From: a virus
IMG/VR virus record: IMGVR_UViG_3300032070_000007
Coordinates: 1-64,000 of that record
Direction: 5' to 3' (one strand)
Length of the DNA stretch: 64,000 nucleotides
The notes under the pieces were generated by a model. That model saw only the letters and a list, made by a program, of their open reading frames with translations. It was not told where the DNA came from and ran no database searches. Positions 1 through 64,000 of the stretch are shown piece by piece; position 1 is the stretch's first letter, and each line of letters starts with the position of its first letter. The position numbers and the translations under genes are program-made.

Positions 1-108
1 GTTAATGCTCTGTGGACCAAAGATATTCATAAATGCCGAGAGAAAGGACACACAGATCGAGATTTGGTTGAGTTGGATAAAAATGGGGGTTGCAGGGTAA
101 GGAGGTGA
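1..108 (+). CDS. C-terminal end of an unidentified protein (5' truncated)
   Basis: An open frame enters from the left edge and stops with TGA at 106-108, leaving 35 residues. It is rich in charged residues and has two cysteines and two histidines (CREKGH near the middle), which could be half of a zinc site. Its last codons overlap the ribosome site of the next gene, so the two are probably co-transcribed. No function can be assigned. Confidence 0.5.
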   Translation, partial: VNALWTKDIHKCREKGHTDRDLVELDKNGGCRVRR

Positions 109-113
109 TTACA

Positions 114-293
114 TTGCCGTTTAGTTATAAGAAACCAGCATGTTTGGAACAAGTGCTAGTTCACGCGTTGATGCACTCAAACATCAACATGGCAAAGATC
201 AGAACGTTGAATCCCATGATTGAAGAGCAGCATTGTGAACGCTGTCATGACATAGCTCGCTATCACATTGTTCCAATCAAGTTTGGCGACTAA
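114..293 (+). CDS. small protein with CxxC motif
   Basis: A 59-residue protein. I chose TTG at 114 because GGAGGTG lies at 101-107, 6 nt upstream; the frame is open further up, but no other start has a ribosome site. The C-terminal half carries a CERCH cluster (two Cys, one His) that could bind zinc. It follows the truncated first gene directly and is followed by a promoter-containing gap. Family not recognised. Confidence 0.55.
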   Translation: MPFSYKKPACLEQVLVHALMHSNINMAKIRTLNPMIEEQHCERCHDIARYHIVPIKFGD

Positions 294-315
294 GGTTGAA
301 ACTGTTAACGAGATA

Positions 316-327
316 AACCTTATAAAC
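316..327 (+). promoter_or_regulatory. archaeal TATA-box promoter
   Basis: ATAAACCTTATAAAC-type BRE/TATA sequence in the gap after 293. A start about 25 nt downstream would give a short leader before the gene at 377. A second AT-rich match at 353-360 is too close to that gene to serve it. Confidence 0.5.
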
Positions 328-376
328 ACATTTTTTAAATATTTCGTACGCCATTATATAATGGAGGGGGTTGACT

Positions 377-592
377 ATGGGGGAGCTAGATAAAATTTTG
401 GAACGTCTCAAGCAAGAGAGTAATATCCAAATTATCGTTACTGGAACTTGTCAACAGGGACTTGTTGAAGTTCCGTGCGTATTAACCTCAACACTTGCTG
501 CTGATGGAATAAAGTATTATGATAGGTGGTGGGTCAGGAGCGGGTATGTTGAGAAAACTACAGTATTAGTGGTGAAACCAGATGAAAGCTAG
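377..592 (+). CDS. hypothetical protein, 71 aa
   Basis: Small protein with a short amphipathic N-terminal helix (GELDKILERLKQE) followed by alternating hydrophobic beta-like stretches and a WW pair. ATG 377 is preferred over TTG 371 because the GGAGGGGG at 363-370 is then at normal spacing. The stop overlaps the ATG of the next frame, suggesting translational coupling. No family recognised. Confidence 0.55.
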   Translation: MGELDKILERLKQESNIQIIVTGTCQQGLVEVPCVLTSTLAADGIKYYDRWWVRSGYVEKTTVLVVKPDES

Positions 593-785
593 TGTTAGTA
601 GATTACTCAAAAGAGTCAGCACTGACAAAATAAAGAAGGTTATGTTACAACCTTCAGAAGTCAGGCTTGTGAAGTTTCTTCTCGAGTATTATATAACAAA
701 GGAGGGATTAGATGGACAGAAAAAGGGTGGGTCCTCGCCAACTAGTGGTCTTGAGGATCTTGAAAGAATACCAAGCACCAATTAG
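582..785 (+). CDS. hypothetical basic protein, 67 aa
   Basis: Starts at an ATGAAAGCTAG overlap with the previous gene. The first 45 residues are a plausible basic, helical protein. The last 24 run over the start of the well-supported gene at 712 (74-bp overlap) and look low-complexity (GGSSPTSG). The overlap makes its real extent uncertain, although the coupling to the upstream stop argues that it is translated. Confidence 0.4.
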   Translation: MKASVSRLLKRVSTDKIKKVMLQPSEVRLVKFLLEYYITKEGLDGQKKGGSSPTSGLEDLERIPSTN

Positions 786-1563
786 AGGATACCAATTGCA
801 TAATGCTGGTAATGAGGATCCTCTTTACCAAAAAGCAAGGGGTGAAGGTTTCTGGAAAGAAGATTTCTCGTTTTTCATGAAAGGAATGGTCAAGAGAGGG
901 CTAGTACAGAAAATTGAGTTACCATTGAACCAAGTGTTTTACTCGTTAACAAGGGAAGGATTTAGTGCCTACTTAGCTCAGTGTGAGCCGAAGAGAGCAT
1001 TAGCGTTTGAAGTACTGAAAGCAACTCGAATGCTAAAGAGAGCGTTAAGGTACTATCATGGAGACAAAGAATTAGGTGAATTGTTAGCTATTGCTCGTAC
1101 ACTTCCTGCTGAAAATGTAAGTAAAATGATTATACGTTATGTTGGAAATGAGAAAGGTAGATCCGATTTTCGGAGATCTCAGGATCCAAACTCTGCTTAT
1201 GCGGCAGATGAACAAATGAAAGTGGCAAAGATTTATGGTGGTTTGTTGGAACTTTTGGAACCTACACTTGCAGATAAAACTAGAGCGGAAACGACGAAAG
1301 TTGCAGAAGCACAATTTATATACCAACATGAAAAAGACATTGCACACCGTGCAACTATAGTAACCAAGGTTCTAGGATACTGCATATTCTGTGGTGCACA
1401 GATACATAATGAGGAAGCACATAGGGATGAACAGTTGTTGAAGAAGTACGCAGGTGCGAAGACGGGCATGGTTTGTTGTTCATGTTTTAGGAACTTGGAG
1501 TGGGTTGAGAAGTATCTAACAGTTAAGGAGGTGATTGATGATGCAAGTGTTGCAACAGCATAA
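712..1563 (+). CDS. winged-helix protein with C-terminal zinc ribbon
   Basis: A 283-residue protein, probably a DNA-binding regulator. Residues 5-95 read as a winged helix-turn-helix: helices around LVVLRILKEYQ and FFMKGMVKRGLV, then a beta wing ending FYSLTREGF. The middle is helical and charged. Near the C-terminus there are CIFCG and, 34 residues on, CCSC, which together fit a four-cysteine zinc ribbon. GGAGGG at 701-706 supports ATG 712. It is the largest protein of the first small-gene cluster and so a candidate early regulator; its target is unknown. Confidence 0.6.
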   Translation: MDRKRVGPRQLVVLRILKEYQAPIRGYQLHNAGNEDPLYQKARGEGFWKEDFSFFMKGMVKRGLVQKIELPLNQVFYSLTREGFSAYLAQCEPKRALAFEVLKATRMLKRALRYYHGDKELGELLAIARTLPAENVSKMIIRYVGNEKGRSDFRRSQDPNSAYAADEQMKVAKIYGGLLELLEPTLADKTRAETTKVAEAQFIYQHEKDIAHRATIVTKVLGYCIFCGAQIHNEEAHRDEQLLKKYAGAKTGMVCCSCFRNLEWVEKYLTVKEVIDDASVATA

Positions 1564-1729
1564 TCAGCAAGTAGTAGTACTTGAACAGGAAGAGACTTTC
1601 AAAATCCCAACCAATTGTTGGGCATTTGTGGAGGAAAAAGACGGAAAGAGAACGCTAGTGCAGGAGTTGGAAGTAAAGGGCTCAGTAGTTCCAAAGCTAG
1701 TGCTAGTACCTAAGGTAGCTGGTGGTTAG
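1541..1729 (+). CDS. hypothetical protein, 62 aa
   Basis: Starts inside the tail of the wHTH/zinc gene (22-bp overlap). AAGGAGGTG at 1525-1533 fits ATG 1541, with ATG 1538 as alternative. The protein is Gln/Val-rich at the N-terminus (QVLQQHNQQVVVL) and beta-like afterwards. No family recognised. Confidence 0.5.
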   Translation: MQVLQQHNQQVVVLEQEETFKIPTNCWAFVEEKDGKRTLVQELEVKGSVVPKLVLVPKVAGG

Positions 1730-1731
1730 AT

Positions 1732-1887
1732 ATGACTAGATATTGTATGTCGGAGAAGGTCAGGTCGGGCAGGGAAGGATGCCACTATTGGAAATGGGGA
1801 CAGTGTACTGCTAACTTTAAGTGCAATAGTGCTAGGGTTATGACACCAGCTGAGTATAAGCAAGTTTGCGAGCTGGAAAGGGGGTGA
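1732..1887 (+). CDS. cysteine-rich small protein, 51 aa
   Basis: ATG at 1732 follows the previous stop by 2 nt and the frame ends at TGA 1885-1887. It has five cysteines (residues 5, 17, 25, 31, 46) and a WKWGQC segment. The spacing resembles a CCCH-type zinc finger, but I cannot fix the family. Its end forms the ribosome site (GGGGGTGA) of the next gene. Confidence 0.5.
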   Translation: MTRYCMSEKVRSGREGCHYWKWGQCTANFKCNSARVMTPAEYKQVCELERG

Positions 1888-1891
1888 TTGG

Positions 1892-2086
1892 ATGAAGATA
1901 GAGATATGGCTTGGTCGACCAGGGTTTGAGGAGTCTTGCACGCTAGAGTTTGACGATACAAGCATAACTACTAAACAATATAATGTTGCAATCATAAAGT
2001 ATGATACGGAAGGAAAGGAGATCGAGCGAAAGGCAATTGGTGTGGTTAACAAAGTTGACATTGTCAGGATCGCCAAAGCATCGTAA
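1892..2086 (+). CDS. hypothetical protein, 64 aa
   Basis: ATG 1892 has GGGGGTGA directly upstream. The sequence alternates beta strands and charged turns and ends in a short helix (VDIVRIAKAS), with one cysteine. After its stop comes a pyrimidine-rich stretch (2110-2140) that could slow or end transcription. No family recognised. Confidence 0.5.
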   Translation: MKIEIWLGRPGFEESCTLEFDDTSITTKQYNVAIIKYDTEGKEIERKAIGVVNKVDIVRIAKAS

Positions 2087-2180
2087 GGCCTTTCGGGAAA
2101 CCGTTTGCGGCTGCCTCTCCTTTCTCCCCCTTTCCGTAGTAGCTGCACCGTCCCAAAGAGAGGTATGCGGAGGTGAGATA

Positions 2181-2312
2181 GTGAAACAGATAGTTCTGAC
2201 AATTAACGTTTCAGAGGAGCGTTCAAGAGAGGTGCTTGCTGAGATAGCGAGGTTTACGGCAGCAATTTCGAACGCGTGTGGAACGATAACGCAGAAAGTA
2301 GATAGTGTGTAA
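2181..2312 (+). CDS. very small protein, 43 aa
   Basis: GTG start at 2181 with GGAGGTGA at 2169-2176. The product has a strand (QIVLTINVS) followed by a helix (SREVLAEIARFTAAI), a beta-alpha unit of the kind seen in small dimeric DNA-binding or assembly proteins. Function unknown. Confidence 0.5.
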   Translation: MKQIVLTINVSEERSREVLAEIARFTAAISNACGTITQKVDSV

Positions 2313-2327
2313 GGAGGTGAAGTAGCG

Positions 2328-2543
2328 ATGTTTGAGGATAAGAAGTGGAGTGACGCACTCAAGAAGGCAGCAAGTGAGTTTCTCATACGACATCATCTAG
2401 AGGATTTATCAGAAACAATGGCATCACTCGCATATGTAATTGATATGGCAATTGAGGAGGGCTTTGAGGACGCAAAGGAAACCGTGAACGATTGGCATGA
2501 TGATAGTAATAGAGAACCACAGAGAGATGAGTCGAGAGATTGA
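2328..2543 (+). CDS. acidic helical protein, 71 aa
   Basis: AAGGAGGTGA at 2311-2320 precedes ATG 2328. The protein is almost entirely helical and strongly acidic towards the C-terminus, as in DNA-mimic or anti-defence proteins, though acidity alone proves nothing. Its stop TGA (2541-2543) is followed at once by a second GGAGGTG serving the next frame. Confidence 0.5.
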   Translation: MFEDKKWSDALKKAASEFLIRHHLEDLSETMASLAYVIDMAIEEGFEDAKETVNDWHDDSNREPQRDESRD

Positions 2544-2555
2544 GGAGGTGGAAGT

Positions 2556-2741
2556 ATAGACAAAGATAAAGTTCAGCAGATAGCCGAGCAAATGGCATTG
2601 GAGACTCACGGTTGCGAATTTCACGAACTTTCACAGGAACATGAAGACCAGGTATGGAAAGCTGCTGAGATTGAGTACGAAGAGCGTCAGATGGAAAAAG
2701 CAGACAGAATTCGGAAAGAAGCGGCTCTCAAAGGGAGGTGA
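2556..2741 (+). CDS. small charged protein, apparently with an ATA start
   Basis: After GGAGGTG at 2544-2550 an open frame of 61 codons runs to TGA 2739-2741, but the codon at ideal spacing is ATA (2556). There is no ATG, GTG or TTG between the in-frame stop at 2541 and an internal ATG at 2592. The product is helical and very charged (EEIEYEERQMEK-like). Either AUA initiates here, or ATG 2592 starts a shorter 49-residue protein. Its end overlaps the ribosome site of the next gene, so translation through the region is likely. Confidence 0.4.
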   Translation: MDKDKVQQIAEQMALETHGCEFHELSQEHEDQVWKAAEIEYEERQMEKADRIRKEAALKGR

Positions 2742-2745
2742 TAAC

Positions 2746-3303
2746 TTGATAGAATTAAAGATTCGACCTAGCGAATCCTTCGCAGATATGGAAAAGCGCA
2801 TACCGAAAGGTAAAAACTACTTGGCAGCACTTCGGAAGAAAACTATTATGTCCGTTGCAGACTTTGAAGAAGCACGCGCAAAGAACATCGTAGTACTGTA
2901 TTCTTCAGATAAACACACAGATACTTTCCGGCACGTTATTTACGCCTGTGCATGCGGTTCAAGAGAGTTCCAGCTGATGATGCATGGTGGTGAAATAACT
3001 GCAAGTTGCGCGAAATGTGGAAACAGTGATATTGTTGCATGGTACAAGGATGGTCATGTTCGCAATCTACTAACACAAGATTGGAGTGAACCGGATCTTA
3101 TGACCCTACTAAGCGACCGTAATTGGCTTGCGAGGGAAATTGAGAAGCTAGCAAAACGTACTGAACTACAGAAGCGCATCGATAATCAAGCAGTTGCACA
3201 CCGGATTGCACAACACTTACTCGACAGCCACGACATCATGAAAGAAGAATTCACCGATGTTCGAAAGTCAATCGAAGAGTTCCTACCGGAGGTGATAGAG
3301 TGA
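2746..3303 (+). CDS. zinc-ribbon protein, 185 aa
   Basis: TTG 2746 is chosen because GGGAGGTG lies at 2733-2740; the open frame continues upstream only through the previous gene. The middle contains CACGS and CAKCG about 25 residues apart, a classic four-cysteine zinc ribbon between beta strands. The C-terminal third is helical with many charged residues. The stop overlaps the GTG of the next gene. Likely nucleic-acid binding; exact role unknown. Confidence 0.55.
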   Translation: MIELKIRPSESFADMEKRIPKGKNYLAALRKKTIMSVADFEEARAKNIVVLYSSDKHTDTFRHVIYACACGSREFQLMMHGGEITASCAKCGNSDIVAWYKDGHVRNLLTQDWSEPDLMTLLSDRNWLAREIEKLAKRTELQKRIDNQAVAHRIAQHLLDSHDIMKEEFTDVRKSIEEFLPEVIE

Positions 3304-3551
3304 GACGTCTAACAGTTTGCATCCTTGAAGGAACGCCAAAGTTACCGGAATCAGTAAAGGTAGTTGCTGGCCTCTCAGGCGAATGGAATGAACTTGTATT
3401 AGCCGAAAATCTTGCAATGGCTTTCAACTTCCTAAGACACAAGCTAGAGCAGGAATACAAGCGGAAGATACCGATCGTGATCATACAGGGAGGTCAATCG
3501 GTCACGATAACACCTAAAGTGTGGGAACTACTAAAGCGTGTAAGGAGGTGA
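3300..3551 (+). CDS. hypothetical protein, 83 aa
   Basis: GTG 3300 overlaps the upstream TGA and has GGAGGTGA at 3289-3295. Alternating strands and helices (VVAGLSGEW, LAMAFNFLRHKLEQEY, PIVIIQGGQ) suggest a small alpha/beta domain. No family recognised. Confidence 0.5.
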   Translation: MRRLTVCILEGTPKLPESVKVVAGLSGEWNELVLAENLAMAFNFLRHKLEQEYKRKIPIVIIQGGQSVTITPKVWELLKRVRR

Positions 3552-3557
3552 CAACAT

Positions 3558-3938
3558 ATGGAAGAACAAGAGATACTAACTCAACAACAACTTACACTAG
3601 CAAAGTTCAACGAGTTACGCAATAAAGGATATCATGTGAGTGCGACGTTTAGCTCAATTGCTGATAGGGGCACGATAAGAATCTTCGATGAGGATGACTT
3701 GATGAAAATAAAGAAAGACATTAATGCTAACGAAATCAACAAGTCAACATACACCGATAAATCGGGCATGTATGCAAAGGCAGAGGTTGACGGGCAGGAA
3801 TTTGTTATATTTCCGAAAGTGCTTGCATTTCCTAGCTGCAGAATTGAAGAACGGACTGTAACTATTCCGGCATCGCCAGAGCACACCGAAGTACGTAAGT
3901 TTGTTGTTTGTGGAAAAGATGAGAAAGAAACGGTTTGA
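3558..3938 (+). CDS. hypothetical protein, 126 aa
   Basis: AAGGAGGTG at 3542-3550 serves ATG 3558. The N-terminal 35 residues form a helix followed by a strand, and the rest is mixed beta with two cysteines. It ends the first gene cluster: a 99-bp gap with operator-like palindromes and a TATA box follows. Function unknown. Confidence 0.5.
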   Translation: MEEQEILTQQQLTLAKFNELRNKGYHVSATFSSIADRGTIRIFDEDDLMKIKKDINANEINKSTYTDKSGMYAKAEVDGQEFVIFPKVLAFPSCRIEERTVTIPASPEHTEVRKFVVCGKDEKETV

Positions 3939-3941
3939 TGG

Positions 3942-4005
3942 AAACGGTTAACCGTTTAAACTACCTATGTAAAATATATGAGTAGTTAAACCGTTTTTCC
4001 GTTTT
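3942..4005 (+). promoter_or_regulatory. AACGGTT operator palindrome and TATA promoter
   Basis: A near-perfect dyad AAACGGTTAACCGTTT (3942-3957) lies upstream of a TATA box AAAATATAT (3971-3979). Downstream are two direct half sites, AAACCGTTT and TCCGTTTT (3988-4005). The same arrangement recurs at 60954-61019, so a virus-encoded repressor or activator probably binds both. It would control the gene at 4038 and those downstream. Confidence 0.6.
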
Positions 4006-4037
4006 CAAGGGCTGTTTACTCGAGGAGGTGAAATCGT

Positions 4038-4409
4038 TTGGTAACTGCGAAAAATAAAAGGGAATTCATAACTACATGGAATGAACATATCAACCAGCTA
4101 GGCGAATTAGCGTACTCATTACCAGCTGCAAGGGCTAAAGTGTTCTTTGATACACATAAGGAATTACTTCAATTCGTGAAAGAGGCTGCAGATTTTACGT
4201 TTGTTGATTGCGAATTCTATAGACTCACTCCTAAGGAGCATCAGTGTATTGAAGGGGATTGCTACAACGGATGCACTATAGCGACTAAGCTTTTTGGGAA
4301 TTGCTGTATGAAGTGCCCGAAGGCGATGAAGTGTGACGCTGGTTGCATGAAGACTGAGGAGCTGAAGTGTAGTATTGTGAAGAGGGGGGTGAAAGGTAAA
4401 TGCCGATAG
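4038..4409 (+). CDS. cysteine-rich C-terminal protein, 123 aa
   Basis: TTG 4038 is supported by GAGGAGGTG at 4022-4030. The first 65 residues are helical. From about residue 58 on there are eleven cysteines, including GNCCMKC and KCDAGC, spaced for one or two metal sites (zinc or Fe-S). First gene behind the 3942-4005 promoter. Function unknown. Confidence 0.5.
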   Translation: MVTAKNKREFITTWNEHINQLGELAYSLPAARAKVFFDTHKELLQFVKEAADFTFVDCEFYRLTPKEHQCIEGDCYNGCTIATKLFGNCCMKCPKAMKCDAGCMKTEELKCSIVKRGVKGKCR

Positions 4410-4564
4410 ATTGGGAATCAGGGAAAGATACTCGTATAAAGGGGCATCCTGCAAAGTGCAAGTTGTACCCAAGCCATAGTACGGATAAGAAGGGTCGCTG
4501 TAAGACCTTTTATAAGTGTGAGAGTGCAGGTAAGGCACAGTGTATCGCTAAGGGGGGTACTTAG
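4400..4564 (+). CDS. small zinc-finger-like protein, 54 aa
   Basis: ATG 4400 overlaps the end of the previous gene and follows GGGGGGTGAAAGG. The product has cysteines at residues 20, 34, 40 and 48 among many lysines, compatible with one zinc site and RNA or DNA binding. The last codons contain GGGGGG that serves the helicase start at 4565, with zero gap. Confidence 0.5.
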   Translation: MPIDWESGKDTRIKGHPAKCKLYPSHSTDKKGRCKTFYKCESAGKAQCIAKGGT

Positions 4565-6016
4565 TTGGAGACGAAGAAAATATACGGGGCACCGGGAACT
4601 GGCAAGACATCACAACTAATGCAAGTTGTGGTTAATGAACTAAAGTCTGGGCTAAGCATCGAGGATATTTCGTACATGGGGTTCACTAGGGCTGCTTGTA
4701 CAGAAGCGTTAACTAGGGCAGCGAAGGTTGCTACTTTTCCAGATAAAACACGGTATTGGTTCAAGACTATTCACGCGACTTGTTTACACTTGCTGATGAA
4801 AGCTGGATTAGGGAATGAACGAACAATTGCAAAGTGGTCGGATCTAAAGACATTCTGTGAAGTCAATGGACTAGAACCGCCGAATATGAACGATGAGGAT
4901 ACTATAATAGGAGGTCAAGTTTCTACAGGCACTGCATTCTTTTCCACCTACAGTTATCTTTTGAACACTTTTAGGAAACCTAATCAATATGAAGAGTGTC
5001 CACACGCTGAAGTGTTTGATGGATTGAAGTACGAAGAGCTTCACAAAGCATGGGACGAGTATAAGGTTAAGCATAAGTTGATGGATTTTTCGGACATGCT
5101 TGTTGAGACAGTTGAGCATGGTCTGACGGTTCCTACGACTGTCTTAATAGTGGACGAGTTCCAAGATATCAGTCCACTACAACTAGCACTGATAAAACAG
5201 TTTTCGGTTGGCAAAGAGAGTGTGTATGTTGCTGGAGATGACGACCAGGCATTGTATGGGTTCCAGGGTGCCGATCCTAGGCTAATGCTCGAATATGATG
5301 CAAACACAATTGAGGTATTAGGTAACTCGTATCGATGTCCTGAAGAGGTATGGGAGCCATCAATGCAATTGATTAACTTGAACAAGAATAGACAGTTCAA
5401 GGATGTTCAATCAAGAGGCTCAGGTGGTTCGTTTAGGGAGATGAGTTTGGGCAGGTATTTCAATCAACTTTTGTATCACATCAGGGGTCCTACTTTCCTA
5501 CTTGCGAGAACGAATCAATTGGTAGGAAAGATAGCGTGGCAACTCGCCTTTAATGGAGTCCTTTTTAAGTATCTGGACGGAGAGAAAGATAGGGTTTGGG
5601 GTTGGAATAAGAAGAGGACTTTGGCGATGAATTGGATTCTTAAGACTGGATACAACAGGTATCGGGCGTTTGATAAGATTGCAGATAAAGAGAACTGGGC
5701 ACAGGGAACTCGGACGTTCATGAAGTGCTACCTAAAGCACATACAAATAGTAGATCCTGCTAATATCAATGTGAAGATAGGAACTATTCATTCAGCGAAA
5801 GGAAGAGAAGCAGATACGGTAATCGTCTTCAATGATTTGACTAAAAGGGTGTCTGTGGCTATGGAAACTGAGGAAGGCCTTGAAGCAGAACGTAGAGTTT
5901 GGTATGTTGCGATGACTAGAGCAAAGCAGCAGTTGTTTTGGGTTGATGGGTTTTTCAAGACAGGAAATGGGTTCATGTTGGGAGGCCCAGAGGTTGTTGA
6001 AGATGAGAAAAAGTGA
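4565..6016 (+). CDS. UvrD/Rep-like superfamily 1 DNA helicase
   Basis: A 483-residue ATP-driven 3'-5' helicase of the UvrD/PcrA/Rep type, shorter than cellular members (about 650-750), as is usual for viral forms. Walker A is GAPGTGKT at residues 8-15, motif II VDEFQD at 196-201, motif III GDDDQALYGFQGA at 224-236, then SYRCP, IHSAKG and the arginine-finger motif VAMTRAK near the C-terminus. TTG 4565 starts right after the upstream stop and follows a G-rich ribosome site. It probably works in replication or recombination with the other early proteins. The helicase family is clear; the exact role is inferred. Confidence 0.9.
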   Translation: METKKIYGAPGTGKTSQLMQVVVNELKSGLSIEDISYMGFTRAACTEALTRAAKVATFPDKTRYWFKTIHATCLHLLMKAGLGNERTIAKWSDLKTFCEVNGLEPPNMNDEDTIIGGQVSTGTAFFSTYSYLLNTFRKPNQYEECPHAEVFDGLKYEELHKAWDEYKVKHKLMDFSDMLVETVEHGLTVPTTVLIVDEFQDISPLQLALIKQFSVGKESVYVAGDDDQALYGFQGADPRLMLEYDANTIEVLGNSYRCPEEVWEPSMQLINLNKNRQFKDVQSRGSGGSFREMSLGRYFNQLLYHIRGPTFLLARTNQLVGKIAWQLAFNGVLFKYLDGEKDRVWGWNKKRTLAMNWILKTGYNRYRAFDKIADKENWAQGTRTFMKCYLKHIQIVDPANINVKIGTIHSAKGREADTVIVFNDLTKRVSVAMETEEGLEAERRVWYVAMTRAKQQLFWVDGFFKTGNGFMLGGPEVVEDEKK

Positions 6017-6239
6017 ACTGATGCCAATTGAAATGGTCACAATGCTCAACAGAACATATGCGTATACGTTGGAGGAGATTTCGAAGATCATAAAGGTACC
6101 TATACATAAAACGAAAGTGTTGGTTGAGGAAGCATTATCTCAGGAGTTGTTGGAGTTTCGAGATTTTGAACTAACAAGACCGTTGACGGAGGATCTAGTA
6201 CAAGTGAAAAATGTCAGGTATTATAGGAGGATATTCTAA
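6003..6239 (+). CDS. small helix-turn-helix-like protein, 78 aa
   Basis: ATG 6003 lies within the last codons of the helicase gene (14-bp overlap). Residues 15-50 contain YTLEEISKIIKVPIHKTKV, a typical helix-turn-helix, followed by a short wing-like part. The stop TAA overlaps the next ATG (TAATG). Probably DNA-binding; target unknown. Confidence 0.5.
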   Translation: MRKSELMPIEMVTMLNRTYAYTLEEISKIIKVPIHKTKVLVEEALSQELLEFRDFELTRPLTEDLVQVKNVRYYRRIF

Positions 6240-6679
6240 TGCCTTTTGATTGGCCGAAAGGTCCTGTACCAGTTTCAAAACCACTACCTCCACAATTTAA
6301 CAAAGAGTCTACTCATCAATGTGCTGGCTGTTTCTACAACTACCGACATCCACACTTTAGAGTTGGCACTGATTGGAATAGCACGACAACTATTGTTTGG
6401 GAATGCAACCTCCGAATCATGCGAACAACTATGCTCAAAAAGTACGATCATAGAACAAGAATAGTGCTCGAGTACCGTAACTTTTACGAGGAGAGATTCG
6501 GAAAAACTCCTTGCCCCGAAAAGAGTATCTTAAAGAAATCGAAGTGGACTGTTGACTTCAAGTCAACCTCATCTCTTAATAGAGCGTCAAGAGAATTCGA
6601 GCATTGGTTACATAGAAATAAACTTGAGGAGTATCAGAAGAAAAGAAACTTCAACATAACACCAGAACCGAAAGAATAA
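6239..6679 (+). CDS. hypothetical basic protein, 146 aa
   Basis: ATG 6239 with AGGAGGATA just upstream. The N-terminus is proline-rich; CAGC near residue 29 and single later cysteines may form a metal site (CAGC ... WEC ... PC). The C-terminal half is basic and helical. No family recognised. Confidence 0.5.
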   Translation: MPFDWPKGPVPVSKPLPPQFNKESTHQCAGCFYNYRHPHFRVGTDWNSTTTIVWECNLRIMRTTMLKKYDHRTRIVLEYRNFYEERFGKTPCPEKSILKKSKWTVDFKSTSSLNRASREFEHWLHRNKLEEYQKKRNFNITPEPKE

Positions 6680-6692
6680 AAGGAGGAATAAA

Positions 6693-7052
6693 ATGCCTAT
6701 AAGTAAGGATAAATTCAAGCAGGGAGAACTCTACACCATCATGCGTTTAGAAGATGTGATGGAACCCGACCAAGCATACCAAATAAAGGAGATAGCAGTA
6801 CTAGTTCGCCGTACACCTATGAGAATAGGGTATAAACTCCGTGAACTCGAAAAAGACGGTAAGGCTGAGTGTAGGCGAGTGGACGGTAAAATAGTTTGGG
6901 CGTTGACGGAGACTGCTTATCTAGAAGGGACTGTTAAGGCAGATAAACAGAAGTTGAGAATTAGAGGAAGGCCAGTTAAGGAAGCTAGAATGAGGGGCAA
7001 GAAGGGACAGAAACCCACCTACGTTGGTAACAAAAAAACTAAACCTACTTGA
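6693..7052 (+). CDS. winged-helix protein of a virus-specific family
   Basis: A 119-residue protein starting PISKDKFKQGE, followed by a helix-turn-helix (YQIKEIAVLVRRTPMRIGYK) and wing (AECRRVDGKIVWAL), then a basic tail of about 35 residues. It shares its layout with the proteins at 7119, 61531 and 62696: start I-x-x-x-x-F/W-x-x-G, recognition helix, then E-x-(R/K)-x-(V/F)-G-(K/R). AAAAGGAGG precedes ATG 6693. Likely a transcription regulator of this virus. Confidence 0.55.
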   Translation: MPISKDKFKQGELYTIMRLEDVMEPDQAYQIKEIAVLVRRTPMRIGYKLRELEKDGKAECRRVDGKIVWALTETAYLEGTVKADKQKLRIRGRPVKEARMRGKKGQKPTYVGNKKTKPT

Positions 7053-7054
7053 CA

Positions 7055-7073
7055 ACTAAATTTTTATATATTT
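7055..7073 (+). promoter_or_regulatory. archaeal TATA-box promoter
   Basis: CTAAATTTTTATATATTT is a strong BRE/TATA match, centred about 55 nt before the gene at 7119. It lies just behind the stop of the 6693 gene. Confidence 0.65.
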
Positions 7074-7118
7074 ACTCATGGTCATTTGAATGATGACTAA
7101 GCTCTAGGGGAGGTGAAA

Positions 7119-7352
7119 ATGGAAATGTGTCCAATAAGTGCCGACGAGTTTGAAAAGGGCAAGAGTGCAACCAAGAAGGACCTCACGGAGGTTCTAGAAG
7201 AGGGCAAAGGGTATACCACGAAGGAGGTAGCAGACCTCATCGGACGATCGTGGGGCATAGCAAAGAACATCCTGAAGGCTGCAGTCGAAGAAGGCACAAT
7301 AGAGGTAAAGAAAGTTGGAAGAAGTATCTACTGGCGCCTGAAGCCTCAGTAG
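7119..7352 (+). CDS. winged-helix protein of a virus-specific family
   Basis: A 77-residue protein with the helix-turn-helix YTTKEVADLIGRSWGIAKNI and wing IEVKKVGRSIYWRL. It resembles the proteins at 61531 and 62696 throughout: F/W-E-x-G-K/T near the start, W-x-x-(A/G)-x-x-x-(I/L)-x at the recognition helix, K-x-V/F-G-(R/K) in the wing. GGGGAGGTGA at 7107-7116 supports ATG 7119. It has its own promoter and a pyrimidine-rich stretch after its stop, so it is transcribed separately. Confidence 0.6.
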   Translation: MEMCPISADEFEKGKSATKKDLTEVLEEGKGYTTKEVADLIGRSWGIAKNILKAAVEEGTIEVKKVGRSIYWRLKPQ

Positions 7353-7437
7353 ACTTCCAGGTTTCTTTCCCCTCCTTCTTTCCTCTATTTTTGTTATAAA
7401 GTGGAATATGTGGTCAACAGGGAAACTGCTTGCCACA

Positions 7438-7451
7438 TGTTTTATATATTT
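7438..7451 (+). promoter_or_regulatory. archaeal TATA-box promoter
   Basis: TGTTTTATATATTTATG in the 154-bp gap between 7352 and 7507, about 60 nt before the AbrB-like gene. An alternative AT box (TTGTTATAAAG, 7391-7401) lies farther upstream. Confidence 0.6.
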
Positions 7452-7506
7452 ATGTACCCATAATTGACCATAAAGCCTTTTGGCCATAAAATCTAGAGGG
7501 GTGTTT

Positions 7507-7719
7507 ATGGGAGTATCGGAAACGATTTCAAGCGAAGAGCTGGATAACGAGATAGTTTTTTTTGCACAGATACGAGTTAACAATCAAATCACAATACCAA
7601 AAGAGTGTATGGAGGCAAAGAAACTGAAACCAGGAGACGTGATAGCTATTGCTGTTCTGAAGATAGTTGACGGCACAGTGACTTGGAGTAACATGAAGTC
7701 ACGACTACAGGGGAGGTGA
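7507..7719 (+). CDS. SpoVT/AbrB-type transcription factor
   Basis: A 70-residue protein whose central part, QIRVNNQITIPKECMEA then LKPGDVIAI, matches the SpoVT/AbrB swapped-hairpin DNA-binding domain. ATG 7507 is chosen because GAGGGGTG lies at 7496-7503. Archaeal viruses and archaea use such proteins as dimeric regulators. It sits behind its own TATA promoter at the head of the operon that runs through the SSB-like, QueF and Sak4-like genes. Confidence 0.75.
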   Translation: MGVSETISSEELDNEIVFFAQIRVNNQITIPKECMEAKKLKPGDVIAIAVLKIVDGTVTWSNMKSRLQGR

Positions 7720-7724
7720 AAAGA

Positions 7725-8837
7725 ATGAGTAAAATGTCAGAATTTACTACCAAGGTTCTTAGTGAGTGGGCAACTCAACTTGGTAGAGAACCAGCCGAGC
7801 TTACGAAGATGTATAATGATGCGTATGAGATTCTAGCAAAGATGGGCAAGCCAGCGGATCAATTAGAAGAGATGGCAAAAACCAGAGTTAGGTCACAGTT
7901 GAGAAACGAATTCGCATCACCTGCAGTTTCATTCCGGGGCCGTATATTAGCGAAGAGCGACGCATTTAACGTAAATGCGAATGCTTGGGAAGAAGCTGCG
8001 GAAATGAATAAGAGTCCAGAAAGGCAACAGTGGATCGATCAGAGGGCAATCAACGAAGCAGGCCAACCACTCGATATGAGAGAGATTTTCTCGAAATCCA
8101 AGAAGAAGAATCCGAACTTCGGAAAGATCCTACCCAAAGAGAATTTCCTCGCGAACGTTTTTGGAGTCTTTTTGTCAGCTAAAGGAGACCCGCTTCCAGG
8201 CAAAGTAACGTTGAGTGGCAAGAAGGCGAAGATTGTGGTTCCAGTAGATGTGCCAGTGCAGGTTAGGCTAAATGATAAGTCAGAGAAAGGTGCAACCTAT
8301 CGAACACTTTCATCAGGTACTCCGACAGAATTCAAGCCGATACAGGATCCAGACATTCCTGACGCAGAAACGCTGATAACGATGTATTGTGAGCAGTTCT
8401 TTACAACCCTAAAGCACTTAGAGTCAGTACATCAGGCGTTCATTCCAGCAAATGCAACTAAGCCAGATCCTACTAGGATTACAGTTGTAGAAGCGGAATT
8501 GATTAGCTTGGATAGTGAGGTTAATCCAAAATCTCACAACTACAGAATGGTCATAGGCGACGAGAGTTTAGGGTTTACGGAAAAGGAAAGACGTGGTACA
8601 ACTGTATGGGTTTCAGAGGCATTGTATCCTGCTGTCAAAGATGCAGGGCGAGGTACAAGGATGTACGTGATAGGTCAGACAACACAGCCACAGACTAGCA
8701 GAGACTTTACAACAGGCGAGACAGTGAACAAGCCGGGAGACGTAGGTCTCAATGCAATGGGCATATTCGTCAAGAAAGGTTGGTTGATGCCAAAGGATGA
8801 GCAGCCGTTTGAGGAAACTGCGGAGGTTGAAGCGTAA
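7725..8837 (+). CDS. 370-aa protein, possible OB-fold ssDNA-binding protein
   Basis: ATG 7725 follows GGGGAGGTGAA. Residues 1-65 are helical; two beta-rich parts follow, one from about 70 (SFRGRILAKSD) and one from about 255 (VVEAELISLDS, YRMVIGDE, TRMYVIGQT, MGIFVKKG). The latter has strand spacing like an OB fold. The tail is acidic (PFEETAEVEA), as in many single-strand binding proteins. Its position among replication and recombination genes fits an RPA/SSB role, but I see no diagnostic motif, so this is a hypothesis. Confidence 0.4.
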   Translation: MSKMSEFTTKVLSEWATQLGREPAELTKMYNDAYEILAKMGKPADQLEEMAKTRVRSQLRNEFASPAVSFRGRILAKSDAFNVNANAWEEAAEMNKSPERQQWIDQRAINEAGQPLDMREIFSKSKKKNPNFGKILPKENFLANVFGVFLSAKGDPLPGKVTLSGKKAKIVVPVDVPVQVRLNDKSEKGATYRTLSSGTPTEFKPIQDPDIPDAETLITMYCEQFFTTLKHLESVHQAFIPANATKPDPTRITVVEAELISLDSEVNPKSHNYRMVIGDESLGFTEKERRGTTVWVSEALYPAVKDAGRGTRMYVIGQTTQPQTSRDFTTGETVNKPGDVGLNAMGIFVKKGWLMPKDEQPFEETAEVEA

Positions 8838-9193
8838 TGTCAACTCATTTGGAACAAATAAAATCCCTTCTTTCTTTAACGGGTCAAGTTCATAGTGAGG
8901 AGTTCCCGTATGAACGAATATATGTGTATTCTATAGTTACTCCTACAGGCGAGCTAGTTATAGGAGCACTTGGTAAGAAAGGAACTCGTGTTGTCGATGT
9001 AGCAGTACTTCCTGAATTTAGAAAGGAAGGAGTGGCTTCTGCATTAATCAAAATTGCGGAAGTTGACACTGCCTATGTGGTAAGTGAGGAAGCTGAAAAC
9101 TTCTGGAGTCACATAGGTTGGTATTTTGTCTGTCCCATTATGGACAAGGAAGTTGAAGTGAAAGTATACTGTAAAAAGGGGAAGATCGTTTGA
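8837..9193 (+). CDS. GNAT-family N-acetyltransferase
   Basis: A 118-residue protein with the GNAT core: strand VVDVAVLPEFRKEGVASALI, where RKEGVA is the acetyl-CoA pyrophosphate loop (R-x-x-G-x-A/G), followed by the helix and the AENFWSHIGWYF segment typical of motif B. The substrate is unknown: it could be a small molecule, a protein or a modified base. ATG 8837 overlaps the previous stop; the end overlaps queF by 4 nt. Confidence 0.75.
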   Translation: MSTHLEQIKSLLSLTGQVHSEEFPYERIYVYSIVTPTGELVIGALGKKGTRVVDVAVLPEFRKEGVASALIKIAEVDTAYVVSEEAENFWSHIGWYFVCPIMDKEVEVKVYCKKGKIV

Positions 9194-9606
9194 GCAATAC
9201 TGAGGGAATAAAAGCTGCTGTTGGAGTAAGCTATAGGAAACATATTAGTGAGTACAGTAAGGAGCTTGTAGCGATACCGTTTGGTTTTCCGGGCAAACGC
9301 GAATTAGTGGAGCATGAAACTGATGAGCTAACATCTGTATGTCCGGTGACTGGATTGCCAGATTTCTATCATATGGTTATCAGTTACTTGCCGAAGGATT
9401 TGCTGGTAGAGCTGAAGTCATTAAAGTTCTACCTCATGCAATTCAGAGACGTTGGCATTTTGCACGAGGATTTGGCGCAGAAGATATTACAAGACTTTAT
9501 TGCAGTAGTACATCCGGAAGTTTGTACAGTCGACTTGACAGCAGCTTCAAGAGGAGGAATAAGTACGCACGTAGTTGCGAGATATCCAGAGCCAGGAGGT
9601 GAGTAA
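9190..9606 (+). CDS. queF: QueF-type 7-cyano-7-deazaguanine reductase
   Basis: A 138-residue unimodular QueF, which reduces preQ0 to preQ1 with NADPH. The nucleophile Cys51 lies in TSVCPVTGLPDF with the catalytic Asp58. The NADPH motif ELKSLKFY (74-81) is present, as are HED (92-94) and RGGIS near the end. The QueF-like amidinotransferases that make archaeosine lack that NADPH motif as far as I recall, so preQ1 is the expected product. TTG 9190 overlaps the GNAT stop by 4 nt. It belongs with queD, queE, queC, the GTP cyclohydrolase and dpdA of this window. Confidence 0.85.
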   Translation: MSNTEGIKAAVGVSYRKHISEYSKELVAIPFGFPGKRELVEHETDELTSVCPVTGLPDFYHMVISYLPKDLLVELKSLKFYLMQFRDVGILHEDLAQKILQDFIAVVHPEVCTVDLTAASRGGISTHVVARYPEPGGE

Positions 9607-9607
9607 T

Positions 9608-10393
9608 ATGCCTTGGGAAAAGGGACTGAATAAAGACAAACCCCCAGCTAAGACTAAGGAACAGTTGTTTACTGATATTCATGAGCTTGCAAAGAAGGCA
9701 GGTATAAAAATTGGAGTTCACGGAGTTGCTGAATCTGGTAAAACTCACTTCTGTTGCTCCTCACCACCGCCAGTCTATATACTAGAGACTGATGATGGAG
9801 CTGCACAACTTGCGAACAATTTCCCATCCAAGAACATTAAGGTACTTAACTGCTATGTAACGACAGGAGACCCGCAGACGGAATGTAAGGCCTCATTAGA
9901 CATGCTGAAAGAAGCGTTGGTTGCATTGAGTGACTTGAATGAGGGAACTATTTGCATTGATAGCGGTACAGATCTTTGGGAGTGGATTGGAGGAACTCTA
10001 CGTTTGGAGATTTTGAAAGTTGACTTGGCAGCTAGAGTGGCCCCTGCTGACTATAAGTGGGCGAATGCGGAGTATCGGTCGATAATCATGAAGTGTCGGG
10101 CGATTAATGCTAACTTCGTCATTACGGCAATGGATGGGGAAGTATTCAGGGATGCTAAGTTGACGCCCACGAATGTGTATAAGGCAGAGTGGCAGAAGTG
10201 GACGCCAAGGTGGTTGGATTGCCAAATACGGTTGATGAAGGAAGAAACAAAGACTGGATATACGTTTAGGGCGTTCATTGAGAAGTTCAGGCATCACAGG
10301 TTGACAAATAGGGACTTTCTGAACTTAGACTTTGATGCATTATATGCAGTGCTTAAACCGTATCTAGTGAAACCGCCGGAGAGTGCAACGTAA
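9608..10393 (+). CDS. P-loop ATPase, Sak4/AAA_24-like recombination protein
   Basis: A 261-residue RecA-fold ATPase. Walker A GVAESGKT is at residues 39-46, followed by VYILETDDGAAQL, and a Walker B-like TICIDSGTDLW lies near 115. This order is typical of phage Sak4/AAA_24 single-strand annealing or RadA-like proteins. ATG 9608 has GGAGGTG at 9596-9602. Neighbouring helicase, possible SSB and nuclease genes support a role in recombination-dependent replication. ATPase fold sure; Sak4 assignment likely. Confidence 0.7.
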   Translation: MPWEKGLNKDKPPAKTKEQLFTDIHELAKKAGIKIGVHGVAESGKTHFCCSSPPPVYILETDDGAAQLANNFPSKNIKVLNCYVTTGDPQTECKASLDMLKEALVALSDLNEGTICIDSGTDLWEWIGGTLRLEILKVDLAARVAPADYKWANAEYRSIIMKCRAINANFVITAMDGEVFRDAKLTPTNVYKAEWQKWTPRWLDCQIRLMKEETKTGYTFRAFIEKFRHHRLTNRDFLNLDFDALYAVLKPYLVKPPESAT

Positions 10394-10527
10394 TGTTGAA
10401 CAACGTACCTAGAAATCTTTGGTCGGTTGTAACATTCGGTCTCTTTCATTTTCAAGAAATTGAACGATTAGCAACAGTAATTTACAGGATCAAAATAGAC
10501 GACAGAACTATGGGGACTACGAAATGA
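10393..10527 (+). CDS. very small protein, 44 aa
   Basis: ATG 10393 overlaps the previous stop (TAATG) and the stop overlaps the next ATG (ATGA). One short hydrophobic stretch (LWSVVTFGLFHF) followed by a charged tail. Both overlaps suggest coupled translation. No family recognised. Confidence 0.4.
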   Translation: MLNNVPRNLWSVVTFGLFHFQEIERLATVIYRIKIDDRTMGTTK

Positions 10528-10649
10528 GAGCTAGAGCTGCGTGTGGACATATAGTGGAGATTCCATGCAACTGGAATATTAACGGAAGATGTGGAGCTGA
10601 TACTTCACCATGCATAATAATCTCGTTAGTAAGGAGTGATCAAAAGTGA
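10524..10649 (+). CDS. small four-cysteine protein, 41 aa
   Basis: Starts at the ATGA overlap at 10524 and ends in the GTGA overlap with the next gene. Cysteines at residues 7, 15, 22 and 29 are evenly spread and could form one zinc knuckle. Part of the run of tiny cysteine-rich proteins in the left arm. Confidence 0.4.
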   Translation: MRARAACGHIVEIPCNWNINGRCGADTSPCIIISLVRSDQK

Positions 10650-11011
10650 CAGATGATGAGTTTGATGAGAAGTTGGGAATTACTGCAGATGCTATGATGA
10701 ACTCGTTAGCTGCAAAGGCAGTACAAAAGGCTTGTAAAGAGGTACTTATGAAGGTACTTCGAAAGCATAATCTGCGTAAGGATAGTTGGCATAGGACAAC
10801 AAGTGTATTCTCAATGGGAGAGTTAGTACATAACAAGATGCACCGATTAAAAGAACTGTACCCTAAGATAGCGTTAGGAGGTTCAGAGGTATTGAAAGAA
10901 GTCAATGATGAACTGGATGATATCATTGCATACAGTGCATTTCAGAAGTATGTCCTGAATGTCGATAAGTTGAGTAACCCTTACACAACACCGGAGAGTG
11001 ACACTGTTTAA
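10646..11011 (+). CDS. nucleotide-modification-associated (DUF1599-like) protein
   Basis: An all-helical 121-residue protein. The order SWHR ... MGELVHNKMHRLKEL ... EVLKEVNDELDDIIAYSAF resembles the nucleotide modification associated domain 1 (DUF1599), a MazG-like fold often found near base-modification genes. The acidic residues of ELDD and the preceding E could bind Mg and a nucleotide. GTG 10646 has AAGGAGTGAT upstream. It lies between queF and queD, which fits a role in nucleotide pools; this is an inference from fold and context. Confidence 0.5.
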   Translation: MTDDEFDEKLGITADAMMNSLAAKAVQKACKEVLMKVLRKHNLRKDSWHRTTSVFSMGELVHNKMHRLKELYPKIALGGSEVLKEVNDELDDIIAYSAFQKYVLNVDKLSNPYTTPESDTV

Positions 11012-11089
11012 CTCCCGTAGAACGGTTAACTGCTTGATACCGGAGGCAGCATTAAGCAGGTTCGGATTCACCTCCTTTCCTGGCTCCTA

Positions 11090-11299
11090 TTGGTATCCTT
11101 TGACCCTACAGAGGGATTAGCAGTGGGTACAGGTTTAGTAGGAAGATTCGAGTACACTCCGGATAAAAAGGGCAAGTGTGAGAAGGGGCATGATATGATG
11201 AAAATCGAGAGTGTGAAGTTGTTCTCGATAGGAAGGGATTGGACTGTGGAAGGATATTTTTACTGTCCAACCTGTAAACTTATTTACCAAAAGATGTAA
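11090..11299 (+). CDS. zinc-binding small protein (start uncertain)
   Basis: An open frame from TTG 11090; GTG 11123, behind GAGGGA, is an equally plausible start. The protein has CEKGH and, near the end, CPTC, giving a possible C/H-C-C zinc site, with strands between. The preceding 78 bp (11012-11089) contain no TATA box, only an AACGGTTAA element and complementary GATACC/GGTATC ends that could pair. Confidence 0.4.
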   Translation: MVSFDPTEGLAVGTGLVGRFEYTPDKKGKCEKGHDMMKIESVKLFSIGRDWTVEGYFYCPTCKLIYQKM

Positions 11300-11313
11300 T
11301 AGAGGTGAGAAGA

Positions 11314-11721
11314 GTGCAAATGAAGAATATAACAAAAGTCCTTCACTTTGATGCGGCACACTATCTTGACAAAACATTTGGTAAATGTCAAAATCTACAC
11401 GGTCATCGCTACTTCGTAGAGAACATAGTTGTAGGATTCGATGGTATTGTTGATTTCGGACTGATAAAGAAAGCTGTTGATAGTTTTGATCACTGTTTGC
11501 TGATACCAGGAAACCACGAGGCATTTTGGAAGAATGTAGATACTTTAGCTAAACAATCCGACCTTCCTTTCATCATTAAGACAGTTGTTCTTAGTAGCAT
11601 GTCTCTTGTTGAAAACATTGCCCAGGATTTAGCAATGCAGATATCAGCGATTCCGGGAGTACGTTCTGTTAGCTTTGACCTATATGAAGGACATAACCAA
11701 GGTGTTCATGTTGATACTTAA
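11314..11721 (+). CDS. queD: 6-carboxy-5,6,7,8-tetrahydropterin synthase QueD
   Basis: A 135-residue member of the PTPS/QueD family that turns dihydroneopterin triphosphate into 6-carboxytetrahydropterin, step two of 7-deazaguanine synthesis. Zinc ligands are His16 (FDAAHYL) and the two histidines of NLHGH (29, 31); the catalytic Cys25 lies just before them (GKCQNLHGH). Later FDHCLL and a C-terminal YEG correspond to the second active-site His and the pterin-binding Glu. GAGGTGA at 11301-11308 fits GTG 11314 best, with ATG 11320 possible. queE follows after one small gene. Confidence 0.88.
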   Translation: MQMKNITKVLHFDAAHYLDKTFGKCQNLHGHRYFVENIVVGFDGIVDFGLIKKAVDSFDHCLLIPGNHEAFWKNVDTLAKQSDLPFIIKTVVLSSMSLVENIAQDLAMQISAIPGVRSVSFDLYEGHNQGVHVDT

Positions 11722-11726
11722 TCTGT

Positions 11727-11754
11727 TGAGACGAAAGTCTCACTCTTTCCCCAT
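11727..11754 (+). terminator. GAAA-capped hairpin with pyrimidine tail
   Basis: TGAGAC-GAAA-GTCTCA is a perfect 6-bp stem with a GNRA tetraloop, followed by CTCTTTCCCC. It lies directly after the queD stop and could end transcription or protect the mRNA 3' end. It is short for a strong terminator. Confidence 0.4.
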
Positions 11755-11790
11755 ATATTCCAGATAATAGTTAACATAGAGGAATTGAGA

Positions 11791-11922
11791 ATGTCGAGTA
11801 AGTCTAAGAGTAAGTGCTGTCCTCATTGTGGCACGGATCTTAGTGACTATACTCTTCCTTCAGATGAATATTGGAAAACTCGTTGTCCATATTGTGGAGG
11901 TAAGTTGGATGCTAGTAAATGA
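11791..11922 (+). CDS. small double-CxxC zinc ribbon, 43 aa
   Basis: ATG 11791 follows GAGGAATTGAG. The protein is a compact zinc ribbon: CPHCG near residue 11 and CPYCGGK near 32, with a short connector. It overlaps the start of queE by 14 bp, so the two are coupled. Such single zinc ribbons often act as nucleic-acid or protein adaptors. Confidence 0.6.
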   Translation: MSSKSKSKCCPHCGTDLSDYTLPSDEYWKTRCPYCGGKLDASK

Positions 11923-12532
11923 AATCTTTGAAAGTGTTCAGGGAGAAGGTACTTTTCTAGGATACCCTGCACTCTTTATACGCCTACAGGGATGCAATTT
12001 GAGTTGTCGGTTCTGTGACACAAAGTACGCGTTAGGGGAAGGTGGAATGGATGTTAAACTTGATAGCTTGGTTGCGTTAATCAGAAACTCCCCTTCCTAT
12101 CATGTAGTGTTTACAGGAGGAGAACCCTTACTTCAACAGAAGGAAATTAGTGAGGTAATAAGAGAGGTTAATAGAGGTAAGTTTTATGAAGTAGAAACTA
12201 ACGGAACAATCAAGCCTAATATTGAGTTTTTAGTTCACCTTTTCACAGTATCACCGAAAGATGATTTCCAAATTTCACCTAGCTTTTTCGAGATGCCGGG
12301 AGTGGTTTTTAAGTTCGTGGTCGATAAAGAGGAGGATTTGGAGAAAATCGAGAACTTCGTAGACTTACATGATATTACAAGACCGATATACTTGATGCCA
12401 CAAGCTACTACATTGTTGGAGCATAAGAAGAAGTTGCCGATGCTTTTTGAGTTCGTGAAAGTGCATCAAGGGCATTATAGAATTACGCCCAGGTTGCAGA
12501 TCTTAGCCTACGGTAAGAGGAAGGGAGTTTAA
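11909..12532 (+). CDS. queE: 7-carboxy-7-deazaguanine synthase QueE (radical SAM)
   Basis: A 207-residue radical SAM enzyme that converts 6-carboxytetrahydropterin to 7-carboxy-7-deazaguanine. The start NEIFESVQGEG is the QueE signature. The cluster motif is C29-x3-C33-x2-C36 (GCNLSCRFCDT), and FTGGEPLL follows as the SAM-binding GGE. ATG 11909 has TGGAGGT at 11895-11901, and this start gives the family's usual N-terminus. Third step of the pathway made by queD, queC and the GTP cyclohydrolase here. Confidence 0.92.
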   Translation: MLVNEIFESVQGEGTFLGYPALFIRLQGCNLSCRFCDTKYALGEGGMDVKLDSLVALIRNSPSYHVVFTGGEPLLQQKEISEVIREVNRGKFYEVETNGTIKPNIEFLVHLFTVSPKDDFQISPSFFEMPGVVFKFVVDKEEDLEKIENFVDLHDITRPIYLMPQATTLLEHKKKLPMLFEFVKVHQGHYRITPRLQILAYGKRKGV

Positions 12533-12759
12533 TGCTAACACCTAAAGTTTACGTCATAAGCTCCACCAACCTTGTTACGCCGGAAGGCAAAGTGATTCGT
12601 AAAGACATTATGCAGGAAGTTGTTGACACTAATGGTGACTACTACTGTGTGGTATATAAGCAGTTGTCAAAGTGGGCACAAGAGTTTATGGGTACGTTGC
12701 AGAGCGAGTTTGTAGAGTATTTAGTAGAACCGGAGGCAAAAGCTTGTACGAGATGTTGA
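12532..12759 (+). CDS. hypothetical protein, 75 aa
   Basis: ATG 12532 overlaps the queE stop. Beta-rich N-terminal half, helical C-terminal half ending in ACTRC. No recognised family. Confidence 0.45.
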   Translation: MLTPKVYVISSTNLVTPEGKVIRKDIMQEVVDTNGDYYCVVYKQLSKWAQEFMGTLQSEFVEYLVEPEAKACTRC

Positions 12760-12905
12760 GCAATCTAGGTGCAAACCTTTGCGCAAGGGAAATAAGCAAA
12801 CAAGTATGGACTGTGTATAAAGAGCAATCCTTCAGTGAGACGGAAGGAGACCCAGAGTGCGGTCGTCTTGTACAAGTTGCCATATCCGGTATTAGGAGGT
12901 GTTAA
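12753..12905 (+). CDS. hypothetical protein, 50 aa
   Basis: ATG 12753 overlaps the previous stop by 7 bp. The frame runs to TAA 12903-12905, across the GGAGGTG that serves the next gene. Three cysteines and a helical middle. Coupled position supports expression; function unknown. Confidence 0.35.
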   Translation: MLSNLGANLCAREISKQVWTVYKEQSFSETEGDPECGRLVQVAISGIRRC

Positions 12906-12907
12906 AG

Positions 12908-13174
12908 TTGGTTAAAAAAGAAGCCAGAAAGCAACTTTTTCTAGAGGCAAACGATACTTTAATAATAAGGAACACAACCGCAAATGTAATGCGGTTAGAA
13001 ACGGATAAGGACTATGTAGAAATTCCTCCAACCGAAGCGATAGTAGTAGTGCGCGAAACTATGTGGGTGAGTTACAGTGAGCACTCTAGACAGTTATACA
13101 AACTCCTTCGCATGACTTTCTGGCAAAGGTTAAGGTGGGCACTTTCAAGAAAGGCAGTTGAGGTGATGGAATGA
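12908..13174 (+). CDS. hypothetical protein, 88 aa
   Basis: TTG 12908 follows GGAGGTG (12895-12901). The first 60 residues are beta-like (LIIRNTTANVMRL, AIVVVRETMWVSY); the end is an amphipathic helix rich in Trp, Arg and Leu (FWQRLRWALSRKAVEV). Stop overlaps the next ATG. No family recognised. Confidence 0.45.
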   Translation: MVKKEARKQLFLEANDTLIIRNTTANVMRLETDKDYVEIPPTEAIVVVRETMWVSYSEHSRQLYKLLRMTFWQRLRWALSRKAVEVME

Positions 13175-13605
13175 ATCTCCTAAAGAAACTACGTACCCTC
13201 ATTCGTCGTCCTGTAGTAACCGTTAGGGAGCTACAAGACACCGGAGCAGTGCAGGTACAGCAGAAAGAGCAGAGTAGTGGAACAAAACTGACTAAATCAG
13301 TACCCGCGGCTGAGCGTGTAGCGCTCAATAGAGTCCACGAAATGCGCCCTGTAAATGTTAAGCCTGCACATAAAATCTCTCCTAATATTAGCAAGGGAAC
13401 GGAAAGTGGAAGTCCCTACAGTTTGGCTATGATTCCAAGGCAACGCGGTAATCAGCGGACGAATGCTGTAGCTACTCTCACCCGGAGGCCCTTGTCTAAT
13501 ATCCGTGCTGTACGGAAAATGAAGCACGGTCATCAATCACCATATTATCGGAAGAGCGTGAGAGCTAATGTCAAACCGGATGAAGAAGAGACGGAGACCA
13601 TTTAG
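13171..13605 (+). CDS. very basic protein, 144 aa
   Basis: ATGA overlap start at 13171. About one residue in five is Arg or Lys, with long low-complexity, probably disordered stretches. Such proteins often coat DNA or act as internal virion proteins. The end (KPDEEETETI) is acidic. No family recognised. Confidence 0.45.
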   Translation: MNLLKKLRTLIRRPVVTVRELQDTGAVQVQQKEQSSGTKLTKSVPAAERVALNRVHEMRPVNVKPAHKISPNISKGTESGSPYSLAMIPRQRGNQRTNAVATLTRRPLSNIRAVRKMKHGHQSPYYRKSVRANVKPDEEETETI

Positions 13606-13681
13606 TCCGTTCGTTTGCGAAGACTGCAAAGACGAGCGTGGTAAGCATAACGAGTGTATAGGGTGTTACTGCGATGTGTGA
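13568..13681 (+). CDS. small zinc-finger-like protein, 37 aa
   Basis: ATG 13568 lies inside the end of the basic-protein gene. CEDC and CIGCYC, 13 residues apart, with a preceding run of basic residues (MKKRRRP), look like a four- or five-Cys zinc site with a basic arm. Overlaps the next ATG at 13674. Confidence 0.4.
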   Translation: MSNRMKKRRRPFSPFVCEDCKDERGKHNECIGCYCDV

Positions 13682-13910
13682 AAAACCGATAGAGGATAAA
13701 ACTCTCTGTGGCTGCGAAGATTGCTGGGAGTGTAACCATCATAGTCACTCGCCTCCTCCAATGGAGGATAATAAGTCACAACGCGGGAGGCAAGAAGGGA
13801 AGGTTATGAGCTCAAACCTTTCTCTGATTGCTCTGCTAAGCCCCCATGTAGTGCGGGATTCCCTCCGTGGCTGGCGGGTGACATCTAAAGTTGGGAAGGA
13901 AGAGTCATGA
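13674..13910 (+). CDS. cysteine/histidine-rich protein, 78 aa
   Basis: ATG 13674 overlaps the previous small gene; the stop overlaps the next ATG in an ATGA. The N-terminal 30 residues hold CGCEDCWEC followed by NHHSH, a likely zinc site. The remainder has no clear structure. Confidence 0.4.
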   Translation: MCEKPIEDKTLCGCEDCWECNHHSHSPPPMEDNKSQRGRQEGKVMSSNLSLIALLSPHVVRDSLRGWRVTSKVGKEES

Positions 13911-14089
13911 GTGAAAGTTACATTAAACGAAAGAAATTACAGGATATTGAAAAAATAGCTGAAGAACATGCTGCATGGTTTGTTGAAGTTGTTATACCAA
14001 TGTTTAAGCCTATTGTCAAAGAAACCGCTAAGACATTTTTCCTTCACGGTTATAAACATAGAATTGATGAGGAAAAGGTGAAGAAGTAA
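13907..14089 (+). CDS. helical protein, 60 aa
   Basis: Starts in the ATGA overlap at 13907 and ends in a TAATG overlap with thyX. Predicted to be one or two long amphipathic helices. Function unknown. Confidence 0.45.
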   Translation: MSESYIKRKKLQDIEKIAEEHAAWFVEVVIPMFKPIVKETAKTFFLHGYKHRIDEEKVKK

Positions 14090-14688
14090 TGGAAGTCATT
14101 CTACTACGCTTTAGTCTCGATCCAGAACTACTTTGCACGCAAGCAATGTTAGGATGCCAAAGTACAAAAGCGGCGTTTGAAATTGAACCTGATGCGGAAC
14201 GTATCAATAGGATGATGACAATGGCAGTTACTACAGATGATGCTTCAGTCTTGGAACATGCTTCGTTTACCTTTAGTGTCAAAGGAATCAGTCGAGCATG
14301 CAGCCATCAGCTAGTGAGACATAGGATAGCAAGTTATAGTCAGCAGTCACAAAGACATGTGAATCCAACGAAGGTTCCTAATTGGTACTGTACTGCTGAA
14401 ACTATTGAGAAGTCAGGTCACGGTCCGGAGTTTCAGCAACTCATGAACTTATGTGCCAAAGAATACCAATCTTTGATTGATTCTGGTGTTCCGGAAGAAG
14501 ACGCACGCTTCGTTCTACCAAATGCTTGCAAAACAAACATCGTTATAACCATGAACTGCCGTGAACTACGTCATTTCTTCAAGCTACGGTGCGCTAAGAA
14601 GGCACAGTGGGAGATCCGCGAAATGGCGAATAGAATGCTCGATCTGTGTATACAAAAAGCACCAACAATCTTTGGAGGCCTAAGATGA
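14089..14688 (+). CDS. thyX: flavin-dependent thymidylate synthase ThyX
   Basis: A 199-residue ThyX, which methylates dUMP to dTMP using FAD and methylenetetrahydrofolate. The signature RHRIASYSQQSQR (R-H-R-x7-S/Q-x-R type) is at residues 77-89. LEHASFTF upstream and LPNACKTNIVITMNCRELRHF downstream match the family's FAD and dUMP-binding parts. Full length for the family. Its end overlaps the GTP cyclohydrolase gene by 4 nt, so nucleotide supply and base modification are coupled. Confidence 0.92.
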   Translation: MEVILLRFSLDPELLCTQAMLGCQSTKAAFEIEPDAERINRMMTMAVTTDDASVLEHASFTFSVKGISRACSHQLVRHRIASYSQQSQRHVNPTKVPNWYCTAETIEKSGHGPEFQQLMNLCAKEYQSLIDSGVPEEDARFVLPNACKTNIVITMNCRELRHFFKLRCAKKAQWEIREMANRMLDLCIQKAPTIFGGLR

Positions 14689-15368
14689 AGGACGTTCAAG
14701 AAGAGCAAGCTGAGGATCTAGGAATAATGGCTGGTATCACTAGTTACAGCATAGTGATAAAGTCCTCTAAGTGGACACTCTTCATTGAGTTGGAAGTGAA
14801 GGTTCCGATACTCAATAAACGGGGAGCACATATGAGCAGGTTGATATTCCCAGAGACGGTGAAGTGTGAGAGTGTTGAGCAGTTTATTAACGATGCAAAG
14901 AAGTTGATAAAGGAAAAAACTGGCGTTTACCCCTACATCAAAATGGTGTTTAAGTTTCCGTGGAAGGATCAGTTTCCAACTATTATCGTCGAGAACTATA
15001 TTGCCATAGGAAACGAATACACGTATATTATGAAAGGAATAACTGCGTGTCCTTGTTCAAAGGAAAGCATTGGTATAGGACATATGCAGAAGTGTGAGTT
15101 GAAGATAAAGATAAATGCTAAACTTCCACACCCTAAGTTTGAGGACATATTTAGGTTAATGGAAGGTTGCTTTTCTGCTTCGTTGACGGAGAAGCTAAAG
15201 AGAGATGAGGAAGCTGCTAAGATTAAGGAAGCTCAGGATAATGCAAAGTTTGTCGAAGATGTCGTAAGAAATGCTGTTAAGAGTATTCCTAACATTAGGT
15301 ACGTGAGAGCAGAGTCAGATGAAAGTATTCACAGTCATAAGGCAGTAGCGGAGTGGTGGAAGAGTTGA
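14685..15368 (+). CDS. GTP cyclohydrolase IB (MptA/FolE2 family)
   Basis: A 227-residue type IB GTP cyclohydrolase, the first step of 7-deazaguanine synthesis. Family marks are RGAHMSR (46-52) and TACPCSKESIGIGHMQKC (about 120-137), holding the metal and substrate residues Cys122, His133 and neighbours. Cellular FolE2 and archaeal MptA are about 250-310 residues, so this one is compact. ATG 14685 follows GGAGGCCT within the end of thyX; the upstream open frame is just thyX in another frame. Choice of type IB rather than FolE1 fits an archaeal background. Confidence 0.85.
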   Translation: MKDVQEEQAEDLGIMAGITSYSIVIKSSKWTLFIELEVKVPILNKRGAHMSRLIFPETVKCESVEQFINDAKKLIKEKTGVYPYIKMVFKFPWKDQFPTIIVENYIAIGNEYTYIMKGITACPCSKESIGIGHMQKCELKIKINAKLPHPKFEDIFRLMEGCFSASLTEKLKRDEEAAKIKEAQDNAKFVEDVVRNAVKSIPNIRYVRAESDESIHSHKAVAEWWKS

Positions 15369-15523
15369 CAGAGAATTGTGGAACCGGTTGTAGGGATCCA
15401 CAGCATATGGTTAAGTGCGTGAAGTGTGGAGCTGAGTATCACGTAGGTCTTCAGCATAACTGTCCTACTTATATAAAGAGTAGTTATGAAAAGCAACGAA
15501 GTTTCGAGAAGGAAGTGATATAA
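15365..15523 (+). CDS. small zinc-binding protein, 52 aa
   Basis: TTG 15365 overlaps the previous TGA. Cysteines at residues 5, 9, 18, 21 and 33 plus several histidines (CVKCG then HNC) give one probable zinc finger, followed by a basic helical tail. It lies between the GTP cyclohydrolase and queC genes. Confidence 0.45.
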   Translation: MTENCGTGCRDPQHMVKCVKCGAEYHVGLQHNCPTYIKSSYEKQRSFEKEVI

Positions 15524-15524
15524 T

Positions 15525-15725
15525 ATGAAAAGTGAAGAACTTTGTAAAAAGCTCCGAGAGATAACCGATGCTGTAAGGAAGGTTCCAGGCATTCAAATTA
15601 CAAGTGTTGATACTGGTATAGATATAGACAGAGTCTATCTCGTTGGAGAAATGGTACCGAAAATCCTTACAATGGAACTGATCGTAAAGATCGGACTGAA
15701 ACTTGAAGCAGAGGAGGTGACTTAG
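15525..15725 (+). CDS. hypothetical protein, 66 aa
   Basis: ATG 15525 with AAGGAAGTGA upstream. Helix (SEELCKKLREITDAV) followed by three strands (IQITSVDTG, RVYLVGEM, LIVKIGLKL), an alpha/beta-sandwich layout. The end carries the GGAGGTGA of queC. No family recognised. Confidence 0.45.
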   Translation: MKSEELCKKLREITDAVRKVPGIQITSVDTGIDIDRVYLVGEMVPKILTMELIVKIGLKLEAEEVT

Positions 15726-16448
15726 ATGGAAGTTGTAGTCACAAAATCTCAACGTTCAACGGTTGTAACACCAACATTTAGTAAACCTTCAACAAAAGTT
15801 GTAATGTTATTGAGTGGGGGAGTTGACTCTGCAACTCTAGCATACTACTTGATGAAACAGCATCAAGAGTTGCATGCATTGACAGTTGATTATGGGCAAA
15901 AGCACTATAAGGAAATTCAGGCAGCACAAGATATTGCTGATGCAGTAGGAATCAGTCAGAGGATATTAGATTTGAGTACGTTACAACCTCTGCTTAAAAG
16001 TGCATTGACTACTAATGATCCAATACCAGAAGGTCATTATACAGCTGAGAACCAGAAGTTAACAGTCGTACCAAATAGGAATGCAATACTTTTGAACATC
16101 GCTGCTGGCTATGCAATAAGCATAGGTGCTAATACAGTTGCGTACGCAGCACATAAGAATGATAGGGCAATTTATCCTGACTGCAGGCCGGAATTTGTAA
16201 GTGCATTACAAGCAGCATTGGATGTCGGGACGGATGCAGATTTACTGGTATACGCTCCATTCATCAATATGACAAAGGCACAAATTGTGGAACTAGGTAT
16301 AACATTGAACGTTCCCTATGAATTAACCTGGTCGTGCTATAAGGGTGAAGAGAGGGCGTGTGGCAGGTGTGGAACGTGTGTGGAAAGGCTGGAGGCATTT
16401 AAGTTGAATGGCGTGAAGGATCTGATAGAGTATGAGGGAGTAATATGA
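15726..16448 (+). CDS. queC: 7-cyano-7-deazaguanine synthase QueC
   Basis: A 240-residue ATP-dependent enzyme making preQ0 from 7-carboxy-7-deazaguanine and ammonia. The PP-loop SGGVDS is at residues 30-35, VDYGQKH follows the next strand, and TVVPNRNAILLNIAAGYA is family-typical. The C-terminal zinc site is CYKGEERACGRCGTC. About 20 extra N-terminal residues precede the core. GGAGGTGA at 15713-15720 fixes ATG 15726. No glutamine-amidotransferase domain is attached, unlike the Gat-QueC fusion of phages that make dG+. Confidence 0.93.
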   Translation: MEVVVTKSQRSTVVTPTFSKPSTKVVMLLSGGVDSATLAYYLMKQHQELHALTVDYGQKHYKEIQAAQDIADAVGISQRILDLSTLQPLLKSALTTNDPIPEGHYTAENQKLTVVPNRNAILLNIAAGYAISIGANTVAYAAHKNDRAIYPDCRPEFVSALQAALDVGTDADLLVYAPFINMTKAQIVELGITLNVPYELTWSCYKGEERACGRCGTCVERLEAFKLNGVKDLIEYEGVI

Positions 16449-16506
16449 TGCCCACAATATTAATTCATTCGACTGGCCAGTTACTCTATTCCAGGAGGAA
16501 GAGGAA

Positions 16507-17265
16507 GTGAAGTTAGCGATAATTTCGCCAATCACGCATCTGAATGAACTTAGTAACCTAGGGGACATTCAGTTTGCTCTTGGTCATGTTAAGGATCTTA
16601 AGTACATTGAGTACTATCGTGAGCAAGCAAAGCAAACGTATACTATTATGGATAACGGAAGTTATGAACTTGGCAAGAGCGTCAGTTTTGACGACATATT
16701 CGAAGCAGCGGAAGAGATAAAGCCTGACGAAATCGTCGCACCGGATGTGCAGTGGAATCCAGTCGAGTCTCTAAATCTAACCCGACACTTCATGAAATAT
16801 GCGCATGGGCGCGGGTTACGAGATAAGTACAAGATTATGGTTGTTGTCTGGGCGTTTGACCCAGGAGACTTTCCGATGTGGTACAAGGAGTACCTCAAGT
16901 TGAACCCCGATGTAATTGGTATCGGAAAATGGCTGTCAACGAAATTCCTAGCAAGGCCTAGTGTTGTTCAATTGTTGAAATATGAGCATATGTGGAAGAG
17001 TGATATTGAGCACCATTTTCTGGGATGTGGTTTTCCTGGCGAAGCACTCCAACTGCATGATGAGGGGCGCTCAATGGACACTAGCGGACCAATCGCCGAT
17101 GCTATGAATGGGTTGAGATATGTGGAAGGTGAGGAATACTTAAACCTTCACACGAGTTCGTTGAAGAGGAGTTTGGACTTTAATGCCCGGTTAACACCTG
17201 AGCAACTCGAAATAGCAAAAGCAAACTGTCGGATAATGTTGGACTACGCGCATGGAGGAAAATAA
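16507..17265 (+). CDS. dpdA: DpdA-like DNA guanine transglycosylase
   Basis: A 252-residue TGT-related protein, like phage DpdA, which exchanges guanine in DNA for a 7-deazaguanine. It shows a TIM-barrel pattern with MDNGSYE (48-54), where the Asp is the family's active-site type residue, then DEIVAPDVQW (74-83), VIGIGKWLST, and a C-terminal HFLGCGFPGEAL and SMDTS. Short relative to tRNA TGT enzymes, as known phage forms are. GTG 16507 follows AGGAGG. It follows queC, so precursor synthesis and insertion are adjacent. Whether preQ0 or preQ1 is inserted cannot be read from the sequence. Confidence 0.78.
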   Translation: MKLAIISPITHLNELSNLGDIQFALGHVKDLKYIEYYREQAKQTYTIMDNGSYELGKSVSFDDIFEAAEEIKPDEIVAPDVQWNPVESLNLTRHFMKYAHGRGLRDKYKIMVVVWAFDPGDFPMWYKEYLKLNPDVIGIGKWLSTKFLARPSVVQLLKYEHMWKSDIEHHFLGCGFPGEALQLHDEGRSMDTSGPIADAMNGLRYVEGEEYLNLHTSSLKRSLDFNARLTPEQLEIAKANCRIMLDYAHGGK

Positions 17266-17279
17266 ACGAACCAACTATA

Positions 17280-17291
17280 GCTTTATATATT
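17280..17291 (+). promoter_or_regulatory. archaeal TATA-box promoter
   Basis: CTTTATATATTAAT, 16 nt after the dpdA stop and about 35 nt before the LAGLIDADG gene at 17324. It gives the homing-endonuclease-like gene and perhaps polB their own transcription start. Confidence 0.6.
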
Positions 17292-17323
17292 AATGAAGGG
17301 CATATAAGACAGGAGTGACCCAC

Positions 17324-17914
17324 TTGACCAAGTACGATTTAGTAACAGAGGCAGTATGGTTAGCTTGTGCTATAGATGGGGAAGGTTCAGTTACTATATA
17401 CTCTACTGAAAATGGCCACTCACAACAAATAACAGTAGCTAATACTAAATCAGAATTCTTGGACCGTGCTTACAGTATACTCTCCAAATTAGGTGCACAA
17501 CATATTATAAGATATGAAACATGCGTCGTAATTAACTATCGTGAAGATTTATTGGTAGTTTTACCACAAATACTTCCTCATCTGGTTATTGAAAGTAAAA
17601 TACAGGCTGCAAAGGCTATCATGGCACATTGTAAAGATTCCTTGCAAAAAGAGAGTCAAAAAATAAACGAATATAAGGAACTTTTTGACGCAATAACGAA
17701 ACATCCTAATATAACAATTCCTGAACTTAAACAAGAACTTATTTGGTTAACAAGGAATCGTCTTTATAAATTATCTAACCTTGAACAAAAAGGTTATGTA
17801 AGGGGAGTAGTAAATCTTGAGAGTCTGAGACACACTCAATGGATCATTACTGGTAAAGAGTTTGATGAAATTGACTTCCTAAACCGAAAAAGGGTGAGGA
17901 AAGTTGAAATATGA
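17324..17914 (+). CDS. LAGLIDADG-like homing endonuclease with wHTH tail
   Basis: A 196-residue protein. WLACAIDGEGSVTI (12-25) matches the LAGLIDADG motif with its catalytic acidic residue, followed by the strands and helices of one domain repeat. Only one motif is present, so it would act as a dimer. The C-terminal 70 residues contain a winged-helix segment (TIPELKQELIWLTRNRLYKL, wing GYVRGVVNLE). TTG 17324 follows AGGAGTGA. It ends 11 bp inside polB. The first ten residues, KYDLVTEAV, echo the PolB N-terminus. It could also be a LAGLIDADG-derived regulator (WhiA-like). Confidence 0.65.
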   Translation: MTKYDLVTEAVWLACAIDGEGSVTIYSTENGHSQQITVANTKSEFLDRAYSILSKLGAQHIIRYETCVVINYREDLLVVLPQILPHLVIESKIQAAKAIMAHCKDSLQKESQKINEYKELFDAITKHPNITIPELKQELIWLTRNRLYKLSNLEQKGYVRGVVNLESLRHTQWIITGKEFDEIDFLNRKRVRKVEI

Positions 17915-20378
17915 TTTAGTGACATTGGAAGCCGTGGACAGTAATGGGAAAACTAACATGGTATTGTGGGGCCGTGATGAGCAAGGAAACCGCAAACGTT
18001 TTGTCGATAGAACATGGAGTCCGTATTTTTACATTCCCAAAGGAGCTACACTTCTAACTGACTTACTTCACCGTACAGGTGAAATCGTTCCTGATTTATT
18101 CGGTGAATGGACAGAAAAAATTACAACCCCCTTATCCGGTAATGTTGGACAACTACGTAAACTCTTCACTAAGCACTGGCAAGCTGACATACTTCCCGAA
18201 ATTGCGTATCTGGTTGAAAAGGGCATTTACGCATCTTTTGAGGCAATTGAACAGGAAGGAAAGTTAAAGATTCAACCTTGTGGTCCCGTATACGCTCAGT
18301 TAAGGATTTGTTTCATGGACATGGAGGTTGACGCTACTGCAGAAAGGTTTCCAGAAGCAAAGGATGCATTAGAAGCAATCGTGTCAGTTGCAGCATTTGA
18401 TACAAAGTTGGAGTTATGGGTACTGTTCTGTTGGCGACAAGATCAGGAACCTTGTGACGTTTTAGTATCCGATGATACTGTAGTCAGGATTTTTAACAAC
18501 GAGAAAGACATGATAAAGGCAATTGTCAACTATTATGCATCGAGAGGATTCGACTGCTTCATAGGATGGAATACTAATACTTGGGACTGGCCGTATTTGA
18601 TTAATCGGTGCAGGATTTTGAACGTCGAGTATAAAATCATATCGCCAGTATGGTCATTCTTTTACAGAGAGAAATTTGATCTAGAATCGAAACAAATAAA
18701 GATTCAGGTAGTTTGCAAAGGTCGAGTAATGTTTGATGGACTTGAGACTTACAAAAAGATGACGTCGTTTGAAGCAAAGTTGGAGTCATATTCATTAGAA
18801 TATGTAGTTTGGCATGAGTTGAAGGAAATAAGAGTCAAGCAAGTGATTCATGACTTATGGCAAACAGATGATATTTTACAAGTTGCATACTACCCTAAAA
18901 AAGATGCGGATTGGGTAGTTAGGATTTTCAAGAAACGACAAATCATCGAATACTATTCAATGATTCGTAGGTACACAGGATGTCGATTAGAGGATTCGCA
19001 TGTTAACTCGAAGATATTGGATTCGTTAATTTTGCACCGTGCAAAGGTTGAAGGATTCGTTTTACCTTCAAAACGTCCTTATGATCCTAACCGTAAACCA
19101 AAGAAAGAATCTTCATATAAAGGAGCAATGGTTAGAGAACCTAAAGTCGGTCTGCACTGGTGTGTAGGTGTTCTAGACTTTAGAAGTCATTACCCGTACA
19201 TCATTATAGCGTGTAACATGAGTCCAGAAACTCTAGACCCCAATGGTGATATTGAGGTTGGCAATGGAGTTAGATTTGCCAGTACACCTGAAGGTTTCGT
19301 ACCACGAGTAATTCGTGGATTAGTCAATGAACGTGGCATTATTACGAAAAAGATGGAAGCGTTAGTGATTGATTCTCCGGAATGGAATCTCTTATACCAG
19401 CATCAGTTTGCATTGAAGTTCCTAATCACGTCGTTTTATGGAGTTTTCGCATACGCTGGATTTAGGTTGTATAGATTGGAAATTGCGTATTCGATTACAT
19501 ATCTCGGAAGAGATTTGATGCAACATGCAATTAATGTAGTTGAGAGTGATAAGTGGATTAAGAGATCAGTTATCTACGGTGACACCGATTCATTATTCAA
19601 CACAATGAAGGAAGTAAGTTGGGATGAGTTGGTCAGAGTTAGTGAGATGGTGAACATTGAACTCAAACAACTTTGCATTGAAAGAGGATACTTAACATAC
19701 GTTTCAATGAAAGCAGAAAGAGTTTACGATGGGATCATATTCACGTACCTTAGAGGGGCAGCTAAAGTAAAGTTGAGGAGAAGGAAGAAAAAGAAGAAGC
19801 AAGAGGGAGCAAAGAAGAAGTATTACGGGAGAATCAAGTGGCAAGATAGTAAGTTCTTATCAGTAGATAAGTGGGATAATAAGAACATGGCTGCTAAGAG
19901 GTCGGATTCATCTCGGTTTACACATGAGGTTCAGACTAAAGTGCTACAAGATCCTATTAATAAAGTCCCTGTTTCAACCGTAGAAGCATACCTTAAAGAG
20001 ATGAAGGTAGAATTTCGGAAGCGACCGCTAGTCGAGATAGGTATTCCGCGAGGAGTTAAAACCTTTTATGATAACTCACCTTGGAGTAGAGGTGCATTGT
20101 GGACTCGTGATCACTTTGACCCTCTAGTATTACAGCACTTGAAACCAAAGTTGTTGTATGTGAAACCGTCCGAGATCGGTAAACTGAAGAAGAGGGATGG
20201 TAAGTTTTGTACGCCAACCGATGCTGTATGCTTTGATGATCCCGCCACACTTCCCGAAGAAATACGAGGGTGTATTGATTGGGATAAGATGATCGAGAAA
20301 ACGATTACTGCTAAGACGGAGGAAATTATAGCTGTAATATCAGTAAAGAAACAAAAACTACTGGGGGCATTTATGTGA
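17904..20378 (+). CDS. polB: family B DNA polymerase
   Basis: An 824-residue replicative polymerase. Exonuclease motifs: FMDMEVD with D139/E141 (Exo I) and GWNTNTWDWPYL with D228 (Exo II). Polymerase motifs: A is DFRSHYPYII from D425; B starts at K505 (KFLITSFYG, with Ser where Asn is usual); C is YGDTDS from Y558. A KKKYYGR motif near 640 corresponds to the family KKRY and is preceded by an unusual run of Lys/Arg. TTG 17904 overlaps the previous gene; the stop overlaps the Cas4-like gene by 4 nt. It is the virus's own replicase. Confidence 0.93.
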   Translation: MKYDLVTLEAVDSNGKTNMVLWGRDEQGNRKRFVDRTWSPYFYIPKGATLLTDLLHRTGEIVPDLFGEWTEKITTPLSGNVGQLRKLFTKHWQADILPEIAYLVEKGIYASFEAIEQEGKLKIQPCGPVYAQLRICFMDMEVDATAERFPEAKDALEAIVSVAAFDTKLELWVLFCWRQDQEPCDVLVSDDTVVRIFNNEKDMIKAIVNYYASRGFDCFIGWNTNTWDWPYLINRCRILNVEYKIISPVWSFFYREKFDLESKQIKIQVVCKGRVMFDGLETYKKMTSFEAKLESYSLEYVVWHELKEIRVKQVIHDLWQTDDILQVAYYPKKDADWVVRIFKKRQIIEYYSMIRRYTGCRLEDSHVNSKILDSLILHRAKVEGFVLPSKRPYDPNRKPKKESSYKGAMVREPKVGLHWCVGVLDFRSHYPYIIIACNMSPETLDPNGDIEVGNGVRFASTPEGFVPRVIRGLVNERGIITKKMEALVIDSPEWNLLYQHQFALKFLITSFYGVFAYAGFRLYRLEIAYSITYLGRDLMQHAINVVESDKWIKRSVIYGDTDSLFNTMKEVSWDELVRVSEMVNIELKQLCIERGYLTYVSMKAERVYDGIIFTYLRGAAKVKLRRRKKKKKQEGAKKKYYGRIKWQDSKFLSVDKWDNKNMAAKRSDSSRFTHEVQTKVLQDPINKVPVSTVEAYLKEMKVEFRKRPLVEIGIPRGVKTFYDNSPWSRGALWTRDHFDPLVLQHLKPKLLYVKPSEIGKLKKRDGKFCTPTDAVCFDDPATLPEEIRGCIDWDKMIEKTITAKTEEIIAVISVKKQKLLGAFM

Positions 20379-21145
20379 GTGAAGGACCCAACGAGTTTCG
20401 TATTCCGACTGAACCCAAAGACTGGATCACCAAGAGTCGAATTCAATCATACAAGACTTGCAAACGACAGTATTATTACTTTGCAATCAAGCAACTTACG
20501 TACACAGCTACAGGTCCCATGCTGGAAGGTAGAAAATTCCACTACTCCTCATCCAAATTTTATAGGGTTGTGGACATAAGGGAAAAGCCGACTTTTGAAT
20601 ACTACCGTTCCCTACTACCACTGGACAAAGACGTTAATGGATTGTATGATAACTTTGCACACTTCGAAGTCGATAGGATGTTAGAGATTATCAAGTCTCA
20701 CCTAGATCCCGCAATATACTTCCTCCCTATACTTAACGAGGCAACTATACGACTGCCCGAACAAAAGATGAGCGGTCATATCGATAGATGCTGGCTGATG
20801 AGAGAAGGACAAGGCTTTAATGCAGTAGTAATGGAGATTAAGAAGGGCAAGATTACTTCAAAGACGTCGTTGAGACGTGAAACGAGTTTTTACGTGTACC
20901 TAATAAGTCAAACGGAACTCAAAGACTATATAGGTATTGTTCCGGGATACCTTGGCGCGTATTCACCGTTAAACAATGAGTATTGGTTTGAAAAGTTAGC
21001 AACCAAAACGTGGAACACTCTATTTACTACCCTAGATGAAATGACATTCGACTTGTTAACGTTTGGAGAAGATGAGGAAAAATGGCCGAAGAATCAGTTC
21101 GTGGATTGCACCTACTGTCCGTACGAGAGGTTGTGTTGGCTTTAG
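20375..21145 (+). CDS. Cas4/RecB-like PD-(D/E)XK nuclease with Fe-S cysteines
   Basis: A 256-residue exonuclease of the Cas4/AddB-like type. C29 in YKTCKRQYYY and C245, C248, C254 in CTYCPYERLC are positioned for a 4Fe-4S cluster. Catalytic residues: H56, D137 (GHIDRCW), E154-x-K156 (VVMEIKKGK), then SFYVYLI in the place of the QxxxY helix. GTG 20375 overlaps polB. It probably processes DNA ends in replication or recombination. No cas genes are nearby, so it is not part of a CRISPR locus here. Confidence 0.82.
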   Translation: MSEGPNEFRIPTEPKDWITKSRIQSYKTCKRQYYYFAIKQLTYTATGPMLEGRKFHYSSSKFYRVVDIREKPTFEYYRSLLPLDKDVNGLYDNFAHFEVDRMLEIIKSHLDPAIYFLPILNEATIRLPEQKMSGHIDRCWLMREGQGFNAVVMEIKKGKITSKTSLRRETSFYVYLISQTELKDYIGIVPGYLGAYSPLNNEYWFEKLATKTWNTLFTTLDEMTFDLLTFGEDEEKWPKNQFVDCTYCPYERLCWL

Positions 21146-21155
21146 GGGTGGTGGA

Positions 21156-21452
21156 ATGAGCAAATCAGAGAGCTTTAAACGAGTATTAGGCACGTTGAAG
21201 AATGCCAAATCAGCAACTATCAGAGTTGCGTGCACTTCAGAGCAGAGAACACTAGTGGAAAAATACCTAGTCAAGGTTACGGGGTTTCCGTTTGTAGATA
21301 AGAGAAAGTATGCTACTACATACTTTTTGCCTAGTGGTTCGAAGATAATATTATTGCACGAGAAACTCCTTGGTCCACTGTTTAAGAGTAAAGTGGAGTT
21401 CGATATAAGACAGTGGCCTGTAAAGAGGATAGAAGAGTTCTTCAAGCTTTAG
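21156..21452 (+). CDS. hypothetical basic protein, 98 aa
   Basis: ATG 21156 follows GGGGTGGTGG. Helix, then strands (SATIRVACTSE, YATTYFLPSGSKIILL), then a helix: an alpha/beta fold with net positive charge. It sits between two nuclease genes and may be a partner of either. No family recognised. Confidence 0.45.
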   Translation: MSKSESFKRVLGTLKNAKSATIRVACTSEQRTLVEKYLVKVTGFPFVDKRKYATTYFLPSGSKIILLHEKLLGPLFKSKVEFDIRQWPVKRIEEFFKL

Positions 21453-21463
21453 GTGAAACTAAG

Positions 21464-22171
21464 ATGCCGATAGAGTGGGAACGTAAAGATACTACTATTC
21501 AGGTTTGTGGTAGTGGCGAGCTAAAACCTAATGTACTCTACGTTGACGTGCATGAACCTGCTACTGTACACAAAGTGTTACAAGATAAAGGGATTCCATT
21601 CCAAGTCAAAAGTCTACAACCACTAGGAGACTTTGTGTACAATAACGCGAGTTGTGAAAGGAAGACTATCTTCGACCTTGCTGCTTCAACCTTAAGTGAC
21701 CGTATATCAAAACAGTTCGAAAAGGTACCCGAGGGTTACTATAAGATGTTGATGATAATTCATCCTCTCAGCATGTTGAAGGAAGATTTTCATACTAAAA
21801 ACATAAACGAAGACTTTGTGTACGGGAGTATTGCGTCGTTGGCAGTGAGGTATAATGCAAGGATTTTGTGGGGGTACACCGAGAGAGAAACGATACCAGT
21901 TATGGTGAAGATGTTGAAGAAGTTTTCAGAGAACAAGGCGGATGTACCAAGACAACATACAATTGGTAAAGGTGCAGGATCGAGGGTTGGTAATATCATT
22001 AGGAATTTCTTACGGGTAGAACCGGGTATCGCGAGTGCATTGGTTGCTAACTCCACTAGATGTAATAAGGGAGTATTAAAGTATATCATGGAGGCAAAGG
22101 ACAGTGAGTTAATGTTGATTAGTGGGATGGGTCCAGTAACTATCAAGAGGATTAGGGAGTTAGTGGGTTAA
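21464..22171 (+). CDS. ERCC4 (XPF/MUS81/Hef)-type structure-specific nuclease
   Basis: A 235-residue nuclease. The ERCC4 core has VDVHE (27-31), GD at 55-56 and the catalytic ERKTIFD (65-71), followed by DRISKQ. The C-terminal 50 residues form a helix-hairpin-helix pair ending LISGMGPVTIKRIREL, as in archaeal XPF. Expected to cut flaps, forks or branched DNA 3' of a junction. ATG 21464 follows AGGTGAAAC. It is the last gene before the regulatory gap at 22172-22281. Confidence 0.88.
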   Translation: MPIEWERKDTTIQVCGSGELKPNVLYVDVHEPATVHKVLQDKGIPFQVKSLQPLGDFVYNNASCERKTIFDLAASTLSDRISKQFEKVPEGYYKMLMIIHPLSMLKEDFHTKNINEDFVYGSIASLAVRYNARILWGYTERETIPVMVKMLKKFSENKADVPRQHTIGKGAGSRVGNIIRNFLRVEPGIASALVANSTRCNKGVLKYIMEAKDSELMLISGMGPVTIKRIRELVG

Positions 22172-22188
22172 TGTTAGGGCAATATGTT

Positions 22189-22254
22189 ATCTTAAGATTT
22201 CAGATTTGGGACGCGACGCGTCTAAGTTTTTTTCGAAGTCTTAAGACATCAGAT
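22189..22254 (+). promoter_or_regulatory. AGTCTTAAGACT-type palindromes upstream of AAA+ gene
   Basis: Two related elements, ATCTTAAGATTTCAG (22189-22203) and GAAGTCTTAAGACATCAG (22235-22252), flank a GC-rich core ACGCGACGCGT. The same AAGTCTTAAGACTT palindrome is repeated many times in 61164-63140. The 110-bp gap has no clear TATA box, so this looks like an operator or a replication-protein binding site. Confidence 0.5.
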
Positions 22255-22281
22255 AGTTTATCTCAGGCAGTGTGAACTTCC

Positions 22282-23481
22282 ATGAACTCCCCTTACAACC
22301 TCTGCATGCGTTCACTCTATGACCGCAAGCTCGCGTTCGTAGATAAATTCTTTCCCACTTACCTCTGCTCTATCGGTGCACACTTGATAAACGTAGAAAA
22401 CAAAGCAAGGTTCATCTACTTCGAGCACAAGATACCTGCCGATCTAAGAGTTCACATGTTTATAGTTGCACCTCCGGGATTCATGAAGTCGTATATTCTA
22501 TTTCAACTCCTGGATCCAAACTTTGGTGTCCTTGCTGATTGCCAGGAGCCGGGGTTTGGTACTGAAGCTGATAAATGTGGAGTCGGTATCGGGTTTGAAG
22601 GGGCAATGACAGAGGCAGCGTGGACGGGTACTATTATTTCAAACGAAGGATCATCAGAAACACAATACGGTGCTGCTTATGAGCATCGAAATAATATAGT
22701 TGGTATTGAGGAGTTTTCAGTTATTACCGATGCACTGAAACAGTCACATTCATCAACACTGGGTAACCAGTTACTAACGTCACTAGATAAGGGGTTCCTT
22801 AAAAAGAGATTAGGGAGAGGAAAAGTATTTTATCAGACCCAAGTAACGTTATGGACTGGTAGCCAACCAGCTCGTTTCGACCTTAGCGCGGGACTTCCAC
22901 GCCGATTCTATTTCATAGAATTCATTCCAACAAAAGAAGAGAAAGCGATAATCAGAAATATGAGACGTTCAGGACAAAATGTGAATCCAGATACGAGAGA
23001 GAAAATGGAAATTCGTGACTCCTTTATTGTACTTTGCAAGAAATTAAAGAAAGTAAAACGAATACGCTTTGATGAATCAATTCATATATTCTTTGACCAG
23101 TTCAAAATGTTACACTTTGAAGAACCCCTCTATGAACGCATTGCATTAGGTTATACGATTATGACGAATAATTTTGAGGATGAAATTACTGTTCATATGA
23201 CACCAGAATTAAAGACTGTTATGTTACAAGGAATGCAATGGCGACGTTCAATTAAGCTAGACTCAGAGATTAATCAAATAATAACGTTGTTAAAAGATGA
23301 GGGCGGAAAGATGACAATGCAAGATAGTTTGTTAGCGTTGGCAGATTTTGGGGTTGATTATATTCGAGGGGTTGACATAATCGACAGAGCGGTTAGGAGT
23401 AGAAGAATACTACGAACAGGAGATATGTTGGCGTTGAAATGGTTTGTGGGGGTGAAGAAGGATGCCAAAAAATTGGAATGA
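22282..23481 (+). CDS. AAA+ ATPase, candidate MCM-like replicative helicase
   Basis: A 399-residue ATPase. Walker A is VAPPGFMKS (about 62-70), Walker B-like NIVGIEEFS follows about 75 residues later, then a sensor-1-like TLWTGSQP and GLPRRF, similar to the arginine-finger area of MCM proteins. A C-terminal winged-helix-like part (DYIRGVDIIDRAV) completes it. It lies behind polB and nucleases, and the gap before it carries the same palindromes as the suspected origin, so a helicase or initiator role is attractive but not proven. Confidence 0.6.
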   Translation: MNSPYNLCMRSLYDRKLAFVDKFFPTYLCSIGAHLINVENKARFIYFEHKIPADLRVHMFIVAPPGFMKSYILFQLLDPNFGVLADCQEPGFGTEADKCGVGIGFEGAMTEAAWTGTIISNEGSSETQYGAAYEHRNNIVGIEEFSVITDALKQSHSSTLGNQLLTSLDKGFLKKRLGRGKVFYQTQVTLWTGSQPARFDLSAGLPRRFYFIEFIPTKEEKAIIRNMRRSGQNVNPDTREKMEIRDSFIVLCKKLKKVKRIRFDESIHIFFDQFKMLHFEEPLYERIALGYTIMTNNFEDEITVHMTPELKTVMLQGMQWRRSIKLDSEINQIITLLKDEGGKMTMQDSLLALADFGVDYIRGVDIIDRAVRSRRILRTGDMLALKWFVGVKKDAKKLE

Positions 23482-23800
23482 ACTAGAAGAGAGGGTCAGT
23501 AGACCGCGTACCAGTAAACTGCGGCCACCTATGCCGACTGAGATACAAATAAACAATATAATCAACAAATTGTGCATACAGCAGTGCGGTAAAATACCAA
23601 CTCACATCTCTGAGTGCAAGGGATGCACTATTGAGTATAGTAGTGCTGGCGTACACTCAATATATACTTGTAAGATACGATTACTATCCGATAACATCAA
23701 CTTTGCTCTAGAGATGAGGTGGAGGGATCTTACTACCCACTACTATAAGGAATTAAAAGAGGTGATAATAGATGCCGAAAACACTACAAATAATACTTGA
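23462..23800 (+). CDS. hypothetical protein, 112 aa
   Basis: ATG 23462 lies 20 bp inside the previous gene and follows GGGGGTGAAG. Basic N-terminus with prolines, then helices and four cysteines (LCIQQC, CKGC) that may bind zinc, then a beta-rich end. The stop lies 29 bp inside the next gene. No family recognised. Confidence 0.45.
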   Translation: MPKNWNELEERVSRPRTSKLRPPMPTEIQINNIINKLCIQQCGKIPTHISECKGCTIEYSSAGVHSIYTCKIRLLSDNINFALEMRWRDLTTHYYKELKEVIIDAENTTNNT

Positions 23801-24152
23801 AGAGGAGGTTCATAGGAAATTCAAACTCTGGTGCATCTCAAAAAATAAAGCGATGTCAGAGTTTGTAAAAGAACTCATACTCAAATGCATTGAGGGTTTC
23901 GATCCTAACGAAGTGATAAAACTGACATCAATGATAGATGCATGCAGACATGTGGAACTAACGACAGCAAGTGGAGCAGTGATACGGTTACCTATTCCAA
24001 ATCTAGTTGAAAAAGTTGGAAATCAAACAATCATAACCGTGCCTAATGACACAGCCGAGGAGGATATAGAGTTGATTGGAACAGTTCCTAATTCTGTCGT
24101 AAAGACGAATAAGGAATGGAGAACTGATGTACCTTTATCGACATTGGGGTGA
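23772..24152 (+). CDS. ribbon-helix-helix-like DNA-binding protein
   Basis: A 126-residue protein whose first 40 residues (TLQIILEEEVHRKFKLWCIS, then AMSEFVKELILKCI) have the strand-helix-helix pattern of Arc/CopG repressors. ATG 23772 has AGAGGTGATA upstream. The C-terminal 80 residues are beta-like and of unknown role. Probably a dimeric regulator. Confidence 0.6.
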   Translation: MPKTLQIILEEEVHRKFKLWCISKNKAMSEFVKELILKCIEGFDPNEVIKLTSMIDACRHVELTTASGAVIRLPIPNLVEKVGNQTIITVPNDTAEEDIELIGTVPNSVVKTNKEWRTDVPLSTLG

Positions 24153-24156
24153 AAAT

Positions 24157-24480
24157 GTGGAGCTAAGTATGTTGATAAAAATCTACGCAGTTGCGAATCT
24201 ACGACATTCCAAATGCACAAACCCTAATCACGACGAGTTTGGACACTTATGTGAAGAAATGATTGAGTTGAAGGCTGCATGTAACTCTGATAATAGAGTT
24301 AAGATTGCAGAGGAGTTAGCGGACGTTGTGATAGTTGCAGTGATGTTCGCGAATAAGCTTAATATTGACTTGACAATAGCGTTGGAAGAGAAGACAGCAA
24401 AGAATTTCAAGAATGGTAGATTGGGCACCTTAGACGTCATAGGTACAAGGCAGGGACAGATGCCTCAGTACACAGCTTGA
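24157..24480 (+). CDS. MazG-like nucleotide pyrophosphohydrolase
   Basis: A 107-residue all-helical protein with CEEMIELKAA, then EELADVVIVAVMFANKLNI and a helix ending EEKTAKNFKNGR, which is the EExxE/ExxD metal-binding pattern of MazG and related NTP pyrophosphatases. Such enzymes remove unwanted or modified nucleotides. GTG 24157 is 4 nt after GGGGTGA; ATG 24169 is an alternative. Its presence alongside base-modification genes may be meaningful. Confidence 0.75.
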   Translation: MELSMLIKIYAVANLRHSKCTNPNHDEFGHLCEEMIELKAACNSDNRVKIAEELADVVIVAVMFANKLNIDLTIALEEKTAKNFKNGRLGTLDVIGTRQGQMPQYTA

Positions 24481-24502
24481 TATGGGAGGTGATAAACAAA
24501 CC

Positions 24503-24751
24503 ATGTCAGGAAAAGCTACGGGAACTAAGCATATGGGAACTAAATTCCTAGGATTCTTCTTCGGTCTAGTGCTTGCTGTAATCTACACAGTGAAGGAGTT
24601 TTTCGCTCCAACCTTTGTAATTATCACTGCAATGCCGAACATACTCTTTGCTTGGGCGATGTTCTTGATCGTGATACCACTGATAGTCTTCTTTGCAGAA
24701 CTACTTTGGCGCTTTGTACACGCATACAGCGAAAAGTTCCCAGTTGAGTAG
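24503..24751 (+). CDS. small membrane protein with two TM helices
   Basis: An 82-residue protein with hydrophobic helices at about 14-34 and 45-68 (LFAWAMFLIVIPLIVFFAEL) and a short charged tail. GGAGGTGA at 24484-24491 fits ATG 24503. Size and topology would fit a holin or a membrane-associated virion protein; no specific family signature. Confidence 0.55.
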   Translation: MSGKATGTKHMGTKFLGFFFGLVLAVIYTVKEFFAPTFVIITAMPNILFAWAMFLIVIPLIVFFAELLWRFVHAYSEKFPVE

Positions 24752-24762
24752 GAGGTGAAAAC

Positions 24763-25155
24763 GTGACAGAAAAAGAAATAATACCACAATGGAAGCAAGT
24801 ACTAAAGGCAGGAGTCATCATTGCAACAGTGATTTTCACTGCCCTTGAACTAATGATTGTTAGTGGTCTAGTGACACTTCAAAACAGTCCATTGCTACCA
24901 CCGAATCTGCAAACTCAAACGAACTGGTATGATAATCCAATCGTTTGGGCAATCGGTGCAGTGATCATTGTCAACTTTGCTGGATACATTGAGAACACCG
25001 TAATCAATAACCAAACCTATGATATTACAAAGTTCGGAGAAACACTATACAAATACATGCCAATGATGATTATAATCTCGCAGTTCCTGCCAAACAACGA
25101 AGCAGCTGTGTTGTCATTTGTACTCGACTACTTAAAGCGAACATTCCAGAAATAG
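24763..25155 (+). CDS. membrane protein with about three TM helices
   Basis: A 130-residue protein with hydrophobic stretches at about 15-38, 60-80 and 98-112 and a basic end (LKRTFQK). GTG 24763 follows GGAGGTG. Last gene of the + strand half, next to the other small membrane protein, which again suggests exit or envelope functions. No family assignment possible. Confidence 0.55.
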   Translation: MTEKEIIPQWKQVLKAGVIIATVIFTALELMIVSGLVTLQNSPLLPPNLQTQTNWYDNPIVWAIGAVIIVNFAGYIENTVINNQTYDITKFGETLYKYMPMMIIISQFLPNNEAAVLSFVLDYLKRTFQK

Positions 25156-25164
25156 TTCGCTCCC

Positions 25165-25187
25165 CTCTCTTTTTTTTTAAAAAAAAG
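25165..25187. terminator. bidirectional T9/A8 terminator between convergent genes
   Basis: CTCTC followed by T9 (25170-25178) and A8 (25179-25186). Archaeal transcription ends at T runs, so the T run serves the + operon ending at 25155 and the A run, read as T8, serves the - strand operon ending at 25190. Confidence 0.7.
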
Positions 25188-25189
25188 GA

Positions 25190-25342
25190 TTACCGGTGAG
25201 CTTTTGCCCATTCTTCCGGTGTTCCCAACGGGTACGGTTTTTGACACCTAAAGCACTGCTTTGGAACATTCTCGGGTTTATGTTTTGAAATCGCAAACGT
25301 TGAGTGATAATGACCGCATTGCGGGCAGTTAAATTCACCCAC
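25190..25342 (-). CDS. zinc-ribbon protein, 50 aa
   Basis: Read leftward from GTG at 25342 with GGAGGTG just upstream, ending with TAA at 25190. CPQCG at residues 6-10 and CFRC at 30-33 form a four-cysteine ribbon; the end is PEEWAKAHR. The start overlaps the stop of the upstream gene. Last gene of the late operon. Confidence 0.6.
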   Translation of the reverse strand: MGEFNCPQCGHYHSTFAISKHKPENVPKQCFRCQKPYPLGTPEEWAKAHR

Positions 25343-25635
25343 TATTTCACCTCCGGTTGAAAGTACACTTCTCTACCATTACGTTCTTTTTTAGCGAGTC
25401 CTTGTACAGCTAGCTGGTTTAGATAAGCCGATTCTACTGCTCTTGCACGCTTCGTGATGTTCGCAATGTCTGTTGCAGTTGCTCGTCCTAACTGTGCTAA
25501 CACAAGAACCGTCTTACGCAAATGATCCGGCAGGCTTAGCACGGTATTCCAATCGTATCCTGATGGAGACTGCCTTTCTTTGCGTTGCAAACGTAGCTCG
25601 TCCAGAATCTGTTGTAAGAGTGCTTCAACTGTCAT
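25342..25635 (-). CDS. winged-helix DNA-binding protein, 97 aa
   Basis: N-terminal helix (ALLQQILDELRLQRKE) then a MarR/ArsR-like winged helix: TATDIANITKRARAVESAYL as helix-turn-helix and wing GLAKKERNGREVYF. ATG 25635. It lies at the far end of the late operon; it may turn transcription off or on late in infection. Target unknown. Confidence 0.6.
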   Translation of the reverse strand: MTVEALLQQILDELRLQRKERQSPSGYDWNTVLSLPDHLRKTVLVLAQLGRATATDIANITKRARAVESAYLNQLAVQGLAKKERNGREVYFQPEVK

Positions 25636-26078
25636 GGTAACACCTCTGTAGCTTTAACGTTCATTGTGTAGCTGAAGTTGCTACCAGTAGCATTTGTTGC
25701 AATAGTTAGAGTTGTAGTAATAGGCACAACACCCAATGGTTGCAGTATTTGTCCTGTGTAGTTCCATGCAACAGCTATGTACGTTGAAGCATTTACCGGA
25801 TTCCAACTAGTAGTGTTGTAGCTTAGTGTTGCATTCACATTTCCTGTATTCTTAGCAAAGAAAGTTACTGCAGCCATTTCGCCTGGTGACAATGTACCCC
25901 AATCAATATGCGTCAGCGGTATTGTGCAAGCACTGTCGGCAAAAACATCGAGTCCGATTCCTCTTATCTTGCCGACGTTAGATATAGGGCGTGTAGTCGT
26001 TAAGGCAATCACTATTGCAGCAACGATTATGGTTGCAACCAAAACTCCAGCTAAGATTTTTTCATTCTGAGTTGCCAT
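25632..26078 (-). CDS. membrane-anchored beta-sandwich protein, 148 aa
   Basis: Start ATG 26078 has GGAGGTG 7 nt upstream. Residues 7-27 are a TM or signal helix (ILAGVLVATIIVAAIVIAL) followed by an Ig-like beta sandwich with several N-x-S/T sites (NATL, NTTS, NAST, NATG). This topology fits an exported or pilin-like surface protein, possibly a virion protein made to face the archaeal cell surface. It overlaps the next gene by 4 nt. Confidence 0.55.
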   Translation of the reverse strand: MATQNEKILAGVLVATIIVAAIVIALTTTRPISNVGKIRGIGLDVFADSACTIPLTHIDWGTLSPGEMAAVTFFAKNTGNVNATLSYNTTSWNPVNASTYIAVAWNYTGQILQPLGVVPITTTLTIATNATGSNFSYTMNVKATEVLP

Positions 26079-26115
26079 ACAATCACCTCCATTTCTCCTT
26101 ATCGTAATATTGCCA

Positions 26116-26574
26116 CTAGAACACCCACTTCTTGATGAACTCAGCCTGGCCAATTGCGTAGTTGAAGTTGATGATGACATTGGTAGCCCAGTTATCGTAT
26201 ATAACTGAGTTAGTCGCAAGAATATAGAATGCTATGAAAACTGCCAGAACAAAGCTAGCACCGTTGATGAGGTATAGCCATTTGTTGAATTCCAAGCCAT
26301 GTTTGAAGTATTCTTCTGCATTTGGCGGAGCTTCACCCTTTTCTGCTGCAGCTGTAGAAAGCTGCTTGTAATCCCGTAGCTTCTTGATCCATGGTTGATA
26401 CATTGCATATAGAGATCCTGCAAGCAATATCAAGAAGGTCATTACATAGTTAACATCAATTCCTGCTGCTCTTGGTAACAGGTACTTAAGTGACAGTGGA
26501 ATAATCACTGCAATAGCAACAACGACCGCAATTAGCATATACTGCATTCGTCTAAGGTTCTTTTCTATTGACAT
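26116..26574 (-). CDS. membrane protein with three to four TM helices
   Basis: A 152-residue protein with hydrophobic helices at about 13-32, 42-60 and 100-122 and a charged cytoplasmic-type loop between (KKLRDYKQLSTAAAEKGE). GGAGGTG precedes ATG 26574. Position after the tail-tip gene suggests a holin or other exit protein, but no family signature is visible. Confidence 0.55.
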   Translation of the reverse strand: MSIEKNLRRMQYMLIAVVVAIAVIIPLSLKYLLPRAAGIDVNYVMTFLILLAGSLYAMYQPWIKKLRDYKQLSTAAAEKGEAPPNAEEYFKHGLEFNKWLYLINGASFVLAVFIAFYILATNSVIYDNWATNVIINFNYAIGQAEFIKKWVF

Positions 26575-26585
26575 ATAATCACCTC

Positions 26586-29500
26586 CTATCTATGAGTGTG
26601 AGGACTGTGACCCCATAGTTCAAACCTGCCCTGAAAATTGGCAGTTTCGTCTAGGGACTTGAGATACAGATTTAAAGTCTTACCGTTAGCATTGAACGGT
26701 AACGTGATAGTTGCAAATCCGGTTGGGAACATAGAAGTCCCTAATGCTGGAATATATGGAACACCAGTGATATATAACCCATCCGCACTTGGGTAGTCTA
26801 CGCTATCGACTGTAACCTTTACCATTGCGAAGAGGGCTTTATCATATGCAGAACGTCTAGCGGTAACTCGAACAAACAATACGTCATGATCAACATTTGG
26901 AACAGCCAATGACCTAATTAAGGTAAACCCGGCTGTTCCACATGAGACGTTAGACCCGAAGTCTAATTGTGTTGCAGTTGCAACCACTCCTGCTGTTGGC
27001 ACTGCAGAACGCATTTCACTGAAAACAACATTATCAAAGTAAAGGTCCACCCAAACATTGGGATTATAGTTGTATAATTTAATTAATGCCCATCTAGCGG
27101 TTGAAGGTGTTGTACCTTCGGCTGTTGGATGATTCCAACCCGCAACTACACTTGCAGGAAAGCCAATAGCACCAACAACAGCTGATTTGGCAGCATTCCA
27201 GAATTCTACAACGCCAATGCCATAGCCGAATGTTGCGGCAACATTCGCATAAATATCTACGCCAAAGAAATATTTCTTATTGGGTAATATTGGAATCCAG
27301 ACGCAATCAAACACTAAGTAGTCGCCGGGGTCGCAAGACATTCGCAAACTATGTTGTCCTTTCCAACTATATGCTATACTCCACTCATAAAAAGGACTTC
27401 CTGCAGAATAGGTCTTTGTCCAATAGTCTGGAACACCATCGCCATCTCTGTCAATCTCAAACGCTTGGTTTGGAACCATGTTCTCCGGCGGTGCCTGAAT
27501 GTCAAACAACGGATACCGCGGAATATATCCTACAACACCAGCATTGCCCTTAAAGCATAGGTAATCCTTCGCTCCCCAGTACCAAAGTTTCCTGACACCA
27601 CTAGGTTCGCTACTTAAATCGTCAAGTTCAATCTTTGCAGTTTTTACAGCATTTGCATTTAACTGAAGAGTATCAACAGTGCCTGTCGAAATATACCCAC
27701 CGTCAATCTTTGTAAGATCACTACCCTTCCGCCAGCTTGAAAGATACACAACCCCATCAATGAGCACCTTATCAGCATTAAGGTTGAGGATTTTGGCAGT
27801 CTTAACAGAACCGTCAACCAATATCCGGTCAGCTTCAGTTCCCGTAATTGTGCCAGCTGCAATTCTATCAGCAGTTAGGCAAGCTGTTTGTATATCTTGT
27901 GCTGTAATCGTTCCAGTTATCAAAGTGCCACCATGAATATAAGTGGCATTCCACAGCAGTATTGCAGTTCCAGTACTATTATAGACAATCATATATCTGT
28001 CTGCAGCCCAAGCTGGCTTCGTACCACTTGCTATAAAAGTTGTACCCGGCTTTGTCCAATGAATATACGGATAGTTACTGTTTCCTGCAGCTATAGCGTA
28101 CGCGACTCCCTCATAAACTAATGTACATGCAGACCATGCTACATAACCAGCTGAAGGAGAGTTATTTGTCAGCACAAGGCCTGTTAAGTAGATAGACGCT
28201 ACTGTCAACTTTTCTGCCGTTACAGCACCAGCTGCAATTTTGTCAGCTATTACTGCATTTGATTTTATCAGTGTTGAAGTTATTACTGGAATGTTTGTTT
28301 GGACACCTCCTAGTCTATAGATCGTTTTTACCTCTTCGGCAGATAAGGCTCGATTGTAGACACGAGCCTCATCAACGTCTATGTCAAGCAAAACATCTTC
28401 TTGGATTCGTAACGGTATTCCAGCTGAACTTTGAATGTTACCTGTGCGAGCTGTAGGTGTTCCTCTTAAAACACCGTCTATATAAAGTGACAAGTATGCT
28501 CCGTCATAGACACCAACAATATGATGCCAAGTCTCATATTGGTTCATTATAAATCGTGGGGAGTAGTATTCAATTCCAGCAATCGTCACACCAAACATGT
28601 AAGTATCTAAGAGACTAGGATCCCATGCTGGTGCATCATAACCAAATATTTTGTACTTACCCTTGCCAAGAATAGTGCCCATCACTCCACCTTTATTAGT
28701 CATTTTCACCCAAAGTGAAACCGTGAGTTTATCCCCTGTAATGTTCAAACTTGTTGAGTCAAGCGCCTCCACATAGTCGTTTATACCATCAAAACTGAGG
28801 GCTTTGCCATATTTTCCGTCAACCCATGATGCCCCATAGATTGTGCCGTTGTTTTCATATTCACTTAAATCTCTTGTGGTTATTCCTGTTCCTTCGTCAA
28901 ATGGAAAGTCAAGCACTTCTCCAACTCTACTTGTAACAAATCGAATAGCAGCCGTTTGAATTTTTGAGTCTGCTACGGCATCTGCAGCAATTTTCGCTTC
29001 CGTTACTGCCCCCGCAAGAATTGCAGCTGCCTCTACAGCATTTGGCGCAATATCCAAAGCAACAATCTGCGTTGGCGTAGCAGATACTGCCGTACATTTG
29101 GCACTCTCATTTCCAGCGTTATCAACAGCTGTAATGGCAAAGTAATACAGCTGATAAGTTTCAACAGTATCTTTAGTCCATAAAAAGTACGGACGAGATG
29201 TTTGTCCAGCAACATTCAACGGCGGGTTCGTTGTTCCGTAATAAACCCTGTAGTACGAGAAGTCAGTCGCCGTAACAGGATTCCACTCTAACATCACCCC
29301 ATCAACTACTGCAGTGGGCACTAGTCCAGTAGGTACTGGAGGAGCTGTAGTATTAGCGGTCGTTACTATCACTTGTGTAGTACTCCAAGCCGAAGCTTGA
29401 CCTTTTGGACTTACTGAACAAGCATGTATATCATAGGATGTATTAGCATCAAGACTTGGCGTAACAGCAATAGGATCTCCTGATGAAGGTTGTTCTACGT

Positions 29501-31331
29501 AATAATGTGTCCATTGTGCATCAACAGTCTTTTTGTAACTAACTACATAGCCACCAGCATTAGTTACCCTTGTAATGGTAACTTGAATCCATGTTCTGAA
29601 CTCGCCCGAAGTATCAACCTCTTGAGCTAAGCATGCGATGACGGGAACTGCAGGGATAACATCAGTTACATCCGTAATGACTTCCTTTTGCCCAGTTACA
29701 GGACATCCGGTCGCTAAGGTAGATTTCGCACTCTCGTTGCCTATGAAGTCGTAAGATGATACCCAGAAATAGTAGGGTGTTACTAAGTCAGTATCTATGA
29801 TAATGACAGTAGCACCTGTTCGAGCAATCTCAATAGCACTGCCTGGCGTATTAGATGTGTACCGGTACACTTTGTACCCTTTCAGGTCAGCACTTGTGAC
29901 TGCTGTCCAGCTAACTTTGATAGCCCTTATTAGTCCGCTAGTTGTAGCAGCTACACCTGCCGGTACAGCTGGTGCAGAAGTATCCGTAGTTGCGACTTTT
30001 GCTACCGAAGCAGTATACGCTGACACCTTCTCATCCATGTTGAAGGATGCTACTTGCAGATAATACGTAGTTCCCATTGCAACAGGAGCAGTATAAAGTA
30101 CGGCATCACCCGATGCTGGCTGTTCTATATCGGCATAGTTCCATATAGTTCCTTCTCCATTCACTTTCTTCTGCCAGCGTACTTTATATCCTGACATACC
30201 GGTAACGCGATGCACTGTCACTGCAAACAGGGTTACGAACGTACCATCGGTGTTCTGAATTGATGCTGGAACTACATCATCAGTTCCGAATCCTGAAGGT
30301 GTAACTGGATCGATATCTGGTGCTGTAACTGGTGCAAAGATTCCTAACGATTCCCATTGCTCGATTTCCTCTAAATAGTCATCCAACAGTAGTTCTGCTT
30401 TTTCAACTTCAACCTCCGCATCAGTTAGTCTCTTCGTAACCTTTATAACTCGCACGACGGATGAAGCGTAATCTAGTTCTGCACAGTTCAGTATTACATA
30501 ATCGCCAGCGTGAACATCATATCCCTGTACATAAGCTGGTGCCACTATAGGTGACTCTAAGGTAGTCGGAACTATACAGCCCGATGCTTCTACATTAAGG
30601 TCAGCTAGTTTCTTTGCTGCCAGTGCATTAATCGTAGCCTGATCCGTTGCTGTTCGATCGGTGAATACAGCCACTTCTGTTCCGGTACCAGCTTCGCCAA
30701 CTAAAGGTAACCCGGAAGCATCCAAGCCACGGATATAGACTTTGTCCCGCTTCTTTGCTCGATCTTTTCCTCGTTTCGGAACTGTAGTATACTGTAATAG
30801 CCCTCTACCGGATGGGTAGCCAGTTCCAGCAGTACCAATGTTAATTCGCGGACTAGCTCCAGAGAAGTCTGGATAAAGGTCCTTACCGAGTACCCATGCA
30901 ATGAATCGGGCTGCATCATAGCAATAAGCTTTGTCATACCGAACTGAAAGCGTCGGTGTAGTCGGACAAGCACCTACAAGGACACCAGCGCTACTTGCAA
31001 TAGCTGCTAAAATAACATCTGGCGTGATAGCGTCGTAATTACCTGTATGAACTTTTCGTTGCATTTGCTCATAACATGTCTGATAGCACTTACATAGTAG
31101 TCCGCTCTGTTGAAACTCCGGTGCTCTCAATATACCAGTGAACTCTGATGTTGTGGCAGCTCCATCATTATACAGGATTTCAACAGTATGATCAGCATTA
31201 ACTAACGTTCTGTTGACATCATTATTCGGTAACGTAAATGCTGCTTCAATATGTCCGTTTAAGTTCTCTTCGATGTGATCGAATACAGCGTCGGTATATT
31301 CGACTGTATCGATCTTAATGAGCCAGCCCAT
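26586..31331 (-). CDS. tail tip / receptor-binding protein with FN3 and LamG domains
   Basis: A 1581-residue protein. Residues 1-340 resemble siphovirus tail-hub proteins (early ILYNDGAATTSEFTGIL, later the DVILAAIASSAGVLV helix). About four fibronectin-III domains follow (340-760; repeated W-x-x-V and Y-x-V-Y/R patterns). At about 800-1005 is a LamG/concanavalin-like domain (FDGINDYV, SLWVKM, WHHIVGVYDG, RVYNRALSAEEV). Then come several IAAGAVTAEKL-type repeats, a jelly-roll-like domain and a C-terminal beta domain. Expected to sit at the tail tip and bind host surface sugar or protein. It follows tape measure and distal tail genes in the usual order. Confidence 0.8.
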   Translation of the reverse strand: MGWLIKIDTVEYTDAVFDHIEENLNGHIEAAFTLPNNDVNRTLVNADHTVEILYNDGAATTSEFTGILRAPEFQQSGLLCKCYQTCYEQMQRKVHTGNYDAITPDVILAAIASSAGVLVGACPTTPTLSVRYDKAYCYDAARFIAWVLGKDLYPDFSGASPRINIGTAGTGYPSGRGLLQYTTVPKRGKDRAKKRDKVYIRGLDASGLPLVGEAGTGTEVAVFTDRTATDQATINALAAKKLADLNVEASGCIVPTTLESPIVAPAYVQGYDVHAGDYVILNCAELDYASSVVRVIKVTKRLTDAEVEVEKAELLLDDYLEEIEQWESLGIFAPVTAPDIDPVTPSGFGTDDVVPASIQNTDGTFVTLFAVTVHRVTGMSGYKVRWQKKVNGEGTIWNYADIEQPASGDAVLYTAPVAMGTTYYLQVASFNMDEKVSAYTASVAKVATTDTSAPAVPAGVAATTSGLIRAIKVSWTAVTSADLKGYKVYRYTSNTPGSAIEIARTGATVIIIDTDLVTPYYFWVSSYDFIGNESAKSTLATGCPVTGQKEVITDVTDVIPAVPVIACLAQEVDTSGEFRTWIQVTITRVTNAGGYVVSYKKTVDAQWTHYYVEQPSSGDPIAVTPSLDANTSYDIHACSVSPKGQASAWSTTQVIVTTANTTAPPVPTGLVPTAVVDGVMLEWNPVTATDFSYYRVYYGTTNPPLNVAGQTSRPYFLWTKDTVETYQLYYFAITAVDNAGNESAKCTAVSATPTQIVALDIAPNAVEAAAILAGAVTEAKIAADAVADSKIQTAAIRFVTSRVGEVLDFPFDEGTGITTRDLSEYENNGTIYGASWVDGKYGKALSFDGINDYVEALDSTSLNITGDKLTVSLWVKMTNKGGVMGTILGKGKYKIFGYDAPAWDPSLLDTYMFGVTIAGIEYYSPRFIMNQYETWHHIVGVYDGAYLSLYIDGVLRGTPTARTGNIQSSAGIPLRIQEDVLLDIDVDEARVYNRALSAEEVKTIYRLGGVQTNIPVITSTLIKSNAVIADKIAAGAVTAEKLTVASIYLTGLVLTNNSPSAGYVAWSACTLVYEGVAYAIAAGNSNYPYIHWTKPGTTFIASGTKPAWAADRYMIVYNSTGTAILLWNATYIHGGTLITGTITAQDIQTACLTADRIAAGTITGTEADRILVDGSVKTAKILNLNADKVLIDGVVYLSSWRKGSDLTKIDGGYISTGTVDTLQLNANAVKTAKIELDDLSSEPSGVRKLWYWGAKDYLCFKGNAGVVGYIPRYPLFDIQAPPENMVPNQAFEIDRDGDGVPDYWTKTYSAGSPFYEWSIAYSWKGQHSLRMSCDPGDYLVFDCVWIPILPNKKYFFGVDIYANVAATFGYGIGVVEFWNAAKSAVVGAIGFPASVVAGWNHPTAEGTTPSTARWALIKLYNYNPNVWVDLYFDNVVFSEMRSAVPTAGVVATATQLDFGSNVSCGTAGFTLIRSLAVPNVDHDVLFVRVTARRSAYDKALFAMVKVTVDSVDYPSADGLYITGVPYIPALGTSMFPTGFATITLPFNANGKTLNLYLKSLDETANFQGRFELWGHSPHTHR

Positions 31332-31332
31332 T

Positions 31333-31938
31333 CTAATACACCTGCATTTGTGACCCTTGACTAAGCTTAATGGTTATCTTGACTACACCTGGTGTTTGTG
31401 GTTCGGGGTCAAACGAATCCATTAGATAGCTACCGTCATAGAAAGCGTCTACGGAAGTAACTACCACAACAGTATGTGCCATTTCCCTAAGTGGAACAAT
31501 ATATGTAGACAGTAATACTGCATTTGTAACTCCTGGCGAAAACAGATAGGCTTCTAGTTCAACTGTCCTTAACCCTTTACCTGGTGAAATCACCAATGGC
31601 AACACATTAGAGGGCAACGCACGTGCCTTCGTTTCAGACGGATTCTTTTCCTTGAACTTATGCGGATACTGTGGAAGCGTAACTGTTAGGAATACATAAG
31701 TCACGCCTGATACTATTTGTGCTGTAAATGCAGGCGAGACAGTAAATGTTCCTGTTGATTGCTTCCAGCTTACTACTATACGTTTTTGACCATTGCAGGT
31801 ACCACTAGTGATCTTCAAGACCATACCGGTGAAGTATCTGTCAGCTTCTGACCTTCCTGTCTGAATTAATGTCGTACCACCTGCATTTCCATTAGCATTG
31901 GTCGTTCCAGTAGCAGTTGAACCTATTACAAAACTCAT
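31333..31938 (-). CDS. probable distal tail protein
   Basis: A 201-residue, almost all-beta protein between tape measure and tail hub, the position of Dit/distal tail proteins in siphoviruses. It contains repeated short strands (MVLKITSG, KRIVVSWKQ, YVFLTVTL, VKITIKLSQ). It overlaps the tape-measure stop by 4 nt. Assignment rests on gene order and secondary structure, not on a motif. Confidence 0.5.
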   Translation of the reverse strand: MSFVIGSTATGTTNANGNAGGTTLIQTGRSEADRYFTGMVLKITSGTCNGQKRIVVSWKQSTGTFTVSPAFTAQIVSGVTYVFLTVTLPQYPHKFKEKNPSETKARALPSNVLPLVISPGKGLRTVELEAYLFSPGVTNAVLLSTYIVPLREMAHTVVVVTSVDAFYDGSYLMDSFDPEPQTPGVVKITIKLSQGSQMQVY

Positions 31939-34900
31939 GGACGTTTCCTCCTTATTCCTTCGGCAATTTTCTTATTCACAATGTCGCCTAACCTCTCAGC
32001 ATCCAGCTCGGTACTGAGTGTCCCGATTTCGAAGTTATTGGTAATAGAGATGATTTGTGGCGTAGTGGTAACTACATTCGCAACAGTACCTTCTTCAGGT
32101 GGACCATAGTCTCGAGTGGATTCAACTCTTTCTCCCTTCTCTAGCTGATAACGACCTGCTCTCGGTACCCTCGGAATACCAAACTGTCCGGAAGGTATCT
32201 TCTCAAGAGACTTCAGACTCTTTTCAATCATAGAAGTCTTCAGGTTCTTTTCAATCGTTTCGACTCTGCTTGCAACTTCTTTCTCGAACTTGGATACCTG
32301 AGTGAAAACGTTTTCTGAAGTTTTCGTATCCTTTTCAAGTTCGTGCGTTTTAGATTCCGAGACTCTCTGGATACCAAATTGCCCTTGTGTCGGTTCTTCC
32401 CAGATTTTCTCCCAGCCCTGTCTTAGCTTCACTATCCGTTCAGCTATTACTTCAACTGGCCCTTCTAGAGGTTGCTTAGCTGCTACTTCAGTATACTCTC
32501 GAGTTGCCTTGACTTTTTCACCCTTCTCAGATTTGTAATAGCTAGCTTTCGGAACACGTTGTACACCAAACTGTCCTTTTAATATGTGCGTCTGGAGCCA
32601 ATGCTCTTTGATTACCTGTACTTGCCTGTCAATTTCTTTAAACTTGCTAACTAGCTCCTTTTGTTTTGATACTTTCGTAAGGACTGAGCCGACATTAGCT
32701 AGTGCTAGCGAAATCAACATTTCAGGTTCTTCGACTATACCTTTAGCTGGTTCAGCTCCTTTCTCTGGCTTATAAGGCTCAGCTTTTCTTACTCTCTGAA
32801 CACCGAACTGCCCTTTCTGCATAGTTTGCAGCCACTCTTTCTCGAACGTCTGTATTTGTTTATCTATGACGCTCACACGCTCACGTAGTTTTTCCGGAAC
32901 AATCTTTGCAGACCGTTTTGCAAGACCTACCGCTAAGCTAGCTGGACCGGATGTTTCTCTCCTTTTTTCTGGAACTATCGGAACTCCAAACTGACCTTCC
33001 AGAACTTGTTCCTCTTTAAGCAGTTCCGTTCGTTTACTGCTCAGTTGCTTAGAGATGGCTTCTTCCAACCTAACTGTTTCTGCTTCTCTTGACTTAAAGA
33101 CTTCTTTAAGGACTTCTTTTGATTTAAGAGCTTCTTCAAAGACTTTCCGTCTAGAGATATCTTCAGTAGTTTTGGTTGCTTCATCTGTAGTAATTCTATG
33201 AACTCCAAACTGTCCTTCAGGTAACGTTACTGCTTTTAATGTCTTTGCAAAATCCTTGCCTGTCTTGCTTAAACGTTGCGTGAGCTTTTTCTTTTCCGGA
33301 GATTCCCGAACTTCCCTATAACGCTTTGTAAGCGTCGTTATAGATTCTTCTTCGGTTGGTCCGTAAGTTCCTACTGATTTAATCAGTTCACCTTTCTCAA
33401 GCTGATATACGTTAGCTTTTGATGCCTTTTGTACACCAAACTGACCCTTTGGAGCTTCAATCCTCTCTCTTTTGATTGTTTCCATCTGCTTTGTTACAGT
33501 GTTGAAGTTTTGAACGAACTTCTCATTTTCCAATGACTTCTCCACATATTGCTTTACCAGAGTTATGACGGGTGCTTCCTTGACTGATCTGTATACTTCT
33601 TTTGCAGTGACGCTCTTTTCCAATTGACCAAGCTCTAGCACTCTTTGAATTCCGAACTGACCACTAGGAGTTGCTATTGTCGCTAATTGTATTGCTAAAT
33701 CCTTACCGATTTCACCTATACGCTGTACAAGTGGAGACTCTATGGGTTCTTCTTCAACTGGCCCATATGTTCTTGTCGCGATTACTTTCTCGCCTTTCTC
33801 AAGCTGATACTTACCCGTCTTTGGTACACGCTTGATTCCAAACTGCCCGCCATGCTCTGCTGCTTTCGGTTCAAGATAACCCGATTCTGTAGCAGGTGGA
33901 GTAGCAAGGCCGAGCCATCTCAAGAAACCTTCGATGGTACCTTTGATTTCGTTTAATCTCTCCAGGAATGAATCGAAGAAGGAGATTGTGTATTTTTTGC
34001 CTGTTATATCTTCTAGGAACTGGAAGAATAGGCTTGTCTGCGTTCCTAATGCTGTCCACGCAATACCTGCAGTTATAAAGAAACCGCCGAATACAGTTGC
34101 TAAGCTAGGGATAGTTGAGTAAATTATTGTTTCGCATGCTGTTAGTATGCCATCAATGATTCCATTAACGGTAGTTGCAGGTAACGCTATCTGTGCTATT
34201 GATGCTATTAATTCTGCAAAAGAAACTGCAGCTACTGCACCCATTACCCAGTTCAGTGCATTCATAGTTGAGTTTACATTACCTAATGATGTATCCAGTC
34301 CACCAATTGAATCTGTCAGATTACTAAGATTTAAGTTCGCCAGATCTGATATACTCTTATTCACATCACTCACTGAGCCGTCCATACCGTGGAACTTACC
34401 AGTAACATCATTAATGGAACCAATCAATTGATCATTTGTAGTAAAGAGTGAACCGGACATTGAGTCATAGTATCCGATGATATTACCTGTGCTATCTTTT
34501 ACATCATTAGTAAGGGTATTAATAGTGTATATGATATTGCCATTTGCATCAGTAATTGTCCACTCCATCTTTGTAGCAGACGAACCTAGCTTATCGAAGC
34601 CCTTCGAAATATCCGTTGCCGATGCCGTTGCAGTTTGCGAAAGTCCCCACAATATGACTCCAAGTATCGCGAGAGTTGAAATTGTAGTCACAATAGCCAG
34701 TTTCAGGTGATGCATTGCAACTGTATTTTTCACAGTCTGTACTAACCACCACTTCTTGGCTTCTGTAACAAAGTGAATCGTTGACCCAAGTACTGTAAAG
34801 ATTGGGCCTAAAACTGAACAGACCATTCCTAGCATTAGCATTACAGATACTAGTGGAATGATGATAGGTAAGAGCGGTCCCAGAGCAGATAATAGTTGTG

Positions 34901-35687
34901 CAAGAACCGTTACAACCTGAATTATCATTGGTGCCATTCCAGCCAATGCGATAAACAGCTGGCCAACTGCTGTTGCCAAATTAGCCAATGCTACTTGTGC
35001 TCCTCTGGTAACAAGGAATTCACTAAGTACAGCTAATACTTTAGTTAAGGTAGGTATTAATGCAACTGCAAGTGATGTCTGTATGCTAGTCCAAACTGCC
35101 TGTAATCCTAACCACAAAGCCTCAACTGCTGGTCCTCGTGAAACTAATGTATCCATAGTATTAGACAAAAGCTTCTGAGTGTCTGATGTTGCAAGTCCCT
35201 GAGTCTCAAGCAACGCTAGCGCATACGCAACGTCCATTAATTTATCAGGCCAGTTAGCGGTAGCCTTTACGGCATCAGTGAAGTACTTAACGAACTGTGA
35301 TAGGGTACGAATTATCCTCTGTAAACTGAATGTAACGATGAAACCAGTGAAACCAACTTTTCTACCGAAACCCGATATTGCCTTACCTAGACCTTCCCAC
35401 TTTTTAACTCCAGCCATTTCTTGCTCTTGTTGCTTTTCCAACATATCAGTAAACATACTATAAGCTGGAGCTGTTCGTCTTACTGCATTAAGTTTTTCTG
35501 CCCAGACTGCACTGGACGCTCTAAAACCCTTTGTCTCATCGCCTAACGAAGCATTGTATTTACGTAATGCCGTGTCAGCAACCAAATACTGCTTGTAAAG
35601 TTTGGCTACTTTCTTTTCCACACCCGCTACTACTTCTGGATTATCCTCTACCCACTCCAGAATAATCTGCATTTTGTCTTCAGCCAT
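31935..35687 (-). CDS. tail tape measure protein with nine GQFG repeats
   Basis: A 1250-residue protein that sets tail length and is threaded through the tail tube. The first 600 residues have the usual plan: long helices, then several hydrophobic segments (about 215-300 and 330-350). The second half is unusual: nine copies of a unit G-Q-F-G-(I/V)-x-R-V-P-(K/R)-x-(G/A)-x-Y-x-L-E-K-G-E separated by 40-90 residues of charged coiled-coil. The unit resembles the single motif (VPxxGxYxLHKGE) found in many tape measures. ATG 35687 overlaps the chaperone T frame by 8 nt. Confidence 0.85.
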   Translation of the reverse strand: MAEDKMQIILEWVEDNPEVVAGVEKKVAKLYKQYLVADTALRKYNASLGDETKGFRASSAVWAEKLNAVRRTAPAYSMFTDMLEKQQEQEMAGVKKWEGLGKAISGFGRKVGFTGFIVTFSLQRIIRTLSQFVKYFTDAVKATANWPDKLMDVAYALALLETQGLATSDTQKLLSNTMDTLVSRGPAVEALWLGLQAVWTSIQTSLAVALIPTLTKVLAVLSEFLVTRGAQVALANLATAVGQLFIALAGMAPMIIQVVTVLAQLLSALGPLLPIIIPLVSVMLMLGMVCSVLGPIFTVLGSTIHFVTEAKKWWLVQTVKNTVAMHHLKLAIVTTISTLAILGVILWGLSQTATASATDISKGFDKLGSSATKMEWTITDANGNIIYTINTLTNDVKDSTGNIIGYYDSMSGSLFTTNDQLIGSINDVTGKFHGMDGSVSDVNKSISDLANLNLSNLTDSIGGLDTSLGNVNSTMNALNWVMGAVAAVSFAELIASIAQIALPATTVNGIIDGILTACETIIYSTIPSLATVFGGFFITAGIAWTALGTQTSLFFQFLEDITGKKYTISFFDSFLERLNEIKGTIEGFLRWLGLATPPATESGYLEPKAAEHGGQFGIKRVPKTGKYQLEKGEKVIATRTYGPVEEEPIESPLVQRIGEIGKDLAIQLATIATPSGQFGIQRVLELGQLEKSVTAKEVYRSVKEAPVITLVKQYVEKSLENEKFVQNFNTVTKQMETIKRERIEAPKGQFGVQKASKANVYQLEKGELIKSVGTYGPTEEESITTLTKRYREVRESPEKKKLTQRLSKTGKDFAKTLKAVTLPEGQFGVHRITTDEATKTTEDISRRKVFEEALKSKEVLKEVFKSREAETVRLEEAISKQLSSKRTELLKEEQVLEGQFGVPIVPEKRRETSGPASLAVGLAKRSAKIVPEKLRERVSVIDKQIQTFEKEWLQTMQKGQFGVQRVRKAEPYKPEKGAEPAKGIVEEPEMLISLALANVGSVLTKVSKQKELVSKFKEIDRQVQVIKEHWLQTHILKGQFGVQRVPKASYYKSEKGEKVKATREYTEVAAKQPLEGPVEVIAERIVKLRQGWEKIWEEPTQGQFGIQRVSESKTHELEKDTKTSENVFTQVSKFEKEVASRVETIEKNLKTSMIEKSLKSLEKIPSGQFGIPRVPRAGRYQLEKGERVESTRDYGPPEEGTVANVVTTTPQIISITNNFEIGTLSTELDAERLGDIVNKKIAEGIRRKRP

Positions 35688-35940
35688 ATTCTTCTTCCTC
35701 GATCTTATCCCTTACAGATTTAGATTTCTTCTTCACGGTAGCCCCTAAAACAGCTGCATCAAAGAAAAGTCTCTCTGCAGCCGACCCGTGAACTTCTGCA
35801 ATATCACAGGGTCGTTGCCCGAGAGTAACAGCAATTGCCCCAACCTGCCTACCTATCAGGCTATTCGCGAAAGGTTTCGTTGTCTTTGAGAGCTTCAGTA
35901 GAGAAGCCTGAGAAGTCGGTGATGATTCCGAACAGTTCAA
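35680..35940 (-). CDS. tail assembly chaperone, second frame (T-like), via frameshift
   Basis: The open frame 35940-35680 overlaps the end of the 137-residue chaperone gene by 80 bp and has no ribosome site; its first codon is TTG. The part past the overlap (about 60 residues, with LGQRPCDIAEVHG and an ERLFFDA helix) looks like the T half of the lambda-like G/GT chaperone pair. The frame lies +1 relative to G. A slip on UUU-C just before the G stop codon (ACC TTT CGC GAA TAG) would join them. The tape measure follows, as in other siphoviruses. Confidence 0.55.
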   Translation of the reverse strand: MNCSESSPTSQASLLKLSKTTKPFANSLIGRQVGAIAVTLGQRPCDIAEVHGSAAERLFFDAAVLGATVKKKSKSVRDKIEEEEYG

Positions 35941-36274
35941 ATTGGTCCTCTATTGGAATGTCGTCAACGTTGATTACAGTATCTGATGACGGGTCAGTAG
36001 ACGATACCTTCGGGTCGATTATACAATTCGGCAGCGCATCCCGCATTGCGAGAATCAGCTTTTCGGTTTTTATCGGGTCTGAAAGTTGTCCTTTCAGATC
36101 CGATTGCATTACATCCATTTCTTTCGATATCTTCATGTCGATAGCGTTGAAGAACTTCGCCATAGCAGGCAGTGGCATTTTTCGAATCTTGTATATGTTT
36201 CCGGATTTACATGTTACGACTTTTGTGGATTTCTTTACCAGCTCACCGGCCGTTGTTGGTTTGTTTTCACTCAC
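35861..36274 (-). CDS. tail assembly chaperone, first frame (G-like)
   Basis: A 137-residue acidic protein with a short beta start (VVTCKSGNIYKIRKMPL) and helices after it, the form of phage tail assembly chaperones. GGAGGTG lies upstream of ATG 36274. It sits between tail tube and tape measure genes, exactly where G is expected. See the overlapping T frame for the probable frameshift product. Confidence 0.65.
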   Translation of the reverse strand: MSENKPTTAGELVKKSTKVVTCKSGNIYKIRKMPLPAMAKFFNAIDMKISKEMDVMQSDLKGQLSDPIKTEKLILAMRDALPNCIIDPKVSSTDPSSDTVINVDDIPIEDQFELFGIITDFSGFSTEALKDNETFRE

Positions 36275-36286
36275 GTTTTCACCTCC

Positions 36287-37282
36287 TCATGCAGTTGCTA
36301 TTTTGTTGATTAGTGTAGCAGCGAACAGATTTGACGAGCCTTCGACAGTTCCTTTGTAACCTTTGAAACTCACTGTCTGCATAATCTTGTCGCGCAGTTC
36401 TATGGGAGCGTCAACTGCTGTCAGTACAACTTTTGGTGCCTGTATCTTTAGTCGATAGTATGTATATTCTCCAGCTCCTCCAGTTACGTCACCCGCGAAG
36501 TTCAAACTTAACGCAACTGCTGCAGGTGCTTGTATTGGTGCTGCATCGGCCTTGACTCCTGTCCAGAACATTCCTTGTGCATTCCAATCAGAGAACAACA
36601 GATCCATTTCACCTTCAAGTGTCCCTTCGCCAGGTGTAAAGCACTTCAGTAGGTAGTCCGTCATAGCATACATGTCGTCCGGAACCTTCCTCGCATAAGT
36701 CAAGCTTATGGCGTCAACACTTGCGATTTCGTCTGACTCTGCCAGATCCCAGTAAATCTTCCCATCTATAGCGAAGAAGGGTCTTACTGTGCTTACCGTA
36801 CCTAATGCAGTGGCAGTAACCTTAGCGTCTTTCTGTGCTAGCATACTAAACGTTGCACTCAGTGGATCACCTGTACGTGCTTCAAATCTTCCACTAATTG
36901 GTATGCAACTCGTGAACTGATGTGCAGAAGCTACTACTGCGCATACGTCTGGTACTTTGTAGAATGTTCCAAACTTCAGCGTATCACTTGGCAAGAACAC
37001 GTGCTTGTATCTGCCGCCTGCATCAGTGGATGTTGTTGGTGCACCCATAAGGTACTTAAGCATCTTGATTAGGTTGTCTGCGGAAGCGTACATCGCAATG
37101 TCTCCTACGCACTTATACTGACCCGGAGCCATATACTGTGGACCAGAGTATATCATGCTTGGCGCTGCGATGAACTCACGTTCTGGGTGCAGGCCTATGG
37201 AGCGAACGTCAAGAAAAGTGGTGGGTGGTGATACTGCCGTACCGAAGACTGTTTCATCAACTATAGCTAGATGTCTTGGCAT
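36287..37282 (-). CDS. major tail (tube) protein, copy 2
   Basis: A 331-residue protein of the phage tail tube type: N-terminal PRHLAIVDETVFGTAV and FLDVRSIGLHPEREF, typical of tube proteins that begin with an ETxxG element, then a beta-rich core. It is a close paralog of the gene just upstream (37296-38300), identical over most of the first 75 residues and diverging mainly after residue 80 and at the C-terminus. GGAGGTG precedes ATG 37282. Confidence 0.75.
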   Translation of the reverse strand: MPRHLAIVDETVFGTAVSPPTTFLDVRSIGLHPEREFIAAPSMIYSGPQYMAPGQYKCVGDIAMYASADNLIKMLKYLMGAPTTSTDAGGRYKHVFLPSDTLKFGTFYKVPDVCAVVASAHQFTSCIPISGRFEARTGDPLSATFSMLAQKDAKVTATALGTVSTVRPFFAIDGKIYWDLAESDEIASVDAISLTYARKVPDDMYAMTDYLLKCFTPGEGTLEGEMDLLFSDWNAQGMFWTGVKADAAPIQAPAAVALSLNFAGDVTGGAGEYTYYRLKIQAPKVVLTAVDAPIELRDKIMQTVSFKGYKGTVEGSSNLFAATLINKIATA

Positions 37283-37295
37283 TTAATCACCTCCC

Positions 37296-38300
37296 TTATG
37301 GTGCTGTGATCCTGTTTTGTAGTGTTGCAGACAGCAGGTTGGTACTACCCGAAACAGTTCCACGATATCCCTTGAAGCTTACAGTTTGCATGATCTTATC
37401 GCGTAGTTCAATTGGTGCATCGACAGCGGTTAGAACTATGTTCGGACATAGTATGCGACAGCGGTATTTTAGAAGTACGGCTGGTGCCGGCAAAGCATCA
37501 CCGTTGAGGTCGAGATCCAATGCAACTGGTACTGGCGCTTGTATTGGTCCTGCACCACTTGAAACTCCTGTCCAGAAGTATCCTTGCGCGTCCCAATCTG
37601 AGAACAGTAGATCCATTTCACCTTCCAAAGTTCCCTCGCCTGGCACAAAGCATTTGAGTAGATAGTCGGTCATTGCGTACATATCATCAGGTATCTTTCT
37701 CGTGTAGGTCAGACTTATAGCGTCAACGTTCGTTATTTCCGGAGTTTGACCTGGTTGAGCCCAATAGAGCTTTCCATCGATTGCGAAGAATGGTCTTACG
37801 GTACTGACTGTTCCTAATGCTGTTGCTGTAACCTTTGCATCTTTTTGTCCGAGCATACTGAAAGTAGCACTAACTGGATCGCCTGTACGAGCTTCAATAC
37901 GCATGCTGATTGGAATGCAGCTGATGAACTGATGTGCACTAACGACAGCAGCACACACATCTGGTACTTTGTAGTATGTTCCGAACTTTAGAGTATCAGA
38001 GGGTAAGAAAATGTGCGAATAGTTTCCTGTAGCTCCATCCTGCGCTGAAGTTGGCGTTCCACCAAATAGATGCTTGAACAGTTTCATTAAGTTGTCAGCA
38101 GATGCCCACATTGCGATATCGCCTACGCATTTGTACTGTCCAGGAGCCATGTATTGCGGACCGGAATAGATCATACTAGGTGCAGCAATGAATTCTCTTT
38201 CTGGATGTAGGCCTATGGAGCGAACGTCAAGAAACGTTGTCGGCGGCGTCACTGGGGTTCCAAATACGGTCTCGTCTGCTATTGCTAGATGTCTTGGCAA
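37296..38300 (-). CDS. major tail (tube) protein, copy 1
   Basis: A 334-residue tail tube protein, paralog of the next gene. Shared marks include ADETVFGTPV, SMIYSGPQYMAPGQY and the C-terminal RDKIMQTVSFKGY. Differences cluster in the loops (positions about 80-100 and 270-290), as would be expected for surface variation. GGAGGTGAAAG precedes ATG 38300, which lies 74 bp inside the upstream small gene. One copy may form the tube and the other a special ring or decoration. Confidence 0.75.
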   Translation of the reverse strand: MPRHLAIADETVFGTPVTPPTTFLDVRSIGLHPEREFIAAPSMIYSGPQYMAPGQYKCVGDIAMWASADNLMKLFKHLFGGTPTSAQDGATGNYSHIFLPSDTLKFGTYYKVPDVCAAVVSAHQFISCIPISMRIEARTGDPVSATFSMLGQKDAKVTATALGTVSTVRPFFAIDGKLYWAQPGQTPEITNVDAISLTYTRKIPDDMYAMTDYLLKCFVPGEGTLEGEMDLLFSDWDAQGYFWTGVSSGAGPIQAPVPVALDLDLNGDALPAPAVLLKYRCRILCPNIVLTAVDAPIELRDKIMQTVSFKGYRGTVSGSTNLLSATLQNRITAP

Positions 38301-38460
38301 TTTCTTTCACCTCCTCTACAATTTCAAACTGGCCAGATTCGATCAATATTTCAGCTTTTTCTAGGGGTACTTCTTTAACTTCGCCTGGCACGAAGTTAAT
38401 GCCTTGTGCTTCACCAGCATAGGCCCCGTTGTATTTCACGAACACTTTGTCTTTCACCAT
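38227..38460 (-). CDS. hypothetical protein, 77 aa
   Basis: ATG 38460; beta-rich first half (VFVKYNGAYAGEAQGINFVPGEVKEVPL) resembling small phage head-tail or Ig-like proteins of the kind that starts with K-V-K-x-(I/V). The last 25 residues overlap the tube gene and look less structured. Position between tail terminator and tube genes suggests a virion or assembly part. Confidence 0.45.
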   Translation of the reverse strand: MVKDKVFVKYNGAYAGEAQGINFVPGEVKEVPLEKAEILIESGQFEIVEEVKEIAKTSSNSRRDRIWNPSDAADNVS

Positions 38461-38464
38461 TTTC

Positions 38465-38905
38465 TCATGTCCTTATTTTATGGACGATGATACGCAGTCC
38501 TATCCAGTGTCCCTCAACACCTTCACCAAGACCCCTCCAGTTGGGTATTATTTGTTGCGCTTCGAGACCACATGCTGTACTACTGAGGGTTCTATCTGCA
38601 ATCAACGCGTCGTAGATTTTACCGACCAACTCGAGGAGTGTCATATAGCCTTGTTTGGGGTCAGGATCGTTGACCACTATTCCGAAATCAAAAACAAAGT
38701 CATTGATATCGGAAAGGAATGTTAGAGGCTTAACGTTTATTGGTAACGGGCAAACGTAGCAACTGGGGTAGTTATCGGGTGGGTATTTTTCGCCGTAAAA
38801 GACGTGACTGTTGAAGACTTTGTTTCCATCAGTGTCTTTTAGTCCATCAGCTAAGGTGACTAGTGCATCCCAGACTGCAACGTAATCAGCATACCATGTG
38901 GTCAT
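38465..38905 (-). CDS. probable tail terminator (gpU-like) protein
   Basis: A 146-residue alpha/beta protein: N-terminal helix (YVAVWDALVTLADGL), strand SCYVCPLPINV, then FVFDFGIVVNDPDPKQGYMTLLELVGKIYDAL and a final strand IGLRIIVHKIRT. This pattern and its place between the gp10-like neck gene and the tail tube are those of tail terminators. Overlaps its upstream neighbour by 4 nt. Confidence 0.6.
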   Translation of the reverse strand: MTTWYADYVAVWDALVTLADGLKDTDGNKVFNSHVFYGEKYPPDNYPSCYVCPLPINVKPLTFLSDINDFVFDFGIVVNDPDPKQGYMTLLELVGKIYDALIADRTLSSTACGLEAQQIIPNWRGLGEGVEGHWIGLRIIVHKIRT

Positions 38906-39666
38906 GTGTGAAAACCTCGTTTAATTTCATCGAGAGTGAATTGGAGTGCTAGTGGTTTCAAAGCATTAATCATTTTTTGGCGGAAGTGGTGGGCTTTGAT
39001 TCCGGGATGAGTACCAATATCTTTACGCTGTTGTGCTGCAACCTTTGCTAGATACTCTGCCCTACTCTCTATACTTTTACCAAAAACCGCACTCTCCTGC
39101 TCCCTAGCTTTATGCTGAACAGCATGAGCCAATTCATGTCGTAGAGTAGCTTCTTTATGTGGTCCACCCATAGCAATCTCAATTGATCGAGTTTTAGTAT
39201 CATACACCCCATAGGCTTCTATGTTGGGATATCCTGGAGTACGACTTTTGGCAAGGAGTATAGATTTACCAGGCAACTCTTTAATAGGCGTAGTTAGTGC
39301 AGCCCTTGCCTCTATAGCAGTGTATCCTCGATATTGGGCAGCTCTAAAAACCTGACGTCTCGGTGACATTTCTTTATTAACTAAACGTTTGCCAATTGCT
39401 GGTACATACCTACCCGTACTCTCCCCAGTACCTTCATCAACAAACATCGCATACGGAGCATCCCAATAAAACCTTACTGACCTCTCCGTCTGCTCACTCC
39501 TAAACGATGATTGGAGTTCTCCAGTTTTGCCCTTAGGAACTATCTCAACATTCAATCGGTTAGCTTCTTCAACTACCCTAGTAATCGCATTATTAATGAG
39601 TGCACCCGGCTTTACATTAATCCACCGTACCTTTCCGCTCACGTTTAGGGTAAGTCGAGCACTCAT
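38902..39666 (-). CDS. HK97 gp10-like neck protein with inserted metalloprotease domain
   Basis: A 254-residue protein. Residues 1-95 match gp10-type head-tail joining proteins (TGELQSSF, then YAMFVDEGTG near 72-81) and 218-250 match their end (THPGIKAHHFRQKMINAL). Between them lies an insert of about 120 residues with HELAH at 177-181 (LRHELAHAVQHKA) and, about 20 residues on, IESRAEYLA whose Glu could be the third zinc ligand. This is the layout of a gluzincin peptidase. The joining role is inferred from sequence and gene order; catalytic activity is predicted from motif only. Confidence 0.7.
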   Translation of the reverse strand: MSARLTLNVSGKVRWINVKPGALINNAITRVVEEANRLNVEIVPKGKTGELQSSFRSEQTERSVRFYWDAPYAMFVDEGTGESTGRYVPAIGKRLVNKEMSPRRQVFRAAQYRGYTAIEARAALTTPIKELPGKSILLAKSRTPGYPNIEAYGVYDTKTRSIEIAMGGPHKEATLRHELAHAVQHKAREQESAVFGKSIESRAEYLAKVAAQQRKDIGTHPGIKAHHFRQKMINALKPLALQFTLDEIKRGFHT

Positions 39667-39701
39667 GTTGTCGCCTCTTTCTATTATGCGTTGATTGCTT
39701 A

Positions 39702-40190
39702 TTATATTTTGTTGTTTATCTGTTTAGCTTGTACTTCCTGTAGGGTATTATTAGTTATTATCCAGAACCGTATTTTAGGTAAAATTGTTTTCATCCAAGC
39801 CATTTCTTCATAAAACCTCTCTGTATCAATAATAAACCACACTTCCTCATATTGACGTAGATATCTAATACATTGTCCAATTCCGGTAGCGAAACAACTG
39901 TAACCATAGACGCCTCTACGTGTGTACTTGACCTCAACAGCTATTTTACTATCAATTATAATATCAGGTCTAGGACCTTTAATACTAACATCACTATCAT
40001 ACGAGTACCATTCTGGCACTGCATCGTAACCTTGACTGATTAATTGAATAGTTACTTTACAAACAAGAACATCTTCATCAACAGCCTCGCAGAGACATTT
40101 CGAAAGCTTCCTCGTTTTCACCTGTATCCTGTCAAGTGCACTATTTAAAATAGTATTACATCTTTCTACCTTATTAACAGGTACTGGCAT
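39702..40190 (-). CDS. PD-(D/E)XK nuclease-like protein, 162 aa
   Basis: Core GPRPDIIIDSKIAVEVKYTR contains the D and E-x-K of a restriction-endonuclease-like fold, followed by GIGQCIRYL as the Q-helix. N-terminus is basic and helical. It is AT-richer than its neighbours and lies between two structural genes (connector and neck protein), the sort of place where homing-type or exclusion genes insert. It has no obvious partner methyltransferase. Substrate unknown. Confidence 0.6.
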   Translation of the reverse strand: MPVPVNKVERCNTILNSALDRIQVKTRKLSKCLCEAVDEDVLVCKVTIQLISQGYDAVPEWYSYDSDVSIKGPRPDIIIDSKIAVEVKYTRRGVYGYSCFATGIGQCIRYLRQYEEVWFIIDTERFYEEMAWMKTILPKIRFWIITNNTLQEVQAKQINNKI

Positions 40191-40209
40191 TTTAGTTACA
40201 CCTTATAGT

Positions 40210-40590
40210 TTAGACTTCGTAATTCCCGTTCTGAACTTCAGTTATCAATGATATTGCGCTTCCGATTATGGGTCTATTTGCGACAGTTCCCCTCATTGCT
40301 AAGCCTAGAAAGTACCCTGCAAACCTCTCGTAAATCTGTAGGTTCATCATTACTGGAGCAGGTAACCTTCCTGCAGTTCTCTCATACATAGCTGCATACG
40401 CAAGATAGACTTGGTGACCAGCAATTGCAAGTACAGCATTATCAACAGATGCTACAGTCGCAACCTCTGATTTCTCAGCATCTACTTGCGCAGTCGCTAA
40501 GTCAATCCACCTCTGGATAACTTCCGGCTTAACCCTATCCTCAGATAGATTGTCTAAGTACTCTCTAACTGCCTTGATCTCAACAGTCAC
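40210..40590 (-). CDS. head-tail connector (gp6-like) protein
   Basis: A 126-residue all-helical protein starting VREYLDNLSEDRVKPEVIQRWIDLATAQVD, the form of gp6/gp15-type adaptors that attach under the portal. Later YLAYAAMYERTAGRLP and a helix complete the bundle. It precedes the neck protein and tail terminator in the standard order. Family by structure pattern and context. Confidence 0.55.
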   Translation of the reverse strand: MTVEIKAVREYLDNLSEDRVKPEVIQRWIDLATAQVDAEKSEVATVASVDNAVLAIAGHQVYLAYAAMYERTAGRLPAPVMMNLQIYERFAGYFLGLAMRGTVANRPIIGSAISLITEVQNGNYEV

Positions 40591-40600
40591 ATTATCCCTC

Positions 40601-40912
40601 CTATGCAGTTGGTTCCTTATCTACCACTTGCCAAACAAACTCTAGAGTATGTTCGACAACTCCAGCTTTTTCGAACACGAACATTCCATAGTAGGTACCG
40701 GGAGTAACGTTAAAGTCAGCAGCGATGGGTACGAAAGTGATTCTAGTGTCTGGATTAATGAAGGCGATTGTACAGCTTTTACCGTCAATAATTTTGGTTG
40801 TTCTCGCTTTATTCCAGACGTATATTTTTCCAGTGCAGTCACTGTAGTTCACATTTTCAACTACCCCGGTGTATCCTCGACCGCAGTCTCCTTTTACTAT
40901 TTCGAAACTCAT
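40601..40912 (-). CDS. small beta-sandwich virion protein, 103 aa
   Basis: Mostly strands (IVKGDCGRGYTG, KIYVWNKA, ITFVPIAADF, GTYYGMFVFEKAG, HTLEFVWQVVD), in an Ig-like arrangement similar to BppU-N-type phage modules that describe gain or loss in strands. ATG 40912. Follows the giant repeat protein by 2 bp. Possibly its partner or a decoration protein. Confidence 0.45.
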   Translation of the reverse strand: MSFEIVKGDCGRGYTGVVENVNYSDCTGKIYVWNKARTTKIIDGKSCTIAFINPDTRITFVPIAADFNVTPGTYYGMFVFEKAGVVEHTLEFVWQVVDKEPTA

Positions 40913-40914
40913 TT

Positions 40915-43900
40915 TTAATACTTCCTTGCGAATTTGAGTATTTTCTTAACTACCTTTGACTCAAGTATCTTATCAGCTAGTTCGATAGTTAGTGTTCGGT
41001 TAGCTAGTTTAAGGATCTCAATCATTGCAACAATTACTTTCGTAGCAGTACCAACTGTTGCTATGGTCATTGTTGCTGACGCGTAGACAAAGAACTCTAG
41101 GAAGAACTTTCTTCCTTTAGCTATAGCTGTAGTGGTAATTTGGGCAGTCACTTTTCTGATGCTCTGGAAAGTTCGCTTCGTGCTTCCGATTAACGTTACA
41201 TTAGAGCTTATGATTCTTTGTATCACGAGTCTTCTGATTGTTGTGCCAGCTTGTACTAAAGTTGCAACACCAATTCGAACAACTGTTCGAAGTCGTCCGG
41301 CATTACTTACCAAACTCAGAGTTGCCGCTCTAGCTCGCTTAAACACCGTAATCTTTGTGATAGTCGCTGCCATTAACAGTGTTACAGATCTGAAGCGTAT
41401 TACAACAGCTGACCTTTTGATTACTGCAGCTAAGTTCAATGTTGCTGAGACCAATCTGAAGAAGGCTCTTGCACCTAAGGCAGAAGCTGACATCGCCATA
41501 GAAGCAGTCGTATGCTTAATAAGTGTGCTGACTCTATGGGCAGTTGCTGCAACTGTTACAGTGATAGAAGCGAATCGAGTTACTATTATGCCACGAGCTG
41601 TATTTCCTACCATCGTTAAAGTTGCTGATGCTACTGCAACAAGTCCAGATAGTATTTCAGCAGTTCCGTGAAGGACAACTCCTGCAGAAGCGAATCGTGT
41701 AATGATGATTGCTCGGAAAGTACTTCCGGCAGTAACTATTGTTGCTACTGCGCGCCTTATGACTAGACGCGTTGTCTCTGTAAGGGCAACTAATGATACT
41801 CCTGCAACTGCTTTGCGTACCGTAGCGTACAATCTTGTTGGTACACCCAATATGCTAACAGCTGCCGTAACTCCTCGTGTAAGTATCAGCTGTTTTGCAG
41901 TTGTAGCACTGAGTGCTATTGAACTTGCGATGTTTCTAGCTAATGCCGTCAATCTTCGTGGAGTTCCGACTAGACTGATTGAAGCAGCATTTAACTTGGT
42001 TATTATGACTGATCGCATTGCTGCAGCACTAGAGGTAATACTGGCACTCGCAATTGCATACAGTCCGCTCAGTGCTGCAGTGATACCAGTTATGATAACA
42101 CTTACTGATGCGAATCTTGTCACTATAATGCTTCTTAAGCTTGTGCCAACCATGGTTAGCGAAGAGATTGCAGATCGAACTTTGTTCGCAACACGTACAG
42201 TTGTACTGGCGGTAGCTATTGCCGCAATTGTTGACCTAATGGATATTGAAATTCGCGTAGCGGTACCAACAAGCGTTGTTGTAGCTGAAACTACCCGAAT
42301 GAATATGCTACTTTTCATAGTAGTAGCTGCTATGCTAATTGCGCTTGTTGTGAACCGAAGAGCTCCTTTCAGTCTACTTGCAACTCCTACTACGCTAAGG
42401 GTAACTACGCCGAATCTGGTTACCACAATTGTCCTTACTGCTGTGGCTGCAGTATTGATACCTGCACTGGCAACAGCAAATATTCCGCTTAGCAAGTTAA
42501 CGATGCCAACTATGCTAACACTTGCGGATGCAAATCTTGCTACTATGATACTTCTTAGACTTGTGGCTGTCGCAACTATTGAAGAGGTTGCGAATCGAAC
42601 TTTAGCCGCGAAATATGCAGCTGTTCCGGCAGTAGTTATAGATGCAACCACGGATCTAATCTTGATTAGAGTCCGTATAGCTGTACCAGAGAGAGTTGTT
42701 GCAGCTGTAGCCATTCTTGTAAATATACCGTTACTGCGAACGGCAGTAGCAACTACACTGAGTGTGCTTGTGGCGGATCGGAAAGCTCCTGCAAACCTAC
42801 TTGCGACTCCAATGAGGCTAACTGAAACGGCATTGAATCTGGTTACTATAATCGACCTGACTGCAACTGCTGTAGTAGTGATGCTAGCACTAGCAGTGGC
42901 TATCAATCCGGCTAGTACCTCAATTGCTGCTGTTATGCTTGTAGCAGCTGCTGAGAACCTTATCATAACTATCTGACGAACTGCTTGCCCAACTGTTATA
43001 ACACTTCCTGCTACAGCTCTTGTTGCACTTACTATCCTACCCGTTACAGCGTTAGTAGCAATTCCAGCAGTCACTCCTCTAATCTTAGTCAAAAGTCGTA
43101 CAGTTGTACCTGCTATAGTCATAGTACTGGATACTTTCTTAATGAGTGCCGCCATCCGTGATGTTGTTCCTAATATTGTGACTGCAGCAGTTGTGAGTCT
43201 TGTTGCTACTACTAACCGAATGGTGGATCCGATGGCAGTAATTGATGCGACGTTAGCTCGTGAGAATAGGACATTACGAACCACAGATGCAGTAGTTTGT
43301 ATTCCAGCAGCTACATCTCTGAAGAACGCCCTTGCTCCTAGTACACTTCCTACTAAACTGACTCCGGCGGCTTTGGTTCTGATCGCAATGATACTTCTGA
43401 TAGTCACTCCAGCTGTAGCGATTGACGCTGTTACACTCCGTATCTTGGCTTGAAGTGCTTTAGTAGCAGCCGTTAAGGAAAGTGAACTGGCAATCAAACG
43501 AACTATTGTCAGCGCTTTGCTAGTAGCTCCTGTAACTGTAACAGCTGCCGTTGTTATCCTCAACATGAGAAGTCTTCGCAAAGTTGTAGCAGCAATAGTG
43601 GCTGTAGCCGTTACTGTTCTAAAGCTAGCTTGTACCCTGTTAGCTGTGCCAACCATTGTTAGGGTGATTGTAGCAAATCTTACCCGAAGAACTGACCATG
43701 CTGCATTTCCAACAGCTGATAGGGTAGCTGTATTAAAGCGAGTTTTGAGAGCATTCCGAATAGTACTTCCAGTTGCAGTTATCGAGCTACTTATAAGTCG
43801 AGTGAAGTAAACAATCCTTTTAGCTGTTCCGGTAACCGATACTGTTGCACTTAGAAGTCTATAGATAACTATGGAACGTATTGTTGATCCTAAAGGTCTG

Positions 43901-45504
43901 ATAACAGCTGTCGCGTACCGGAAGAACTCTTTTGGTACTCTACGACACCATGCAGTACCTGCTAGAACGAAAGAACTAGCTGCTTGTCTAAAGCGATGTC
44001 GTATTCTAGAAGCCGATCCAGCTATCGTAAAGCCGCTTGCTAAAAGTCTAGATAATATAGTAGTTCGCATTGTGCTACCAATCATAGAGATAGCTTCAGC
44101 TGCTTTTCGTGTAGCACTTTTTATACCTGCAACTATGCCAGTAAAATTGAGGGCACTAGAAATAAGTCTGGTAGATACAACTTGTCGAGCAGCATTACCG
44201 ATAGTCGTAACGGTGCTGGCTACTGAACGTAGTAAGCTAGTCAGTCGCTGTGTAACTGCAGAAATGCCGATTGATGCCGAACTATATCGTGGAGAGTTTC
44301 GAAGACGCCATGTGGTACCAGCTAATCCAATTGCTGTAGTTGTTGTTCTTACCACATTAATTAATCTAGCAGACTGCCCGATAAGATTAGTTGAGACGGC
44401 CTTTGCGCGAACTAGATTCAACAATCTTGCTGTATTAACAGTTCCAGAAATTGCTGCACTAGCCTTTCTAACGAAAGCAGTTATCTTAGTTGTTGTAGCA
44501 GCCAACCCTATTGTGGCAGTTCTTATCCTAATAGCCAACATTATTCTGAGAGCAGAACCAGCTAGTGCTATAGCTGCGGTCTTTATGCGAATTAGAAGTA
44601 AAGTCCTCGCTGCACTCGCGACAATTCCTAATCCGACGCTTGAGAACCTTGTTAAAACTGCCGTTCTAGCTACAGTTCCAACTTGAGAAAGTGTACCAGT
44701 AGTAGATCGTGATGCCATTAGAATCTTACCGGTTAAACCAGCAACTGAGGTAACTGCAGTAGATACCCTTATTGCTAGCAAACTCTTCAGGGTTGTTGCT
44801 GTTGTTGAAATTGTAGCAGTAACCGCTCTCAGATTTACTCCTAGTCGCTTTGTTGTTCCAACAATTGCCAATGTTCCGGCAGTTGCCCTTGTTGATACTC
44901 CTAGTCGCTTTGTTGTTGCAGAAAAAGTGGAAATGCCTGAGGACTTTCGAAATCCGATAAGTGACTTACCGCTAATACCTACTAAACCAACAGCTGCAGC
45001 CTTTACGCGAACCAGCAGTAGAGTCCTTGCTGCACTTGCGACAAAGGCAACGGATGAACTCGCTATTCGAAACCCACCTAAAGCTCTACCGCTGTTTCCT
45101 GCTAAGCCGACAGATGTAGGTAGTTTCCGAGTGAGAGTAGTCGATCGGATTGCATTTCCTGCCGTAATCATTGCTACAGTTGCTAGTCTTTCGTACAAGC
45201 TGATATCGACGTTTTTATAGCCGGTCGGAACTGGTAAACCAGTACCAGTGACAGCTGTTTGTTTCGTAACTCCTTGAGCTGTAACTTTCACTACATCGTT
45301 TTCGGCGTAGTCCGATGTGAATTTGGTTTTGTCACCTAAATCTACATAATATTTTCCACTGCTATCTGACGTTGCTGCGTATTGCTCGCCTTTCGTATCG
45401 TTTCTTATTGTGACTGAAACACCTACCTGTATGACACCATTAAGTTTTAGTATTCCTCTAATGACATACGGGTTTTGTGTTGTCACGGGTACGTATGCCT
45501 CCAA
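40915..45504 (-). CDS. giant 20-residue-repeat protein (about 66 repeats)
   Basis: A 1529-residue protein. Residues 1-105 are a CarboxypepD-regulatory-like beta domain (IRGILKLNGV, SDSSGKYYVDL). From about 112 to about 1440 the sequence is a chain of 20-residue units: R-x2-(S/T)-A-x-(I/V)-x-(L/I/T)-x-G-(S/T)-(A/T)-x-R-x-(I/L)-x-x-(T/V). Each unit carries one or two Arg and almost no acidic residues, so the whole repeat part is strongly basic. Two interruptions carry aromatic inserts (KEFFRY, KFFLEFFVYA). The C-terminus is helical. It is in the late operon between connectors and surface proteins; probably a fibre or a DNA- or envelope-binding scaffold. No known family recognised. Confidence 0.7.
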   Translation of the reverse strand: MEAYVPVTTQNPYVIRGILKLNGVIQVGVSVTIRNDTKGEQYAATSDSSGKYYVDLGDKTKFTSDYAENDVVKVTAQGVTKQTAVTGTGLPVPTGYKNVDISLYERLATVAMITAGNAIRSTTLTRKLPTSVGLAGNSGRALGGFRIASSSVAFVASAARTLLLVRVKAAAVGLVGISGKSLIGFRKSSGISTFSATTKRLGVSTRATAGTLAIVGTTKRLGVNLRAVTATISTTATTLKSLLAIRVSTAVTSVAGLTGKILMASRSTTGTLSQVGTVARTAVLTRFSSVGLGIVASAARTLLLIRIKTAAIALAGSALRIMLAIRIRTATIGLAATTTKITAFVRKASAAISGTVNTARLLNLVRAKAVSTNLIGQSARLINVVRTTTTAIGLAGTTWRLRNSPRYSSASIGISAVTQRLTSLLRSVASTVTTIGNAARQVVSTRLISSALNFTGIVAGIKSATRKAAEAISMIGSTMRTTILSRLLASGFTIAGSASRIRHRFRQAASSFVLAGTAWCRRVPKEFFRYATAVIRPLGSTIRSIVIYRLLSATVSVTGTAKRIVYFTRLISSSITATGSTIRNALKTRFNTATLSAVGNAAWSVLRVRFATITLTMVGTANRVQASFRTVTATATIAATTLRRLLMLRITTAAVTVTGATSKALTIVRLIASSLSLTAATKALQAKIRSVTASIATAGVTIRSIIAIRTKAAGVSLVGSVLGARAFFRDVAAGIQTTASVVRNVLFSRANVASITAIGSTIRLVVATRLTTAAVTILGTTSRMAALIKKVSSTMTIAGTTVRLLTKIRGVTAGIATNAVTGRIVSATRAVAGSVITVGQAVRQIVMIRFSAAATSITAAIEVLAGLIATASASITTTAVAVRSIIVTRFNAVSVSLIGVASRFAGAFRSATSTLSVVATAVRSNGIFTRMATAATTLSGTAIRTLIKIRSVVASITTAGTAAYFAAKVRFATSSIVATATSLRSIIVARFASASVSIVGIVNLLSGIFAVASAGINTAATAVRTIVVTRFGVVTLSVVGVASRLKGALRFTTSAISIAATTMKSSIFIRVVSATTTLVGTATRISISIRSTIAAIATASTTVRVANKVRSAISSLTMVGTSLRSIIVTRFASVSVIITGITAALSGLYAIASASITSSAAAMRSVIITKLNAASISLVGTPRRLTALARNIASSIALSATTAKQLILTRGVTAAVSILGVPTRLYATVRKAVAGVSLVALTETTRLVIRRAVATIVTAGSTFRAIIITRFASAGVVLHGTAEILSGLVAVASATLTMVGNTARGIIVTRFASITVTVAATAHRVSTLIKHTTASMAMSASALGARAFFRLVSATLNLAAVIKRSAVVIRFRSVTLLMAATITKITVFKRARAATLSLVSNAGRLRTVVRIGVATLVQAGTTIRRLVIQRIISSNVTLIGSTKRTFQSIRKVTAQITTTAIAKGRKFFLEFFVYASATMTIATVGTATKVIVAMIEILKLANRTLTIELADKILESKVVKKILKFARKY

Positions 45505-48500
45505 TAGCCAGCCACGTTACAGAGAATATAGAATTTTCCGTCTGAAGTAACTGGAACTGTTGCGTCTCCACCCCAATCTGGAAAGAATACGTAGCGTGTG
45601 CCGTTCGCGTACTCGAAAACAAATTCAACGTAGTTGATTGAATCAGTGTAGAGACTTGTATTTACCTGACTCAACGTATGTCCGACGTCAGCCGTGCATG
45701 TAGTGAAGCTGTTCCATCCAACTGTTAAAGGAGTACGCGCCAACACATGAATGTATTGAGTTGTTGTGTTTGCCCAGTTATTGTTGGTATCATTTGCGAC
45801 TATATACCATGCGATATAACATTCTGTTGCTGGTAATGTCCGCGTGAAGTTGCTCCACGTTGCAGAACCACTCAGATTTAAAGTTCCGTTTTGCTGCATT
45901 GTTCCGCTGCTGTTCCAATAGAAGAGTGAACAGTTCATGCCAGTGAATGACTGCCAATAAGTTCTGAAAGTTACGTTTAGATTGATGTATGTGTCGCCGT
46001 CCACTCCGACATTCGAAACCACTATCGGATAGAAATATTTTCTTCCAGTGGGTAAATCTCCCAATCTAGTAACATCTGTTATTCCTGTCCATGAACTGTT
46101 GAATGCGACACTGTAAACGCCCGAACTTGCAAATTTGTAATCAACTGGAACGCCACCATAGATAAAACGCAAAGCACCTTCAGCGCAGATGCTTGTCTTG
46201 ACAGTTCTCGCCGTCATGTTTATTCCGAACAGTTCTGGGTCAACATCGTATGCGTCAACATAAGTCATTTCTTGGAGCGGAAAGGCGATGGTAGTGTTTA
46301 TCGGTATCATTCCCGTAATTAAGTGTTGCATTAAAGCTCGGATTGTTGCAGTATCACTTGTTGTAGCATCATTGCTAGTCCATTTGAATTGTTCGGTTGC
46401 GGGCACAAAGCACCATCCGTTAGGCTGATATAAGCTATACCACACTTCTTTCAGCATGTCCTTCATGTTGTCTTGTGCGGTAGAGTTCAAAACCGAATAA
46501 ACGCCGAGAAACGTAGCCCATGCCGAAGGAGTATCCAATAAACGTCTTTGTGGATTGCCCGTATTGAAGTGAATCACATAATAGGTCGATTCTGTTGGAG
46601 TCAATGAAGTCGTCCATTGTGGAGAGAGCCATTCGTTTTCGAAAAAGCGTTGATATGTATCTTCGGTGAGTCTATCTGCGTATGGAATGTCTGATTTAAA
46701 CCATCTTAACATAGCGATGATTCGCAAAAAGTACGCGCCCGAACATTCGTAACCTAAAGTGAACGGTTGATATTTGAAATATCTATCCGTATCATTCCAA
46801 TAGTTATCATTGAGGTAACCCCAAACGTCAACCGCATCGTCTAACGCGCCCGTTACGCCGAGTTCATGGAATACAAGATAGGACGAGAGCGTTGATGCTG
46901 CCTCATCGTAGAATCTATTCATAAAGGTAGTAGCGTTGCCGTCTGCGAACACCACCCAAGTTATGTGTTGGTTCGTGGTGTTTACGTGGATGGCGTCTCT
47001 GAAAAAGTTCCACGCCTTCGTCTTGTTCCATTTATCGGTCAAGTAGCCAAATTTTTCGGCGTAATAGTAACAAGAATATAGAACGTCTCTGTTAGCGACG
47101 CGATAGCAACCTTTGCCGTCATACGTGTAAGTAAACGGGAGTTCGCCTTCTTTCGTCAAGTTCCCTAGCGCATACTTTATCGATTCTTCCCTTTCGATCC
47201 CAAGCTTCGCCAGTCTTGTCGACCATTCCAAGACACCAACCCAGTCGGTTTGCGCGGCTAGAGAATCTATCATGGATTCAAGGTCGGTCACGTTTGTCTT
47301 TCCGAAAAACAAGCCATAGTACGAGCTTCCTGTTTCCGTCCAATTCAATGCTTGCGCGTCCAGATAGAAACGGAGTCTATTCACTAAAGTCCAACTGTGA
47401 ACGTATAGGCGCGCATAGTCTATCTGGAAAAGCGTGGCTGAATCATTTGACAAGAACCGTACTTTTAAACCGCTAAGTAGCGCTGGACTCCAAGAAGACG
47501 GCGTAAGCGTTCCGTTCATTACCGTCCATGTTGTCGCCGTAGTCGCATAGGTGACGTTGTACCAAGAAGTTGTGTTCCAAAATTCAGCGATGATGGTGCT
47601 TGCGGTGACATTTTTGGAGAAGTTAAGTTCCAATTTCAGTTCAATGACCCATTGGTACTCGAAAGTGGAAAGCGTTGGAAAAGTGAAGTTGCCAGTGCGG
47701 TTTCCGCTGTATTCGGTTTTCAAGTAGTTGGTGGGATAATCGGCAGCGCCAAGCCACGGTGCTGCCCCTACCGCCGTCCAGTTGCCATTGTCCGAACCGT
47801 TTATCGCGACCGTGTTCCAGTCCGTATAGCCGTCATACGTTACGGTGAGACTCTGCAACCCCGTCGTGTTCCAATTGTCACTCGTATCGTTAAACCATTC
47901 TTGCCATTGAACCGTCGTGCCCACCGTGGCGTTTAGCGTCTTAGTTTTGTTGCCCCAGTCTGGAGTTGTTGTGAACGCTGTCCAAGTTTCGTTTTGCCAC
48001 GCACCCGTGTTGTTAGTTCCGTATATGAAGCCGCCAGTAGTTGCTAGTCCCGTTTCATCCGTGCATTTCGCATAGAAATTGGTTGGTTGCCCAGTAAAGG
48101 TTGAATTTGTAGCGACATCCGAATAAGTAGGCGGTCTAATGTCGAGAAAGCGAGTGTAAGAGCAATAGATGCTGAAGTTATACTCAGGAGAACTGCTAGG
48201 AACGTATGGATTGGGAAAGCCGTCGCTTTCTTCATAGGCTTTGTTTTGAAGTTTGCCTCTAGACACGTTCAGCGTAAGATCATAGGCCGCATACACGTTG
48301 TTGTTTGCGCCCCAGTATTCAGCCCATACCACAAGAAGATAGTCCTTGTATGCGAACATGCTTGGTTTCGGAGTTGAGAAATTGAAAGTGTACCAGACGA
48401 AACTTGTGGTCAGTGCAATGTAGACTTGTTGTGTTTTACCGACAAAAACCAAATCCGCATAGTTGTAGATCGCACATTTGGCATAGGTCGATGCGGCAGC

Positions 48501-49241
48501 CGCCCCTTTCAACGCGACTGTCATGTTTTCTGCTCTGCCGTCTTCGGTGATGTTAAAGACAGTGCCAGCAATGTATTCAGAAGTGTTAAACGATATGAGA
48601 GTGGAAGAAGCACCCAATGTTGTTTTTCCAAGGTTGGCAGTGTTCGACACCGTGTAGGTGCAATAGATGCTGAGTTTTTCGTCATAATGCGATGGAACAA
48701 ACGGGTCTGGAAAACCGTCGTAAGTTGATGAGCTTTTATAATGTTCTTGATTCGTATCGCCCATGTTGTACGCGACACAGCAAGTTCCCGCTAGACTTTG
48801 CGCCCACGCTTCCAAAAGATATTCCGTGCCACCCACAATGGCGGGAGAACCACTGAAGTTGAATTGATACCATGTCGCCACGTTTGTCAGCGCGATGGTG
48901 CGTTCAGTCGTTGCGGCAAGCAGACTCAGGTTGCCGTGGAAGTAAATTGCGGTCTTTATCTTTCCCGTCCACGCCGAACTTGTCCATCGTATCGCGACAT
49001 ACATGCAAGTGGCGATGCCGCTTTCGGTGGCGGTGAACAAACTGCCGTCAATCTGATTTTCAATGGTTTGAGTGCTTGCGCCTATCGTTTCATAACCAAA
49101 GTTTCTCGTTGTTCCAGTCGACGGCGTCGGCGGAAACAAGATTGGAATCGCAAAGAACGAAGCTAAGAAAACGATTATGATTGTGACGGCCGCTATGAGC
49201 CAACGTTTGAACTTTACAAGTTTCGCTTTCACTTTTTCCAT
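45483..49241 (-). CDS. membrane-anchored giant surface protein with (alpha/alpha) barrel-like middle
   Basis: A 1253-residue protein from ATG 49241. Residues 12-35 are a TM anchor (LIAAVTIIIVFLASFFAIPI). Two homologous beta domains of about 165 residues follow (each starting GASTQTI or GASSTLI and ending IYCTY/IYCSY), then Ig-like parts, then at about 650-1020 a helical section rich in Trp/Tyr (LYSCYYYAEKFGYL, LSSYLVFHELG) that recalls six-hairpin glycosidases, and C-terminal beta domains. It has dozens of N-x-S/T sites. By eye it is richer in G+C than its neighbours, suggesting acquisition. Role in attachment or sugar cleavage is inferred. Confidence 0.6.
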   Translation of the reverse strand: MEKVKAKLVKFKRWLIAAVTIIIVFLASFFAIPILFPPTPSTGTTRNFGYETIGASTQTIENQIDGSLFTATESGIATCMYVAIRWTSSAWTGKIKTAIYFHGNLSLLAATTERTIALTNVATWYQFNFSGSPAIVGGTEYLLEAWAQSLAGTCCVAYNMGDTNQEHYKSSSTYDGFPDPFVPSHYDEKLSIYCTYTVSNTANLGKTTLGASSTLISFNTSEYIAGTVFNITEDGRAENMTVALKGAAAASTYAKCAIYNYADLVFVGKTQQVYIALTTSFVWYTFNFSTPKPSMFAYKDYLLVVWAEYWGANNNVYAAYDLTLNVSRGKLQNKAYEESDGFPNPYVPSSSPEYNFSIYCSYTRFLDIRPPTYSDVATNSTFTGQPTNFYAKCTDETGLATTGGFIYGTNNTGAWQNETWTAFTTTPDWGNKTKTLNATVGTTVQWQEWFNDTSDNWNTTGLQSLTVTYDGYTDWNTVAINGSDNGNWTAVGAAPWLGAADYPTNYLKTEYSGNRTGNFTFPTLSTFEYQWVIELKLELNFSKNVTASTIIAEFWNTTSWYNVTYATTATTWTVMNGTLTPSSWSPALLSGLKVRFLSNDSATLFQIDYARLYVHSWTLVNRLRFYLDAQALNWTETGSSYYGLFFGKTNVTDLESMIDSLAAQTDWVGVLEWSTRLAKLGIEREESIKYALGNLTKEGELPFTYTYDGKGCYRVANRDVLYSCYYYAEKFGYLTDKWNKTKAWNFFRDAIHVNTTNQHITWVVFADGNATTFMNRFYDEAASTLSSYLVFHELGVTGALDDAVDVWGYLNDNYWNDTDRYFKYQPFTLGYECSGAYFLRIIAMLRWFKSDIPYADRLTEDTYQRFFENEWLSPQWTTSLTPTESTYYVIHFNTGNPQRRLLDTPSAWATFLGVYSVLNSTAQDNMKDMLKEVWYSLYQPNGWCFVPATEQFKWTSNDATTSDTATIRALMQHLITGMIPINTTIAFPLQEMTYVDAYDVDPELFGINMTARTVKTSICAEGALRFIYGGVPVDYKFASSGVYSVAFNSSWTGITDVTRLGDLPTGRKYFYPIVVSNVGVDGDTYINLNVTFRTYWQSFTGMNCSLFYWNSSGTMQQNGTLNLSGSATWSNFTRTLPATECYIAWYIVANDTNNNWANTTTQYIHVLARTPLTVGWNSFTTCTADVGHTLSQVNTSLYTDSINYVEFVFEYANGTRYVFFPDWGGDATVPVTSDGKFYILCNVAGYWRHTYP

Positions 49242-49741
49242 TTCGCCACATTCTCCTTCGTCGTATAGGCGTGCTTCCGATTGAAGCAGTACCACAGTTT
49301 CCAGTTAGGTGGAATAGTTTTTAGTGAAGGATTTGTCCAGTCTAGCACTGTATTATATAATGTAACGAAAACGTGGTAACTAGTGCCGGTATCATAGACG
49401 TTTACTAAAACGTCGTAATACGGTATGGTCTTTTGCGCCAAAATCATGTTCGCTAGAAGAATCGCACCATCTTCACAGTCGCCGAACTTATCCGCTAGAG
49501 TTTCATTCGGGAAGTTCCAGTAATCTTTATTCCTGTCATCTTTATTCCAGTCTGGCTTATACTGGATGTTTGCAGCAACCCATTCTAACAACGTCTGGTT
49601 CGGTTGTAACTCAACAGACACACTTTTGTTTAGAAAGTCCACTACATTGATCGGTTCACGTCGTTTAGTGCGTTCGATCATTTGGACTCGTGTAAGTCCA
49701 AGCTTACGCATCTTCAACCATTCGTTGAACCAATCGCACAT
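49229..49741 (-). CDS. transglutaminase-like cysteine peptidase-fold protein
   Basis: A 170-residue protein with the order ETLADKFGDCEDGAIL (nucleophile Cys), TSYHVFVTL (His) and VLDWTNP (Asp), the triad of the transglutaminase/NlpC-like superfamily. The N-terminal 50 residues are basic and helical. Overlaps the giant surface-protein gene by 13 bp, so the two are co-translated and may work together, for example cross-linking or processing a surface protein. Activity is predicted from motif order. Confidence 0.75.
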   Translation of the reverse strand: MCDWFNEWLKMRKLGLTRVQMIERTKRREPINVVDFLNKSVSVELQPNQTLLEWVAANIQYKPDWNKDDRNKDYWNFPNETLADKFGDCEDGAILLANMILAQKTIPYYDVLVNVYDTGTSYHVFVTLYNTVLDWTNPSLKTIPPNWKLWYCFNRKHAYTTKENVAKWKK

Positions 49742-51010
49742 TTACGTCACCATCCATGCGTATCGATTGTACGCATCTTTTGTGTCATCCTGTAAATCAA
49801 AGATATTGCGACCTTTGAAGAACTCGGCTGCTTGTGCCCTGTATTCTGCAAAGTGCATATCGTCCAATATGATTACTTTACTATTAAGTGATGGAAACAG
49901 TGGTGCACGATCCTTTTCAGCAAGTCCGAGGTCAAGGAGCGTTAAATCGTACTGCATGTTTCCAACTGCCACTTCATCGAGTAGAAACATTCTATCAGTA
50001 GATAGCTTATGCTGAGTTAGAAACTGCCTAGTTTTCTCTAACCATGCAGGATCAGTATCTACTGTTGTAACTTCAGCCCCTGATTGTCTGAAAAGAAAGG
50101 ACGAGAATCCGGAACCGAGATCCAGAATCTTCTTCGGCTTCAGTGACCTTAACAACTTATCCAGATATACGCATAGTTCCCACGAAATAGTCCATACTGG
50201 ATCTGAGACCCCTTTAATATACTCCAGGTACGCTTCTTTCAACCCTTCCGGAGGTTTGTAACCTATAGTGTCCCTAGCCATCCTGAGTTGATATTCAGGA
50301 ATACCGGCTAGTTGCAACTCTTCAGGTGTCAAGTTCATCTCTTTCATCAGTAGCTCTCTGAAATGGTCTAATCTACCTTCACTACGGAACCTCTTAACTA
50401 CGTTCCAGAGTACATTCATCTCATAGGTTTCGTTGGTGACTACATATGGGGTCGCAATATGTCCAAGGTTGAGACCGGTATCAACGTATACTTGGAAATC
50501 GAACTTCTTAGCCTTTAAGCAAAAGTAGATATCTTCCTGTGCATTACCTTTTTCATAGCACTGAAACCACGGTCGAGGTACTTTCTCGAATACTTCTCGC
50601 TTGATGAGCATGAAGCCGGTTCCAACCATATCAACCGGCATGATTTGATTATAGGGGAACGGTAATGGTGTCCTGTAAATACGTCGTTCGGGTACCCAAA
50701 AACCAAAACAGGGGACGTGATCTCCACCTTTCTTGTAGACAGTCGCGCCTATGATGGGCTTGTCAGCTTTCAGCAACTTCTCTATTGCACCAGGAACACC
50801 AATGGTATCAGAGTCCCAAAAGAGTAAATGTGTACAGTCGGTTGCCAGGAACTTCTCTACACACTTGTTTCGTTTCTCATCAATCGGTATAGTGTATCCT
50901 GATTCTACATGTATGTTGGTAATATGTTCCCCAGAGGTTTGGAGTATGGACTCTAACACTAACGGATGCATTTCCCTAAGAATAGGGATGGCCAGGAAGA
51001 CAGAAGGCAT
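49742..51010 (-). CDS. glycosyltransferase (GT-A) fused to SAM-dependent methyltransferase
   Basis: A 422-residue two-domain enzyme. The N-terminal 225 residues are a GT-A fold: start VFLAIPILREMHP, metal-binding DSD in LLFWDSDTIG (about 64-73), then GTGFMLIKREVFE and EDIYFCLKAKK. The C-terminal 130 residues are a Rossmann methyltransferase: motif I KILDLGSGFSSFLF, acidic end of strand two TTVDTD, and a later YDLTLLDLG. It could glycosylate and methylate a virion or host surface glycan. It precedes the transglutaminase-like gene with no gap. Confidence 0.78.
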   Translation of the reverse strand: MPSVFLAIPILREMHPLVLESILQTSGEHITNIHVESGYTIPIDEKRNKCVEKFLATDCTHLLFWDSDTIGVPGAIEKLLKADKPIIGATVYKKGGDHVPCFGFWVPERRIYRTPLPFPYNQIMPVDMVGTGFMLIKREVFEKVPRPWFQCYEKGNAQEDIYFCLKAKKFDFQVYVDTGLNLGHIATPYVVTNETYEMNVLWNVVKRFRSEGRLDHFRELLMKEMNLTPEELQLAGIPEYQLRMARDTIGYKPPEGLKEAYLEYIKGVSDPVWTISWELCVYLDKLLRSLKPKKILDLGSGFSSFLFRQSGAEVTTVDTDPAWLEKTRQFLTQHKLSTDRMFLLDEVAVGNMQYDLTLLDLGLAEKDRAPLFPSLNSKVIILDDMHFAEYRAQAAEFFKGRNIFDLQDDTKDAYNRYAWMVT

Positions 51011-51025
51011 AAAAAAACCTTCCGT

Positions 51026-51592
51026 CTAGCTCAGCGAAATCTTGTCCCACTTTGCTGTCAGCTGGTCGTCAGATTCGAGGGCCACAGGCGTAAATGTTGC
51101 TTCGAAGTACATGTCACCTGCTGATGCGGAGTCAAACAATCCCATTAGTTGGGCGGCAGCGACAGTTGCAGTTGCTGTGAAAGTCTTCGATAGTATACAC
51201 TGCCCAGTGCTACAGTCTACAACACTATAGGTTCCTTCTGCTCGTGCAAGACCTGAAAGTGTGATTTCTGCAGCTAATAGGGTGTGTGTTGCATTTGGTG
51301 CCCCAGCACTTTCAGACAGGGCAATATACTTCGCTACGGTCTGCGTAGTTGCAGTATTGAACAGACGATCTTTCGCAGCTTCCAAACCTGTATTATTGGT
51401 AACGTTGTGATTCTCATAGACTTCAACTTCTTCGTTGTAGATTACTTTTCCGTCCTCATCTCTCAATGCAATACGTGTCTTCGGATCTCGTTTTGCTCTG
51501 CGAACTTCAAGGACAACTCTGTTTGGACCGATGTGCATTTGTGGTTGCTGAGATTTCCTAGCTCCTCCTAATAGACCAAATATGTTTCTCAT
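51026..51592 (-). CDS. virion structural protein, 188 aa
   Basis: ATG 51592 has AAGGAGTG at normal spacing; the in-frame GTG at 51601 is too close to it. After a basic N-terminus, a beta domain with YIALSESAGAPNATHTLLAAEI, LARAEGTYSVVD and TFTATATVAAAQLMGLFDS resembles a pattern common in phage tail-fibre or head-fibre proteins. Function inferred only. Confidence 0.5.
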   Translation of the reverse strand: MRNIFGLLGGARKSQQPQMHIGPNRVVLEVRRAKRDPKTRIALRDEDGKVIYNEEVEVYENHNVTNNTGLEAAKDRLFNTATTQTVAKYIALSESAGAPNATHTLLAAEITLSGLARAEGTYSVVDCSTGQCILSKTFTATATVAAAQLMGLFDSASAGDMYFEATFTPVALESDDQLTAKWDKISLS

Positions 51593-51660
51593 TCTTTCCA
51601 CTCCTTTTATGTTCTTACGGCTTCTCGGACTGCCAGTTTGAGCTGTGCTGTCTCGAGCCG

Positions 51661-51912
51661 TTAGATTCTCTCTATACCGGATTTAATGATTAAACCTAGA
51701 CAGGTGAATGCGAAACTGATTGTAAGGAACTTCCACCTGTCCAACTTTACTTCTTTTTTCACTCGTGTATTTTCCGCCAAGTTGTTTGCTTGTACTATAT
51801 CGTTGAACTTAGCGTCAAGGTCTGCGATCTTCTTTACTATCCCACTAGTGAGATCAGGGCCGATAATAGCATTTTCTATCCTACTCAGTGAAGTTTGTAT
51901 GGGCGTCATCAC
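51661..51912 (-). CDS. coiled-coil protein with C-terminal TM helix, 83 aa
   Basis: A helical N-terminal part (IVKKIADLDAKFNDIVQANNL) ends in a basic stretch and a TM helix (FLTISFAFTCLGLIIKSGI). No ribosome site is visible and the start (GTG 51912 or ATG 51909) is uncertain. Topology fits a spanin- or holin-like protein; family not recognised. Confidence 0.45.
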   Translation of the reverse strand: MMTPIQTSLSRIENAIIGPDLTSGIVKKIADLDAKFNDIVQANNLAENTRVKKEVKLDRWKFLTISFAFTCLGLIIKSGIERI

Positions 51913-51973
51913 TGCCGAGCATTCTGTATGGGTTACGCATCCGCCATCCTTTTTGCTCGTGTACTCAATCCCC

Positions 51974-52378
51974 CTAAATTAGCCTTGCGTATTTCACCCT
52001 TGCACTTAGATTTGAAACTGTACCACCTGTGATTTCAGCTTCGACCTTGATGCTTCTGCCTTCAAGCAGGAAAGCTCGGTACGCATCTAGTAGGGGAGTA
52101 GCCAAGATGAATCCTGCGTCAGTCGCAACATTTTGCACGGAATAGGGAGTGGTAGAAACGGGGCTTGTAAAATTGCATGTCAAGGCTATACCGTCAATTG
52201 TTATGTGAATCTCTAATGGTGCAGGTTGAACTGTCCAAGTGACCCAAACGGCAATTGAGATGATCCTAGCGTTCTTCACTGTGTCTAAAACCGTGTATTT
52301 AGTACCGCTCACAGGATTCGCTTGCGATATGGCTGCATCCGGTTGATGAGTCATTACCCTTTTTTCATCTAAGCTCAA
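51974..52378 (-). CDS. beta-rich virion protein, 134 aa
   Basis: TTG 52378 overlaps the upstream stop (TTGA); ATG 52354 is another option. The protein is all-beta (ISIAVWVTWTVQ, LEIHITIDG, IKVEAEITGG, ARVKYARLI), suitable for a fibre or decoration domain. Part of a run of three small beta proteins after the capsid gene. Confidence 0.5.
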   Translation of the reverse strand: MSLDEKRVMTHQPDAAISQANPVSGTKYTVLDTVKNARIISIAVWVTWTVQPAPLEIHITIDGIALTCNFTSPVSTTPYSVQNVATDAGFILATPLLDAYRAFLLEGRSIKVEAEITGGTVSNLSARVKYARLI

Positions 52379-52731
52379 AGTGTACCACCCACAATGTTGA
52401 CGGTGATGGTTCCATGCACACCCGCTGCTGCTGGCTTAACTTGAACTCTCATGTAGTTCCAAATCTCCGTTAAGGTTTCTGCTACAGGAGTCGCAACAGC
52501 AAGTGCTTGATCAGTTACTTTGTTTACCCAGATGATGTTGTCGTTGGAGACATCAATTGAATAGATAAGTGCTTGGGTTGCTGCGGACAGTTGTATTACT
52601 TTGGATTTGAGTCCTCTCATGTAAAAGTAAAGGGTACCGACAACTATCTCAGGGACCACTACATACGTGTCAACAGTAGTAAGTTTAGAACCAATCCAGG
52701 CTCTTAGCTTCGGTTTAACAAAATGTTCCAT
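52375..52731 (-). CDS. beta-rich virion protein, 118 aa
   Basis: ATG 52731. Alternating strands (VVPEIVVGTLYFYM, ALIYSIDVSNDN, YMRVQVKPAA, GTITVNIVGGTL). Pattern and place are those of head-decoration or head-fibre subunits. No family recognised. Confidence 0.5.
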   Translation of the reverse strand: MEHFVKPKLRAWIGSKLTTVDTYVVVPEIVVGTLYFYMRGLKSKVIQLSAATQALIYSIDVSNDNIIWVNKVTDQALAVATPVAETLTEIWNYMRVQVKPAAAGVHGTITVNIVGGTL

Positions 52732-52828
52732 GTTTTTTCACTCCTTATTGGGGAATATCAGTGGAATATAATGCCTCCACTACGGCCGAGTGAACTTAAA
52801 AATGGCGTCACTCAAACCTAAAGGATTA

Positions 52829-53293
52829 TTAGAGGGCTGCGTTTACTCCTGCAGCGACGACTTTTCCGTCAGACGAGATTGGGAACCATAGACAGTAGAA
52901 TTTGATAGTTCCAGTATCGATTGCAGCTGTCTTGACTTCGTAGCCAATATCGACGTCCTGGATAATGGCATAAAGCAACGTTGTGAGCAATTTTGCTGTT
53001 GCGGGAGTTGCATCTGAGAGAAGCTCACCGACATCGATGGTAGTGGCTGTAGTTGTCAGGATGAATAGATCAGTGTCATCAGAGACACCACATTCGATAG
53101 TTGCAGTAGCGCCTGTTAGATCGACGGAGCAAACTCCAAAGATTGCAGCAATAACTGTTCCGGTAACAGTGAATAGCTCTTTTTTGGCAACAGCACCAGT
53201 AGTTGTAGTAAGGAATATTACTTCCTTTTCAACTATACGGAACTGTTGTTTCTTGAACACCTTTGCAATATCCATATATGTTGGTGTTGGCAT
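52829..53293 (-). CDS. beta-rich virion protein, 154 aa
   Basis: ATG 53293 with GGAGG upstream; first gene after the capsid protein. Threonine- and alanine-rich strands (TVTGTVIAAIFGV, ATIECGVSDDTDLFIL) suggest a beta-sandwich. Likely a capsid-associated protein by position. Confidence 0.5.
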   Translation of the reverse strand: MPTPTYMDIAKVFKKQQFRIVEKEVIFLTTTTGAVAKKELFTVTGTVIAAIFGVCSVDLTGATATIECGVSDDTDLFILTTTATTIDVGELLSDATPATAKLLTTLLYAIIQDVDIGYEVKTAAIDTGTIKFYCLWFPISSDGKVVAAGVNAAL

Positions 53294-53307
53294 TGCTATT
53301 CCTCCAC

Positions 53308-54240
53308 TTAACAGACGTTCGCGATCTTGGCTATCAATCTACTAGTTGCATCAGTTGAACTGTATGGCTGTATCTTTGCTTTGAAGTATCTCGTGAAGAG
53401 AAACTCGTCGCCTACACCGAACTGTCTACGCTCTTCAGTTAGAGGAATGTTCATTCCGCCTTGTGGTTCAAAGCTGCCTATGATACCAGCATCGTCAGTA
53501 TTTACGACTATGTAAGCATCGTCGCTTATGCCTGCTGCCTTGCCTGTAATAGCATCAGTGTATCTGGTTGGATATATGCCTAGTCCATAAACAGACTTGA
53601 AGTAGTCGAGAAGTTTCTGTTGAACGTTGCCTATGAGTCGTAGTTTCTTCAACTCACCATATACTGGTGCAGGAACAACCATGTTTATGTTTGCAATGTC
53701 TTCGAGGTTGACGTTACTGTTGGATAGAATGTTATTAATAGCGTTACCGACGTTCGAGTCTATGTCAACGTCTGCACCACCAGAATTCCACTCATCTCCG
53801 GCAGCAACAGTTACAGTATTGGTAGCATATGTACCAGCGATTATCATGTCGAGAATGTGGGAATCCATCTGAACTGCCATTGCCTCTGAAGCTCTCTTTA
53901 GACCCATCTGACGTTGGTAGTTCTCCAACTGCCTGGCCTTTGCTTCGTCCGTTATCAAGTAATGCACGTGGCATTTCTCAAGTGACACATTGAACGGTGT
54001 CCAAACGATCTTCTCTAGCTTACCCATTGCTCCTTCTGGTACTGGATACTCGCCTGTGAATTCTGACGGGAACTCAAATTTCACGTCAAGAACACCGAAG
54101 TTTCTAGTAGGTAGAAGCTTTGTTCCAACTGACAAGAGATCTGCTTTACGGTATATGACCTCACGCAGGATGTCACGCTGAATGACTATATCAGAAGTCA
54201 TTCCACCCATCGCAATATCTTTCCAATCAACAAGTACCAT
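53308..54240 (-). CDS. HK97-fold major capsid protein
   Basis: A 310-residue capsid protein. It has the N-terminal arm and E-loop like region (FEFPSEFTGEYPVPEGA), the long spine helix (EAMAVQMDSHILDMIIAG), the P-domain strand MVVPAPVYGELKKLR and the C-terminal part GDEFLFTRYFKAKIQP. Size and order are those of HK97-type coats without a long delta domain. It follows two decoration genes and a scaffold candidate, and precedes connector genes, as usual. HK97-type fold is confident; cross-linking is not predicted. Confidence 0.85.
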   Translation of the reverse strand: MVLVDWKDIAMGGMTSDIVIQRDILREVIYRKADLLSVGTKLLPTRNFGVLDVKFEFPSEFTGEYPVPEGAMGKLEKIVWTPFNVSLEKCHVHYLITDEAKARQLENYQRQMGLKRASEAMAVQMDSHILDMIIAGTYATNTVTVAAGDEWNSGGADVDIDSNVGNAINNILSNSNVNLEDIANINMVVPAPVYGELKKLRLIGNVQQKLLDYFKSVYGLGIYPTRYTDAITGKAAGISDDAYIVVNTDDAGIIGSFEPQGGMNIPLTEERRQFGVGDEFLFTRYFKAKIQPYSSTDATSRLIAKIANVC

Positions 54241-54247
54241 AGTTTTT

Positions 54248-54673
54248 CTACTCCGGTAGTTTTAGATCGACAAGAACATATCCGGCTGTGTCCACGGCTA
54301 ATGCAGATAGTGCAGTGCCTACGCGAATCAAGTTCTCAGACCAAACTATGTCGTTTGTTACTGTTTGCACTTGTCCTAATCCGCCGGTTTGAGCACATAT
54401 AGTGCTACCAACGGCAACAACTACGTGCGTAGTTCCAAACTTCACCCATGCTTGGCCGTGTCGGACTATTCCAACTTCCTTATTCGCAGCAGCAACTAAG
54501 GTTACGGGATCCTTTGTGGACTTGTATGCAATACCTAGCACCTTAACAGCACCTAGGTGTTTCTTCACCCGGCCTGCAGTAGCGCCGATTTCTAGAATGT
54601 ACCCATAGTCATCTAATGCGTCTTCACAAATCGCATACCACAGCTCGTCTGCCAATCTAGCTTGTGCTGACAT
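54248..54673 (-). CDS. capsid decoration protein (DUF2190-like), copy 2
   Basis: A 141-residue beta-rich protein starting SAQARLADELWYA, with VRHGQAWVKF and GLGQVQTVTND typical of DUF2190-like decoration proteins. ATG 54673 is chosen because it aligns with the paralog next to it; the upstream frame belongs to that paralog's end. Both copies share well over half their residues. Confidence 0.7.
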   Translation of the reverse strand: MSAQARLADELWYAICEDALDDYGYILEIGATAGRVKKHLGAVKVLGIAYKSTKDPVTLVAAANKEVGIVRHGQAWVKFGTTHVVVAVGSTICAQTGGLGQVQTVTNDIVWSENLIRVGTALSALAVDTAGYVLVDLKLPE

Positions 54674-54678
54674 ACCTA

Positions 54679-55104
54679 TTACTCCGCGAGGCTTAGGTCT
54701 ACTAACGCGTAGCCAGCAGTGTTCAGTGCCAGTGCACTTAGTGCGGTACCGATTCGTAAGCAACGCTCGGCCCAGGTCATGTTATCAGTTACTGTCTGCA
54801 GCTGTCCTAATCCACCAGCCTTAGCGCATACCGAATCACCAACTGCTATTGCACCATGGGTAGCATCGAATTTGACCCAAGCTTGACCATGTCGGACAAC
54901 AGCAACTTTTTTAGCTGCAGCTGCAACTAAAGTGATAGGGTCTTTGGTTGACTTATATGCTATACCCATAGCTTTGCCGGTACCGTCATGTAACTTGAGT
55001 TTGCCAGCTGTAGCACTCATTTCGAAGATATATCCGTAGTCGTCAAGAGCGTCGTCAACTTCGGCATACCAAAGTTCATCTGTCAATCTAGCTTGTGCGG
55101 ACAT
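54679..55104 (-). CDS. capsid decoration protein (DUF2190-like), copy 1
   Basis: A 141-residue paralog of the next gene with the same motifs (SAQARLTDELWYA, VVRHGQAWVKF, GLGQLQTVTDN). Tandem duplication just upstream of the capsid gene. Copies may occupy different capsid sites. The reading frame and length match exactly between copies. Confidence 0.7.
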   Translation of the reverse strand: MSAQARLTDELWYAEVDDALDDYGYIFEMSATAGKLKLHDGTGKAMGIAYKSTKDPITLVAAAAKKVAVVRHGQAWVKFDATHGAIAVGDSVCAKAGGLGQLQTVTDNMTWAERCLRIGTALSALALNTAGYALVDLSLAE

Positions 55105-55108
55105 CTTC

Positions 55109-55768
55109 TTAGATCTCCTTTACGATTGTAGCGATGTCGTCTTTGCCGAACATGCCTTTGGTTAGTTCTTTGCGATGAGCTAGAGCGGTGTCGGATGTTC
55201 CAAGATGCATTTTGGATTCGATTTCAGGTAGTGTTTCCTTGAAGTGCTTTACGGTTTCCATGTATGTATCGATGGCAGTAATTGCAGCTAAGGTATTATC
55301 CGCGAATGGGGCTAAGAATTTCTTCTCATCGAAAGTGGGGTCAACTTTCTTGACCTCAACGATGTGAGCAGCAAGAGTGACCTTGATCTCTTCTTTCTTG
55401 GCGTTCTCTAGAGCTTCTAGTCTGGACATAATGGGCTTCAGTTCACCGGGTATTTCAGGTGTCTCTCCTGGTTTCTCTGGCTCCTTCTCAGCATGCATCT
55501 TTGTCCATTCCTCAACGCCTTGCTTGAGAGTCTTGCCAGCCTTCATGCTCTGTTGAATGAACGCAACGTACTCTTTCATATCAGCAGACATCTCGGTATC
55601 TTTGTGCTTAGAGTCCCACTCACCTTTGCATGCGGCAGCGGATTTACCACCGGTCATACATGACTTCATGAAACCTGCGTAATCGTTAGCAAGATCCAGT
55701 TTCAGTGTCTTTGCGGCTTCCTCTAGTATTTGAAAAGTTTCGAGTTCGGTTGGTTTGTCATCTGTCAT
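55109..55768 (-). CDS. probable scaffolding protein
   Basis: A 219-residue, very charged, helical protein with a proline/glutamate linker (EKEPEKPGETPEIPGEL) and a coiled-coil middle (LKPIMSRLEALENAKKEE). These properties and the position between the protease candidate and decoration/capsid genes are those of scaffolding proteins. ATG 55768 lies behind a promoter-like gap with a dyad at 55799-55823. Confidence 0.55.
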   Translation of the reverse strand: MTDDKPTELETFQILEEAAKTLKLDLANDYAGFMKSCMTGGKSAAACKGEWDSKHKDTEMSADMKEYVAFIQQSMKAGKTLKQGVEEWTKMHAEKEPEKPGETPEIPGELKPIMSRLEALENAKKEEIKVTLAAHIVEVKKVDPTFDEKKFLAPFADNTLAAITAIDTYMETVKHFKETLPEIESKMHLGTSDTALAHRKELTKGMFGKDDIATIVKEI

Positions 55769-55798
55769 TTTTCTTTATTCTCCATTTACTGTTCTAAA

Positions 55799-55860
55799 CT
55801 GTTGAGGTTTTTGACCTTAACAGTCTGTTCGAATATTACACACTTGTACTTTAAATATTT
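55799..55860 (-). promoter_or_regulatory. dyad and TATA-like box ahead of capsid genes
   Basis: The gap 55769-55927 holds an inverted repeat CTGTT-g-AGGT-N5-ACCT-t-AACAG (55799-55823) and, read leftward, an AAATATTTAAAG box near 55850-55860. Together they could give the scaffold-decoration-capsid genes an extra promoter with an operator or 5' hairpin. Confidence 0.45.
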
Positions 55861-55927
55861 AGTGGTTGATGTGGTTATATGTTTAGCTGTTTATATTAGA
55901 GTTACTTTACCTCTTGTAAAATACCTT

Positions 55928-57313
55928 CTAACTATTTAGACTATCAGGATTCAACTTTCTGAACGTATGTACCCAACTCGTTTTGCAAGCAGGCGAGTCT
56001 ACGAACGAGAACCCTCTAGCTTTGATAGAATGTGCAATATAGGTACCGTCACTATCCAATGAAGTCATAGAGCGGAGTTCAGGCGAAATGCCTACTGGTC
56101 TTCCTGATGCAATGTCTGCTTCGATTTCCTTGATTTCTTCCTGGTCGAACACATAACCGTCAATCCATGCTTGATCATTGATGATTGAGTAGCCGGTGGA
56201 AAATCCTACCACATCAACGTCGCGGTCTTTATGTCGAGACTTTATTCGTTGGAAGGGGAACGACGAAGCTCCTTCCAGAACCACAGCTCTATCGTATTTC
56301 ATAGTATGACCATCAATGCCAGTCCATACTCCAGGCGCTAACGCTAATGCTTTGAAGTAGAGTAGATCGCCATTCCGTTTAAATGTAAAACTGTTTGGAT
56401 CTGCAGCCATACATATCTGTACTTCTACTGCACTAGCTCCTTTTTCTAACTTTTGCTCCGTAAGTGTCCAGTTACCTTGAAGTTTGTTGCCAAGGAATTC
56501 AAACTTACGCGTGTCTTGCATCAATATAGTACCAGCATCTAGTTCTTTGCTCGTTAGCCTTGAGTATGGAGGTAATGTTATTGCTTCAATGATTGATGCT
56601 GTTTCTGAAATGAGAGGGTTATTATCAAATAGCTGTACTATATCGTGATCTTCACCCTTTATTGTTAGTTGGAAGTACGTCTTTTCGGGACCCCACTTAA
56701 ATGGATTAGGCTGTATAGTTTGAAGTGTTAGTTGTTCTAACTTGAACTTAGCCTCAAGTTTTGGACCTTCACTCCATTTGATGCTAGCAACTCCGTTGAT
56801 TGCACGTTGAGAGACTATATCGTCTCCATATTTTATGGTTTCGCCAGCGAGTACAAAAGTCTTGCTCTTCCACTTGTCAAAATCCTTGCCACAGAACCAT
56901 GCATGACCCATCCCTTCCGCCCACATAACTTCTACAGTTGGAGGAGCATCACACATCATGCAATGATCGACTGAATACCGCTGTTCCAATATAGTGAGCA
57001 GCGCTTGGTCTAGCTTCAGGTTTTCGGGGTCTGTCAATCCTTCGACTCTAAGACCAGGAGCTTCTAACGAGTGGGCAAAGCTCATTAGAAGCTCCTCGGC
57101 GGCACATGTGGAAATTGTCAGTGTTTCCAGTTTCACCCATTGGTCTCCAGCTTTCTTATACTTTCTCTTGATCTGCGCCCACGCAGCCATACGGGCTTGG
57201 TTATCATCGTGGTTCTTTGCGTAGACCGCGTTAAAGACTCTTATGCCCAAAGATTGTGCTCCTTTAGGCAGATTTTTGAGCCAGTTTGGCGGACTGTCTT
57301 TCGTATAGGGCAT
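55928..57313 (-). CDS. ChaB-domain protein, probable capsid maturation protease
   Basis: A 461-residue protein. Residues 1-62 are a ChaB domain (PPNWLKNLP, AQSLGIRVFNAVYA, RMAAWAQIKRKY). The last 180 residues (SRHKDRDVDVVGFSTGY, GRPVGISPELRS, KARGFSFVDSPACKTSW) resemble prohead-protease/DUF2213-like C-terminal parts. Its place between portal and scaffold is that of the protease gene. I cannot point to a definite catalytic triad, so protease function is inferred from position and pattern. Confidence 0.55.
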   Translation of the reverse strand: MPYTKDSPPNWLKNLPKGAQSLGIRVFNAVYAKNHDDNQARMAAWAQIKRKYKKAGDQWVKLETLTISTCAAEELLMSFAHSLEAPGLRVEGLTDPENLKLDQALLTILEQRYSVDHCMMCDAPPTVEVMWAEGMGHAWFCGKDFDKWKSKTFVLAGETIKYGDDIVSQRAINGVASIKWSEGPKLEAKFKLEQLTLQTIQPNPFKWGPEKTYFQLTIKGEDHDIVQLFDNNPLISETASIIEAITLPPYSRLTSKELDAGTILMQDTRKFEFLGNKLQGNWTLTEQKLEKGASAVEVQICMAADPNSFTFKRNGDLLYFKALALAPGVWTGIDGHTMKYDRAVVLEGASSFPFQRIKSRHKDRDVDVVGFSTGYSIINDQAWIDGYVFDQEEIKEIEADIASGRPVGISPELRSMTSLDSDGTYIAHSIKARGFSFVDSPACKTSWVHTFRKLNPDSLNS

Positions 57314-57318
57314 TTAAA

Positions 57319-58758
57319 TCACCTTTGAGTTGTTCTCTTTTTTTCAGAAGGATAATCGGGCCATACTGTATTACGCGTCTTTTCAGTAGCAATAATAGTG
57401 TCCTCGATACTACTGGTGCCAGGAGCAGTGTTATCTACTGGCTCCATTTCATCAATTTCAGCTTTCTGGTCCTCACTTAATGAAGGCAATCCCCACTCTG
57501 CTCTTATTTCCGTCCGAGTGAAACACCGAGACTGCCTCATTATTGCAACTTGACGCATAATCTCTGTTTTGTCCTTCTCCAATATCAACCTGAGCCTGAT
57601 ATTCAAGTTATTCAAAACTTCATCGTACCGTCTACCAAACTTCACCTGTATACTCTTTCTAAGTACCCCTTCTAGTTGTGTTTTGATGATATCTGCAACT
57701 GATAATGCCTGCAAGATAGCAAACGAACCACTCATTAACGCACTCGCATACGAAGTGTTACGTGAGACCGGTGGTAATCCCATAGCATTGGAAATGGCGT
57801 CGTTGATTTGTGCGATTTTCTGATTTGGTTGTTGGTAATTGGTAGACCTCGGTTCCACATATTCAATTTCAGTATTCCTATCCGTCACCATACCAACGTC
57901 TACTTGCCTACCTTGAATTCCCTGAGCATAAGTATCAGCCGCTGTTTGTGCAGCTGCTAACGCCTGTCTTTCACGTTCCTCTCTAGTGCCTTGATATTTC
58001 TCAGGCGAAAACTGCGACAAATCAATCTTATGCCACTCCCTAGGTACATTTCTATGTGACCATAAGATGTCGTTAATCATGGTATTGACTTTCCACTCTA
58101 ACGAAGAAAGTAGAGTTCGAGTTGGAGGCTTTGACCATACGCCATAAGTCTTTCTGCCCATAATGTCTACTAAGTACGTTGATTTAGCGTTTAGTGAACA
58201 CTTGACACATGCAGTAGCATCATATATTTGTTGTTGTGAGGAGTCTTGTTCATTGGAAACGTAGAAGTTAGGATTGAATATCTCGGCACTATAGTTTCCT
58301 ATTTGGTCTTTTGTTTCAACAGCAGTTAACTGGAATCGAGGCAGAGTTTCGATTTTCGTCACTCCGTTAGCCACATCCCAAACCATGTGCTTAACGACAT
58401 CACCATATTTCATGAGGTCGAATGCAGTGGAAAAGAATTCACCTTTGAAGTCTAGCTTGTACGCCATTCTCTTAGCTTCGTCCAGAAGTTCCACTTCATT
58501 ATCATCCAACTGCCTACCAGCCTCAATAGAGATGTCCGAAAACGCCTGTCTACTCATGTGTGCAATTCTGGATAGGTAACCGTATAAATCAGCATCAATG
58601 TCTATCATTGCATCGTATATTCGGTAGAAGTTCCCTTGCTTTGCTTCGGAAAAGAAAGAATATGGCCAGTTCAACGTCTGCACTATAGGTGGTTGCGATT
58701 GGGGAGTAGAGTCGCGAATTGCGCTTAGTTTGGCAGTTATCTTTTTCAGGAAACTCAT
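57319..58758 (-). CDS. portal protein
   Basis: A 479-residue portal. Features: N-terminal helices, YRIYDAMIDIDADLYGYLSRIAHM, KYGDVVKHMVWD (wing/stem strand), the stem-helix type stretch DAISNAMGLPPVSRNTSYASA, and a crown region with a basic tail. It follows the large terminase by 1 bp. Gene order and overall pattern make this assignment firm even without a short signature. Confidence 0.8.
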   Translation of the reverse strand: MSFLKKITAKLSAIRDSTPQSQPPIVQTLNWPYSFFSEAKQGNFYRIYDAMIDIDADLYGYLSRIAHMSRQAFSDISIEAGRQLDDNEVELLDEAKRMAYKLDFKGEFFSTAFDLMKYGDVVKHMVWDVANGVTKIETLPRFQLTAVETKDQIGNYSAEIFNPNFYVSNEQDSSQQQIYDATACVKCSLNAKSTYLVDIMGRKTYGVWSKPPTRTLLSSLEWKVNTMINDILWSHRNVPREWHKIDLSQFSPEKYQGTREERERQALAAAQTAADTYAQGIQGRQVDVGMVTDRNTEIEYVEPRSTNYQQPNQKIAQINDAISNAMGLPPVSRNTSYASALMSGSFAILQALSVADIIKTQLEGVLRKSIQVKFGRRYDEVLNNLNIRLRLILEKDKTEIMRQVAIMRQSRCFTRTEIRAEWGLPSLSEDQKAEIDEMEPVDNTAPGTSSIEDTIIATEKTRNTVWPDYPSEKKRTTQR

Positions 58759-58759
58759 T

Positions 58760-60316
58760 TTACATTCCTCTTATTGTTGGTGCTAAAATTTTCCGATAAT
58801 ACATAGGATGAAAAGGAATAGGCTCAACTGGTTTGCCTTTAAGTTCCCATACCAACTGTGCTAGTGCATCAGCGAGATCTTTAGCTCCTTTCCTAGGATG
58901 ATCCACCTTTTGGCCCCTGTAAATTTCTAAATTCGTCAACTCATCCTTTAGTGCTTCGTGCTCATAACAGTCAACTTCATGGAGCCGCCAGGCCTCCTTA
59001 AGACGTTCGTGTTGCTGGAGTTTTACTACGTTGAATTCCACTTGAACTCCTGATTCTCGTATTTCAGCAATCGTTTCAGGGTAGTCCCAACGGTCTACAA
59101 TGAACTTGCTGATGTCGAAGCGTTTCTTTAAGGTTCCGATGAAGTACTTAACTTCTGTGGGGTCAACTTCAAGTTTTGGAGCGATCTTATGTAGCAGGTC
59201 TATGAATATGCGGCCGTCTTCAGTCAAATGACCTAACGCCAGACCAAAAGACTCAAATTTGGATGCCGGATCGCCTGTTAACACATAATCAAAACTCCTA
59301 CTGCCCATCAACCAGTCCGCTATCTCGCCGTTTACTAGTACTGGATTCATTCTTTTCTTATTGAACTCGATTATCGAAACATCTGTATAATACTTTTCGA
59401 TAGCACGGGAAGGTTGAGCCCCGTAATCTCGCCAAGCTGCGTCAGGATCCTGTGCAAAGTCGTCCTGCAGCATTGCTTCAGTGATGTTAGGATTCATGTC
59501 CCAAGTCGCGTATTTGTATCCAAGCATAGTTTCGATACGTTTGGATTGTTCGTAAAGTTGATCTATGATGTCGCCTGAGTAGAGTGTTGAGGAAATAGCG
59601 ACTCGTCTAGCTTTCAGCGCGGGTACCTTCTTGGTGCCACGACCAAGACCATGAAACACCGCCCAACCACTACGTCCACCTTTAGTATCCTGAAATCTAC
59701 CTAACTCATCAAATAAAGCAGCTTTAACTGCCCTTCCAACCAATGAGGCACTATTTGACCCACCACACTTTATCGTTACGTGCTTTTGTGGGAAACTGAA
59801 CTCATTATATCTTTCATCTGGATGTAACCATTGGAAGTATGGCGAGTTCTCTATCTTCCCTTTCTCTTGCGCGTATATGGTGTCGTGAGCTTGGTCATCG
59901 GAAGTAGCTACGTTAAGGACGAAAAATTCCGTACCCGAACCCGCACCGTAAAAGTGTACAGGGTCGTCAAGTGACAAGAGTTCGAATGCCTGCTGGAGTC
60001 CGATGCAGGAAGTGAGGAATGTTTTGCCTGAATTCATTCCAGCCTCTATTATCAAATCGTTATACTGTTGGACGTGAGCTTTAGTGAACTCTTCCATCTT
60101 ATCGGTACGCAAAGCATCCTCACGTAACCCTATCCATTCATCAATTGACATGGCTTTTGGGACTCCCCAGATAAATCGTCTGATGACGTCTTTTTCGAGA
60201 GGCCACATCTCCTGTCCCAAGAAGTACTTGTCCTCACAGAAAAATATAGGATCAAACCTAGCCTGCAGCATCTTATGCATTTGCTCTTCGGGAGCTAGGT
60301 CTTCCCAGTTTTTCAT
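58760..60316 (-). CDS. terminase large subunit
   Basis: A 518-residue packaging motor. ATPase: EAGMNSGKT (91-99) as Walker A, ALFDELGRF as Walker B, then SSTLYSGDIIDQLYEQ with the coupling motif. Nuclease: LTGDPASKFESFGLALG with the first catalytic Asp, then IVDRWDYPETI and a final DLADALAQLVWEL. Overlaps the small subunit gene by 4 nt. ATG 60316. Confidence 0.92.
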   Translation of the reverse strand: MKNWEDLAPEEQMHKMLQARFDPIFFCEDKYFLGQEMWPLEKDVIRRFIWGVPKAMSIDEWIGLREDALRTDKMEEFTKAHVQQYNDLIIEAGMNSGKTFLTSCIGLQQAFELLSLDDPVHFYGAGSGTEFFVLNVATSDDQAHDTIYAQEKGKIENSPYFQWLHPDERYNEFSFPQKHVTIKCGGSNSASLVGRAVKAALFDELGRFQDTKGGRSGWAVFHGLGRGTKKVPALKARRVAISSTLYSGDIIDQLYEQSKRIETMLGYKYATWDMNPNITEAMLQDDFAQDPDAAWRDYGAQPSRAIEKYYTDVSIIEFNKKRMNPVLVNGEIADWLMGSRSFDYVLTGDPASKFESFGLALGHLTEDGRIFIDLLHKIAPKLEVDPTEVKYFIGTLKKRFDISKFIVDRWDYPETIAEIRESGVQVEFNVVKLQQHERLKEAWRLHEVDCYEHEALKDELTNLEIYRGQKVDHPRKGAKDLADALAQLVWELKGKPVEPIPFHPMYYRKILAPTIRGM

Positions 60317-60873
60317 GCAGCAACTATCTCCTGCATTTCAATAATTCTAGTATCCTGCAACTCCTTCAGCTTTGCCATTAATCGAGATTGGCAGTGTGGG
60401 CATAGGACTCCGTTAACTAACTCAACTAACTTTGTGTATCTTATGTTGAGTTGATTTATTTGAATTGTAGGTGAATTCGTAAGTGAACCCTCGAGCCTAC
60501 AGAGGAATTCGGCAGTTTGTCGGGCCTCCGACGCGATTGCCCTAATTCTTCCTTCAACAGCCTCTTCTATTGGGAACTCCAGAAGGGCCTCACAGCGAGT
60601 TAATAACTTACCAAAAATATCCTTCATGCGCCCAACTTGCGTAGAGACGTCTACTACTACTTTCTCAACAGCCGGCGAAACCCTTTCTGCAAGTGGTCGC
60701 TGGACATCACGTGTAAAATGAATGGAATAGTACGCACTTGAACACCCCAATCGTTTAGCGGCTTCCTCTTGGTTTATCTTTTTCGCAAAGAACAAGAGGT
60801 CCACCTCTCTGACGTCAGCGTGTGCACAACATTTACAGGAACGTCTGTTAAGGCGATAGTTGAGGGTTTCCAT
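60313..60873 (-). CDS. probable terminase small subunit
   Basis: A 186-residue protein with cysteines CKCCAH near the start, a helix-turn-helix (NQEEAAKRLGCSSAYYSIHF), a central coiled-coil helix and a C-terminal CPHCQ. Small terminases bind pac/cos DNA through such an HTH. Its ATG 60873 lacks a ribosome site and has a TATA-like box at the right distance for a leaderless mRNA. First gene of the late operon. Confidence 0.6.
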   Translation of the reverse strand: METLNYRLNRRSCKCCAHADVREVDLLFFAKKINQEEAAKRLGCSSAYYSIHFTRDVQRPLAERVSPAVEKVVVDVSTQVGRMKDIFGKLLTRCEALLEFPIEEAVEGRIRAIASEARQTAEFLCRLEGSLTNSPTIQINQLNIRYTKLVELVNGVLCPHCQSRLMAKLKELQDTRIIEMQEIVAA

Positions 60874-60896
60874 ATTTCATTAATGTGAGTGGTAAA

Positions 60897-60906
60897 CTAT
60901 TTAAAA
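60897..60906 (-). promoter_or_regulatory. TATA-like box for a leaderless late transcript
   Basis: Read leftward, ATTTTAAATAG is centred about 28 nt before ATG 60873, the archaeal distance from TATA to transcription start. With no ribosome site before the ATG, transcription would start at or near the start codon. Confidence 0.45.
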
Positions 60907-60953
60907 TGTGTGGTTTAGGTGTTTATTCGGGGAGTATTAGGGGTACTTGTAGG

Positions 60954-61019
60954 AAACGGTTCCACGGTTAAACGGTTAATGAAATTTATATATGTAGTAC
61001 AACCGTTTATCCGTTTTTT
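60954..61019. promoter_or_regulatory. AACGGTT operators around a bidirectional TATA box
   Basis: AAACGGTT and TTAAACGGTTAA (60954-60980) lie on one side of ATTTATATATG (60983-60994), and AACCGTTT then TCCGTTTTTT (61001-61019) on the other. The downstream half is nearly identical to 3988-4005. The TATA box reads well both ways, so this could drive the late operon leftward and the C-free region rightward under one regulator. Confidence 0.55.
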
Positions 61020-61163
61020 CTGAAATTTTTTGCCCAAAAATTCTATAGTACCCCAGCACTGCAACATAGGTCAACGCAAGTCCGTAACCAATACTTCCTA
61101 ACTTTACTCTGGGAATTCCGCAGAGTAAATTCTCGTAGAGATGACATATTCCGTCATTTTTAT

Positions 61164-61398
61164 ATATTAAATATTAAGATTCCTTACTTAAGTATTACGA
61201 CTTAAGATTACGGAGTTTATATTAAATATTACGACTTATGACGTAAGACTTGAGTATTAAGATAAAGGACTGTATATTAAATATTAAGACTTAAGTATTG
61301 TTAATTAAGTCTTAAGATTACGGAAGTAATATTGTATAGTAAGTAATAGGAGTTAGGAAAGTATATAAATAAATTAATATTGAATAGTAAGTATTAAG
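61164..61398. repeat. iteron-like direct repeats, 55-bp period
   Basis: ATATTAAATATTA starts at 61164, 61219 and 61274, exactly 55 bp apart. Degenerate copies ATATTGTATAGTAAG (61329, again 55 bp on) and ATATTGAATAGTAAG (61377) follow. Each is followed by AAGTCTTAAGAT/ACGACTTAAG-type palindromic pieces. Very AT-rich. Such arrays often bind initiator proteins at origins or partition proteins. The last two copies lie inside the C-free stretch and contain no C. Nothing coding is seen in 61020-61530. Confidence 0.6.
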
Positions 61399-61406
61399 AT
61401 ATAAAA

Positions 61407-61491
61407 GTTTAAATGGAAATGTAAATTTTAATATTATAAAAAGTTTAAAATTAAGGAAAGTTTAAATGTAAATGTAGAAAAGATTTATATA
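61407..61491 (+). promoter_or_regulatory. C-free copy of the paired-dyad promoter
   Basis: Dyads GTTTAA-N8-GTAAAT (61407-61426) and GTTTAA-N8-GTAGAA (61460-61479) are 53 bp apart, and a TATA box TTTATATA (61484-61491) begins 4 nt after the second. The promoters at 62565-62649 and 63532-63617 have the same spacing but use GTTTAC and G(T)(A/T)GAC, so here each C of the dyads is replaced by A or T. Confidence 0.7.
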
Positions 61492-61530
61492 TAAGTTTGT
61501 ATATTATATAATTAAGGAAAGTGAAAAAAA

Positions 61531-61767
61531 ATGAAAATAAGTGAAAAAGTTTGGGAAAGTGGAAAAAGTTTGAATGGAAATGAGAAAAAGGAAAAAATAT
61601 TGGAGGTTTTGGTAAAGGAAGGAATATGTGATATTGAGGAGATAAGGAAAGTAGGAAAAGAAAAGTGGATATGGGGAAGTTTGAAAAGTTTGGAAGAAGA
61701 AGGATTAGTGGAAAGTAGAAAAGTAGGAAAGAAGAAGTTTTATAGGATAAAGGGGGTGGAAAATTGA
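61531..61767 (+). CDS. C-free winged-helix protein
   Basis: A 78-residue protein, paralog of the gene at 62696 with about a third of residues identical: shared I-x-x-x-x-x-W-E-x-G near the start, EEI in the middle, KW-x-x-G, then E-x-x-x-x-GKK and YR at the end. Helix-turn-helix ICDIEEIRKVGKEKWIWGSL with a wing ESRKVGKKKFYRI. The gene has no C in its sense strand and the protein has no A, P, T, H or Q. AAGGAAAGTG precedes ATG 61531. Probable regulator binding the nearby dyads; the target is inferred. Confidence 0.75.
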   Translation: MKISEKVWESGKSLNGNEKKEKILEVLVKEGICDIEEIRKVGKEKWIWGSLKSLEEEGLVESRKVGKKKFYRIKGVEN

Positions 61768-62087
61768 AATTTGAGAATTGGAGTGATAAGAGAATAAAAG
61801 AGGAAAATAGGAAAAGAGAAGGAATAAAGGAGGGTATGAAAATGAAAAGTTGGAAAGAAGTAAAAGAAGAATGTAAGGAAAATGGAGTAGATATGAATAG
61901 GTTGAATTGGGTAGATAAAAGAAAAGGAGGAAGAAGAAGGAAAGTTGTAGGAATAGGAGGAAGTGAGAAAGAAAAAGAGATAATGGAAAGAAATGGATTT
62001 AGGAAATATAAAAGTGTGGAAGTAGGAATGAGTAGAGGATATGGATATTGGTGTTGGGTAAGGTTTGAAAAGGAGGTGGAAAAATGA
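61764..62087 (+). CDS. C-free basic protein, 107 aa
   Basis: TTG 61764 overlaps the previous TGA and has GGGGGTGG at 61752-61759. The protein is highly charged and helical (KRIKEENRKREGIKEGMK) with a basic GGRRRKV segment and an aromatic end GYGYWCWVRF. No A, P, T, H or Q and no C in the gene. Charged helix and basic patch suggest nucleic-acid binding. No relative recognised. Confidence 0.65.
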   Translation: MKFENWSDKRIKEENRKREGIKEGMKMKSWKEVKEECKENGVDMNRLNWVDKRKGGRRRKVVGIGGSEKEKEIMERNGFRKYKSVEVGMSRGYGYWCWVRFEKEVEK

Positions 62088-62287
62088 GTTATAAAAGTTG
62101 GGGAGGAAGAAAAATAGTTAGGAGAAAAGATGTGAAAGGAAAATGTGGAGTTTGTGGAAAAGAGGAAGTGGAAATGATAGAATTGGAAAGGAAAGAAGGA
62201 GAAAGTGAGGAAATAGGATTAGTGATGGAAGTTTGTAAGAGTTGTAAGTATGTAATAGATTGGGGATTAGGAAAAGAGGATTGGTAG
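62084..62287 (+). CDS. C-free zinc-ribbon protein, 67 aa
   Basis: ATGA overlap start at 62084 with AGGAGGTGG upstream. CGVCGK and CKSCK are 28 residues apart, giving a four-cysteine zinc ribbon like those of other small proteins in this virus. Made of 15 amino-acid types only; its gene lacks C. Function unknown, but preserved overlaps and the zinc site show it is a real protein. Confidence 0.7.
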   Translation: MSYKSWGGRKIVRRKDVKGKCGVCGKEEVEMIELERKEGESEEIGLVMEVCKSCKYVIDWGLGKEDW

Positions 62288-62307
62288 AAGGATATTAAGT
62301 AAGAAAG

Positions 62308-62317
62308 TTTTTTTTTT
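62308..62317 (+). terminator. T10 terminator of the C-free operon
   Basis: A run of ten T lies 21 nt after the stop at 62287, suited to archaeal intrinsic termination. A C-free transcript could not form a GC hairpin, so a bare T run would be required. Confidence 0.6.
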
Positions 62318-62345
62318 GTAAGTTTGGATTTTGGAAATTTAGTAT

Positions 62346-62562
62346 CGTAAATCGTACGACTTAAGTCTTACTTCTTAATACTTCATACAACTCACCTCAC
62401 CCTCCCCAAATCTTAAGACTTAAGACTTCAGAAAGTGTCGTAAGTCTTAAGACTCAAGTCTTAATATACATCTTTCCAAAGTTCCTCTCTGTTTCCATTA
62501 TAACGGAAAGTTCCAATAATATATAAATACTTTCCCTTGGTATCGTAAGTCTTACGACACGG
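62346..62562. repeat. cluster of AAGTCTTAAGACTT / CGTAAGTCTTACGAC palindromes
   Basis: Copies include ACGACTTAAGTCTTAC (62355-62370), AATCTTAAGACTTAAGACTT (62409-62428), CGTAAGTCTTAAGACT and CAAGTCTTAA (62439-62464), and the perfect dyad CGTAAGTCTTACG (62544-62556). C returns abruptly at 62346 and the stretch 62370-62410 is C-rich and G-poor. TATA-like ATATAAATAC lies at 62521-62530. No gene seen in 62288-62695. Confidence 0.6.
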
Positions 62563-62564
62563 AA

Positions 62565-62649
62565 GTTTACACTTTTATATAAACTTTTAAATGTTTAGGA
62601 GTAAGGAAAGTTAAAAAGTTTACACTTTTATGTTGACAAAATTTATATA
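62565..62649 (+). promoter_or_regulatory. paired-dyad promoter (C-containing)
   Basis: GTTTAC-N8-ATAAAC (62565-62584) and GTTTAC-N8-GTTGAC (62618-62637) are 53 bp apart; TTTATATA (62642-62649) starts 4 nt after the second. It serves the gene at 62696. It has the same geometry as the modules at 61407 and 63532. Confidence 0.7.
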
Positions 62650-62695
62650 CTAGAAAGTATATATTATAAGTGGAAATAAAAGGAGGTGAAAAGGA

Positions 62696-62941
62696 ATGCA
62701 AATAAATGCGGAAGAATGGGAAGCGGGAACTGCAGTTTCGGCAAGCGAAAATAAGGAAGCAATTCTGAAAGCGTTTGCAAAAGTGAAGGGCAAAGGAATG
62801 GATATGAAGGAAATTGGAAAGCTAAGCGGACTAAAGTGGCCATATGGAGCAGTAAAGGCTTTAGTGGAAGATGGAAAGCTGGAACGCAAGCAGTTCGGAA
62901 AGAAGTTTGGGTATAGGATGGTAGAAGTTAAGGAGGAATAA
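62696..62941 (+). CDS. winged-helix protein, C-containing paralog
   Basis: An 81-residue protein with helix-turn-helix MKEIGKLSGLKWPYGAVKAL and wing LERKQFGKKFGYRM. It resembles the C-free protein at 61531 over its whole length and the proteins at 7119 and 6693 more distantly. It contains nine alanines plus Q, T and P, so its composition is normal. AAAAGGAGGTG precedes ATG 62696. Behind the paired-dyad promoter; probably autoregulated. Confidence 0.7.
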   Translation: MQINAEEWEAGTAVSASENKEAILKAFAKVKGKGMDMKEIGKLSGLKWPYGAVKALVEDGKLERKQFGKKFGYRMVEVKEE

Positions 62942-63380
62942 ACCTCCTAACTTTCCATCCTCCAAACTCCAACCTTTGTTTGAAATCCAACCGTGCAAAG
63001 TCGGAATTGTAGAACTTTGGCGGCGATGGGGTGAGCCCAACCATATGGCTGCCGGTAGTGTGGGAACCCGGGGCATGTCGTAAATCCTAAGACTCAAGTC
63101 TTACTACTTAAGTCTTAAGGTACTCATCTGAACTCCTAAGACTCAAGTAACATACCTTACGATTACAATTTGCGTACGACCTAGATCCTGTATGACGGGC
63201 TTCCAAAAACGTTTCCAACATAAAAACGGTGATACTACTATATGTTTTTTTATGAGCCGTTTAAACGGTTAACCGTTGCATCTGAACACCTAAGACTCAA
63301 TACACTATCCTTCCGTTCTTCCCGTATAGTAGAGGACTTAGTACTTTCCCATATTTCCACTCTTTCCCATATATAAATAA
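62942..63380. other. non-coding stretch: GC-rich patch, palindromes and AACGGTT operator
   Basis: No gene is seen here. 62985-63075 is a GC-rich patch in AT-rich surroundings (CCATATGG, GGGTGAGCCC and TGCC/GGCA could pair), a possible structured RNA. 63077-63121 and 63138-63156 carry CTAAGACTCAAGT/AAGTCTTAAG palindromic elements. CCGTTTAAACGGTTAACCGT (63257-63276) is a doubled AACGGTT operator. A TATA-like CATATATAAATAA is at 63369-63381. Confidence 0.5.
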
Positions 63381-63381
63381 A

Positions 63382-63617
63382 GTTTACTTGAGAATGTAAA
63401 CGTCTTGTGGTGAGATAGGCATATATTTCTAGGCTCGTAAACATATGGGGTTTACATAAAGATGTAAACTTCCTTATGTGGCTGAGGCGCATCTTCTTAC
63501 TTTTAATATGGAGGTTTAATTGAATATGTAAATTTACATTTTTATGTAAACTTTTAATATGGTCATGTTTTAGGCTTCATCGTAGGTTTACAGCATCGTG
63601 TAGACAAAGTTTATATA
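63382..63617 (+). promoter_or_regulatory. five GTTTAC-N8-GTAAAC dyads and TATA box
   Basis: Twenty-base dyads, all with an 8-nt spacer, start at 63382, 63450, 63514 (degenerate GTTTAA/GTAAAT), 63532 (ATTTAC) and 63586 (ending GTAGAC). TTTATATA at 63610-63617 starts 4 nt after the last, and 63532 to 63586 is 54 bp, as in the two other modules. Serves the gene at 63657. Confidence 0.75.
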
Positions 63618-63656
63618 TTTGAAAATTAATTTTACTTTGTACTTAAGGGACTCAAA

Positions 63657-64000
63657 ATGGAAATAAAAAATAAGCTTCCAGAAATGGAAAAGCAACTTCC
63701 AGAACACCTTCAAATTCTAGAACTAAAGGATTGCGTATTCACGTACGATGAAGTAACAAAGAGAGGTTTGCAAAATGCATTCCAACTTTATTGTAGACAG
63801 AGGTTGATAGTGGAGTACAGCAAGGTGATTAGACAAAGGGTTAAGGTTAGGGGCGTCGGAATTGCTAAGTTCAAGCAGAAGTATAATGTTCCAAAAGGTA
63901 CTGCACTTTATACTTTTGTTCGGGACCACGAGACAAAGGAGTATAAGGAATTGGAAAGGCTTTGGGTGAAGAGAATAGCGTGGATACAAATGGTTGATAG
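63657..64000 (+). CDS. N-terminal part of an unidentified protein (3' truncated)
   Basis: ATG 63657 lies 40 nt after the TATA box, and the frame is open to the right edge (114 codons). ACTTAAGGGA upstream is a weak ribosome site. N-terminus KNKLPEMEKQLPEHLQILEL is amphipathic; the rest is basic and helical (YCRQRLIVEYSKVIRQRVKV). A segment GIAKFKQKYNVPKGTALYTF may be a small helix-turn-helix-like unit. Strong promoter with five dyads suggests an early or tightly regulated gene. Function unknown. Confidence 0.6.
   Translation, partial: MEIKNKLPEMEKQLPEHLQILELKDCVFTYDEVTKRGLQNAFQLYCRQRLIVEYSKVIRQRVKVRGVGIAKFKQKYNVPKGTALYTFVRDHETKEYKELERLWVKRIAWIQMVD

What the first reader, a model, noticed from the sequence alone, without database searches (positions are those of the whole stretch)
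40915..45504. Giant basic protein made of about 66 twenty-residue repeats
From about residue 112 to 1440 an Arg recurs every 20 residues with a fixed pattern of small, hydrophobic and Gly positions, and acidic residues are nearly absent. Unit length is constant, with two aromatic insertions. The period of 60 bp also creates long empty frames on the other strand. A 20-residue lattice suggests a solenoid or a long helical fibre; the charge suggests contact with DNA, lipid or acidic glycans. It sits in the late operon beside a transmembrane giant protein. No known family comes to mind.
Basis: seen in the sequence. Interest (0 to 1): 0.8.

Follow-up and report, generated by a model that had tools for sequence, protein, structure and literature searches.

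The report
Swappable repeat fibre of archaeal viruses
In a tailed virus, probably of archaea, a 1,500-residue protein built of 68 twenty-residue repeats proves to be one version of an exchangeable part: related viruses keep the same small head domain but carry quite different repeats behind it, in the most variable stretch of otherwise near-identical viruses, which points to a virion surface fibre that changes to meet its host.

Summary
The repeat is real: 68 units of 20 residues (aa 101-1464), two basic positions per unit (6 and 20), far above shuffled controls. The protein resembles no Pfam, NCBIfam, PHROGs, PDB or named-phage sequence. The array is only part of the protein. Before it sits a ~95-residue beta-sandwich domain (CarboxypepD_reg/CnaB-like) conserved in all twelve. 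Behind it come different repeats of about 14 to 20+ residues, with net charge from -15 to +15 per 100 residues. The type of repeat does not follow the type of head domain (Mantel r=0.04; AU test p=1e-5). The head domain instead tracks the C-terminal domain of the upstream membrane-anchored, sequon-rich protein (r=0.81, p=0.0002). Two viruses with most core proteins 92-100% identical (TerL 100%) fall to 34% in that membrane protein and 54-60% here. Best explanation: a modular, non-exported virion fibre/adhesin shaft at a hypervariable host-interaction island, with a conserved hub between two variable arms. The charge-based DNA/lipid reading fails because charge is not conserved. Fold, virion location and binding partner remain unproven (AlphaFold pLDDT about 50 on the repeats).

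The parts
40915..45504 (-). Repeat protein, longest frame 1529 aa; probable start GTG 45486 (1523 aa)
   Evidence: coding under purifying selection
45205..45486 (-). N-terminal hub domain (aa 7-100), CarboxypepD_reg/CnaB-like beta sandwich, conserved in all 12 loci
   Evidence: (homologue L008, pLDDT about 90 or more)
41113..45204 (-). Array of 68 units of 20 residues (aa 101-1464), Arg/Lys at unit positions 6 and 20; breaks at aa 521-523 and 924
40918..41112 (-). C-terminal tail (aa 1465-1529), nearly identical in L002 and recognisable in L011
45483..49295 (-). Upstream membrane-anchored, sequon-rich ectodomain protein; hydrophobic segment about aa 36-54; variable ectodomain; overlaps the repeat gene as GTGA
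45486..45743 (-). Conserved C-terminal domain (about 86 aa) of the upstream protein, co-inherited with the hub domain
49229..49741 (-). Transglutaminase-like protein (PF04473), upstream member of the conserved gene order
40601..40912 (-). First downstream gene (103 aa); its lineage goes with the repeat type

Best explanation
The gene encodes the repeat-shaft protein of an exchangeable virion appendage (a fibre or adhesin) of tailed, probably archaeal, viruses. Shown: a conserved ~95-residue N-terminal domain (beta sandwich by prediction) followed by a repeat array; whole repeat types are exchanged behind that domain between related viruses; the locus is the most diverged part of the virion gene block between two otherwise near-identical viruses. 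Inferred: the array folds as a long, probably beta-rich, fibre; the protein is not exported by the Sec route (no N-terminal hydrophobic segment, no sequon enrichment) but built into the particle, at the head or neck judging from gene order; the N-terminal domain is a docking hub, possibly for the conserved C-terminal domain of the membrane-anchored protein encoded just upstream; the repeats set length, charge and surface chemistry and are replaced by recombination to match the host's surface layer.
For: Syntenic loci with the same N-domain and different repeats. AU test p about 1e-5 against one clade of the N-domains that carry basic 20-mers. Island of divergence between viruses at 97% nt identity on both flanks, together with the C-terminal half of the LamG tail protein. 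Synonymous divergence in the island far above flanks with dN/dS below 0.55: replacement by diverged alleles under purifying selection. The same pattern sets host range in haloarchaeal hafunaviruses (PMC8651126), and head-borne structures make first contact in archaeal virus HFTV1 (PMC12494034; PMC9973310). N-domain like those of pilins and adhesins. L004 repeats match a tail-fibre PHROG, E 2e-9.
Against: No virion proteomics. No confident fold for the repeats. Repeat type follows the neck/tail lineage and the N-domain follows the membrane protein, not the usual fixed-anchor, variable-tip pattern seen from the virion side. A membrane protein in the same cassette is unusual for a tailed-virus appendage. 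The host is not identified.
Confidence: 0.5

Rival explanations
1. The membrane protein and the repeat protein form a two-component structure on the infected cell (superinfection exclusion, cell-cell adhesion or egress) rather than a virion appendage; the two conserved domains dock to each other.
For: Co-inheritance of the two conserved domains (r=0.81); GTGA overlap; membrane anchor and sequon excess of the partner.
Against: The repeat protein has no N-terminal hydrophobic segment and mostly no sequon excess, so how it would leave the cell before lysis is unclear; adjacent position alone may explain co-inheritance.
Confidence: 0.2
2. An internal head or neck protein that sets a length or stiffness (scaffold or ruler) without host contact.
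For: Strict unit length within a type; position beside neck genes; repeat type travels with the neck/tail lineage.
Against: Length differs between viruses with related necks and tubes (1529, 1459 and 798 aa for window, L002 and L011). A separate tape-measure candidate exists (31935-35687). Rulers should not be hypervariable between near-identical viruses.
Confidence: 0.12
3. A basic protein that coats or ejects with viral DNA or binds lipid or acidic glycan.
For: Net charge +11 per 100 residues, Arg at two fixed positions per unit.
Against: Syntenic relatives with the same N-domain have net charge from -15 to +15.
Confidence: 0.06
4. Translation artefact or non-functional repetitive DNA with fortuitous open frames.
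For: Long open frames also lie on the opposite strand.
Against: dN/dS 0.23-0.51 over the array, synonymous sites much more diverged than replacement sites; conserved overlap and start in relatives.
Confidence: 0.01

Closest known systems
Hypervariable tail-fibre adhesins of haloarchaeal Hafunaviridae (PMC8651126)
   Same: Adhesin in a hypervariable region; viruses of one species (>95% identity) carry different adhesins; host range follows the adhesin.
   Different: There a glycine-rich tail-fibre protein and a small protein; here a CnaB-like hub plus repeats of several kinds, paired with a membrane protein, between capsid and neck genes; no sequence similarity found.
Head fibres and turrets: HFTV1 turret (PMC12494034), phage 7-7-1 capsid fibres (PMC12796354), phi29 head fibres
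   Same: Virion appendages on the head that contact the host first; gene position beside head genes fits.
   Different: HFTV1 turret has base and deacetylase-like head proteins; phi29 head fibre is a helix-turn-helix supercoil (title cited in PMC9973310); no sequence match to PDB.
CarboxypepD_reg / CnaB-like domains of pilins and adhesins
   Same: Fold class of the N-terminal hub domain.
   Different: Pfam scores stay below the curated cut-off; the domain here is a distinct, conserved viral group.

Membership tests
CarboxypepD_reg (PF13620), N-terminal domain only | Profile score above the curated cut-off | tested here: not met
   9 of 10 members match, best E 1.2e-5, but the full-length proteins and the window domain score 13.6-22.9 bits against a cut-off of 32.3
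CarboxypepD_reg / CnaB-like fold, N-terminal domain only | Compact beta sandwich of about 80 residues | tested here: met
   L008 model: six strands, pLDDT about 90 or more; Foldseek lists CnaB/Ig-like domains but best E only 0.005, so fold class only
Hafunavirus tail-fibre adhesin | Lies in a hypervariable region between near-identical viruses | tested here: met
Hafunavirus tail-fibre adhesin | Sequence homology to named archaeal tailed-virus proteins | tested here: not met
   tblastn against 50,697 phage records, which include haloarchaeal tailed viruses: no match at E <= 1
Hafunavirus tail-fibre adhesin | Determines host range | not testable with these tools
   needs viruses and hosts in culture
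Head fibre or turret of tailed viruses | Present on the capsid of the virion | not testable with these tools
   no proteomics or EM; position between capsid and neck genes only suggests it
Known repeat families (Pfam, NCBIfam, PHROGs, PDB sequences) | Match of the 20-residue array to any repeat or fibre model | tested here: not met
   only the 14-mer relative L004 matches a tail-fibre PHROG
Beta-solenoid proteins | Stacked beta coils in a confident model or structure | tested here: inconclusive
   model all-beta but pLDDT about 50; Foldseek hits mostly beta-helical, best E 0.3

The most novel reading that the evidence does not exclude
Probability: 0.25. Interest if true: 0.8.

Novelty: new variant of a known kind. 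Interest (0 to 1): 0.6.

Why it matters
Receptor-binding parts of uncultivated archaeal viruses are almost unknown. If this reading holds, the hub domain is a sequence tag that finds the host-interaction island in such viruses from metagenomes. The island also offers a natural experiment: near-identical viruses with the shaft or ectodomain exchanged. And it shows one anchor domain carrying repeats of about 14, 15, 18-20 and 20+ residues of opposite charge, useful for asking what a repeat fibre must conserve.

Tried and rejected
AlphaFold of the window array (aa 1224-1529, in-register alignment of 13 rows) gave pLDDT 50, and of L008 gave confidence only in the N-domain; I draw no fold from the repeats. 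First alignments with overlapping segments slid out of register and were discarded. tblastn hits of L004 repeats to Klebsiella tail fibres were checked in phage Sushi: the match lies on the strand opposite to the tail-fibre gene, so I discount them. Hydrophobic-moment analysis was not decisive, being dominated by the Arg lattice. Positive selection rejected: dN/dS 0.23-0.51. Scans of prokaryote genomes and named phages found no relative, so the host is not assigned. Bathyarchaeial virus families were considered but no link was shown. Profile search of the partner and of the hub domain against PDB sequences: nothing.

Full report
Observation. The ORF at 40915-45504(-) is as described. A 20-residue period is far above chance (identity at lag 20 is 0.228 against 0.105 +/- 0.0075 in shuffles) and a unit profile finds 68 units from residue 101 to 1464 with breaks at 521-523 and 924. 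The unit has two basic positions, 6 and 20. The DNA no longer shows tandem repeats, so the units are old; L010 and L004 still show DNA-level repeats, so arrays keep growing in relatives. The likely start is GTG 45486, overlapping the upstream stop as GTGA with GGAGG 11 nt before it.

The virus. G000 is a 66.9-kb virus record with a large terminase, two tail-tube genes, a candidate tape-measure gene, a LamG tail protein, family B DNA polymerase, an ERCC4-domain nuclease, and QueC/FolE2-type genes. The polymerase is closest to Halorubrum tailed virus 27 among named viruses; with the ERCC4 domain and the sequon-rich membrane protein this suggests an archaeal host, but none was assigned.

Relatives. 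No named phage, PDB entry, Pfam, NCBIfam or PHROG family matches the protein. Scans of IMG/VR with the protein, with its N-terminal ~100 residues and with the C-terminal domain of the upstream protein gave eleven further loci. In each the order is transglutaminase-like gene (where the contig reaches), membrane-anchored ectodomain gene, then a protein with the same N-terminal domain, then downstream genes that in most loci look like neck genes. Behind the N-domain stand about six kinds of repeat: basic 20-mers (window 1529 aa, L002 1459, L011 798); DSxxGxE 18-20-mers, acidic to weakly acidic (L003, L005, L008, L023); 14-mers SDAAVKATQTLTKT (L004); about 15-mers VDAVLKKxGV (L009, L025); 19-mers TRPFRFMKLTQNLNTSHTL (L010); and a loose 20+ type (L012). 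Net charge of the repeat part runs from -15 to +15 per 100 residues. L010 repeats still align with L008 (E 7e-25), so some types are diverged versions of one another.

Modularity. N-domain identity is 75% between window and L005 and 77% between L010 and L011, yet their repeats do not match; window, L002 and L011 share repeats (38-58%) but have N-domains of three different lineages (35-48%). The AU test rejects a single clade for these three N-domains, p about 1e-5, alone or with the partner's C-terminal domain. N-domain identity does not predict repeat type (Mantel r=0.04, p=0.35) but does follow the C-terminal ~86 residues of the upstream protein (r=0.81, p=0.0002). Repeat type goes instead with downstream genes: window, L002 and L011 share them at 54-100%, L009 and L025 mostly at 43-55%. 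The exchange point therefore lies at the junction of N-domain and repeats. Outside the conserved C-terminal domain the upstream ectodomains are themselves exchanged: L008 and L023 share 90% in that domain and 85% in the N-domain but only 38% over 118 residues of ectodomain. The picture is a conserved hub, spanning the junction of two overlapping genes, between two variable arms.

Hypervariable island. The virus behind L002 is very close to the window virus: 97% nucleotide identity at 49739-52882 and 32963-39020, TerL 100%, polymerase 97%, the compared part of the tape-measure candidate 98%, tubes 98-99%. Between these stretches the membrane protein falls to 34%, the repeat protein to 54-60% and a neck gene to 58%. 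The other strongly variable virion gene is the C-terminal half of the LamG tail protein, the expected place for a tail-tip adhesin; some small early genes also differ or are missing. Synonymous divergence in the repeat gene is high (0.36-2.3 by segment, where it is not saturated) with dN/dS 0.23-0.51: replacement by diverged alleles under purifying selection, not hypermutation. Haloarchaeal hafunaviruses show the same behaviour for an adhesin that sets host range (PMC8651126).

Structure. The N-domain of L008 is predicted with pLDDT about 90 or more as a six-stranded sandwich; Foldseek lists CnaB/Ig-like domains of pilins and adhesins, none better than E 0.005, and Pfam gives sub-threshold CarboxypepD_reg in 9 of 10 members. 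The array could not be folded: pLDDT about 50, all-beta, Foldseek hits mostly beta-helical but not significant. I treat a beta-rich fibre as likely but unproven.

Compartment. The upstream proteins carry N-terminal hydrophobic anchors where the start is held, and sequons well above expectation in most loci (window 46 against 16.4 +/- 3.3), which fits exposure outside the cell; repeat proteins have no such segment at their start and mostly no sequon excess (window 4 against 8.4; L010 is above expectation). The repeat protein thus probably stays in the cytoplasm until assembly. With its place between capsid and neck genes this favours a virion part over a cell-surface part. Whether the two conserved domains bind each other is open; neighbouring position alone could explain co-inheritance.

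Verdict. The repeat is real and belongs to no described family; its meaning lies in the modular locus. Working like an exchangeable virion fibre is the best reading (0.5). Membership in a named family is not claimed.

Noticed in passing
38902-39666 (-): Neck-type gene with an in-frame insert of about 110 residues holding HELAHAV (zinc-peptidase-like HExxH motif); present but diverged in L002 (58%), absent in L011, whose version is 143 aa.
   Followed up: partly
49229-49741 (-): Transglutaminase-like gene (PF04473) stands directly before the membrane-protein gene in the loci that reach it, with what looks by eye like a conserved Cys-His-Asp set; role unknown.
   Followed up: no
36287-38300 (-): Two adjacent tail-tube genes about 77% identical; L011 has only one.
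   Followed up: no
14646-16448 (+): FolE2-type and QueC genes, hinting at 7-deazaguanine modification of DNA or tRNA.
   Followed up: no
26586-31331 (-): LamG tail protein: first 798 residues 89-90% identical to the L002 virus, the last 385 only 55%: a second variable spot, probably the tail-tip adhesin.
   Followed up: partly
49742-51010 (-): Fusion-like protein with glycosyltransferase-like and methyltransferase-like matches, 99% conserved next to the variable island.
   Followed up: no
L008:6673-8292, L010:8265-9917, L025:7989-9521: Lags of about three units (56, 56, 44) rank first or second among all repeat lags, hinting at three-unit super-repeats in these types.
   Followed up: no
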